NCBI GenBank assembly: GCA_021812785.1
Contig: JAKAMR010000017.1
Coordinates: 1 to 33,306 of the forward strand
DNA length: 33,306 nucleotides
Reading direction: 5' to 3'
Source of the DNA: Nitrospirota bacterium
GTDB taxonomy: Bacteria > Nitrospirota > Thermodesulfovibrionia > Thermodesulfovibrionales > JdFR-88
Under the pieces are notes generated by a model, which had not been told where the DNA came from, ran no database searches, and saw only the letters and a program-made list of their open reading frames with translations. Shown here piece after piece: positions 1 to 33,306 of the stretch. The stretch's first letter is position 1; each line of letters begins with the position of its first letter. The position numbers and the translations under genes were made by a program.

Positions 1-1389
1 ACCCCCGGAAAGCCGTTTTTTCTCGTGGTAAACGCATAAATGAAAGGCCTCCTTGAGAGCGGCCCTGAATTTCTCTACGTCCTGCGAGGGTTTTACTGAG
101 ACAATGCCCTCCGGATTTTTAACCAGGGGGAAATGCATCATTGCCATATCAAAAATGTAATAATCAGAATCCCCGATCACCCGCAGTTTGCCCGTTGTCA
201 GGCCACCCTCCGGTTTCAGGTCGGAAAATGAGCTATCGGTCAGGAGAGCACCCTTATGGTCTTTAATTTGAAGGAAGCGCCCCATAAGCGAAAGCAACTC
301 TTGGTTTGCCCCGAAATAGCCTACGTTAGCTGCCGGAGGCAAATTCCCCAGATGGTTGGCAAGGAACGGAAAGACGTGAGTGGTATCGTATATCTCTCCA
401 TGATTGAAAGAATCGGAGTTCATGATATCAAAGCTCACGTCTTCATGCATCCCGGGCAGCAGCGCTTCAAGCGCCTTGTCGAACCGGTTCCGGTCCTCAC
501 CGGATATAATCTCCTCTATCTCCTCCGTTGCGCAACCCCAGTTGTCCCTTTGTTCGGGCAGGAAAGGCGTATCGACGGACCAGATAAACTTTTCAAGGTC
601 GTTTTCGGTCCTCGTTCGGGCCGTGTGCATGAAGGTGGCCTGCCTTGTATGGTCCAGGTGATAGGCGAACACCTTGTCGAGCAACGACGAGGTCTGGCCG
701 TTCAGCAGATAGAGGCGTTTGCATATATTGGAATCCACATGCCATCCAAGCACCATTTCCTCGTTAAACCCGTCGATCTTGAATATCTGATCCCTCAATA
801 TGAGCTGGAAGTCCCCCGGGCCGTCATAACGTATCTCCTTTTCGGACTCGACCGCATCGTTGAGATGGAGCCTCCGGCCCCACAGCCTCATGGCGGAGAG
901 GGCTGCCCCCGGGTCTGTCCGGTCAAGGGATTCCCATAATGCCTCGGGCACTTCGAACCGCGGCAGCTCGTAAAAACCGTCGGGCAGGCCGGCGGCAAGG
1001 TCCGAGAGCGAAGGGCACCCATCCCTCACAATGAATATCATGTCCGTATTCGTTGACAGCACCCACCGGTTGGCCGGGTTTGAGCGCCTGATGGCGATGT
1101 TCCTTGAAAGGGGCTCAAGAGCTTTGAGCGGAGAATTTTTGCTGTATTTCCGGTACATTGCCGGACGCAGCCTGAGCGTCCTCAGGAGTCTTCTGGCCTT
1201 TGCGGTGAACAGATCCTGCACCGCCTCGGTAAACGTGGGCGCGTCGTCTGGGGTATTGCAGTCAATGAATATGATCTCGTCTTCCGGATGGGTGAGCACC
1301 TCCGCGATGCAATTGATGCTCATTACCGCCCTTTTAGGAAGGTTGTACCCATAGGAATCATTGCGGCCGTACAGGATTACCGATATCAT
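1..1389 (-). CDS. GT-A type glycosyltransferase, partial (3' end off the left edge)
   Basis: The reading frame is open from an ATG at 1389 to the window edge, giving 463 residues without a stop. The start follows GGGGGAAGG and lies 9 bp after the stop of the upstream glycosyltransferase, so it is probably co-translated. The N-terminus (MISVILYGRNDSYGYN) looks like a GT2/GT-A nucleotide-binding start. NTDMIFI near residue 115 is a plausible metal-binding DxD-like segment. A stretch around residues 195-220 (GPGDFQLILRD, then GFNEEMVLGWHVDSNICKR) resembles the acceptor-binding region of galactosyltransferase C-terminal (Glyco_transf_7C) domains. About 200 further residues of unrecognised sequence follow. 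As the last gene of the polysaccharide cluster it probably adds a sugar to the repeat unit or its terminus. Donor and acceptor cannot be told from sequence. Confidence 0.8.
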   Translation of the reverse strand, partial: MISVILYGRNDSYGYNLPKRAVMSINCIAEVLTHPEDEIIFIDCNTPDDAPTFTEAVQDLFTAKARRLLRTLRLRPAMYRKYSKNSPLKALEPLSRNIAIRRSNPANRWVLSTNTDMIFIVRDGCPSLSDLAAGLPDGFYELPRFEVPEALWESLDRTDPGAALSAMRLWGRRLHLNDAVESEKEIRYDGPGDFQLILRDQIFKIDGFNEEMVLGWHVDSNICKRLYLLNGQTSSLLDKVFAYHLDHTRQATFMHTARTRTENDLEKFIWSVDTPFLPEQRDNWGCATEEIEEIISGEDRNRFDKALEALLPGMHEDVSFDIMNSDSFNHGEIYDTTHVFPFLANHLGNLPPAANVGYFGANQELLSLMGRFLQIKDHKGALLTDSSFSDLKPEGGLTTGKLRVIGDSDYYIFDMAMMHFPLVKNPEGIVSVKPSQDVEKFRAALKEAFHLCVYHEKKRLSGG

Positions 1390-1398
1390 GCCTTCCCC

Positions 1399-2685
1399 CT
1401 AGAGCACCTTTTTGTAAGCGTCATACAGCCTCTCTTTATATTTTTCCATGCTGAAAAGCGCCGCTCTTTCCATGCCGGCCCTTGCAAACCGCTCTCTCGC
1501 CACGGGATTCAAGATAAGCCCTTCAATCGCGTCCTTCAGCGAGCTCACATCATACGGATCCGTATAGAGGGCCGCATTTCCACACACCTCCGGCAGGGAC
1601 GCTACATTGGACGTTATCACGGGGCAGCCAAAAGACATGGCCTCAAGCGGGGGCAGGCCGAAGCCTTCGTAGATGGAAGGGAAGACCAGGCAATAAGCCC
1701 CAGCATAGAAAAATGGGAGCTCCCGGCGGGAGACGTTCTCCAGTATCTTTACGTTATGCATTTCCTTGTTTTCTAACTCGTCCGCCCAAAGCCAGCCTTT
1801 CCGCCCCACGATCACAAGAGGCATCCCTATGCTCAGACGGCCATAGGCATCCAGGAGGCGGCCTATGTTCTTTTTCGGCTCGATCGTGCCAACGAAAAGA
1901 ATATATTTCCCTTTTTTAAGTCCGTACCTTTTTAAAGAGCTGTATATCTCCGCCTCGCTAGGTTTCGTCGGCTTGACCTGATGGACTGGCTGATAGGTCA
2001 CAAATATTTTTTCAGGGGCAACATCGAAAATGGAAAGGATGTCCTTCTTCGTGTGCTCGGAGATGGTGATTATCAGATCCGAATCTTTTATGGAGGTCTT
2101 CAGGAGCTTGTAATATGCCTTTTTGTTATCCAGGGTCGCATAGGGCAGCTTCAGGGGAATAATATCGTGTATGGTGGTGATCTTTTTTGCCCCCTTTATC
2201 CTTATAGGAAGCGGATAGGTGGCATGCCATAGCGCTATTTTCCCCGGGACGGATATCGTCGTTGCACCGAGGCCAAGCTTATAGCGCCTGTTGGCAACCG
2301 AATAACATTCATGCAGCCCGTAAAGCCCGACTGAACTCAGGAACTCTTTTTCACCCCCCCTGGTCACGACGGTGTGAGTTCTGCGCACCTCGCTTGCCCT
2401 TCTGAAGGGCTTTGCAATAGTTAAAGTGGTCTGCATCTTCCTGACAATTTTCGGTGTAAATTTTTTCGGAGTGTCAGCATCGGTAACATCGAAGAAGAGA
2501 ATTTCGTCCAGGAGCTGGTCGGAAACGGCATCCACTTTGTAACATTTGCTGGAAAGCATCCCAACTTGGGTTCCCATTGCCTTCAGCGCGGCCAGAAGGC
2601 TCATGCCGTAAGTCTTTATGCCAGTGCCGTTTGGCATCTCCAGATTAAAACCGTCTACAAGCACCTTCAGGCCTTTGAGGTCCAT
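1399..2685 (-). CDS. GT4-family glycosyltransferase
   Basis: This is a retaining GT-B glycosyltransferase (glycosyl transferases group 1) that probably adds sugars to a lipid-linked surface polysaccharide at the inner face of the cytoplasmic membrane. The N-terminal Rossmann half starts [20 protein letters not shown]. The linker holds [11 protein letters not shown] and a typical [11 protein letters not shown] strand-helix. The C-terminal donor-binding half has [20 protein letters not shown] and the E-x7-E signature in [18 protein letters not shown]. The open frame extends upstream to a GTG at 2754, only 6 bp from the end of the ABC ATPase gene. The ATG at 2685 is preferred because GGAAAG precedes it and family similarity begins there, giving 428 residues. 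WbdA/WbdB-like mannosyltransferases are the nearest named relatives I would suggest, without certainty about the sugar. Confidence 0.88.
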
Positions 2686-2760
2686 GATATACCGCTTTCC
2701 GGAGAAAAGAAGCCTCCCGTTCTCTTTTTTAGTGTCAGTTTCGCATTCCGGCACATATCT

Positions 2761-3513
2761 TCAGTTTTTTGACAGGCCATTATAAAGCAGGACCGCATTT
2801 TCGACTTTCCCGCTTGAAGCGACGCGGCCATTTTGAAGAAAAGCTGCCTCGTCGCATATCTCTTCCACAGACCCCGGGGAGTGGGAGACAAATACAATGG
2901 TTTTGCCCCTTTTCTTAAATTCATGTATCTTCTGCTTGCTCTTTATCTGGAACGAAGCATCCCCTACGCTTAGGATCTCGTCAAGCAGTATTATATCAGG
3001 GTCTATGTTTATAGCCACGGAAAAGGCGAGCCTGCTGTACATGCCCGATGAATATGTCCTTACAGGCTCGTCCATTACGTCCCTGAGCTCTGCAAAATCC
3101 ATTATCTCATCGTATTTTTTCTCTATTTCGCGCTTTTTCAGGCCAAGTATAAGGCCGTTTATCAATATGTTTTCCTTACCCGTGAGGTCCGGGTGAAAAC
3201 CGGCGCCAAGCTCCAGCAGCGGAGTGATGCTGCCATATGTCCTGATCTGGCCCGACGAAGGAGAGATGATGCCTGCAATCAGCTTTAACAGCGTGGATTT
3301 CCCCGCGCCATTTTTGCCCATGATGCCGAAGGTCATGCCTTTTTTGATGTTAAGAGAAAGGTTTTCAAGCACCGTGACAAGCGTCCTGGGCTGGGGCCTG
3401 AATCCTCTTCTGGCAAAATCAACAAACATCGTCTTTATCGTGCCGTGCCTGACCGTGACCTTCTTGAAACGCTTGGTCATATTGACGATCTCTATCGCGT
3501 TTTCCGTTCTCAC
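2761..3513 (-). CDS. wzt: Polysaccharide ABC exporter, ATP-binding subunit (Wzt/KpsT/TagH type)
   Basis: This is the ATPase of an ABC-2 exporter that moves an undecaprenyl-linked glycan or polysaccharide across the inner membrane. Motifs in order are Walker A GIMGKNGAGKSTLLKLIAG, signature YSSGMYSRLAFSVA, Walker B IILLDEILSVGDASFQIK and the H-loop VFVSHSPGSVEEICDEA. The open frame runs back into the permease gene, but a GTG at 3513 overlaps the permease stop (GTGA) and has GGAG 5 nt upstream, so translational coupling fixes the start there (250 residues). The chain ends soon after the H-loop region. It therefore lacks the roughly 150-residue C-terminal carbohydrate-binding domain of O9a-type Wzt proteins, and resembles the short forms that export without recognising a modified chain terminus. 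Confidence 0.93.
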   Translation of the reverse strand: MRTENAIEIVNMTKRFKKVTVRHGTIKTMFVDFARRGFRPQPRTLVTVLENLSLNIKKGMTFGIMGKNGAGKSTLLKLIAGIISPSSGQIRTYGSITPLLELGAGFHPDLTGKENILINGLILGLKKREIEKKYDEIMDFAELRDVMDEPVRTYSSGMYSRLAFSVAINIDPDIILLDEILSVGDASFQIKSKQKIHEFKKRGKTIVFVSHSPGSVEEICDEAAFLQNGRVASSGKVENAVLLYNGLSKN

Positions 3514-4292
3514 AGGCACTCCGCAAACAGGTCTTTCCTGGAATGGTAGTAATGAAAGCCCACGATGTAGGTCATCAGTGCGATCACGACCAGAAAAATC
3601 ATGTAGCCTGGTCTTGGAAACGTATCGTAATAGAATACGCCCTGGTAACACTTTATAAGGTAGGCTATGGGGTTCAGGTACACCAGGTTTCGAAGCCTTT
3701 CAGGCAGCTGCTTGTCAAAATACATGACCGGCATGACAAAAAAAAGCATCTGCAGGAGGTTCATGACGATGTGATAGGTGTCCCTGTAAAAGACGTTCCA
3801 TGTCGCAAAAAAGAAGGCGATGCCTATGCTGATCAAAAACTGTATGGCGATGAGAAAGGGGAAGACAAAAAGCGGAAACCCCAAAGGCACCCTGTAAATG
3901 AGCACGAAGACCAGAAGGACAGGGACGGAGAATATGTAATTAAGGAAATTCGACATGACCTTTACGATGACCACGATCTCTGAGGGCAGGGTGGATTTTG
4001 TGATAAAACCGCCGGCCCCCACAACGGAAATCGTACCCTCGTTCAGCGATGAAGAAAACCAGTTGAACACGAGCACGCCGCTGAAAAAATAGACCGGATA
4101 GGCCTTGGCAGAGGATTTGAATATGACGGTGAATAAAAATGTATATATGCTAAGCAGCAAAAGCGGGTTTACAAGCGTCCAGAGAAAACCCAGCGCGGAC
4201 CCCCTGTAGCGCAGCTTCAGTTCCTTAAGCGCCAGGATCCATATAAGGTAGGAGTATTTGAATATATAAAAAGGCTTTTTAAAATAATTCAT
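3510..4292 (-). CDS. wzm: Polysaccharide ABC exporter, permease subunit (Wzm/TagG type)
   Basis: This is the ABC-2 type membrane subunit (260 residues) that partners the ATPase encoded immediately downstream. The start region contains LIWILALKELKLRYRGSALG, the amphipathic interface helix typical of Wzm, KpsM and TagG permeases, followed by WTLVNPLLLLSIYTFLF. About six hydrophobic segments follow. The family hallmark near the C-terminus, YLNPIAYLIKCYQGVFYY, is present. The gene overlaps the ATPase gene by 4 bp. The ATG at 4292 has only a weak ribosome binding site (CCGGAAA). The 450-bp stretch upstream has no convincing gene, so a promoter probably lies there. Confidence 0.94.
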   Translation of the reverse strand: MNYFKKPFYIFKYSYLIWILALKELKLRYRGSALGFLWTLVNPLLLLSIYTFLFTVIFKSSAKAYPVYFFSGVLVFNWFSSSLNEGTISVVGAGGFITKSTLPSEIVVIVKVMSNFLNYIFSVPVLLVFVLIYRVPLGFPLFVFPFLIAIQFLISIGIAFFFATWNVFYRDTYHIVMNLLQMLFFVMPVMYFDKQLPERLRNLVYLNPIAYLIKCYQGVFYYDTFPRPGYMIFLVVIALMTYIVGFHYYHSRKDLFAECL

Positions 4293-4525
4293 GTAAAAAA
4301 ATAAATTTCCGGTTTTTTAGGGTCTGCCTTGACCGGGAAGAAGCCGGTCTGAATAAAAAACCATGCCGGACTTCGGCCCCTTTCTTTCCAAACAATACTT
4401 GCCGCGGGACCCCCAAAAAAATCTCCTCTTATGCCCTCATGGGCCGCCCCCTCTTCCCTTGTACCGGTAATGGGAATGGCCGGCCTCCGCGCTAAAATCC
4501 CTCTCCTATAGTGGTAGAAAGGCCT

Positions 4526-4531
4526 ATTATA
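4526..4531 (-). promoter_or_regulatory. Possible -10 box for the wzm-wzt-glycosyltransferase genes
   Basis: The minus strand reads TATAAT, identical to the sigma-70 -10 consensus, about 235 bp upstream of the wzm start. A TTGAGA lies upstream but at a spacing of 12 bp, which is too short, so there is no well-placed -35 box. This is a candidate only. Confidence 0.25.
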
Positions 4532-4605
4532 CACCAGGAACCGTCTCAAAAGCATTTTTAAAAAAGCTGCTGCTGTGGCGTCCCATAAATAACTGTCATG
4601 AGTGT

Positions 4606-4672
4606 GTCATTCCCTTGTCCGGAATCGACCTGAAAACAAGGATTCCCGGCGCGCTTCGCTTGCGGGAATGAC
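4606..4672. repeat. 67-bp element with terminal inverted repeats (REP/MITE-like)
   Basis: GTCATTCCC at 4606-4614 is the exact reverse complement of GGGAATGAC at 4664-4672. An imperfect inner pairing (TTGTCCGGAATC with GATTCCCGGCG) also exists. Elements with GTCATTCCC/GGGAATGAC ends are common dispersed intergenic repeats in bacterial genomes. It lies wholly in a gene-free interval. Whether it is repeated elsewhere in this genome cannot be seen from the window. Confidence 0.55.
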
Positions 4673-4678
4673 AACAAA

Positions 4679-4712
4679 CTAATGCTACCCACTTTTGGGG
4701 ACACCACATTAG
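4679..4712. repeat. Small dyad next to the inverted-repeat element
   Basis: CTAATG at 4679-4684 pairs with CATTAG at 4707-4712. Inside these, CCCA and TGGG can pair to extend the hairpin. It begins 6 bp after the previous element. It could be an insertion sequence end, a remnant, or a weak transcription terminator for the gene at 4746-5873, because a T-run lies just outside on the plus strand. None of these is established. Confidence 0.3.
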
Positions 4713-4745
4713 CTGCAGTTTTTTTTTGCGGGCGGGCGGCATTCG

Positions 4746-5873
4746 CTACCTTTTGCCCGGGACAGCGCCCGTCAGAAGCAAAAAATCATCGACAACTTCC
4801 CTGAATTCCCTCCTGAACCGCTCCGCTCCGAACCTTTCGGCGTTTGCCCTTATTTCTCTGAGGTCAAAGCGGCTCTCCGCCCTTTCGAACTCCTCAACCG
4901 CCTGCACCAGGCCGCTTACGGACTGCTCCACGAAAAAAACCCCCGTTCTGCCCTCTATTACGGTTTCCTTCGCGCCCCCCCTGCCATAGGCGATCACCGG
5001 CGTGCCGCACGCCTGCGCCTCTACCGGCAGGAGCCCAAAATCCTCCTCCGCCGCGAACACGAGCGCACGGGCCCGCCCGAGATGATCCTTCAGGACATCA
5101 TTTTCCTGATAGCCAAGCAGATGCACGTTCCCTTTTGCCTTGTCTTTGACCTTTTTGAAATCAGGGCCGTCTCCTATGATCACAAGCTTTCTGCCCATTT
5201 CCGAAAAAGCCTCCGCTATCAGGTCCATTTTCTTATAAGGCACAAGCCTTGAAGCAGCCAGAAAAAAGTCCTCCTTTTTTTCGCGAAGCTTAAATCCCTC
5301 GATATCCACCGGAGGATAAACGACCGTGCTTTCCCTGCCGTAGGCATTTTTTATTCTCTCCGCTATATAAGCCGAGTTGGCAACAAACCGGCTCACACGG
5401 CTGGAGGACCTTATGTCCCAGTTGCGGATGTAATCCAGAAGGAGGTTTGCGGCAAGCCCCTTAAATCCCTTGTCCATGCCGGCTTCCCGCAGGTATTGCC
5501 GCCGCATGTCCCATGCGTAACGGACAGGAGTATGGCAATAGCATATGTGAGCCTGGTCCTTCCGGGTGGGAACGCCCTTTGCCACCGCATGTGAACTGGA
5601 TATTATGAGGCCATAGGAGGACAGGTCCAACCCTTCTATGGCGTGCGGCATCAGTGGAAGCAGCATCCTGTATTTCTTTTTGGCCAGCGGGATTTTTTGC
5701 AAAAAAGAGGTTTTTGCCTTCTTCCCCATCAGGAATTCCCTGCGGTCCCTTTCCGGGAGGAAATCAATCAGGCTGAAGAGGTCGGCATCCGGATAAAGCT
5801 TGAGGATCTGCGCCAGGACCTTCTCCGATCCGGCGCATTGGACAAGCCAGTCATGCACTACAGCTATCCTCAT
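4746..5873 (-). CDS. GT4-family glycosyltransferase
   Basis: This is a retaining GT-B glycosyltransferase of 375 residues from the preferred ATG. It has the N-terminal MRIAVVHDWLVQCAGSEKVL, the mid-protein HICYCHTPVRYAWDMRRQYL characteristic of mannosyltransferase-like GT4 enzymes near WcaJ/WbaP loci, and the C-terminal donor site with AASRLVPYKKMDLIAEAF and E-x7-E in EEDFGLLPVEAQACGTPV. The frame can also start at a TTG at 5882. The ATG at 5873 begins directly at the first beta strand of the family fold but has no well-spaced Shine-Dalgarno sequence, so the exact start is uncertain. It follows the WbaP-type gene by about 80 bp and probably adds an early sugar to the lipid-linked primer. Confidence 0.88.
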   Translation of the reverse strand: MRIAVVHDWLVQCAGSEKVLAQILKLYPDADLFSLIDFLPERDRREFLMGKKAKTSFLQKIPLAKKKYRMLLPLMPHAIEGLDLSSYGLIISSSHAVAKGVPTRKDQAHICYCHTPVRYAWDMRRQYLREAGMDKGFKGLAANLLLDYIRNWDIRSSSRVSRFVANSAYIAERIKNAYGRESTVVYPPVDIEGFKLREKKEDFFLAASRLVPYKKMDLIAEAFSEMGRKLVIIGDGPDFKKVKDKAKGNVHLLGYQENDVLKDHLGRARALVFAAEEDFGLLPVEAQACGTPVIAYGRGGAKETVIEGRTGVFFVEQSVSGLVQAVEEFERAESRFDLREIRANAERFGAERFRREFREVVDDFLLLTGAVPGKR

Positions 5874-5954
5874 CCTCAGCAAAAAAATTCAGCCCCGGGG
5901 AAATACCTGCGCCCGGGCGCAGGTTTCTTGAAAAGCAAATTTTTATCGTTTTTC

Positions 5955-7424
5955 CTAAAAATCCCTGCTGCCCTCTCCCGAAAGCACCACACGCACAGTT
6001 TTCAGCAAAATTACGATATCAAGCCACATGTTCCAGTTCCTCACATACCACAGGTCAAGCTTGACCCGGTTTTCGTAGTCCATTTCGTTCCTGCCGCTGA
6101 CCTGCCACAGACCTGTTATGCCCGGCAGCACGCTGAAACAGAGGGTCGCATTCTCCTTGTAATAGATATCTATTTCTTCCTGGGTAACCGGCCTAGGCCC
6201 CACGAAGCTCATTTCGCCCTTAAGCATGTTGAATATCTGCGGCAGCTCATCGAGAGATGTCGCGCGCAGGAACCTTCCCAGACCCGTGACCCTGGGGTCA
6301 TTCTTAAGTTTCCTGTACGTCTGCCACTCCTGCCTTGCAGAAGGATCGTTCTCGAAAAGGTTTTCCAGCCGCTTCTCTGCGTCCTCATACATCGTCCGGA
6401 ACTTGTAGCACCAGAATGCACGACCGTTTTTGCTTATCCTGCGCTGTTTGAATATGGCTGGCCCACTGGAGGTGGCCTTCACTATCAGGGCAATAACCAG
6501 GATAGGGAGCAGCAAGATTGCGGAAAGCGCAAGCCCGATCGTGTAGTCGAAGAGCTTCTTGAGGATATAATTATGCAGCCTTCTCAGGTTGTTCTTTATC
6601 TCTATGACGATGCCTTCCTGACCGCCAAAATACCTTAATTCCGCCCCCATGACAGCCACGGCGGACATATCGGACATGAACAATGTATTCTCCGCCTTGC
6701 GCTGCACCCTGTTTATGATGTTTGCAAGTCTGTCCTTATTGAGGTCCGGGACAGCTATCATCACATCATGGATGCTGCACCTGTCTATATACCTTTGCGC
6801 TTTGTCCAGGAAACCATGCACTTTGATGCCCTCTATGCGTTCCCCGTTATGGCCGGTTTCGCCGTCCCCGCCTGAACCGTCACCAATAAAGCCGGCAACA
6901 TCGTATCCCAGGTTTTTCTCTTTCTGCACGGCACGGAACGCCCATAGGGCCGCATCTCCCGATCCCAAAATGAGCAGCTTCCTTTTAAAAAAACCCATCC
7001 AGTAGATCAGCCGCTTCATTGCCAGCCTCATCAAAGGGAAAAAAAACAGCGATAAAAAACAGCCGCTGAACAGAAGGGCCCTGGAGATCGATGCCCCTTC
7101 CTTGCCAATGAATAACAGGGTGACAGCGGCAACGGAGATAATGAAAGTGGTCTTCCAGAGCGTCCTTACCTCGTCCCATAAGGTAAATCTCTTTGTATAT
7201 GCGCCGTTATATGCAAGCACGATGAGCCATAAAGGAAAGATCCATCCATACTTCGAGGGCTGGAACTCAAAAGGCGGCGTGGAATGGAAGATGCGCGGCA
7301 ACAGGCCGATTCTGATCGCCACGGAGAAAAATACTATCGTGCCCAGGATAAAAAGGTCTGAAACAACAAGCAAGGCAACGCCTGCTGCAGATTTCATCCC
7401 GGAGCTGAACTTTTTTTTAATCAC
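5955..7424 (-). CDS. wbaP: Undecaprenyl-phosphate sugar-1-phosphate transferase (WbaP/WcaJ family)
   Basis: This polytopic initiating phosphoglycosyltransferase transfers a sugar-1-phosphate from a UDP-sugar to undecaprenyl phosphate, starting the repeat unit. The 489-residue product has an N-terminal bundle of four or five membrane helices (to about residue 140), a CoA-binding-like Rossmann segment beginning KRKLLILGSGDAALWAFRAV, then a hydrophobic re-entrant helix and the catalytic bacterial sugar transferase domain from about residue 289. That domain contains FKQRRISKNG, CYKFRTMYEDAE, the Asp-Glu pair in SLDELPQIFNMLKGEMSFVG, PRPV and GITGLWQVSGRN. The frame opens with GTG (7424). A later ATG at codon 10 is the alternative start. 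WbaP enzymes use UDP-galactose and WcaJ enzymes UDP-glucose. The adjacent epimerase and dehydrogenase make a UDP-HexNAc-derived donor also possible, so the substrate is open. Confidence 0.92.
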   Translation of the reverse strand: MIKKKFSSGMKSAAGVALLVVSDLFILGTIVFFSVAIRIGLLPRIFHSTPPFEFQPSKYGWIFPLWLIVLAYNGAYTKRFTLWDEVRTLWKTTFIISVAAVTLLFIGKEGASISRALLFSGCFLSLFFFPLMRLAMKRLIYWMGFFKRKLLILGSGDAALWAFRAVQKEKNLGYDVAGFIGDGSGGDGETGHNGERIEGIKVHGFLDKAQRYIDRCSIHDVMIAVPDLNKDRLANIINRVQRKAENTLFMSDMSAVAVMGAELRYFGGQEGIVIEIKNNLRRLHNYILKKLFDYTIGLALSAILLLPILVIALIVKATSSGPAIFKQRRISKNGRAFWCYKFRTMYEDAEKRLENLFENDPSARQEWQTYRKLKNDPRVTGLGRFLRATSLDELPQIFNMLKGEMSFVGPRPVTQEEIDIYYKENATLCFSVLPGITGLWQVSGRNEMDYENRVKLDLWYVRNWNMWLDIVILLKTVRVVLSGEGSRDF

Positions 7425-7842
7425 GCGAAACGGCCCCGCGACTTTCGACTGGAAGAAAAACGGCCTTCAGCCCATAGGAAAAATTTTGATCTCAAGTCCC
7501 CTCTTTGAAATGCCTGAAATAAATTTATGTAGAATTTTAATTGCAAGCCCTGCCTGAAAGCAACATGCCCGTCGGGACCCTCCAGAATCCAGGAGGGCTA
7601 ACTGAGGAAAAAATCTCTTTATAAAAGGGAACTCGCCGCTTGTTGGGCAAAAATAAAAAATCTCTAGGACCTGGCTAAAAATTGATTTTGAAGCGAAAGA
7701 GTGATGGAATCGGGGCAGACAAGGAAAAAAGGGGAAACCGCCCGGAGGCGCAGCAACGCTGCGTTGAGGACGGTTTTTCTTTGATGACGCCGTATGCCGC
7801 GATTCCAGCCTCTTGCAGCCAGAAGCGATTTTGAGATAGGTC
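7425..7842. other. Gene-free interval dominated by a long palindromic element
   Basis: I see no coding sequence. The right half is a 181-bp imperfect palindrome (7665-7845). Between it and the WbaP-type gene is a 6-bp stem hairpin, CCCTCC/GGAGGG at 7578-7597. The A+T-rich stretch at about 7505-7545 could hold a promoter for the WbaP-type gene, but I could not find a well-spaced -35/-10 pair. Confidence 0.6.
7578..7597. repeat. Small hairpin upstream of the WbaP-type gene
   Basis: CCCTCC at 7578-7583 pairs exactly with GGAGGG at 7592-7597 across an 8-nt loop. No T-run follows on either strand, so a terminator role is not supported. Confidence 0.3.
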
Positions 7843-7845
7843 CTA
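7665..7845. repeat. 181-bp imperfect palindromic element (MITE-like)
   Basis: The outer arms match when one is reverse complemented: TAGGACCTGGCTAAAAAT from the left against TAGGACCTATCTCAAAAT from the right, 15 of 18 positions. Further in, GATGGAATCGGGGCA on the left matches GCTGGAATCGCGGCA read from the right. The centre has GCGCAGC-aac-GCTGCG flanked by AAACCG and CGGTTT. Almost the whole element can therefore fold into one long stem. The right outer arm supplies the TAG stop codon (7843-7845) of the dehydrogenase/acyltransferase fusion gene. It carries no gene. The shape is that of a non-autonomous mobile element or a large dispersed palindrome. Confidence 0.7.
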
Positions 7846-9444
7846 TATATTTTCCCTGACGGCTCTTAGCGCCCCGCCTTTAAGAGCGTACCGGCTCTGG
7901 CAGTTGGCGCACACCGCCTCCTGTTCTCCCTGTCCCTTGAACTTAAGCGGCACACCGCACTTGCATGCCCAGCCTATCTGCCTTGCAGGCACACCGGCCA
8001 CAACCGCGTAATCGGGCACATCGCTTTTTACTACCGCTCCCGCGCCCACAAGCGCGTACCTGCCAATGGTATTTCCGCAGACGACCGTGGCGTTTGCCCC
8101 TATTGTCGCTCCCTGCCTGACAACCGTGGGAAGGAATTCGTGTTTCCTTTCCACGAAGGCCCTCGGGTTGTACACGTTGGTAAAAACGCAGGAGGGGCCG
8201 CAGAAGACCTCTTCTTCCAGGACCACTCCTTTATATACGGACACGTTATTTTGTATCTTGCACCCCTTGCCCACCGAGGCGTCCGGGCCTATCACCACGT
8301 TTTGCCCTATGACGCAGCCCTCTCCGATCTCGGAGCCGCCCATTATATGAGAGAAATGCCATATCTTCGTGCCCGCGCCAATGCGCGCACCCTCATCCAC
8401 CTCGGCGCTTGCATGGACGAACACGTCTGGCGGAAGGAAGGACCCGGATGCTTTTTTGTTTTTTGCAGCAGCCCCGGCGATGGATGCCTCGGCCGCCTCA
8501 AGCACCTTGAGCACCCTCAGCCCCTCGCGGCCGTCAGTAAGAGGCTTTGTCCTCTGCCGGACACACCGGGCAAAGTGTTCAAGTTCCAGTTTCAGCGGCT
8601 CTCCCGGCCCGACCGGAACCACCTGGAAGTCGGCCTTGTGGGCCACCGGAATGCGCCCCTCCTTCCACTCTATCTGGTGGGGATAAAGAAAGAGCTTGTC
8701 CTTGCTTACATCGTCAAAAACGGCCATCGCCTGCGAGCCCACGACGACCAGCTTCTGCTCCTTGAAGGGGTGCAGCCAGCTTACAAAGATATGCCCCTTT
8801 GCCCCGCCGGCAAACTCCAGCAGGGTGAGCGTGGTGTCGTAAATGCCTTTGTTCAGGTAATCGCCGCCCTGCGCCGCCACCCTGGCCGGCTCTTCGCCAA
8901 AGAGCATGAGGATAACGGATATGTCGTGCGGCGCAAAACTCCACAGTATGTTCTCCTCCGTTCTAAGCTTCCCGATGTTCAGCCGGTTTGAGTATATGTA
9001 CTCGATCCTTCCAAGCACACCTTCCGTTACCAGCTCCTTCAATTTTATTACGGCAGGATGGTATTGAAGTATGTGGCCCACCATGAGCACCCTGTCTTTG
9101 CGGCGGGCGGTCTCCACGAGCTCCTCGCCCTGGGCCAGGTTGAGCGCCAGGGGTTTTTCAACGTATACATCCTTGCCCGCAAGGAGGCACTCCATGGCCA
9201 TCCGGTAGTGCATGGCCGCCGGTGCCGCTATGGATACCGCCCTGATCTCCGGGTCCCGCAGGATGTCTTCCATGTCGGTCGTGAAGCGCACATCCGGGAA
9301 CTGCTTTTTTCTTTCTTCTATGACCGCCAGGTCCTGGTCGCACGCCGTATGGAGCGTTCCCAGCTCATGGAGGTTCCTGAGGATGTTTTTCCCCCAGTAG
9401 CCAAGGCCGATGTGGGCTATGAATTTTTCTCTGGTCGGTATCAT
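7843..9444 (-). CDS. Gfo/Idh/MocA sugar dehydrogenase fused to a left-handed beta-helix acyltransferase and zinc ribbon
   Basis: This is a 533-residue fusion. Residues 1 to about 325 form a Gfo/Idh/MocA oxidoreductase: the NAD-binding GLGYWG at 13-18, the EKP motif at 96-98 (VYVEKPLAL) and a conserved VGHILQYHPA. Residues from about 345 to 500 are a hexapeptide-repeat beta-helix (IGAGTKIWHFSHIMGGSEIG, then VIGQNVVIGPDASVGKGC). A C-terminal CxC...CxxC ribbon (ACKCGVPL and CANCQSRY) ends the chain. WbpB/WlbA dehydrogenases and WbpD/WlbB acetyltransferases act in the same UDP-2,3-diacetamido-uronic acid pathway, so the fusion probably joins two of its steps. The matching 2-epimerase is directly upstream. 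A UDP-GlcNAc 6-dehydrogenase and an aminotransferase are not in the window. The open frame continues 71 codons upstream inside the epimerase gene. The ATG at 9444, behind AGGAG and 2 bp after the epimerase stop, is clearly the start. Confidence 0.9.
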   Translation of the reverse strand: MIPTREKFIAHIGLGYWGKNILRNLHELGTLHTACDQDLAVIEERKKQFPDVRFTTDMEDILRDPEIRAVSIAAPAAMHYRMAMECLLAGKDVYVEKPLALNLAQGEELVETARRKDRVLMVGHILQYHPAVIKLKELVTEGVLGRIEYIYSNRLNIGKLRTEENILWSFAPHDISVILMLFGEEPARVAAQGGDYLNKGIYDTTLTLLEFAGGAKGHIFVSWLHPFKEQKLVVVGSQAMAVFDDVSKDKLFLYPHQIEWKEGRIPVAHKADFQVVPVGPGEPLKLELEHFARCVRQRTKPLTDGREGLRVLKVLEAAEASIAGAAAKNKKASGSFLPPDVFVHASAEVDEGARIGAGTKIWHFSHIMGGSEIGEGCVIGQNVVIGPDASVGKGCKIQNNVSVYKGVVLEEEVFCGPSCVFTNVYNPRAFVERKHEFLPTVVRQGATIGANATVVCGNTIGRYALVGAGAVVKSDVPDYAVVAGVPARQIGWACKCGVPLKFKGQGEQEAVCANCQSRYALKGGALRAVRENI

Positions 9445-9446
9445 AT

Positions 9447-10661
9447 TCAAAAGTTCTCCTTGCTGAATATTTCCATTAGTGCGCCCACTATCCTTCCTGC
9501 CGCGTCGCCATCGCCGTAGGAAGTAAGCTCCGCCCCGGGCGGTAAAAAACCGGGTTTTGCAGGCATGCCTTGCCCCGAAGCGTATTCCTTGTACAGGATG
9601 TTCCAGCCGCTCTGCAGTGTCTCCACCCATTCGGTCTCGTCCCTCAGGGTAATGCACGGCACCTTTAGCCAGTAAGCCTCCTTCTGCACCCCCCCGGAAT
9701 CCGTAAGGACAAGCCTGCTGTTTTTAAGCAGCCAGAGCATGTCGAAATAGCCAAGCGGGGGGACCAGCAGCACGTTTTCCTCAAAAAGTCTTTTTGGCGA
9801 AAGACCCTCAAGATGTTTGCGCGTCCTCGGGTGCACCGGGAAAACAACGGTTGCACCATTGGCCGTTTGGTTCACAAACGCGGCAATTTCCTCCAGCTTT
9901 CCTTCAGTGTCCGTATTTTCGGCCCTGTGAATTGTAAGGACGGAGTATTGTCCGGAGGAAAGGCCAAGGCGCAGGAGGATATCGGATTTTTCCCCGGCGA
10001 TGCCTGAGGCAATGTTTAAAACGTCGTACATCACATCCCCCACGTTGCATACCAGCGGATGTGAAATGCCCGTCTTATGGCGGGTGCCTGACTCCCCGTA
10101 ATGGGCGGCCACGGCTTCCCCGGGATCAACGCTTATCAACTCCCCGTTCAGCATTACGTTCCCAAAACCCTCGCCCCGCAGGTTTTCAACGGCCGCTCTG
10201 GAGGGGCAGAAAAGAACGGTGGAGACATGGTCTGTAAGGACCCTGTTTATCTCCTCGGGCATCTCCTTGTTGCGGCTTCTTAAACCGGCCTCCACGTGCG
10301 CCACGGGAATACCAAGCTTTGCCGCTGCAAGGGCGGCGCCTATCGTGGAATTGGTGTCCCCGTACACGACTATGGCATCCGGACGCTCTCTGGCCAGCAC
10401 CTCTTCCACCTTGACGAGTATCTGCCCGGTCTGAGACCCATGAGAGGCCGAGCCCACGCCAAGGTGGTACTTTGGCTCCTCGATCCCGAGCTCATTGAAG
10501 AACACCTGCGACATGGAATAGTCGTAGTGCTGCCCCGTGTGCACGAGAATGTTCTCTAAAAATGCCGCTCCCGGCCTGCAGTTGTGCCTGCGTATGGCAC
10601 TAGATACAGGCAGGTACTTTATGAACTGCGGGCGGGCACCTGCCACCTGAACGATTTTCAT
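9447..10661 (-). CDS. Non-hydrolysing UDP-N-acetylglucosamine-type 2-epimerase (WecB/WbpI family)
   Basis: The enzyme inverts C2 of a UDP-2-acetamido sugar, as WecB (UDP-GlcNAc to UDP-ManNAc) or WbpI (diacetamido uronic acid form) does. The 404-residue chain has VAGARPQFIKYLPVSSAI, HTGQHYDYSMSQVFFNELGI, VYGDTNSTIGAALAAAKLGI, VAHVEAGLRS, MPEEINRVLTDH and TDSGGVQKEA, all hallmarks of the family. Two insertions stand out: a few residues near 28-36 and about 35 residues at 170-205, between the NLRGEGF helix and the VGDVMYD strand, where family members normally have a short turn. AAGGGA lies 8-9 bp before the ATG at 10661. Because the dehydrogenase/acyltransferase fusion follows directly, the WbpI-like role is favoured over WecB. 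Confidence 0.92.
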   Translation of the reverse strand: MKIVQVAGARPQFIKYLPVSSAIRRHNCRPGAAFLENILVHTGQHYDYSMSQVFFNELGIEEPKYHLGVGSASHGSQTGQILVKVEEVLARERPDAIVVYGDTNSTIGAALAAAKLGIPVAHVEAGLRSRNKEMPEEINRVLTDHVSTVLFCPSRAAVENLRGEGFGNVMLNGELISVDPGEAVAAHYGESGTRHKTGISHPLVCNVGDVMYDVLNIASGIAGEKSDILLRLGLSSGQYSVLTIHRAENTDTEGKLEEIAAFVNQTANGATVVFPVHPRTRKHLEGLSPKRLFEENVLLVPPLGYFDMLWLLKNSRLVLTDSGGVQKEAYWLKVPCITLRDETEWVETLQSGWNILYKEYASGQGMPAKPGFLPPGAELTSYGDGDAAGRIVGALMEIFSKENF

Positions 10662-11268
10662 TGGATAAAATCCCTTCGGCCTTTCTGATTTGAGCTGACC
10701 TGATTTGATTTCCCGTCCCGTATGCAGCAGCTCTTTTTTAGATTCTTCCGGGAATCCTGTGAGCGTGCAAGACCATTTTATTTCCCCCTGATACGAGGTT
10801 TTTGTTTTTGAGAGGCGGGTGGTGTGAGCGCAGTGCCCGCCGCGATCCCTGCGATATAGCCGCTGCGGCAGCCGTTAGCCGTATTCATGTAAGCCGCGCC
10901 GGTACCACCAGTCTGACTGCGGGAGACGGCGGCCCAAGTCAGGGGTCCCCAAAAAGCCAAAGGCTTTTTGGGGCAGAAGCGCAGCAAATGCCGCCCGCAC
11001 ACAAAACCTGAAAAGACCTTTTTTATTCCGGCTGCCTGTCCATGGCTTGAAAATGCCTGGAGGCCCCGGAGATGAAAAGACAAAATCCCATGATTTACAA
11101 GTCCCATTATATGGCAGAATGCCCCCCTTCGCAATTGAAATTCGGGATGGGCGCATATGGTCCTTGAATAAAGACGCAGCACGGAAGTCTTTTTCTTTTC
11201 TTCATTTTTCCAAAAGCAAAAAAACTTTTCTTTTTCAAAATGAACGCCGGAGGGTGATAAAATACGCT
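10662..11268. other. Divergent intergenic region with a strong hairpin
   Basis: This interval separates the polysaccharide cluster (minus) from the binding-protein-like gene (plus), so both promoters should lie here, but I could not identify a well-spaced -35/-10 pair on either strand. It holds a perfect 12-bp hairpin (10947-10973). Open frames on both strands (for example minus 10778-11182 and plus from 11047) have no recognisable domain in this part. A decayed gene or repeat is possible. The A+T-rich segment at 11185-11250 directly precedes the plus-strand gene. Confidence 0.5.
10947..10973. terminator. Perfect 12-bp hairpin, possible terminator
   Basis: CCCCAAAAAGCC pairs exactly with GGCTTTTTGGGG around an AAA loop. 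The stem is long and stable, but no T-run follows the 3' arm on either strand. A rho-independent terminator is therefore only possible, and a repeat or protein-binding palindrome is equally likely. Confidence 0.4.
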
Positions 11269-12207
11269 ATGGGCGGGGAAAAGGGAATAGGAAAAGTCCG
11301 GGTGGGCCACCTTTCCACCTTTTACCATACCGCCATGCTCCTGATGGCAGGAGAGCATGGGGGAGCGTTTGAATGGCGCCTTTTTGCCACCGGCCCGGAC
11401 ATTGTGCAGGCCTTCAGAAAAGGGCTGATAGATATTGCGTACATAGGGCTGCCGCCTGCGGTCATCGGCATAGCCTCGGGGGTAAGGATAAAATGCGTGG
11501 CCGGCGGACACATCGAGGGCACGGTGATGTCGGGCATCAAGGGACTGAAGGGATATCCGGAGCTGCAAGACCTTGGCGAGGTCCTTGGGCAGCTAAAGGG
11601 GCTGAAAATAGGCGTGCCGGGGAAAGGCTCCATTCATGATGTGATCCTTTCGGATGCCCTGGTGCGCTTCGGCCTTTCAGAGACGGTTGAGGTCGTGAAC
11701 TTCAGATGGGCCGACGCCATCACCGAGGCCGTTTTCAAAAACCAGGTGCAGGCGGCCATGGGCACCCCCTCGCTTGCCGTAGCCATAAAGCGTTATGCCG
11801 GCGGCCGGGAGCTCTATCCTCCGCAACTTATCTGGCCGGGGAACCCAAGCTATGGGATAGTAGCGGCAAGTGAGTTCATCGCATCGCGCCCCGGTGAGCT
11901 TGAGGAGTTTTTAATGATGCATGAGGAGGCCTGTCAGGCGCTAAGGGAGAACTCCACCCAGTGCGCCGGGACGATATCCTCCTATGCCGGGGTGGCGGAT
12001 GAGCAGTTCGTGCTGGAGGCAATAAATATGTCCCCCAGGTACTGCGCCCAGCTTACCGGCCGGTACATGAAGACAACCATGGATTTTGTGGATGCCCTGA
12101 AAAGGCTTGGCTATATTGAGGGAGGGAAAGGTCTGTCGCTGGAAGATATTTTCGAGACCTCATTCATAAAAAAGGTGCACCCGGCTGGCGACCATTATTC
12201 TTTATGA
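11269..12207 (+). CDS. SsuA/NMT1-type periplasmic-binding-protein-fold protein without a signal peptide
   Basis: The protein (312 residues) has the fold of nitrate/sulfonate/taurine binding proteins. It reads VRVGHLSTFYHTAMLLMAG at the start, then PDIVQAFRKGLIDIAYIGLP, a GVRIKCVAGGHIEGTVM strand, LKGLKIGVPGKGSIHDVI and a hinge followed by GIVAASEFIASRPGELEEF. There is no signal peptide or lipobox from any plausible start, and no ABC permease or ATPase nearby. The frame is open further upstream, but that part looks non-coding. The ATG at 11269 lies 15 nt after GGAGG, while a GTG at 11254 directly abuts it, so the start is slightly uncertain. Possible roles are a cytosolic ligand sensor, or an enzyme built on this fold as in MqnA/MqnD or Thi5. 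It lies near the coenzyme M operon but on the opposite strand. Confidence 0.78.
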   Translation: MGGEKGIGKVRVGHLSTFYHTAMLLMAGEHGGAFEWRLFATGPDIVQAFRKGLIDIAYIGLPPAVIGIASGVRIKCVAGGHIEGTVMSGIKGLKGYPELQDLGEVLGQLKGLKIGVPGKGSIHDVILSDALVRFGLSETVEVVNFRWADAITEAVFKNQVQAAMGTPSLAVAIKRYAGGRELYPPQLIWPGNPSYGIVAASEFIASRPGELEEFLMMHEEACQALRENSTQCAGTISSYAGVADEQFVLEAINMSPRYCAQLTGRYMKTTMDFVDALKRLGYIEGGKGLSLEDIFETSFIKKVHPAGDHYSL

Positions 12208-12249
12208 AGACCGACCAAAAAAATTTCGTAAGGAATCCCTCACCCCAAA

Positions 12250-12271
12250 CCCTCTCTCATTGGGGAGAGGG
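12250..12271. terminator. Hairpin after the binding-protein-like gene
   Basis: CCCTCTCTC at 12250-12258 pairs with the purine-rich GGGGAGAGGG ending at 12271, with one G-T pair. It lies 43 bp after the plus-strand stop. No T-run follows. The surrounding CCCTCACCCCAAACCCTCTC motif resembles a widely dispersed bacterial intergenic repeat, so it may be a repeat that also acts as a transcript end. Confidence 0.35.
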
Positions 12272-12390
12272 GGAGCGAAGCGGAAGGCGAGGTGTCAACA
12301 CGAGGTTACCCTGTAGCAAGCTGACAGGTAATTGCAAGTTAAAACTTTAAAAAACAAAAAAGTTTTTTTCAAGGAGGTGGAAAAACCGAA

Positions 12391-13008
12391 ATGTCAAAAA
12401 AAGAAAAGAAAAAAGAACGTCCATTGCCAAGGCCGCCCAGAAAAAAAGCGGAACAGGGATTTTCCGGCCGGGAGGAGGCGGGAGGCCTTATGTTCGATAA
12501 GCTCCAGGAGGCAATTGCCCAGGGCAAGGTTGAAGAGTTCATGAAAGAGAACATGCCTGAAGGCCAGTATGCCCGTAAATTGGCTGAGATGATGATGGGA
12601 ATATCGGGGTCTACGCTTGCCTTCAGGCCGGAGGGACCGGAGGGCAAGGAGGGAAACGGGCCGGGCATGAAAGAAGACGAAGCCGAAAGACCCATGCTTA
12701 AAGTGCCAAAGGACGTGTTTCAAGCCGCAATGGAAGGCAATGTAAACACGCTTGCGGACCTGCTTAAAGGGGAACAGGTCAAAACCGGAGCACCCTTGCA
12801 GAAGAAAAAGGGCATGCCCCCGCATGAAAAAGAGAAAGAACAGCCTGAAGGAAAAGAGCGGGAAGAAAAAAGCGGGTCACTGCTGGAAAAAGAGGTCATA
12901 GACAGCCTTCTTGAGATATCGGTGGACAATAACCTGTCCATGGACTGGCTCATTTACAGGGCGCTTAAACTCTACATAAAAAAATACCGGGAGACGGGGC
13001 AATTATAA
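12391..13008 (+). CDS. Hypothetical charged protein with a small C-terminal helical domain
   Basis: I do not recognise this 205-residue protein. AAGGAGGTGG, an excellent Shine-Dalgarno sequence, lies 8-10 nt before the ATG. The chain is very rich in Lys, Glu and Pro and probably largely disordered. A helical stretch at residues 34-70 contains KLQEAIAQGKVEEFMKENMP, a second at about 103-125 reads LKVPKDVFQAAMEGNVNTLA, and residues about 165-205 form a compact helix pair (EVIDSLLEISVDNNLSMDWL, then IYRALKLYIKKYRETG) that recalls ribbon-helix-helix DNA-binding proteins, though a strand-helix-helix match is not proved. No Cys, membrane segment or signal is present. It ends 22 bp from the convergent end of the coenzyme M operon. 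Confidence 0.7.
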   Translation: MSKKEKKKERPLPRPPRKKAEQGFSGREEAGGLMFDKLQEAIAQGKVEEFMKENMPEGQYARKLAEMMMGISGSTLAFRPEGPEGKEGNGPGMKEDEAERPMLKVPKDVFQAAMEGNVNTLADLLKGEQVKTGAPLQKKKGMPPHEKEKEQPEGKEREEKSGSLLEKEVIDSLLEISVDNNLSMDWLIYRALKLYIKKYRETGQL

Positions 13009-13030
13009 ATCGGGGCTTTGAAACATCGTA

Positions 13031-14188
13031 CTAGCCGCGCATGAGAAACTCCATGAACTGGCGTTTTATCTCCAGAGGCCCGAGCGGGATTACCGGGACG
13101 TCCCGGTTGCCGGGCCGGGCGAGCGCGTGTACGAACCTTGGGCCCTTCACCTTTTCCTTAAGCGCACTCACGATATCTTTTTTCCCTGCCGCCACTATCA
13201 CATCGAGTCCAAACCCCTTTGCCATCATGCCCAGGTCGATGCACCCGGCGGCAAACGTGGGCTGGTTGCCGGTAGACCCGTATGCCCCGTTGTCGACCGC
13301 AAAGACCGTCAGGTTCCTGCCTCCGAGGCAGGCGGCGGTGGCCAGGGTGCCAGGGTTCATCAAAAGGCTCCCGTCGCCGTCTATCACGACCACGTCTTTT
13401 GACCTTTTTGAAAGGGCCACCCCAAGGCCGATGGGCGTTGCCATTCCCATGCTGCCAAGCATGTAAAAGTGCGACGGCCTGTGTCCCATGCTGTACAGCT
13501 CTCTCGACGGAAACCCAAGATTGCAGATGACCGCCGCGCCTTCGGTAGCTGGCCAAAGGGCAGAGAGCATCTCATAGCGGTCGAGCCTCCTTGCAGTGCG
13601 TATTTTTACCTTTTGGCTTTCCGGCCCGCCCAAAAACCCATTTTTAATTTTTTTGAATTTTTCCCCGCGCCCGGGTCCGCTTTCTGTTTCCAGACCCGGG
13701 CCTTCCCATATGGCCGGCGACAGGAGGAAGACGTGTATCCTGTTTTCCGAATAGACCTTTTCAAGCATCTCCGGGACAAGCTGCAGTCCGGAAGCGGAAT
13801 CGATAGGCGTAAAACCTATCCCTGCCCCCTCAAGGATGCCAGGCAGCATGAGGCCCATGGGCGCCTGCGCGGCTATCTTCTCTTTATAGATCCCCCTGTG
13901 GCTGGCAAAGACGGCAAGCGGCAGCCCGTAAAAGCCGGTCAGCGACAGGAGGGCATTTATCATGTTGCCGATGCCAGAGTTCTGGATGAACATGGCAGGT
14001 CTTTTGCCGGCAAGCGCCGCTCCGGCGCATATGCCCACGCCTTCTTCCTCCCTGGTAAGCGGGACATGGTAAAACTTCCGGGAAACCAGGCACAAAAGCC
14101 CCTTTATCCTGTCGCAGGGCAGGGTCGCGGTAAAATCCACTCCACCTTCCCGCAGTATGCCCGTCAGTTCTTCTTCAGCGGACCGCAT
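13031..14188 (-). CDS. comDE: Sulfopyruvate decarboxylase, fused alpha and beta subunits (ComDE)
   Basis: This thiamine-diphosphate enzyme decarboxylates sulfopyruvate to sulfoacetaldehyde, the late committed step of coenzyme M synthesis. The 385-residue chain joins the pyrimidine-binding half (ComD; catalytic Glu in TREEEGVGICAGAALAGKRP near residue 49; MFIQNSGIGNMINALLSL at 66-83) to the diphosphate-binding half (ComE, from about residue 203) with GDGS at 271-274, N300 in AVDNGAYGSTGNQPTF and LGSMGMATPIGLGVA. A Pro/Gly/Lys-rich linker at about 163-200 joins them. The fused arrangement is the one known from Methanosarcina. It overlaps the end of the cysteate synthase gene by 14 bp and closes the operon. 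Other ThDP decarboxylases such as phosphonopyruvate decarboxylase share these motifs. The cysteate synthase neighbour is what favours sulfopyruvate. Confidence 0.88.
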   Translation of the reverse strand: MRSAEEELTGILREGGVDFTATLPCDRIKGLLCLVSRKFYHVPLTREEEGVGICAGAALAGKRPAMFIQNSGIGNMINALLSLTGFYGLPLAVFASHRGIYKEKIAAQAPMGLMLPGILEGAGIGFTPIDSASGLQLVPEMLEKVYSENRIHVFLLSPAIWEGPGLETESGPGRGEKFKKIKNGFLGGPESQKVKIRTARRLDRYEMLSALWPATEGAAVICNLGFPSRELYSMGHRPSHFYMLGSMGMATPIGLGVALSKRSKDVVVIDGDGSLLMNPGTLATAACLGGRNLTVFAVDNGAYGSTGNQPTFAAGCIDLGMMAKGFGLDVIVAAGKKDIVSALKEKVKGPRFVHALARPGNRDVPVIPLGPLEIKRQFMEFLMRG

Positions 14189-15437
14189 GACGCAAAAATT
14201 TCTCTATCTCTTTCTCGGATGCGTTCTTCGATATCAGAAGGGGGTTTATCCTCCCGACCGCCATGTCCCTTTTAAGCCGTCTCTCGCCGCCTCCCGTTAT
14301 ATTAAGCAGCACGGGCCCGTCACTGCCTACTGTGCCCTTCTTTGCCGCCTTCAAAAGGGCGGCGGTGGCAACACCGGCCGCAGGCACCAGGTCTATCCCT
14401 TCGGTCTCCTCGAAAATATCCATGGCGGCATAGACCTCGTCATTCGTTATGCCGTACATTGTGCCGCCGGTTGCCTGAAGGGCATCGAACACGCCTCCCA
14501 GCACTCCGTAGGCCGGATACCTGTTTGAGAGGACCCTGGTGGTTGTCTCGCTTATGAAAGCAAAATCCAGGTCCGCCGGATCGATCTCCCGGCTTTTTCT
14601 CATGTAGGCCTTTGTCATGGGAGCAAACGGAAGGTTCTGGGCCAGATGCAGGACAGGCAGGGAACTGCCGTACCGGCCGTCCTTTAAAAACCTTTCGCTC
14701 ATCTCCCAGGCGGCTATCGCCCCTGCACCGCTGCCTACGGCCTGGAAATAATGGCGCGGGAGTGTTCCAATGGTATTTACCGCCTCCAGCATGACTATGC
14801 CAAGCCCGTCCCTCTTGGCGATGTTTTTTACCCCGCCCTCAAAGGGCATTCCCGCCACCAGGGCTATGCGCTTGGCCACGTTTATGGAATCTGAATAATC
14901 CCCGTCCGAGACGGCTATCGTCGGGGCGCTTCCGAATATGCCCTTCTCCTCAAGGTACCACATTTCAGGAAGGCACATGGAGGGCACGACGATGATGGCG
15001 GGAAATCCGGAGGTGGAGGAAAGATGGGCAAAGGCCCTGGCCGTGTTGCCGGCGGAGGCGGCAACCAGGCCCTGCATCCCGTTTTCCATCGCGTTTTGAA
15101 TCACCACCGCTGCCTCGAACTCCTTGAACGTGCAGGTCTGAAGTAGAGCGCCTCTTTCCGGCCAGTAACCGCAAAAACAGATGTACAGCTCGGGGATGCC
15201 CGCCTGCCTTGCAAACCCTTCCGACCGATAGACGGCCGGCCCCGGCTGCTTGAACCCCGGCGAATGGACGGGGAGCCAGTTGAATTTCCAGGCGCCTTCG
15301 CCGGGCCCTCTGGAAGAAAACTCCTTTTCCCTGTATTCGGTCACGAGGAGCGCGTTCACGCAGTGCTCGCAAAAGGCGCAGTACGCGTTTTCAAGCACCT
15401 TGCCGCATTTCCTGCACACAATGTTGAAATGGCTCAT
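14175..15437 (-). CDS. Cysteate synthase (threonine synthase family, PLP)
   Basis: In Methanosarcina this enzyme makes L-cysteate from O-phosphoserine and sulfite, the first step of the coenzyme M route that uses no phosphoenolpyruvate. The 420-residue protein opens with a Cys ribbon (C8, C11, C20, C23), as in archaeal threonine-synthase relatives. The PLP lysine is predicted at K105 in QTCTFKEFEA. SAGNTARAFAHLS at 128-140 forms the phosphate loop. GGVKNIAKRDGLGIVMLEAV, HYFQAVGSGAGAIAAWE, LAQNLPFAPM and the late LLNITGGGERRLK match the cysteate synthase subfamily, including the WLPV and CFCGYWPERGA segments, better than ordinary threonine synthase. It begins 6 bp after the HdrD-like gene. A transaminase to convert cysteate to sulfopyruvate is not in the window and may be a general aspartate aminotransferase. 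Confidence 0.9.
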   Translation of the reverse strand: MSHFNIVCRKCGKVLENAYCAFCEHCVNALLVTEYREKEFSSRGPGEGAWKFNWLPVHSPGFKQPGPAVYRSEGFARQAGIPELYICFCGYWPERGALLQTCTFKEFEAAVVIQNAMENGMQGLVAASAGNTARAFAHLSSTSGFPAIIVVPSMCLPEMWYLEEKGIFGSAPTIAVSDGDYSDSINVAKRIALVAGMPFEGGVKNIAKRDGLGIVMLEAVNTIGTLPRHYFQAVGSGAGAIAAWEMSERFLKDGRYGSSLPVLHLAQNLPFAPMTKAYMRKSREIDPADLDFAFISETTTRVLSNRYPAYGVLGGVFDALQATGGTMYGITNDEVYAAMDIFEETEGIDLVPAAGVATAALLKAAKKGTVGSDGPVLLNITGGGERRLKRDMAVGRINPLLISKNASEKEIEKFLRHAVR

Positions 15438-15443
15438 ATGATT

Positions 15444-16664
15444 TTAAAAAACCTCCGATAGAAGCTCCACCATGTCCACAATGCCGATCCGCCCGCCGCC
15501 GGTCCCTTTATAGCCTTCGAGCGCCGCCCCCGCAATGGAATAACAGGCCGGGCAGCCAAGGACAAGCCTGTCCGCCTCTTTCCGGCAGGCCTCGTCTATG
15601 GCAAGCCTGAATATGGCAAGCGCGTTTTCGCTAAAAACCTTTCTTGCGGCCCCTCCGGCCCCGCAGCAGCGAGAGTTCTGCCTGTTTCTGTCAAACTCAA
15701 GCAGCCGTGCCCCGGGTATCCGGGATAGTATCTTACGCGGCTCCTCCGTTATGCCTATTCCCCTGCTCAGGTAGCAGGGGTCGTGATATATGAGCCTCTC
15801 ATCAAGCGTCCTGGTCACGGACAGCCTGCCCTCCGCGAAAGCCCATTCGATGTGCTGGGAAATATGCCTTATCCCGAAGGGCAGCTTCCTCCCGTAGAAA
15901 GCGGGCCAGTCCTTGGATATCATGTTTACGCAGCAGGGGCATGAGCATACAAGCGTCTCCACCCCTCTTGCCGCATATGCCTCCACAAGCCTTTTTACAA
16001 GCCCTTCGAGCAGTTCAAACTGCCCCGTTATGAAAAGCGGAAAACCGCAGCAGACCTCTTCCTCCGCGAAAAGCATAGTAAAGGGCTCCCCGGCTCTGGA
16101 AAGCGCAAGCACATCGCCACGGACCATGGGCCTTGCCTCATAGGCACCCGTGCACCCGGCATAATAGCCAAGCTTTGCGCTTGCCGCCACTTTTACCTCC
16201 GGGGGAAGCCACGTGGAAAACCTCTCGCCGGCCGGTCTGCCGTAAGGGTTGCCCGTCCTGCTTACCGCCTCAGGAGCATCCTTCTGAGGGCCTACCGGCC
16301 CAAGCCCGCGTTTTACCATCTCCCTGCGGAGCATGGGCCACAACCTCTGGGTATGAATGCCCACCGTGCAGGACTGGCCGCAGGCCCCGCACGTGGTGCA
16401 TTCAAAAACGGCCTTCGTGAAATCCTGAAGCAGCCTTTCATCTATCCTGCCTCCGCCAAAGAGCCACCGCCTCAGGACGCCCGTTTTTTTCATGAACTCC
16501 CTGAAGTTCCTTATCTTCTCGGGCGGGGAGACGGAACGATCTCCGGTCACCTCCTGCACCGGGCAGTACTTCAGGCATTCCCCGCACCGGGTGCATGCGT
16601 CCATCTCCAGGAGCTGTCCGCCGGAAAGGCATCTTGAAAAAGAAGCAGTCTCCAGCCTGCTCAT
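15444..16664 (-). CDS. hdrD: Heterodisulfide reductase HdrD-like Fe-S subunit
   Basis: This is the catalytic subunit of a membrane-associated disulfide reductase. The 406 residues match methanogen HdrD in length. Two 4Fe-4S sites come first (C24, C27, C30, C34 and C89, C92, C95, C99). Two full CCG domains follow: C171, CC205-206 in EEVCCGFPLF and CSCPCC at 240-245; then C297 in HDPCYLSRG, CC333-334 in RCCGAGGAA and CPAC at 371-374. The CCG motifs bind the non-cubane [4Fe-4S] clusters that cleave CoM-S-S-CoB in HdrB and HdrD. DsrK, TmcB and GlpC are relatives with other substrates. The 4-bp overlap with the HdrE-like gene and the cysteate synthase directly downstream support a CoM-containing disulfide as substrate. 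Confidence 0.85.
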   Translation of the reverse strand: MSRLETASFSRCLSGGQLLEMDACTRCGECLKYCPVQEVTGDRSVSPPEKIRNFREFMKKTGVLRRWLFGGGRIDERLLQDFTKAVFECTTCGACGQSCTVGIHTQRLWPMLRREMVKRGLGPVGPQKDAPEAVSRTGNPYGRPAGERFSTWLPPEVKVAASAKLGYYAGCTGAYEARPMVRGDVLALSRAGEPFTMLFAEEEVCCGFPLFITGQFELLEGLVKRLVEAYAARGVETLVCSCPCCVNMISKDWPAFYGRKLPFGIRHISQHIEWAFAEGRLSVTRTLDERLIYHDPCYLSRGIGITEEPRKILSRIPGARLLEFDRNRQNSRCCGAGGAARKVFSENALAIFRLAIDEACRKEADRLVLGCPACYSIAGAALEGYKGTGGGRIGIVDMVELLSEVF

Positions 16665-17395
16665 TGTGCGGTCGAGAAATAACCCCCTTTCACGGACTCC
16701 TCACGCCTCCTTGCCTTGTAAATGGTAAAAGGAGCGGCAAATATATGGGAAGGCAGATAAAGCAAAAGGCAAAGGGCCAGAATGAAATGGGCCAGAAACG
16801 GCGCCTCTCCATGAAAGCCCGCCAGGACGTCCCCAGGTATCGCGCCCGAAAGGAGCGCCTTTGGATCAAGGGCGAACATCATGAACTCCTTCACCGCAAC
16901 CACGTTCGGATAGAAATAAAGGCTAAGGAGTGCGCCCAGGGAGCTTATGATGAAAAATCCCGAAAGAAGAAGATAGTTATACGCAAACATCTGTCTGCCC
17001 CGGTTTGCCACCGCTTTTACCATGAAGATATAAAGGAGTGAAAAGGGCAGGACATATCCCGCGGCCCTGCCCGCAGACTGCATCTGCCAGACAAACTGCG
17101 GCACCGGGGTCAGGAAGTACCTCAGGTGCCTTATGAGCACCAGGATGAGGCTTGCGTGGAAAACCCATTCGCCAAGCCACAGGACCTTGTTCACCCTGAA
17201 GAGCCTCCTTAAAAATATAACGTCCAGGGCCGCGGCCCCTGCATTGCCGCCAACGCGTGGCTGGCCGTGTCCCGGCTTTTCCGCCGAAGGCCCTTTAAGC
17301 CAGCCGGCGAGGTGCGCCGCCGTCCTTATCGCGAACGCCGCATAGACCAGAAGGGCCGCCACCGCCAGAAGGTATAAAAGTATCTCCCCCATCAT
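16661..17395 (-). CDS. hdrE: HdrE/NarI-like membrane cytochrome b subunit
   Basis: The 244-residue integral membrane protein has about five or six hydrophobic segments and should pass electrons from a quinone to the HdrD-like partner. Candidate haem b ligands sit in two helices: FHASLILVLIRHLRY and FLAHFILALCLLLYLPSH, giving two pairs of His spaced as in NarI, DsrM and HdrE. A cytoplasmic loop at residues 34-58 is rich in Gly and Pro. It starts ATGATG, overlapping the upstream small gene by 4 bp, and overlaps the HdrD-like gene by 4 bp, so the two subunits are translationally coupled. In methanogens HdrE takes electrons from methanophenazine. In a bacterium menaquinone would be expected. Confidence 0.85.
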   Translation of the reverse strand: MMGEILLYLLAVAALLVYAAFAIRTAAHLAGWLKGPSAEKPGHGQPRVGGNAGAAALDVIFLRRLFRVNKVLWLGEWVFHASLILVLIRHLRYFLTPVPQFVWQMQSAGRAAGYVLPFSLLYIFMVKAVANRGRQMFAYNYLLLSGFFIISSLGALLSLYFYPNVVAVKEFMMFALDPKALLSGAIPGDVLAGFHGEAPFLAHFILALCLLLYLPSHIFAAPFTIYKARRREESVKGGYFSTAQ

Positions 17396-17706
17396 TTTTC
17401 GAATTTGATGCTTACGTCCCTTGGGAGACAGAAACCGGCCTCCACCTCTACAGCCTTTATTATCCCGCCCGGCACGGGGCAGCCAGGGTGCTTAAGATGT
17501 CTGGCGGCCGCCCTGTATACCGGGTTGTTCAGGAAATCAGTAAAGGCGGCCGCCATCTTGTCCAGCGTGGCTATCTCCTCGCCCAGCTTTTCGAGCATTG
17601 CGCACTGGCTTTCCAGGCGGACAAATATCTTTCTTTCCGGGCCCTTCTCTACGGTTACCGCACACATGAAACCGCACGCGCCTGAATTTATGGTAAGCCT
17701 TGTCAT
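17392..17706 (-). CDS. Small conserved cysteine protein of corrinoid operons
   Basis: This 104-residue protein has no catalytic domain I can name. It starts MTRLTINSGACGFMCAVTVE and has Cys at 11, 15, 35, 75 and 93, which would suit metal or cluster binding or a thiol role. The rest is a mixture of strands and a helix (LEKLGEEIATLDKMAAAFTD). Small proteins of this kind are found beside corrinoid methyltransferase and activator genes, and I believe it belongs to an uncharacterised DUF family of that context. It lies 6 bp after the ASKHA activator gene and overlaps the HdrE-like gene by 4 bp. A role as a metallochaperone or accessory factor to either is an inference. Confidence 0.75.
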   Translation of the reverse strand: MTRLTINSGACGFMCAVTVEKGPERKIFVRLESQCAMLEKLGEEIATLDKMAAAFTDFLNNPVYRAAARHLKHPGCPVPGGIIKAVEVEAGFCLPRDVSIKFEK

Positions 17707-17712
17707 ACGGGA

Positions 17713-19710
17713 TCACCCCTTTATCGCCACATGTGGAGACTCCTTCTCGATAAGCTTTTTCAGGTTCGGGAAGCGGTCTTTCATGTGAGGCAGGTGCATC
17801 GCCTGCATGAACTCCTTCTCGAATGCGGGCTCGATGGCGATCTCCACAAACTCCACCCACCTGGCCCGTTCCTCGGCCTCCTGCCTTTTTAAGTTGCTCA
17901 CGAGCGCCATCCGCGCCCCGTCGCCAGCCGCGTTGCCTACCGCATAAACGTTCTCTATCTCGCAGTCCGGGAACATGCCCAGCGTCATGGCGGACTCCTT
18001 GTCTATGTAGCTGCCAAAGGCACCGGCAAGAAGCACCTTGTCCAGTTTTTCGATCCCCATTTTGTGCATCATGAGCTTTGCTCCCGCGTACAGCGCTCCC
18101 TTGGCAAGCTGGAGAGCCCGGACGTCCGCCTGGGTTATGGTTATATCGGCCCCGATGGACGTCTCCCGCGCCCACGCCAGCACGTACTCGGGTTTCCCCT
18201 CGTGGTCCTTTCTTATCCTTGGGGTTTCCGCGGTCATGTCGAACCTGCCGGATTTGTCTATGATGCCGGCCTTGTACATCCAGGCAATGGCGTCTATGAT
18301 GCCGGAGCCGCAGATGCCCTTGGCGTCTACCTTTTCAATTTCAGTCTGCCACTGCTCCTTGCCTATCACCTTGTAGAGGGGCTCTTTTGTGGCTGGGTCT
18401 ATCCTCACCTTCTCTATCGCGCCCGGGGCGGCGCGCATGCCCATCTTTATCTGCGCTCCCTCAAAGGCGGGCCCGGTGGCGCAGGAAGTGGAGCAGACAC
18501 GCTCCCGGTTGCCAAGCAAAAGCTCGCCGTTAGTGCCTATGTCTATAATCAGGACCTTTTCATCGATGTTGTATGGTTCCATGGCAATGAGGACGCCTAC
18601 ATTGTCCGCTCCCACGAAACCCGCCTCTATGGGAAGGACATAGATATAAGAGCCTGGGTTTATCTTTATCCCCAGGTCCCTGGCCTTGATGTCCAGGCCG
18701 TGCTGTATCGCCGGGATGAAAGGCGAGCGCCCGATGTGCTCCGGGTTGAAGCCCAGGAATATGTGGTGCATGGCAGTGTTGAAGACTATGGTCATGTCCA
18801 CGACCGTCTCGCCCCCGCCCAGGGCCTCGGAGTTCAGGGCGCCGGAATTCCGCGCGTTCGTGATTATGTTTGATATTATCTCGTTCAGCCCCTCTATTAT
18901 CGCACCCTGCATCCTGCGCACCCCATCGGGATTGGTCATGGCATAGGTAATGCGGGACATCACGTCCTCGCCGTAGGGGACCTGCGGGTTCATCATCGAT
19001 TCAGTGGCCACCACTTTTCCGGTGGACAGGTCAGTAAGGTAACCTACGACGGTCGTCGTGCCTACGTCCACGGCAAGCCCGTATGCGGTCTCTATGAAAC
19101 CAGGCTCAAGCTTTATTATCTCACGCCCCTTCCATACGGAGACGGTAACGCACCAGTTGCCTTTTCTTATAGTGTCCTGGAGGTCCTTAAGTACAGGGAA
19201 ATCTATGGACAGGTTTTTCCCGTCAAGCCCGTAATTTTCAGACAGAGCGCCCCTGAGCTTCTCCAGGTCCCCGGTGATGGGCTCGTGGAGGGAGGGTCTT
19301 GCCAGTTCGACAAAATATTTCTTGACGGCCGGGTCTATTGCAATATTTAGCTCCCTTGCCGCTTTTCTGACCACCTGCTTGCCCGCCCTCGATTTTTCCG
19401 GGACAAATATCTTCACATCCCCGTGGGCGCGCGCCGCGCAGGCCAGCCTCATGCCGGGTCCGTCCGAGGGTTTCAGAAATTTCCTCTCAACATCGGTAAG
19501 AGGGGAAAGGTGCTCCATCCTGGAGTCCATGGAGTCCTTTTCGAAAAAGCCCTCCTCCACCCTCACCTTGCATTTGCCGCATGTGCCCTTGCCCCCGCAG
19601 ATGGACTCTATGTCCACTCCCAGGTTCCTTGCGGCATCGAGCAGGTCAGTGCCGTCCGGCACCTCGCCCCTCCTGCCTGAGGGCTGAAAGATAACTCTGT
19701 GCTTCTTCAT
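17713..19710 (-). CDS. ASKHA-domain reductive activator of corrinoid protein, with N-terminal 2Fe-2S ferredoxin domain
   Basis: This protein restores the Co(I) state of a corrinoid methyl carrier after accidental oxidation, using ATP to drive electron transfer. The 665-residue chain opens with a plant-type 2Fe-2S domain (C38, C44, C47 in ICGGKGTCGKCKVRVEEG, and C91 in RLACAARAHGD). A linker and an actin/hexokinase-like (ASKHA, DUF4445) domain follow, with AVDVGTTTVVGYLTDLSTGK and the second phosphate loop VLIIDIGTNGELLLGNRE. A Gly-rich LLAGAFGSYIDKESAMTLG lies near the C-terminus. The 2Fe-2S form is typical of bacterial activators of O-demethylases and CoFeSP, unlike methanogen RamA, whose 4Fe-4S ferredoxin domain is C-terminal. 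The corrinoid protein at 20487-21179 is its likely partner. Confidence 0.92.
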   Translation of the reverse strand: MKKHRVIFQPSGRRGEVPDGTDLLDAARNLGVDIESICGGKGTCGKCKVRVEEGFFEKDSMDSRMEHLSPLTDVERKFLKPSDGPGMRLACAARAHGDVKIFVPEKSRAGKQVVRKAARELNIAIDPAVKKYFVELARPSLHEPITGDLEKLRGALSENYGLDGKNLSIDFPVLKDLQDTIRKGNWCVTVSVWKGREIIKLEPGFIETAYGLAVDVGTTTVVGYLTDLSTGKVVATESMMNPQVPYGEDVMSRITYAMTNPDGVRRMQGAIIEGLNEIISNIITNARNSGALNSEALGGGETVVDMTIVFNTAMHHIFLGFNPEHIGRSPFIPAIQHGLDIKARDLGIKINPGSYIYVLPIEAGFVGADNVGVLIAMEPYNIDEKVLIIDIGTNGELLLGNRERVCSTSCATGPAFEGAQIKMGMRAAPGAIEKVRIDPATKEPLYKVIGKEQWQTEIEKVDAKGICGSGIIDAIAWMYKAGIIDKSGRFDMTAETPRIRKDHEGKPEYVLAWARETSIGADITITQADVRALQLAKGALYAGAKLMMHKMGIEKLDKVLLAGAFGSYIDKESAMTLGMFPDCEIENVYAVGNAAGDGARMALVSNLKRQEAEERARWVEFVEIAIEPAFEKEFMQAMHLPHMKDRFPNLKKLIEKESPHVAIKG

Positions 19711-19761
19711 CCCGCTACCTCCATATAAATAACTTTAAAAAAAGCGCGATCTTTTTTATTT

Positions 19762-20490
19762 TTATTTTTCCGTTTCCCGGGCGGTCTTCCTGCCGTAAGG
19801 GCAGATGCTGATGCAAAGGCCGCAGTTCGGCTTCCCTTTGGTTGCCCTTGCGCGCCCCTTGTGGGCGGCGCATTTGTTGGTTTTGACCAGTTCTATGTAA
19901 GGCTCCCCCCAGGACCAGTCCAGGCCCGCGATAGCATGCGAGGGGCAGAAATCCATGCAGAGTGTGCACTGCCCGCACCGGCTGCATGTGACAGGGGAGT
20001 CTGATTCAAGAGGGGCGTCCGTGAGGACCGTGGCAAGGGAGAGGCGCGGGCCGAATTCAGGGTTTATGAGAAGCCCGTTCCTGCCGATCCAGCCAAGTCC
20101 GGCCAGCGTTGCCGCCATCTTGTGCGTAAGGAGGGGATAGAGCCTGGAGGCAAAGGTATTCCTTATCCGGTCGGAATCCGGCGGAATGCAAAAATATCTG
20201 TATCCGCCGGCCTTAAGCAGTGCCTGGGCTCTTCTTTGAAGGGACATAAGAAGTTTTACCGTCTCTTCATTCAGGTTCTTCACCACCCCTATCGAGACCG
20301 CGTTTTGAAGATGAGCAAGCTCATCGCCAGCCGCACCCTGCACCCACGCAAACCCCACTACGGCGGCCCCCGCTGCAACCAGCTCTGCCTTCAGGGCGGC
20401 CCCCAAAGTTTTTGTTTTTTTCTCCTTCCGGGGTGCGAATTCAAGGAATTTTTTACTCATCGCATCCGCCTTCATTCCAAAAATCTTCAT
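19762..20490 (-). CDS. QueG-like double 4Fe-4S cluster protein
   Basis: This 242-residue protein resembles the C-terminal part of epoxyqueuosine reductase and reductive dehalogenase-like proteins. GLGWIGRNGLLINPEFGPRL at about 131-150 is the family signature. Two 4Fe-4S sites follow: C172, C175, C178 and C182 (CGQCTLCMDFCP), and C207 with C223, C226 and C230 (CGLCISICPYG). It is about two-thirds the length of QueG and lacks that protein's full N-terminal half. The start overlaps the corrinoid gene stop (ATGA). Given the neighbours, it may deliver low-potential electrons to the corrinoid or to the activator, as QueG itself works with cobalamin. Queuosine synthesis is unlikely in this setting. 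Confidence 0.83.
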   Translation of the reverse strand: MKIFGMKADAMSKKFLEFAPRKEKKTKTLGAALKAELVAAGAAVVGFAWVQGAAGDELAHLQNAVSIGVVKNLNEETVKLLMSLQRRAQALLKAGGYRYFCIPPDSDRIRNTFASRLYPLLTHKMAATLAGLGWIGRNGLLINPEFGPRLSLATVLTDAPLESDSPVTCSRCGQCTLCMDFCPSHAIAGLDWSWGEPYIELVKTNKCAAHKGRARATKGKPNCGLCISICPYGRKTARETEK

Positions 20491-21179
20491 CCCTTCTTTC
20501 TTGCTTCGGCCTCTTCCTTCATCTTCTTAAGCGAGCTGACCATGTTGATGGCGTCCTTCAGGGCGTTGTTTGCGTCCTTGGCGTAACCGTCCGCGCCCCA
20601 CTTGCCCGCGATATCGGAGGAAACCGGGGCCCCTCCGATCATGATCTTCACGTTAGGGTTTTTCGCCCTCAGGTCGTCTATTACCTTTTTCATGCCCACC
20701 ATTGTGGTGGTCATCATGGCGGAGAGGCAGACCAGGTCCGAATCGGTTTTTAACTGCTCCTCCACGAACTTGTCCAGGGGGACGTCCCTTCCCAGATCGT
20801 AGACGGTGAAGCCCGCCACATCGAACATCATCTTCACTATGTTCTTGCCAATGTCGTGCACGTCACCCTCGACTGTGCCTATGACGACCGAGCCCTTCAC
20901 CCCGAGGTCAAGCTGTCTCACATGGGGCTTCAGGATGTCGAGGCCCGCATAGAGGGCGTCAGCGGACATGAGCAGCTCTGGCACGAAATACTCCTGCGCC
21001 TCGAAAAGCCTGCCAACCTCCTCCATCCCGCTTACCAGCCCGTTAAAGATGGCGTCATTGGCGTCCATCCCAAGCTCTACCACCTCGTTCGAGGCTTCCT
21101 TGGCCCCGTCCTCGTCATACTGAATGACAGAATTTCTGAGCCTCTCCAAAAGCTCCTGCCTCTTTTCTTCCGTTATCAT
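20487..21179 (-). CDS. Methyltransferase cognate corrinoid protein (MtaC/MtbC/MttC type)
   Basis: This 230-residue methyl carrier binds a cobamide in the base-off, His-on form. Residues 1-90 form the helical cap (YDEDGAKEASNEVVELGMDA, then VPELLMSADALYAGL). The Rossmann B12-binding domain has EGDVHDIGKNIVKMMFDVAG with the axial ligand H108, LVCLSAMMTTTM, and GGAPVSSDIAGKWGADGYAK, which packs on the nucleotide tail. The short charged C-terminus ends in KKMKEEAEARKKG. It overlaps the MtaA-type gene upstream and the QueG-like gene downstream by 4 bp each. It would accept methyl groups from the MtrH-type enzyme and donate them to an MtaA-type enzyme, or the reverse. There is no substrate-specific MtaB or MttB methyltransferase in the operon. 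Confidence 0.94.
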   Translation of the reverse strand: MITEEKRQELLERLRNSVIQYDEDGAKEASNEVVELGMDANDAIFNGLVSGMEEVGRLFEAQEYFVPELLMSADALYAGLDILKPHVRQLDLGVKGSVVIGTVEGDVHDIGKNIVKMMFDVAGFTVYDLGRDVPLDKFVEEQLKTDSDLVCLSAMMTTTMVGMKKVIDDLRAKNPNVKIMIGGAPVSSDIAGKWGADGYAKDANNALKDAINMVSSLKKMKEEAEARKKG

Positions 21180-22216
21180 GCTAGCCTCCTGTAATTGAAA
21201 ACTTCATCCATCATTGCTTTTATGTTCTCTATGGGCACAGTGGGCCAGATGTCGCAGCCCGGCCAGACCGCGTCTACCCCGTCATCCATGCACTTCCTGA
21301 TGGCCTGGCGGACATTGGCCTCGGAGCCGGCCACCAGGATGTTGTACGGGTCATAATTGCCAAACAGAAGCGCACTTCCTATCTTCTTCCTGGTCTCTGC
21401 CACGTCGTTTTTCTGGTCCACGCTGATAGCGGAGGCGCCCGACTCTACCATGAAGGGGGCTATATCGTTTGTCTTTCCGCATATATGAAGGACCGTATTT
21501 GTCCTAAGCTGCCCGAATATCTTTTTAAGATAAGGCAGTATCAGGTTCTTGAACACCCTAGGGGAAAGGACATCGGAGGTGGCCCCCATCTCCCTTACCG
21601 TTATGTAATCGGCCCCGGCCTCCTCGAATTCCTTTGCGCAAAGCACGATGGCATCTGCCAGTATGTCCAGGAGGTTTCCCACCTTCTCGGGCTTCTTGAA
21701 GGAAAGCTTAAGCAGGTCGTTCAGCTCCATTATCTGGCCCGCAAGCGTGAAAGGCCCGAGCACATATGTGCCCACGGCAACGTCACCTCCGATGTCGGCC
21801 TTCACCAGCCCTATTGCCTCCTTCACAAGAGGGATCCTTCCCCTCCGGGTAAAATCCTGGGGTATGCTTATGCCCATCTCATCCTCGTTATGGATTATCT
21901 TCCTTTTGATCGTCGGATAAAGGATATCGTCCAGGTGGGCATAGACGTTTATCTCGCAGCCTAGCGCCTCGGCCTCCACGCAGAGGTCAAACGGCACTAC
22001 ACCGCACTCAAATCCCGTCAGCTTGTATGTGGAGGCGGCCACATCCGCCATCATTTTCGCGTTTGAGTGCAGGGCCGCAAATTTATATCCAAACCTGCCA
22101 AGCCCTTCCGTCGTGGCGTTTCCCATCCCGCTGAAACACGGCGGCCTGTCCACCTTTTCCCCAGCGAAAAGTTTCAGGATCCTTTCTTTTGGCGTCATTG
22201 TCCTCGTCTCTGCCAT
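21176..22216 (-). CDS. Methylcobamide:CoM methyltransferase MtaA-like (UroD family), copy 1
   Basis: This 346-residue TIM-barrel enzyme of the uroporphyrinogen decarboxylase superfamily carries the zinc site of CoM methyltransferases: H244 and C246 in TVLHICGKTNDI and C321 in VWPGCDIWPTVP. These align in spacing with H237, C239 and C316 of methanogen MtaA, where zinc activates the CoM thiol for methyl attack. Real UroD enzymes lack this trio. Other landmarks are MTPKERILKLFAGEKVDRPP at the start, TYVLGPFTLAGQI and YITVREMGATSDVLSP. The ATG at 22216 has AAAGGG upstream, and a second ATG at codon 7 is possible. Its 4-bp overlap with the corrinoid gene makes it the most likely partner. Whether CoM is truly the acceptor is inferred from the CoM synthesis genes in the same operon. 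Confidence 0.9.
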   Translation of the reverse strand: MAETRTMTPKERILKLFAGEKVDRPPCFSGMGNATTEGLGRFGYKFAALHSNAKMMADVAASTYKLTGFECGVVPFDLCVEAEALGCEINVYAHLDDILYPTIKRKIIHNEDEMGISIPQDFTRRGRIPLVKEAIGLVKADIGGDVAVGTYVLGPFTLAGQIMELNDLLKLSFKKPEKVGNLLDILADAIVLCAKEFEEAGADYITVREMGATSDVLSPRVFKNLILPYLKKIFGQLRTNTVLHICGKTNDIAPFMVESGASAISVDQKNDVAETRKKIGSALLFGNYDPYNILVAGSEANVRQAIRKCMDDGVDAVWPGCDIWPTVPIENIKAMMDEVFNYRRLA

Positions 22217-22275
22217 CGGCTTTTTCCCTTTCTGATATGATTTCTTAAAATTTTTCCTTTTTTCTTTTCCCTGTT

Positions 22276-23229
22276 TTATTTCCTGGCCTCCCCGGACAGG
22301 AGCTTCTCTATGAAATCCGGGAAGAATTTTCTTATCGGCAGCTCCCCGCCTGGGGCTATGGAGCCTGTCTCCGCGTACAGAAGAGTGGAAAGCAGGATAT
22401 GCGCGGTGGCCACCGCCGGGAATATCCTCGGTGCCGTTACGATGGGGCCATAAAAATTAAAATCGCTCCAGAGGACGGAGGACATGCCCTGTGCCACAGC
22501 GTCCATCGCCTTGAACCCTTCAAGTCCCCAGACCTCCCTGGACTGCTTCCACATATGGGTGCCGTTTGAGTAGGCCCCGCCGCAGGGCAGCCCCAGTTTC
22601 TCCTTGATGAGCCTGTTCGCCACAAGCGACAGCGACGTGGCAGGCAGGTTCATGACGGAGGTGTCCACTATCACCGTGTCGAAGTCCGCCGCCCCCTGCG
22701 AAAGTATGCCCTCAAGCGACCTGAGCCTGCCCGCCGGGCTCTGGTCCTTGTCATCGAATGCCTGGACAACGACATTCCTGATACCCAGGTCCTTGAGCCT
22801 GGCCACCTGTCCGCTTATGTCCTTGTCCCACGGGGTGATGCTGTTGTAAAGGAATCTATCCTGAACGCCAAGCTTGGCGATATATTCGGTTGCCTTTGCC
22901 CGCTTCTCGGCCACCCACATGTCAATTCCGAAGGGCATGCCGGCGGAGGCCGTCTCCAGAAAGAAATCTATATATATCTTTGCCTCCTCGGGGGTATTGG
23001 CCACCATCGCCACCATCCCCGGTATGCCCGTGGAGCGGGAGAGCTCCTCCTGGTTTTTTATGAGCTCCCTTGCCTTCTGCCTGTCAAAATTGCCTTTTCT
23101 GTCCACCAGTATGCGGTCCTTGTTGTGGAACATGGAGGCTATGAGGACCGGAGGGTTGCTGCCGGCCGGTCCGCCTATCCGGATGCTCCCTATGCTAAAA
23201 ACCTTCTGCGCCGCTTCAAACCCGAACAT
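22276..23229 (-). CDS. mtrH: Methyl-tetrahydropterin:corrinoid methyltransferase (MtrH/MtgA family)
   Basis: This 317-residue TIM-barrel protein is homologous to MtrH, the subunit of methanogen methyl-H4MPT:CoM methyltransferase that moves the methyl group from pterin to corrinoid, and to bacterial MtgA, which does so with tetrahydrofolate. It begins FGFEAAQKVFSIGSIRIGG, then PPVLIASMFHNKDRILVD, YIDFFLETASAGMPFGIDMW and VDTSVMNLPATSLSLVANRL, with a catalytic-face stretch LPCGGAYSNGTHMWK. AAGGAG precedes the ATG at 23229. No other Mtr subunit (MtrA-G) is present, so it must work with the soluble corrinoid protein two genes downstream and cannot pump sodium. Whether the pterin is H4F or H4MPT cannot be told here. 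A bacterium would most likely use H4F. Confidence 0.9.
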   Translation of the reverse strand: MFGFEAAQKVFSIGSIRIGGPAGSNPPVLIASMFHNKDRILVDRKGNFDRQKARELIKNQEELSRSTGIPGMVAMVANTPEEAKIYIDFFLETASAGMPFGIDMWVAEKRAKATEYIAKLGVQDRFLYNSITPWDKDISGQVARLKDLGIRNVVVQAFDDKDQSPAGRLRSLEGILSQGAADFDTVIVDTSVMNLPATSLSLVANRLIKEKLGLPCGGAYSNGTHMWKQSREVWGLEGFKAMDAVAQGMSSVLWSDFNFYGPIVTAPRIFPAVATAHILLSTLLYAETGSIAPGGELPIRKFFPDFIEKLLSGEARK

Positions 23230-23250
23230 GCATTCTCCTTAGGACGGGAA

Positions 23251-23272
23251 GGGCGCGCCTCAAGGCGCGCCC
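23251..23272. repeat. 9-bp GC hairpin inside the operon, before the MtrH-type gene
   Basis: GGGCGCGCC at 23251-23259 pairs perfectly with GGCGCGCCC at 23264-23272 around a 4-nt loop. It lies in the 57-bp gap between the carboxymuconolactone-decarboxylase-like gene and the MtrH-type gene. No T-run follows in the direction of transcription. It may stabilise or divide the polycistronic transcript, or attenuate it. Confidence 0.5.
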
Positions 23273-23286
23273 CCCGCATTTTTTTA

Positions 23287-23733
23287 TTAGAATACCCCGT
23301 GGTCGAACCTGGGCTGGGGCAGATACTCCCATTTTTCGCCCTTCCTGTACTTGGCCTCGATGTCGAGGCATTTCAGCGCGTACTCGAACGCGTAGGGGAT
23401 GCCCGGCCCTCCGGGCACAAACCCGGCCAGTATCATGCCCACGGCCGCGGCCTCGAATATCTCCCCGGTCGTGGCCCCGGCGTTTATCGCGGGCACTACG
23501 TGGATGATGCACCTGGGCGAGCAGTAAGCCACGCCGCCCGACATGAACATGAGCTCCTTGTGTTTCCTCGAAAGGGCGCCGTCTCCGAATATGCTCTCGT
23601 AAAAATCGGCAAACGTCCTGCCCGGCTCAGGCGTTACGGTGTTTATTATCTGGAACATCCTGGGAACGAACCCGCATTTCTGCTTCATGTACTCGTTTAC
23701 TTCTTCGACTGTCATCTTTTTCTGTTCGGCCAT
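23287..23733 (-). CDS. Carboxymuconolactone decarboxylase (AhpD-like) family protein
   Basis: This 148-residue all-helical protein has CMD-family features: RTFADFYESIFGDGALSRKH, then LMFMSGGVAYCSPRCIIHVV with a CxxxC pair (C91 and C95 by my count) and a nearby His, and AINAGATTGEIFEAAAVGMI. AhpD-like members use a CxxC pair for peroxidase or disulfide chemistry. Here the spacing is Cys-Ser-Pro-Arg-Cys, one residue longer, so that activity is uncertain. GGAGGAGGAG precedes the ATG at 23733. It sits between the second MtaA-type gene and the MtrH-type gene with gaps of 136 and 57 bp. A thiol or redox protection role for the corrinoid or thiol cofactor is a guess. The substrate is unknown. Confidence 0.85.
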   Translation of the reverse strand: MAEQKKMTVEEVNEYMKQKCGFVPRMFQIINTVTPEPGRTFADFYESIFGDGALSRKHKELMFMSGGVAYCSPRCIIHVVPAINAGATTGEIFEAAAVGMILAGFVPGGPGIPYAFEYALKCLDIEAKYRKGEKWEYLPQPRFDHGVF

Positions 23734-23747
23734 TTTCTTCTCCTCCT

Positions 23748-23767
23748 CCGGCCTGCCTTGAGGCCGG
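23748..23767. repeat. 7-bp hairpin overlapping the leader of the CMD-family gene
   Basis: CCGGCCT at 23748-23754 pairs perfectly with AGGCCGG at 23761-23767 around a 6-nt loop. In the transcribed strand its 3' arm runs straight into the GGAGGAGG ribosome binding site of the gene at 23287-23733, so it could influence translation or mark an RNA processing point. It is in the largest gap (136 bp) within the operon. Confidence 0.45.
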
Positions 23768-23869
23768 ATCTTTTTCTTTTGCTAAAAGTCTATTCCAGGA
23801 AAGAACCTCGCTTGAAACAAAATAGCTCGAAAGTTCCCTTTCCTCCCCCGCCTGGTCACCTCCTTCCGG

Positions 23870-24898
23870 TCAGTATTTCCATTCCCTTGCGACCTGTATA
23901 AGTTTCTGGATATTTTCGTAAGGCACTGTAGGAGGGATGTCGCAGCCCGGCATAAGGACAAAGCCGCCGTCCGTGCCGACCGTGCTTATTATCCGCCTGC
24001 ACTCCTCCTCCACTTCCTGCACGCTGCCGTTAAGCATTATCTTTACGGGGTCCACATTGCCGCCGAAACACATCTTTCCGTGAAGCACTTCCTTGGCCTT
24101 AACGATGTCCGTCTTGTGGTCCAGGCTTATGCAGCTTGCACCTGTAGCGGGGAAGAGGTCCAGGCGGTCGGTAGTGTTCCCGCAAATGTGCAGGAGGGTA
24201 TGGGCCCCCTTTGACCTGGCCCAGTCTGTAAACTTCTTCAGGTAGGGTAGCGCGAACTTCTCGAACTGCTTCTTCGAGATCAGGTCCCCGGAGGCGGTCG
24301 GATCGGCCAGGCTTATGACCTCCAGCGTCCCGTCCTCAAGCAGGGGCTCATAGAGGCGAATGAGCAGCTGGGTGGCGAAATCCACCACCTTCTCCACAAA
24401 GGCAGGCCTCTTGAAGGTTGCCTTCATCATCGCCTCCTCACCAACGAAGCGCGCCGCCAGGGTGAACGGACCCCAGGCGGTAAGTGTAACGGCATAATTG
24501 TTCCCTATCTTTGTTTTTGCAAGCCTGGTGGCCTCCCTGGTGGCGTCAACCACCTTGTCGCTGTTTATCCTGCTTATGTCCAGTTTTTGAAGGTCTTCCT
24601 CGGAGGCTACCAGAGGGGCTTCAAGGTCCGGCGCCCCTATCTCCCTGAACTTTATCGAGCCGCCAAGGGCCGAGGCATGAAAGTTGTTGTACCCGGAGCC
24701 CGCATAGACTATATCGCAGAGGAGCTTCTCAGACATCGTCACAAGCATGTCGGACATCCGGAGGGCGTCCTCTGAAAGTTCCTGGAAAGAAGACCCGTAA
24801 TGCCTGATGCTCCACATGCCCGCCCCGAAAAGGGTGACGGGCACCCTGTCCGCCCTGCCGCCTTCAAACGCTTTTAAAATAGTCTCCTTTGGTGTCAT
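23870..24898 (-). CDS. Methylcobamide:CoM methyltransferase MtaA-like (UroD family), copy 2
   Basis: This second UroD-superfamily methyltransferase (342 residues) is clearly divergent from copy 1 but keeps the complete zinc trio: H237 and C239 in TLLHICGNTTDRLD and C319 in VLMPGCDIPPTVPYENI. It begins MTPKETILKAFEGGRADRVP, and TLTAWGPFTLAARFVG and VISLADPTASGDLISKKQF are landmarks. The start overlaps the receiver-domain gene by 4 bp (ATGA). Two copies in one operon could serve different methyl acceptors, or act in opposite directions, as MtaA and MtbA do in methanogens. One might instead be a substrate-specific first-step methyltransferase, since some UroD-family enzymes demethylate methoxylated compounds. 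Confidence 0.88.
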   Translation of the reverse strand: MTPKETILKAFEGGRADRVPVTLFGAGMWSIRHYGSSFQELSEDALRMSDMLVTMSEKLLCDIVYAGSGYNNFHASALGGSIKFREIGAPDLEAPLVASEEDLQKLDISRINSDKVVDATREATRLAKTKIGNNYAVTLTAWGPFTLAARFVGEEAMMKATFKRPAFVEKVVDFATQLLIRLYEPLLEDGTLEVISLADPTASGDLISKKQFEKFALPYLKKFTDWARSKGAHTLLHICGNTTDRLDLFPATGASCISLDHKTDIVKAKEVLHGKMCFGGNVDPVKIMLNGSVQEVEEECRRIISTVGTDGGFVLMPGCDIPPTVPYENIQKLIQVAREWKY

Positions 24899-25284
24899 GA
24901 TGCCCCCTGTATTTTTTTTAAAGGAAAAATATCGTCTCCCGCTCCTCCGTCCGCTATCGCGAGGACGGCATGGACTGCCTCCTTGAATTCCTCCAGGTCA
25001 ACCGGCGCTTCGATGTTCACCGCCCCCGAAGAAGCCTTGCCGACAACTATCACTGGCAAGCCCGGCGAAACGGACTTGATCACCCGCACGGCGTCCTCTG
25101 TGGAAAGGCCGAAAGGCCCGGGATCGATAGTCACGAAACTGTAATCCTTGCTGCTTATCATCTGCATGGCCAGGATCAGACGGTCAGCCATGTCCACCTC
25201 ATATCCCTCCTGACGCAGAAGACCGTAGAGACTTTTGGCCAGGACAGGGTCGTGAGTGCAGAAAAGCACGTTTTTATTCTTCAC
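24895..25284 (-). CDS. Stand-alone degenerate response-regulator receiver domain
   Basis: This 129-residue CheY-like domain has no output domain. It begins VLFCTHDPVLAKSLYGLLRQ and places the possible phosphoryl-accepting D54 in FVTIDPGPFG. Only one acidic residue (D12) remains of the usual N-terminal pair, and the conserved Lys before the beta5 Pro is Ala (IEAPVDLEEF), so normal phosphotransfer is doubtful. The frame starts with GTG at 25284, only about 3 nt after the predicted sigma-54 transcription start. Its translation would then be practically leaderless, unless a later GTG (codon 6) is used. It leads the coenzyme M operon and overlaps the next gene by 4 bp. A regulatory or structural role toward the histidine kinase system nearby is possible. 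Confidence 0.72.
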   Translation of the reverse strand: MKNKNVLFCTHDPVLAKSLYGLLRQEGYEVDMADRLILAMQMISSKDYSFVTIDPGPFGLSTEDAVRVIKSVSPGLPVIVVGKASSGAVNIEAPVDLEEFKEAVHAVLAIADGGAGDDIFPLKKIQGAS

Positions 25285-25298
25285 GATATTGAGTTAAA

Positions 25299-25313
25299 GC
25301 AACAGGCGTGCCA
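25299..25313 (-). promoter_or_regulatory. Sigma-54 promoter of the coenzyme M operon
   Basis: The minus strand reads TGGCACGCCTGTTGCT, matching every fixed position of the -24/-12 consensus TGGCACG-N4-TTGCW, with GG (25312-25311) and GC (25300-25299) exactly 10 nt apart. The predicted transcription start is near 25287. It lies directly before a 13-gene operon and downstream of genes for an NtrC-family activator, which sigma-54 promoters require. Confidence 0.88.
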
Positions 25314-25400
25314 CTGCCTGACGGCAGCCGTAAACCCCTTGTCTTTACAGCATTTCCCGGCTATGGAAGAAAAGATGAGGCATAAAAAAGCTGGACATGG

Positions 25401-25440
25401 CTGGGGAAAAATTACCTGCCTGTGGGGAATTTTTCCCCAG
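25401..25440. promoter_or_regulatory. 13-bp perfect inverted repeat, candidate activator site (or terminator)
   Basis: CTGGGGAAAAATT at 25401-25413 is the exact reverse complement of AATTTTTCCCCAG at 25428-25440, with 14 nt between. A third half-site, TGGGGAATTTTT, begins at 25422, so TGGGGAATTTTTCCCCA at 25422-25438 is itself a compact palindrome. The centre is about 130 bp upstream of the predicted sigma-54 transcription start, the usual distance for NtrC-type enhancer sites. It also lies just after the PhzF-like gene, so a terminator hairpin for that operon is the alternative. A T-run (GCTTTTTTATG) follows 10 nt later. Confidence 0.6.
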
Positions 25441-25453
25441 GCGGACTAAAAAT

Positions 25454-26242
25454 TCAAATAAAGATATCGGCTACCATGAACGTGACCGCACGGCCGGAGA
25501 GGACAACACGTGCGCCTCTCAGCTCACACTGCACATCCCCTCCCCTGCTTGATACCTGCCTTGCGTGCAGGAGGCTTTTGCCCAGCCTGGCCGCCCAGTA
25601 GGGCGCAAGCTCGCAGTGCGCGGAGCCGGTTACCGGGTCTTCCGGGATGCCCAGCTTCGGCGCAAATACGCGGCTTACAAAATCGTGGCGCAGCCCGGGG
25701 GCGGTCACGGCCACGGCCCGCAGGTCAAGCGCGGCAAGCCTGCCAAGGTCGGGCGAGATGGCGCGTATGGAGGCCTCGTCTTCAAATACTGCTATGTAAT
25801 CGTAACCGGCAAGCGTCCGGGAGGGAGAAAGCCCCAGCCCCTGGGCAAGCGCGGGCGGAGGGTCGCAGGGCAGCGGGACGCAGGAAGGAAAGTCCATGGC
25901 CAGAAGGCCTTCTTCTTTGCGCTGCACCGAAAGCCGTCCGCTCCTGGTCTCGAAAGCGACGGCCGGGCCTTCATGGCCCAATGCCTTAAAAATGACGTGA
26001 GCGGCCGCAAGGGTTGCATGGCCGCAGAGGTCCACCTCCGCAACCGGCGTAAACCAGCGCAGGGCGAAAGAAGAAGCGTCTTTGAGGGGCACGAAAAAAG
26101 CGGTCTCCGCGAGGTTGTTTTCAGCCGCGATGGACTGGAGAAGCCCATCCTCCGGCCAGGCATCAAGCGGGCAAACGGCGGCGGGATTGCCTTCAAAAAC
26201 CCTGCTGGCAAAGGCGTCCACCTGGTATTGCCTGATCTTCAT
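25454..26242 (-). CDS. PhzF family isomerase-like protein
   Basis: This 262-residue protein has the diaminopimelate-epimerase-like fold of the PhzF/YddE family. Landmarks are YQVDAFASRVFEGNPAAVCP at the start, the catalytic Glu in ENNLAETAFFVP, DLCGHATLAAAHVIF, and EDPVTGSAHCELAPYWAARL near the C-terminus. These are the conserved active-site segments of PhzF and its relatives. Family members outside phenazine clusters have no known general substrate. It begins 15 bp after the stop of the NtrC-family regulator and probably shares its transcript. No phenazine genes are present, so a specific function cannot be assigned. Confidence 0.92.
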   Translation of the reverse strand: MKIRQYQVDAFASRVFEGNPAAVCPLDAWPEDGLLQSIAAENNLAETAFFVPLKDASSFALRWFTPVAEVDLCGHATLAAAHVIFKALGHEGPAVAFETRSGRLSVQRKEEGLLAMDFPSCVPLPCDPPPALAQGLGLSPSRTLAGYDYIAVFEDEASIRAISPDLGRLAALDLRAVAVTAPGLRHDFVSRVFAPKLGIPEDPVTGSAHCELAPYWAARLGKSLLHARQVSSRGGDVQCELRGARVVLSGRAVTFMVADIFI

Positions 26243-26257
26243 TCCTTCTGTCCGGGC

Positions 26258-27607
26258 TCAGGAGAGGTCCGTTTTTACCGGGTCCATGCCGTACTTTCTG
26301 AGCTTAAGATACAGCGTTTTTCTGTCTATACCCAATATCTGGCTTGCCCTGGACTGGTTTCCCCCGGCGGCCTTGAACACCCGCAGTATGTAATCCCTCT
26401 CCATCTCCTCCAGGGAAAGCCGGTCCCCGCCGTCCGCGGCCTGCGCCTCTGGAATGAGGACCGCCTCCCTTCCGATCGTGCCGGAATCGGAGAGTATGAC
26501 CGCCCTTTCCATTATGTTCTCAAGCTCCCTTACATTGCCAGGCCAGCGATAGCCCTTAAGCGCCTCCATCGCGTTCCTTTCAATGCCCTCCATGCTCTTT
26601 GAGAACTTGCGGCCGTACTTGAGAAGAAAGTATCCGGCCAGCTCCTCTATATCTTCAGGGCGCTCCCTGAGCGGCGGGATATTTACCGAAAAGACGTTGA
26701 GCCTGTAATAGAGGTCCTCCCTGAAGAGGCCCTCCTTGATGAGGCCCCTTATGTCCCTGTTCGTTGCGGCTATCACCCTTACGTCCACGGTCAGGTTCTT
26801 GTTGCCGCCCACCCGCCTGAACTCCCCGGAATCCAGAAACCTCAGGAGCTTGGCCTGCAGCTTCATGGGCATCTCGCCGATCTCGTCCAGAAAGAGCGTG
26901 CCCGTGTCCGCCACCTCCACTATGCCGTGTTTCGTCTGATAGGCATTCGTAAAGGCCCCCTTCTCATGCCCGAATATCTCCGACTCCATGAGGTTTTCAG
27001 AAAAGGTGGCGCAATTAAGCGCAATGAACGGAAGGTCCCGCCTCTTGCTGCTGCGCCACAGGATGCTGGCCGCCAGCTCCTTGCCGGTGCCCGATTCCCC
27101 CTGGATAAGGACAGGGGAATCCGTGGGAGCTATCTTTTTAATCAGCGAGATGACATCGCCAAGCTGCCTGCTCTTATAAACGAACCTGGCGGCAGACTCC
27201 TTCCTTACCAGTTCCTGCTCCAGAAGCTTGCTCTTGGTGGAAAGCCTTCCGTATTCATAGGCCCTGTTTATGATGATGACGAGCTCATCGAGTTTGTAAG
27301 GCTTCGTCAGGTAATCGTATGCCCCGTTCTTCATTGCCGCAACGGCGGTCTCCACGGTTGCCTTTCCGGTGAGGACTATTATCACAGGGCCCGCCGGATC
27401 GTTTTTCATCTTCTCCATCATGGAAACCCCGTCGACGCCGGCCATCACGATGTCAAGGAGTATTATGTCGAAGGTCTTTTCCTTGAGGAGCTGGAGGGCC
27501 TCCCCTCCATCGGCAGCCGCCTCAACGTAAAAGCCTTTTCTGGCAAGCTCTCTTTTAAGGAGCCTTCTGAAAGGCTCTTCGTCGTCCACCGCAAGGACCC
27601 TTATCAT
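26258..27607 (-). CDS. Sigma-54-dependent response regulator (NtrC family)
   Basis: This 449-residue transcription activator has three domains. The receiver (1 to about 115) has DDE at 8-10, phospho-acceptor D52 in ILLDIVMAG and K102 in LTKPYK. The AAA+ domain has Walker A GESGTGKE, the sigma-54 contact loop as GAFTNA (consensus GAFTGA) and Walker B TLFLDEIGEMP, then AATNRDIRGLIKEGLFREDL and the YRWPGNVRELENIMERAV stretch. The C-terminal Fis-type helix-turn-helix has GGNQSRASQILGIDRKTLYL. It overlaps the kinase gene by 4 bp (ATGA). A textbook sigma-54 promoter and an inverted repeat lie about 1 kb downstream in front of the coenzyme M operon, so that operon is its likely target. Confidence 0.96.
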   Translation of the reverse strand: MIRVLAVDDEEPFRRLLKRELARKGFYVEAAADGGEALQLLKEKTFDIILLDIVMAGVDGVSMMEKMKNDPAGPVIIVLTGKATVETAVAAMKNGAYDYLTKPYKLDELVIIINRAYEYGRLSTKSKLLEQELVRKESAARFVYKSRQLGDVISLIKKIAPTDSPVLIQGESGTGKELAASILWRSSKRRDLPFIALNCATFSENLMESEIFGHEKGAFTNAYQTKHGIVEVADTGTLFLDEIGEMPMKLQAKLLRFLDSGEFRRVGGNKNLTVDVRVIAATNRDIRGLIKEGLFREDLYYRLNVFSVNIPPLRERPEDIEELAGYFLLKYGRKFSKSMEGIERNAMEALKGYRWPGNVRELENIMERAVILSDSGTIGREAVLIPEAQAADGGDRLSLEEMERDYILRVFKAAGGNQSRASQILGIDRKTLYLKLRKYGMDPVKTDLS

Positions 27608-29688
27608 GCGCTCCTCACCGCCTTTACGTCGTCATGAAGCTTCCTGGCCTCAAGGGCTCTTCCCGCATCCACAGGGAGTTTTATCGTAAAGGCGGTCCCG
27701 TTTTCCGGGGAGCTCTGGGCGTCTATGCTGCCTCCGTGCTCCTCCACGATCTTATGGCATATGGAAAGCCCCAGCCCGGTTCCTTCCCCCGCCGTCTTGG
27801 TGGTGAAAAAGGGGTCGAATATCTTGTCCATTATCTCAGCCGGTATGCCCACGCCCGTGTCCCTTATGACCACTTTTACGACCGGGGGCCGGGAGGCAAA
27901 ATCTTCTCCGTCTCCTTCTTCCAGGAGCGTCGTGATCGTGATGCGCCCCTTTTCCGGAGTAAAGTACATGGAGTTTATGATTATGTTCATGAAAAGCTGC
28001 CTCAAGGCGCCCGGTTCCCCATATATTTTTGGCAGGTCCCTTCTCAGGTTGAACTCCATAAGATGGTTTAGCCTCTTTGCCTTGTGGTTTACGAGCAGGA
28101 TGACTTCCTTGATAATCTCGTTAATGTCCAGCTGGCGGAACGAGCCCGAGGAGGGGCTGGCGAAATCAAGCAGGCTGCGCAGAATGCCCTTGCACCTGAA
28201 TATCTCCTTGTGTATGGTCTCCAGGTATTCAGGGAAATCCTCGAACTCGGGGACCTTGAGCAGGCCGTCTTCCCTGGCCCTGTCCATGAGCGCTTCGGAA
28301 TATCCCGCTATGATGCCAAGCGGATTGTTTATCTCATGTGCGATGCCCGCCACAAGCGTTCCCAGAGAGGCCAGCCTGTTTGACCTTATCAGGTGCTGCT
28401 CCATCCTCTTCTGGCCGGTCACATCCTTCAGATAATGCACCATGGCGTACATCCGTCCCTCTTCATCCACCAGGGGGTAGACCCAGAAATGAAATATGCC
28501 GCCGTCCCTGCCCGCCAACTCAAGGAAGGATGGAGTCCTGCTTGCCAGTGTCTGCCCGCACAGCCTGGACGTTACATGTATGCCTATTTTTTCCATGATG
28601 TGCCTGCACGGCTTTCCGACCACCTGGGCGGCGGTGAAGCCCGTCTTCTCCAAGACCGCCTGGTTTGCCCGTATTATCCTTTGGTTTCCGTCCTCTATCC
28701 ACACCATGTCGGTTATCGCGTCAAACGTCTTTTTCCACTCCTTCTTCTCCTTGGATATCTCCTCGAAAAGAAGGGCGTTCTCAAGGGCCATCGAGATGTG
28801 CCTGGCGACCGGCAGCAGTATATGAAGGTCTCCCCCGGAATACTTTGCAGGCACGGTGCTGTCCAGGTTGAATACCCCGAGCATCCGGTCCTTGAAAAGC
28901 GGGATGCTTATCGTCGAGCGGATACCCTCATCGGCCAGTTTTTTGTCATCCGGGAAAGGGACCTCTTCCTGGAGGTCGTAATTTATCCATGGCCGGTTGT
29001 TCTTTGCCACCCAGCCCGCGCTGGTAGTGTCTATCGGGGCCTTTACTCCTTTTGGCATCAGCGTTCTCATGCCGGTATCCAGGGCAAAGATCAGCAGGTT
29101 TTCATTTTCCTCGTTATACAGAAGGAGACTTGCCCTGTCGTAATCCACTATCTTTTTTATCTCGGAGGCGACCATTCTGAAGATGGTGCCTATGCTGAGG
29201 CTGGAATTTATTATCCCGCCAAGCTCGTTTATGAGTCCGGCATGCTGGGGGTCTTCCTTCATTTCCTGTATGATGACGGCCTGGCAGGCCAGAGAGTCCC
29301 GCGTTATAACGGTTATTTTCGAGGCGAACGTCTCGCCGTTTCTCCTGGTGCAGCAGGATTCAAAACAATATGCCCGCCCCGTCTCCGTCAGAGCAAAACC
29401 GTGCCATGCGTGTCCATTGCGGTGCGGCCCCGACGCGGAAGGAGCGCCTGCATGAGGCCCGGCGGGAGAGATGAAATCGTCCAGACAGACGCCATTTATA
29501 TCTTCCGGCGTACAGCCCAGAACGGCGCCCGATGCGCGGTTTGCCTTCAGGACCCTCCGGTCTTCATCTATCAAAACGGCGGGGACGTCAAGGGAATCCA
29601 GGGAATCAAGCAGAAATCCAAACTCTTCGGGAAACGGTGCGCTCACAGTTTTATTATATATCAAACGGAAGAGGCTGGGATTCCGCAA
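27604..29688 (-). CDS. PAS/GAF sensor histidine kinase
   Basis: This 694-residue kinase has no membrane segment and is probably cytosolic. In order it has an N-terminal PAS domain (about 27-140), a GAF domain (about 155-312, with SASLLL-like RASLLLYNEENENLLIFAL), a second PAS domain (about 322-435), HisKA with H451 in GIAHEINNPLGIIAGYSEAL, and HATPase_c with the N-box FMNIIINSMYF, DTGVGIPAEIMDKIFDPFF and GTGLGLSICHKIVEEHGGS. The frame starts at TTG (29688). A GTG at 29646 is an equally credible start, and a TATAAT (29653-29658, minus) lies just in front of it. It is paired with the downstream NtrC-family regulator. The GAF and PAS domains would sense a soluble cue, possibly redox state or a metabolite of the methyl pathway (inference). 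Confidence 0.94.
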   Translation of the reverse strand: MRNPSLFRLIYNKTVSAPFPEEFGFLLDSLDSLDVPAVLIDEDRRVLKANRASGAVLGCTPEDINGVCLDDFISPAGPHAGAPSASGPHRNGHAWHGFALTETGRAYCFESCCTRRNGETFASKITVITRDSLACQAVIIQEMKEDPQHAGLINELGGIINSSLSIGTIFRMVASEIKKIVDYDRASLLLYNEENENLLIFALDTGMRTLMPKGVKAPIDTTSAGWVAKNNRPWINYDLQEEVPFPDDKKLADEGIRSTISIPLFKDRMLGVFNLDSTVPAKYSGGDLHILLPVARHISMALENALLFEEISKEKKEWKKTFDAITDMVWIEDGNQRIIRANQAVLEKTGFTAAQVVGKPCRHIMEKIGIHVTSRLCGQTLASRTPSFLELAGRDGGIFHFWVYPLVDEEGRMYAMVHYLKDVTGQKRMEQHLIRSNRLASLGTLVAGIAHEINNPLGIIAGYSEALMDRAREDGLLKVPEFEDFPEYLETIHKEIFRCKGILRSLLDFASPSSGSFRQLDINEIIKEVILLVNHKAKRLNHLMEFNLRRDLPKIYGEPGALRQLFMNIIINSMYFTPEKGRITITTLLEEGDGEDFASRPPVVKVVIRDTGVGIPAEIMDKIFDPFFTTKTAGEGTGLGLSICHKIVEEHGGSIDAQSSPENGTAFTIKLPVDAGRALEARKLHDDVKAVRSA

Positions 29689-29738
29689 AAGCTCTTAAAG
29701 GTGCCCTTGAACCGCGCTTGCGCAGCTTTTAAAAAAAT

Positions 29739-30728
29739 TTAATACGGCATCGCCTTTGTGAAATGGCATCCCCTGCAGAAAGTGCGGGGGTGTCTGTAGT
29801 CCCCGAAGAGCTGGAACCTGTAGGGCGAGGCATGGGGACTATGGCACGAGGCGCAGGACAGCTCCCGGCCGGGGTGCCTGGGGTCCGGATGGCCGCGCAT
29901 CGGATGGGGGTCTCCGTTAAAAAAGGTGATCACATGGTTGCCGCTTTGCCCGATATGGCAGGACAGGCAGAGGTCCGTGGGGAATTTCCTGGTCCAGAAC
30001 GGCCAGTTGGAGCCATGCGGGCTATGGCACGTCGTACACATCCCCAGCGCGAAGGGGCCGTGCTGGTGCTTGAGCTTCTGCCATGCGGCGATATCGTCGC
30101 CGTGGCATTTTTCGCACATCTTCTCGGGCGGAGTGGGCGTGGAATATTTTGGGTCCGCATTGGAGTCGTGGCACATGAGGCAGGCCCAGGCCGCAGTCGG
30201 CCCGTGGACGTATTTCCGGTCCGTTATATCCTTGTGGCATACGTAGCAGCTGGAATCCGAGTGTTTGACCGGATACAGATCGGTCTTTTGCGGCTGCATC
30301 TGGTGGCAGGTAAAGCAGGTGCTCGAAGAGCTGTGGAACCAGTACTGGGTATAATCGTCAGGGGCTGTGTTGTACTTGGCGGATATGGGCGAAATGATGA
30401 AGACCTTTACCTGCCTGGAGACCACTCCCCCGTCTTCAATGATACCCGAGACCATTATCGTGTTTATCCCGGGGTGGACGCTGACCACTGAGCAGACGTA
30501 CTGTTTACCGTCAATGTCGCCCAGATCCTTTTGCAGGCCCCCGTCCACGTATATCTTGAGGGCGCTGAAGGCATTTGCCTGCACCTTGGACACGACAGAG
30601 ATCGTCTGCCCCCCCTGCGTATAAGTGCTGTCCACGGGGGTAACTATTTTCAGAGAATAGTCCGAGGGATACCCTTTTTGCGGCAGAAGCAGGAGGAGGA
30701 AAAGTAAGCAGACGGCGGCCCGTTTCAT
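29739..30728 (-). CDS. Octahaem c-type cytochrome with N-terminal Ig-like region
   Basis: This exported 329-residue protein has signal peptide MKRAAVCLLFLLLLLPQKGY. Residues about 24-135 form a beta-rich, Ig-like region (VDSTYTQGGQTISVVSKVQA, KIYVDGGLQKDLGDIDGKQY). Eight CxxCH haem sites follow: CFTCH, CYVCH, CLMCH, CEKCH, CTTCH, CLSCH, CASCH and CRGCH, several followed by SPHGS or SPHAS as in the doubled-CxxCH cytochrome family. It should act in the periplasm or at the outer surface as an electron conduit. It shares a nucleotide with the stop of the thioredoxin/TPR gene (TGATG), so the two are translationally coupled. The partner reductase is unknown. Confidence 0.93.
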   Translation of the reverse strand: MKRAAVCLLFLLLLLPQKGYPSDYSLKIVTPVDSTYTQGGQTISVVSKVQANAFSALKIYVDGGLQKDLGDIDGKQYVCSVVSVHPGINTIMVSGIIEDGGVVSRQVKVFIISPISAKYNTAPDDYTQYWFHSSSSTCFTCHQMQPQKTDLYPVKHSDSSCYVCHKDITDRKYVHGPTAAWACLMCHDSNADPKYSTPTPPEKMCEKCHGDDIAAWQKLKHQHGPFALGMCTTCHSPHGSNWPFWTRKFPTDLCLSCHIGQSGNHVITFFNGDPHPMRGHPDPRHPGRELSCASCHSPHASPYRFQLFGDYRHPRTFCRGCHFTKAMPY

Positions 30729-31864
30729 CAGTGCCCCAGCATGGTTTTCAGGGCCTCGCCGTACGCAACTGATGCATCCCGCACATCGCCTTTCTCCTCA
30801 TACAGTTTGCCTTCATACATATATATCTGGGAATCCATGGGATTTAGCTTGGCCGCTGCGGTAAACATGCTGCGCGCCTTTGCCATGTCGCCCCCTTTCC
30901 CGTAATAATAGCCCAGCAAATAGTAACAGGGGGTATAGGCCTCGTCAAGCTTCAGGGCCTTTTGCATAAGCGCCATCCCATCCTTGATGTTGCCCGAGCC
31001 TGCCAGGAGGCTGCCCAGGTCGCACATGGCAATAACGTTGCCTGGCTCCTTTGTGAGCGCCTGCTCGAACTGCTCCTTTGCAAGCTTATTATGGCCCTGC
31101 GAAACATAATACTCTCCAAGGCCTATGTTCGGACGGGCGAATTTGGGGTCGGCGGCTATGGACTTTTCCAGCCACATGGGGGCCATGCTTGCCATGCGCT
31201 CCGATTTGAGCATCCTCATGCCCAGGTTATAACATCTAAGGGCCCTGTCGGGTGGCATATGGACATTTTTAGCGCTTCCGCCTTTCTTGCCGCCTCCGAA
31301 CTGCCCGTTTATATAGTCCATCATGTCCGACGTCCCGACGATCGGGTAACCGAAAAGCTCGTACTGGATCTTCATGTCCGGGTCCAGTATGACAGTGGTA
31401 GGGACAGCGATCACTTCGTAGTCGTGAAAGGCATTTAGCCCGTAATCTATGAGCACCGGGACATCGAGCTTCAGCCCGGTCGCCATGGCTTTTATCTTGG
31501 CGATGGTCTGGTCATCGATGTTCTGCTGTTCGACGTTAATTGCCACAACCGCGAAACCCTTGTCCTTATATTTGTGGTATAGGGCCTCCATTTCCTTAAG
31601 CTCGCGTGGGGAGTTTACGCTCCATGTGGCCCAGAAGACAAGGGCGGTGAGCTTGGCCCCCTTTACGTCCGAAAAGGTTTTTGTCTGGCCGTTCAGGTCC
31701 TTAAGAGAAAAAGCGGGCGCCTTTGTGCCCACCTGGAGGTTCTGTCCGAAAGCGCTGGGAGCAAGCGCGGAAAAGACCATCTGGAAGGATAAAAACACAA
31801 GCACCAGAAGAAAAGGGGAAAGGCTGCGCGCCTCTATACGGTTTGTTATCTTCTCCCTTTCCAC
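30728..31864 (-). CDS. Exported thioredoxin-fold (TlpA/redoxin-like) protein with TPR repeats, active-site cysteines absent
   Basis: This 378-residue protein has a membrane anchor or signal segment near residues 17-40 (LSPFLLVLVFLSFQMVFSAL). A TlpA-like domain follows (about 45-190), with KAPAFSLKDLNGQTKTFSDV, LVFWATWSVNSPRELKEMEA and the cis-Pro segment IAVPTTVILDPD. Where TlpA has WCxxC, this protein has W-S-V-N-S, so both redox cysteines are missing. Residues about 210-375 form TPR repeats (GLGEYYVSQGHNKLAKEQFE, YLLGYYYGKGGDMAKARSMF). It starts with GTG at 31864, after GGGGAGG. It sits between cytochrome genes, so it more likely scaffolds or chaperones cytochrome assembly than acts as a thiol oxidoreductase. 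Confidence 0.88.
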   Translation of the reverse strand: MEREKITNRIEARSLSPFLLVLVFLSFQMVFSALAPSAFGQNLQVGTKAPAFSLKDLNGQTKTFSDVKGAKLTALVFWATWSVNSPRELKEMEALYHKYKDKGFAVVAINVEQQNIDDQTIAKIKAMATGLKLDVPVLIDYGLNAFHDYEVIAVPTTVILDPDMKIQYELFGYPIVGTSDMMDYINGQFGGGKKGGSAKNVHMPPDRALRCYNLGMRMLKSERMASMAPMWLEKSIAADPKFARPNIGLGEYYVSQGHNKLAKEQFEQALTKEPGNVIAMCDLGSLLAGSGNIKDGMALMQKALKLDEAYTPCYYLLGYYYGKGGDMAKARSMFTAAAKLNPMDSQIYMYEGKLYEEKGDVRDASVAYGEALKTMLGH

Positions 31865-31865
31865 T

Positions 31866-32540
31866 TCAGTGCCTCCCCTGCTTTAATTTTTCTATCCCTT
31901 TTTTATATGCCTCCAGAGCTTTCCCGGGCTGGTCCATTTTCTCATAGACATTGCCCATCTCGTAATATGCCTCGACCGGGTCCGGATTGAGCACAAGGGC
32001 CTCCTTCAGGTCGGCAAGAGCGCCCGGAAGGTTTCCTTTTTTGAAAAGAATAACCCCTTCGCCGGCCTTTGCGGCATGTAATTCCGGATTTTGCTTCAGG
32101 GCATCCTCAAATACCTTCATTGCCTTATCCAGCAGGCCCTTTTTGATAAACAGGTTCCCGAGCTTGACCCTGGCCGGCATGAACCGGGGGTCTGTTTTGA
32201 TGCTTTCCGTGGTCTTTGCTATCGCCTCATCCAGTTTGTTTTCCCGTTCAAAATCGGACGCCTGCCTTAACAGGGAAAGCGCCAGGGGCGCGCCGGCAAG
32301 AGGTTTTTTTTGTTTTCCCCTATTCTTCTTTTCCGCCATCGCCTGTGCCATTAAAGCCGCGGCTCCCTGCAGTTTGGGTTGGTCCTGGGTTTGCGTTTGC
32401 CCCTTTACCTGCCCTTGCCCCTGGGCCCCAGTTTGCCCCTGGACTGCAAAAGCGGGCGGCGTCAACGCCAGAAGGCAGAAAAAACCGGTAGCAGTCAGAA
32501 ATAAAGGGGACCTCCAAAAGGTCCCCTTCCTGGTAATCAT
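31866..32540 (-). CDS. Exported TPR protein with Gln/Gly-rich linker
   Basis: The preferred ATG at 32540 gives 224 residues with a signal peptide (ITRKGTFWRSPLFLTATGFF, then CLLALTPPAFAV). A low-complexity Gln/Gly/Thr stretch follows (QGQTGAQGQGQVKGQTQTQD), then a basic segment. At least three TPR units end the chain (ERENKLDEAIAKTTESIKTD, FIKKGLLDKAMKVFEDALKQ, YYEMGNVYEKMDQPGKALEA). The open frame extends 26 codons upstream to 32618, but that would bury the signal peptide. It lies 1 bp before the thioredoxin/TPR gene. It is probably a periplasmic scaffold for complex assembly in this redox cluster. Confidence 0.85.
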   Translation of the reverse strand: MITRKGTFWRSPLFLTATGFFCLLALTPPAFAVQGQTGAQGQGQVKGQTQTQDQPKLQGAAALMAQAMAEKKNRGKQKKPLAGAPLALSLLRQASDFERENKLDEAIAKTTESIKTDPRFMPARVKLGNLFIKKGLLDKAMKVFEDALKQNPELHAAKAGEGVILFKKGNLPGALADLKEALVLNPDPVEAYYEMGNVYEKMDQPGKALEAYKKGIEKLKQGRH

Positions 32541-32653
32541 GTATTCCACTTTAAAAAACGCCTCCAATTTTTTCAAGCCTTTAATATGAAAAAAGGCTTC
32601 CTTCAAAAAAGTTTTCATCCAAGCAATTTTTTTCCATCTTCTTCAGTTCCGGG

Positions 32654-33306
32654 CTACCGGTTTTTCTTCGGGTTGACCCGGTCATAATAGCGCGTAACGT
32701 GACAGCCAGGGGAACATTGCCCGCCCGTGGGGGTCTTCTTGTAATTTATCGGCAGATGCCAAGCCCCAAACTTGGCGTAGTCCCTGATGTGCTTAGGGTT
32801 ATTGCTGCCATGCGGGTCATGGCAGAATATGCAAACGCGGCCCTTTTGCTGGTGCACATGGACGTAGTGCAGGTTGAGGTTGCCGTTCCTGAAGTTCGTA
32901 AGCGTAGTCGTGTATTTCTCCGCCGGAATGGTGTTCTGATGGCACATGAAGCAAAGGGCGTACGCCTTGGGGTCATAAGGCGTATACAGCGTCGAAGGGA
33001 AATGTTTCCTGAGCAGCCTGAAATACGGTGAGCCGTGCGGGCTGTGGCATGCCGGGCAGTCCCCTTCCCTGACCGGGCCATGCCAGTCCTTGTTTTCTTC
33101 CAGGTATTTCTTCATGTTCACTATCCAGCCTGTGGGGGTTTTCAGCCGCTTGTCATGGCAGGACAGGCACAGGTCTATCAGTTTTTTCAGGAGCATCTTG
33201 GGGAGGTTCGAGCCATGAGGGTTGTGGCAGTTGAGACATTTTTTCTTGGTCTCGGTAATGGCGCCATGCTTCGTCTTTGAGTCCTCCACCTGCTGCTTTT
33301 TGCCGG
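32654..33306 (-). CDS. Multihaem c-type cytochrome, partial (5' end off the right edge)
   Basis: The frame is open to the window edge, and no signal peptide is present, so the N-terminus lies outside. The visible 210-odd residues carry five CxxCH sites (CLNCH, CLSCH, CPACH, CFMCH, CIFCH) and one CxxxCH near the end (CSPGCH). PHGS follows three of the sites. These are doubled-CxxCH domain features, as in the octahaem protein downstream. A GTG at 33289 could be read as a start, but it lies inside a continuing frame (GKKQQVEDSKTKHG) with no signal peptide, so I regard the gene as truncated. It is probably an exported electron carrier of the same cluster. Confidence 0.88.
   Translation of the reverse strand, partial: GKKQQVEDSKTKHGAITETKKKCLNCHNPHGSNLPKMLLKKLIDLCLSCHDKRLKTPTGWIVNMKKYLEENKDWHGPVREGDCPACHSPHGSPYFRLLRKHFPSTLYTPYDPKAYALCFMCHQNTIPAEKYTTTLTNFRNGNLNLHYVHVHQQKGRVCIFCHDPHGSNNPKHIRDYAKFGAWHLPINYKKTPTGGQCSPGCHVTRYYDRVNPKKNR

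What the first reader, a model, noticed from the sequence alone, without database searches (positions are those of the whole stretch)
13031..25284. Apparent bacterial coenzyme M operon: synthesis, methyl loading and disulfide reduction in one transcript
Thirteen same-strand genes, mostly overlapping or a few bp apart, combine cysteate synthase, fused ComDE, HdrD- and HdrE-like subunits, an ASKHA corrinoid activator, a corrinoid protein, an MtrH-type enzyme and two MtaA-type enzymes. Each is recognisable from motifs in the sequence. CoM made by the cysteate/sulfopyruvate route, MtaA-type methyl transfer and membrane HdrDE are known from methanogenic archaea. The bacterial CoM route described in Xanthobacter uses other enzymes. 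The flanking genes (WbaP, Wzm/Wzt, sigma-54 system) point to a bacterium. I infer a CoM-based methyl cycle without methyl-CoM reductase in the window: pterin-CH3 to cobamide to CoM, with a CoM disulfide as electron acceptor or by-product.
Basis: partly seen in the sequence, partly recalled or inferred. Interest (0 to 1): 0.93.

Follow-up and report, generated by a model that had tools for sequence, protein, structure and literature searches.

The report
Bacterial coenzyme M methyl-transfer operon
A gene cluster conserved across largely metagenome-derived Nitrospirota bacteria joins relatives of archaeal coenzyme M synthesis genes to vitamin-B12-linked methyl-transfer genes and a heterodisulfide-reductase-like pair, so these bacteria, in whose checked relatives the methane-forming enzyme was not found, likely use coenzyme M as a methyl carrier.

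Summary
In detail: 13 minus-strand genes (25284 to 13031) form one likely transcription unit. The host is a Nitrospirota bacterium, most likely Thermodesulfovibrionales; the gene order recurs in tens of related records, so the contig is neither archaeal nor chimeric. Cysteate synthase clears its cut-off (460.7 vs 324.9 bits); it and ComDE group with archaeal CoM-biosynthesis enzymes, apart from threonine synthase and phosphonopyruvate decarboxylase. Of 61 genomes of the order, 23 have cysteate synthase and all 23 carry the MtaA2 orthologue; 1 of the other 38 does. In two genomes the CoM genes and the methyl genes lie at separate loci, yet both are kept. An exact sigma-54 promoter precedes the operon; 19 of 25 relatives have one. 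Open: no known CoM synthase (MMP16 0 of 23), no McrA (0 of 23), MtaA1 under family cut-offs, CoM-site conservation partial, one genome with the methyl module but no cysteate synthase, direction inferred. I favour methylated thiol to corrinoid/CoM to tetrahydrofolate, with a CoM disulfide linked to quinone.

The parts
25298..25313 (-). sigma-54 (-24/-12) promoter TGGCACGCCTGTTGCT just upstream of the operon
   Evidence: 0 mismatches to the recalled consensus TGGCAC-N5-TTGCW, the only exact match among 12 with up to 2 mismatches; 19 of 25 relatives have a match with at most 1 mismatch upstream of MtaA1 against 2.2% of 3000 control windows
24895..25284 (-). degenerate response-regulator receiver protein (RR)
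   Evidence: Response_reg 20.4 bits, under the 30.2 cut-off; found in 11 of 75 loci by similarity
23870..24898 (-). MtaA1: UroD-family methyltransferase with His-Cys-Cys Zn site
   Evidence: URO-D 206.6 bits; TIGR01463 189.5 under cut-off; H237, C239, C319 in 10 of 10
23287..23733 (-). AhpD/CMD-like protein, 66-98% identical in the relatives read
   Evidence: CMD 29.8 bits, cut-off 23; identities; C75 and H78 38 of 38; 595 proteins at E 0.001 among 618 candidates
22276..23229 (-). MtrH/MtgA-type methyl-pterin:corrinoid methyltransferase
   Evidence: NF002142 325.7 bits over cut-off 287; PDB hits MtrH 8z9u and methylcorrinoid:tetrahydrofolate methyltransferase 6sj8
21176..22216 (-). MtaA2: soluble CoM-methyltransferase-like protein
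   Evidence: NF004889 282.7 over 244; best solved structure is 4ay7, methylcobalamin:CoM methyltransferase, 183 bits against 45.5 for the best UroD; H244, C246, C321 in 13 of 13; tree
20487..21179 (-). corrinoid protein (MtC), D-x-H motif intact
   Evidence: B12-binding and B12-binding_2; D106, H108, D109 50 of 50
19762..20490 (-). small QueG/reductive-dehalogenase-like protein, likely B12 and 4Fe-4S, likely corrinoid reductase
   Evidence: AlphaFold model pLDDT 81, Foldseek QueG E 2.9e-9, also reductive dehalogenases and MMACHC
17713..19710 (-). RACo: ATP-dependent corrinoid activase
   Evidence: RACo_C_ter 330.8, Raco_middle, linker, Fer2
17392..17706 (-). DUF6951, weakly IscU/SufE-like predicted fold with invariant C11, C35, H73, C76
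16661..17395 (-). HdrE-like membrane cytochrome b, four invariant His (H80, H90, H203, H217)
   Evidence: weak DsrM match; 54 of 54 His conservation and hydrophobic segments
15444..16664 (-). HdrD-like catalytic subunit: two 4Fe-4S and two Hdr-type cysteine sites
   Evidence: CCG 83.8 bits; C171-X33-CC-X35-C242XXC245 and C297-X35-CC-X36-C371XXC374, 65 of 65
14175..15437 (-). cysteate synthase
   Evidence: TIGR03844 460.7 bits; tree with archaeal cysteate synthases 100/99
13031..14188 (-). fused ComDE, sulfopyruvate decarboxylase
   Evidence: TIGR03845/TIGR03846; tree with archaeal ComDE 100/100 against phosphonopyruvate decarboxylases
12391..13008 (+). orf205, no known family, convergent to the operon
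   Evidence: found in 23 of 75 loci; association only
11047..12207 (+). NMT1/SsuA-type sulfonate-binding-like protein, no evident signal peptide by reading
   Evidence: SsuA_fam 83.4 bits, under 163.5; beside ComDE in 16 of 75 loci (the 18 counted there include transporter proteins of L083 and L089); association only
26258..27607 (-). NtrC-type sigma-54 activator, candidate regulator of the operon
   Evidence: Sigma54_activat 227.3 bits, receiver, Fis HTH; regulatory link inferred from position and promoter
27604..29688 (-). GAF/PAS histidine kinase, likely partner

Best explanation
The operon encodes cysteate synthase and ComDE of the archaeal CoM route beside a corrinoid methyl-transfer module (two MtaA-type methyltransferases, corrinoid protein, MtrH, RACo) and an HdrDE-like pair, and likely lets Nitrospirota, in whose checked relatives no methyl-CoM reductase was found, make CoM and use it as a methyl carrier. 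Proposed cycle (each reaction inferred from family membership): phosphoserine plus sulfite gives cysteate, an aminotransferase gives sulfopyruvate, ComDE gives sulfoacetaldehyde, and an unidentified step or free sulfide gives CoM. [quoted passage not shown] the other exchanges methyl between the corrinoid and CoM; MtrH passes it to tetrahydrofolate, where FolD and the Wood-Ljungdahl enzymes oxidise or assimilate it. RACo and the QueG-like protein, perhaps with DUF6951, keep the corrinoid active. HdrD/HdrE would exchange electrons between a CoM disulfide and membrane quinone. A sigma-54 promoter with the adjacent NtrC/kinase pair would make the pathway inducible. Shown: genes, order, conservation, trees, cysteine and zinc-ligand motifs, co-occurrence, promoter sequence. 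Inferred: CoM as product and substrate, direction, disulfide partner, regulator-promoter link.
For: Family scores. Cysteate synthase tree: bacterial and archaeal cysteate synthases form one clade (100/99) apart from threonine-synthase-like proteins. ComDE tree: bacterial with archaeal ComDE (100/100) apart from 12 phosphonopyruvate decarboxylases of the same phylum. In 9 of 13 archaeal regions read, cysteate synthase and ComDE (or ComD and ComE) are adjacent in the same order; in two they are about 2 kb apart, in two no ComDE was seen. Coupling: MtaA2 orthologue (65% identity or more) in 23 of 23 cysteate-synthase genomes and 1 of 38 without it (Fisher p 6e-16, relatedness not corrected); DUF6951 in the same 24; families f1, f6, f7, f8 and f13 each hold genomes with and without the set, always together. 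In G015 and G027 the cs-comDE pair lies away from the methyl module, other genes following each, and both are kept. Of 45 loci with 10 kb upstream: RACo 44, MtaA2 43, corrinoid protein 43, DUF6951 43, HdrD 43, ComDE 43, MtrH 40, QueG-like 40, HdrE 37, CMD 36, MtaA1 33. His-Cys-Cys Zn sites in both MtaA proteins, as in S-methyltransferases of this superfamily (PMC10418091, Results read). MtaA2 on the archaeal SCMT side of the tree (100/98). HdrD: both Hdr-type sites 65 of 65. FolD inside the operon in 10 of 75 loci; CODH/ACS in 60 of 61 genomes, with or without the operon. SsuABC-type transporter inside the operon in L083, L089, L100; M. acetivorans has a CoM-specific ssu transporter (PMC12068725, passages). 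Sigma-54 promoter.
Against: MMP16, the primary CoM synthase of M. acetivorans, is over cut-off in 0 of 23 cysteate-synthase genomes; their best matches are under 36 bits and, as far as listed, in the ferredoxin part, so no COG1900 relative either, although in MCR archaea MMP16 correlates strongly with sulfoacetaldehyde genes (PMC12068725, section 6). ComDE beta is just under its cut-off. MtaA1 is under every SCMT cut-off and MtaA2 under the MtaA and MtbA equivalog cut-offs. Of 72 columns conserved in 14 archaeal SCMTs MtaA2 keeps 37 and MtaA1 32. G056 has the methyl module up to DUF6951 with no HdrED, cysteate synthase or ComDE in the next 7 kb and no cysteate synthase over cut-off, so the module may work without CoM, unless CoM is imported or the 91%-complete genome misses genes. 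No methyl-CoM consumer was found (McrA 0 of 23). HdrE is weakly assigned. The MtaA tree has long-branch warnings and no Mlp references. The promoter was not found (2 or more mismatches) in 6 of 25 relatives.
Confidence: 0.5

Rival explanations
1. The methyltransferases do not use CoM: MtaA1/MtaA2 handle sulfide, methanethiol, dimethyl sulfide or methyl-selenium compounds as proposed for type 1 mlp gene clusters, while cysteate synthase and ComDE make sulfoacetaldehyde for another sulfonate (taurine, isethionate) or CoM only as a redox buffer.
For: MMP16 over cut-off in 0 of 23; partial conservation of SCMT columns; G056 keeps the methyl module without cysteate synthase; C. ljungdahlii Mlp2 methylates selenide (PMC10418091, Results read); CoM protects methanogens against oxidants (PMC12713407, passages).
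Against: Near-perfect co-occurrence of cysteate synthase with the methyl module, also where the loci are split; HdrD lies directly before cysteate synthase in most loci; Xsc, for a dissimilatory route, is over cut-off in 0 of 61 genomes.
Confidence: 0.27
2. Same parts, opposite flow: methyl-tetrahydrofolate from CO2 is moved by MtrH to the corrinoid and by MtaA to CoM, and methyl-CoM (or methanethiol made from it) is an electron sink; HdrDE reduces the resulting disulfide with quinol, an MCR-free analogue of the end of methanogenesis.
For: Methyl transfer from pterin to CoM is exergonic in methanogens (recalled); MtrH with MtaA and a corrinoid protein could form a soluble bypass of the Mtr complex (inference); HdrD has both cysteine sites; CODH/ACS in 60 of 61 genomes, with or without the operon.
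Against: No enzyme that releases methyl from methyl-CoM was found (McrA 0 of 23; others not searched); the conserved sigma-54 promoter looks more like an inducible catabolic pathway (judgement).
Confidence: 0.18
3. CoM here serves alkyl or alkene chemistry (longer thioethers) rather than methyl transfer.
For: Cysteate synthase and ComDE homologues occur in an Alkanophaga archaeon.
Against: No McrA-type gene in 23 of 23; operon content points to methyl transfer (MtrH, FolD in 10 of 75 loci).
Confidence: 0.03

Closest known systems
Type 2 (phosphoserine/cysteate) CoM biosynthesis of Methanosarcina, cs-comDE-MMP16 (MA3297-3299)
   Same: Cysteate synthase and fused ComDE in the same order as in most archaeal regions read; each groups with the archaeal enzymes.
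   Different: Bacterial host; MMP16 over cut-off in 0 of 23 genomes; gene pair embedded in a methyl-transfer operon.
Soluble CoM methyltransferases MtaA/MtbA/MtsA with MtaC-type corrinoid proteins
   Same: UroD fold, His-Cys-Cys Zn site, corrinoid partner.
   Different: 24-34% identity of MtaA2 to the archaeal proteins over the NF004889 cut-off; no MtaB/MttB-type substrate methyltransferase in the operon; partner MtrH, and FolD in some loci, point to tetrahydrofolate.
Type 1 mlp gene clusters of anaerobes (Kountz and Balskus, PMC10418091)
   Same: Several MtaA-like proteins with a corrinoid protein and a RACo/Ram activase.
   Different: The clusters described there lack a tetrahydrofolate methylase and lack conserved synteny; the text holds no 'cysteate' or 'Nitrospir', and heterodisulfide reductase only in the introduction as another example. 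Here MtrH, cs-comDE and HdrED are built in and gene order is conserved.
HdrDE of Methanosarcina and DsrMK of sulfate reducers
   Same: HdrD has two Hdr-type cysteine sites; HdrE is a b-cytochrome-like membrane protein.
   Different: Substrate unknown, coenzyme B genes not searched; HdrE only weakly DsrM-like.
Bacterial CoM pathway of Xanthobacter autotrophicus Py2
   Same: A bacterium making CoM.
   Different: Starts from phosphoenolpyruvate and is distinct from the archaeal routes (PMC12068725 and PMC12713407, passages); serves alkene catabolism, not methyl transfer.

Membership tests
Type 2 CoM biosynthesis | cysteate synthase | tested here: met
   460.7 bits over 324.9; tree 100/99 with archaeal enzymes
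Type 2 CoM biosynthesis | sulfopyruvate decarboxylase ComDE | tested here: met
   alpha over cut-off, beta 8 bits under; tree 100/100 with archaeal ComDE, apart from phosphonopyruvate decarboxylases
Type 2 CoM biosynthesis | CoM synthase MMP16 (ComF) | tested here: not met
   0 of 23 cysteate-synthase genomes over cut-off; of 61 only G056, which lacks cysteate synthase
Type 2 CoM biosynthesis | aminotransferase from cysteate to sulfopyruvate | not tested
   non-specific enzyme in M. acetivorans (PMC12068725, passages), no diagnostic family
Soluble CoM methyltransferase (SCMT) | UroD family with His-Cys-Cys Zn ligands | tested here: met
   MtaA1 10 of 10, MtaA2 13 of 13 rows
Soluble CoM methyltransferase (SCMT) | curated subfamily cut-off NF004889/TIGR01463 | tested here: inconclusive
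   MtaA2 over both, MtaA1 under both; both under MtaA and MtbA equivalog cut-offs
Soluble CoM methyltransferase (SCMT) | CoM-binding pocket | tested here: inconclusive
   37 and 32 of 72 archaeal-conserved columns kept; which residues bind CoM is not known to me from any call
Soluble CoM methyltransferase (SCMT) | methylates CoM | not testable with these tools
   needs assay
Type 1 mlp gene cluster | Mlp2 and Mlp3 orthologues | not tested
   no reference sequences were fetched
Type 1 mlp gene cluster | corrinoid protein and RACo activase | tested here: met
HdrDE-type disulfide reductase | two CX31-39CCX35-36CXXC sites in HdrD | tested here: met
   spacings 33/35 and 35/36, 65 of 65; spacing rule recalled
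HdrDE-type disulfide reductase | membrane cytochrome b partner | tested here: met
   hydrophobic segments and four invariant His, 54 of 54; family match only weak
HdrDE-type disulfide reductase | CoM-S-S-CoB as substrate | not testable with these tools
   needs assay; coenzyme B genes not searched
Methanogenesis / alkyl-CoM reductase system | McrA | tested here: not met
   PF02249 0 of 23
IscU/SufE family (DUF6951) | IscU/SufE fold | tested here: inconclusive

The most novel reading that the evidence does not exclude
Thermodesulfovibrionales run an MCR-free CoM metabolism: they make CoM by the archaeal cysteate route with an unknown bacterial CoM synthase, shuttle methyl groups between methylated thiols, a corrinoid protein, CoM and tetrahydrofolate, and cycle a CoM disulfide against the quinone pool through an HdrDE complex, all under sigma-54 control.
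Probability: 0.38. Interest if true: 0.9.

Novelty: new variant of a known kind. Interest (0 to 1): 0.8.

Why it matters
CoM is treated as a cofactor of methane and alkane archaea, with one bacterial alkene pathway that makes it by another route (PMC12068725, passages). If this operon does what it seems to, Nitrospirota whose class includes putative sulfate reducers (PMC11631310, passages) use CoM for methyl transfer without methyl-CoM reductase. CoM-synthesis and mtaA-like genes would then not mark methanogens, a new CoM synthase awaits discovery, and how CoM use arose beside methanogenesis becomes testable.

Tried and rejected
Threonine-synthase or phosphonopyruvate-decarboxylase identity: rejected by scores and trees. 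Archaeal or chimeric contig: rejected. Methanogenesis or alkane activation: no McrA in 23 of 23. Sulfoacetaldehyde dissimilation by Xsc: 50 of 61 genomes have a match at E 1e-100, but at about 340-370 bits, far under the 676.4 cut-off; probably paralogues such as acetolactate synthase (judgement). MMP16 in G056 as proof of a substitute CoM route: looked at; its neighbours (by reading, names recalled: 2-oxoacid oxidoreductase, UPF0280, tripartite transporter) leave it ambiguous. DUF6951 as sulfur donor of the missing CoM-synthase step: possible, but it stays with RACo in G056 without cysteate synthase, a weak match (34 bits) lies by RACo in archaeal L251, and the family occurs in M. acetivorans, so service to the activase is as likely. 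CoM-site test by residue identity: not decisive. A family absent's list is not excluded. Literature searches over openly licensed PMC papers listed no description of this operon that I recognised; the Xanthobacter pathway paper and the MtaA structure paper were not held, so absence from print is not proven.

First MtaA tree wrongly took antisense ORFs for L141, L142 and L154; it was discarded and rebuilt. A first promoter scan (4 of 7 loci with at most one mismatch, plus L273 and L274 both positive) was replaced (40 loci given, 25 with enough upstream sequence, 15 too short).


Full report
What is there. The window holds 13 minus-strand genes from 25284 down to 13031, with junctions from -14 to +136 bp: a degenerate receiver protein, MtaA1, an AhpD/CMD-like protein, MtrH, MtaA2, corrinoid protein MtC, a QueG/RDH-like protein, RACo, DUF6951, HdrE-like, HdrD-like, cysteate synthase and fused ComDE. 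Thirteen bases upstream of the first start codon ends TGGCACGCCTGTTGCT, the only exact match of the window to the sigma-54 consensus. Of 40 loci of relatives given to a scan, 25 had at least 400 bases upstream of MtaA1; 19 of these have a match with at most one mismatch (9 of them none), mostly about 400 bases before MtaA1 and near the start of the receiver gene; 6 do not; 2.2% (0.5%) of 3000 control windows reach this. An NtrC-type activator and a GAF/PAS kinase are encoded nearby (26258-29688).

Whose DNA it is. The window's assembly is not held; the nearest genome G001 shares 93% of sampled words, and three of its contigs match most of the operon at 100% identity. The scan used two peptide patterns, so more distant holders would be missed. 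Among the 120 CMD proteins listed, one is named Anaerolineae. So the host is a Nitrospirota bacterium, most likely of that order.

Conservation. Of 45 loci with 10 kb upstream of cysteate synthase (the two archaeal ones left out), RACo is found in 44, MtaA2, MtC, DUF6951, HdrD and ComDE in 43 each, MtrH and QueG-like in 40, HdrE 37, CMD 36, MtaA1 33; 22 of 45 show all twelve. Some 'missing' genes are at the locus edge or lost to my simple ORF picker, so these are lower bounds. L098 and L100 lack most of the module next to the pair. A FolD gene (Pfam on the L052 copy) lies between DUF6951 and HdrD in 10 of 75 loci, and a binding protein, permease and ATPase of the sulfonate type (Pfam on L100) lie inside the operon in L083, L089 and L100.

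CoM precursor enzymes. Cysteate synthase scores 460.7 bits (cut-off 324.9). Tree rows: 18 bacterial, 13 archaeal, 8 threonine-synthase-like; bacterial and archaeal cysteate synthases form a 100/99 clade, bacterial ones a side of their own (88/89). ComDE: 17 bacterial, 11 archaeal, 12 phosphonopyruvate decarboxylases from Nitrospirota genomes; ComDE proteins separate at 100/100. In a sample of 198 genomes of the phylum, 17 have a phosphonopyruvate decarboxylase over cut-off (fifteen at 472-500 bits, one at 404, one at 318), while fused ComDE-type proteins score about 186-222 bits on that model. In 9 of 13 archaeal regions read the two genes are adjacent, in two about 2 kb apart, in two no ComDE was seen.

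Coupling test. Among 61 genomes of the order, 23 have cysteate synthase over cut-off, the next best match at 134.8 bits. All 23 have an MtaA2 orthologue at 65% identity or more; of the other 38 only G056 does. DUF6951 marks the same 24. Families f1, f6, f7, f8 and f13 each contain genomes with and without the set. Linkage: in most of the 23 the genes are contiguous or cut by contig ends. In G015 and G027 the methyl module runs to HdrD and then to other genes, while cs-comDE sits on another contig with other neighbours: the link survives without linkage. G056 is the exception: its module stops after DUF6951 on a 49.8 kb contig, with no HdrED, cysteate synthase or ComDE in the next 7 kb, and it is the only one of 61 with MMP16 over cut-off, in a different cluster. 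I cannot tell loss, import or assembly gap.

Methyl module. Both MtaA proteins keep the His-Cys-Cys zinc site typical of thiol (or selenol) methyltransferases (PMC10418091). MtaA2 is nearest in solved structures to 4ay7 (183 bits) and falls on the archaeal SCMT side of a 56-row tree (100/98), MtaA1 on the other side with archaeal proteins under the cut-off; long branches meet there, so the exact place is unsure. Of 72 columns at least 92% conserved in 14 archaeal SCMTs, MtaA2 keeps 37 and MtaA1 32: CoM use is not shown by sequence. MtrH resembles MtrH and a methylcorrinoid:tetrahydrofolate methyltransferase. With FolD in the operon of some relatives and CODH/ACS in 60 of 61 genomes the pterin is likely tetrahydrofolate.

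Disulfide chemistry and helpers. HdrD has two complete Hdr-type cysteine sites (33/35 and 35/36 spacings), invariant in 65 of 65; HdrE has four invariant histidines in 54 of 54. The QueG-like protein models as a small QueG/RDH/MMACHC-type protein (Foldseek E 2.9e-9). DUF6951 models well (pLDDT 90.5) and its weak best matches are IscU/SufE-type; C11, C35, H73 and C76 are invariant in 59 of 59. It may serve Fe-S or sulfur transfer to RACo, HdrD or the missing CoM-synthase step.

What speaks against CoM. MMP16 is over cut-off in 0 of 23 and no COG1900-like match was seen. In M. acetivorans an MMP16 mutant still grew without CoM when sulfide was given (PMC12068725, passages), so sulfide-rich bacteria may not need it; this is inference. 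No consumer of methyl-CoM was found; McrA 0 of 23. Xsc over cut-off in 0 of 61 weakens one dissimilatory fate of sulfoacetaldehyde.

Mechanism. I commit to CoM as methyl carrier between a methylated thiol, the corrinoid protein and tetrahydrofolate, with HdrDE linking a CoM disulfide to quinone, induced through sigma-54. The reverse flow and a CoM-free variant are the main rivals.

Literature. Read: PMC10418091 (abstract, passages, Results, Discussion), PMC12068725 (passages and section 6), PMC12713407, PMC11631310 and PMC7325909 (passages); other papers only as search listings. PMC12068725 counts three CoM routes, the bacterial one worked out in Xanthobacter. Ten searches listed no description of this operon that I recognised, within openly licensed papers.

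Noticed in passing
   Followed up: partly
L235 (G056 contig 95, 1-16000): MMP16 over its cut-off and a second MMP16-like gene in a bacterium without cysteate synthase, amid oxidoreductase- and tripartite-transporter-like genes (by reading).
   Followed up: partly
11047-12207 (+): SsuA/NMT1-like protein without an evident signal peptide, beside ComDE in 16 of 75 loci; could be a cytosolic enzyme or sensor rather than a transporter part.
   Followed up: no
23287-23733 (-): The CMD/AhpD-like protein (66-98% identity) is generally more conserved than cysteate synthase and ComDE and belongs to a small family (595 proteins), one of the 120 listed from an Anaerolineae record.
   Followed up: partly
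L104: The operon occurs in a Thermoleophilia (Actinomycetota) MAG, either by gene transfer or misbinning.
   Followed up: no
family f24 and f27 genomes: Split alpha/beta ComD/ComE-like or phosphonopyruvate-decarboxylase-like pairs in other families of the phylum, function unknown.
   Followed up: no
29739-30728 and 32654-33289 (-): Proteins with several CXXCH motifs (by reading), likely multihaem cytochromes, upstream of the regulator genes.
   Followed up: no
1399-10661 (-): Polysaccharide export and glycosyltransferase-like genes (by reading) flank the operon.
   Followed up: no
L249, L251, L252 (archaeal genomes G089, G101, G071): Archaeal MtaA-like genes beside RACo (L249, L251) or a corrinoid protein (L249, L252), with a DUF6951-like gene next to RACo in L251; no cysteate synthase match in these genomes.
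   Followed up: partly
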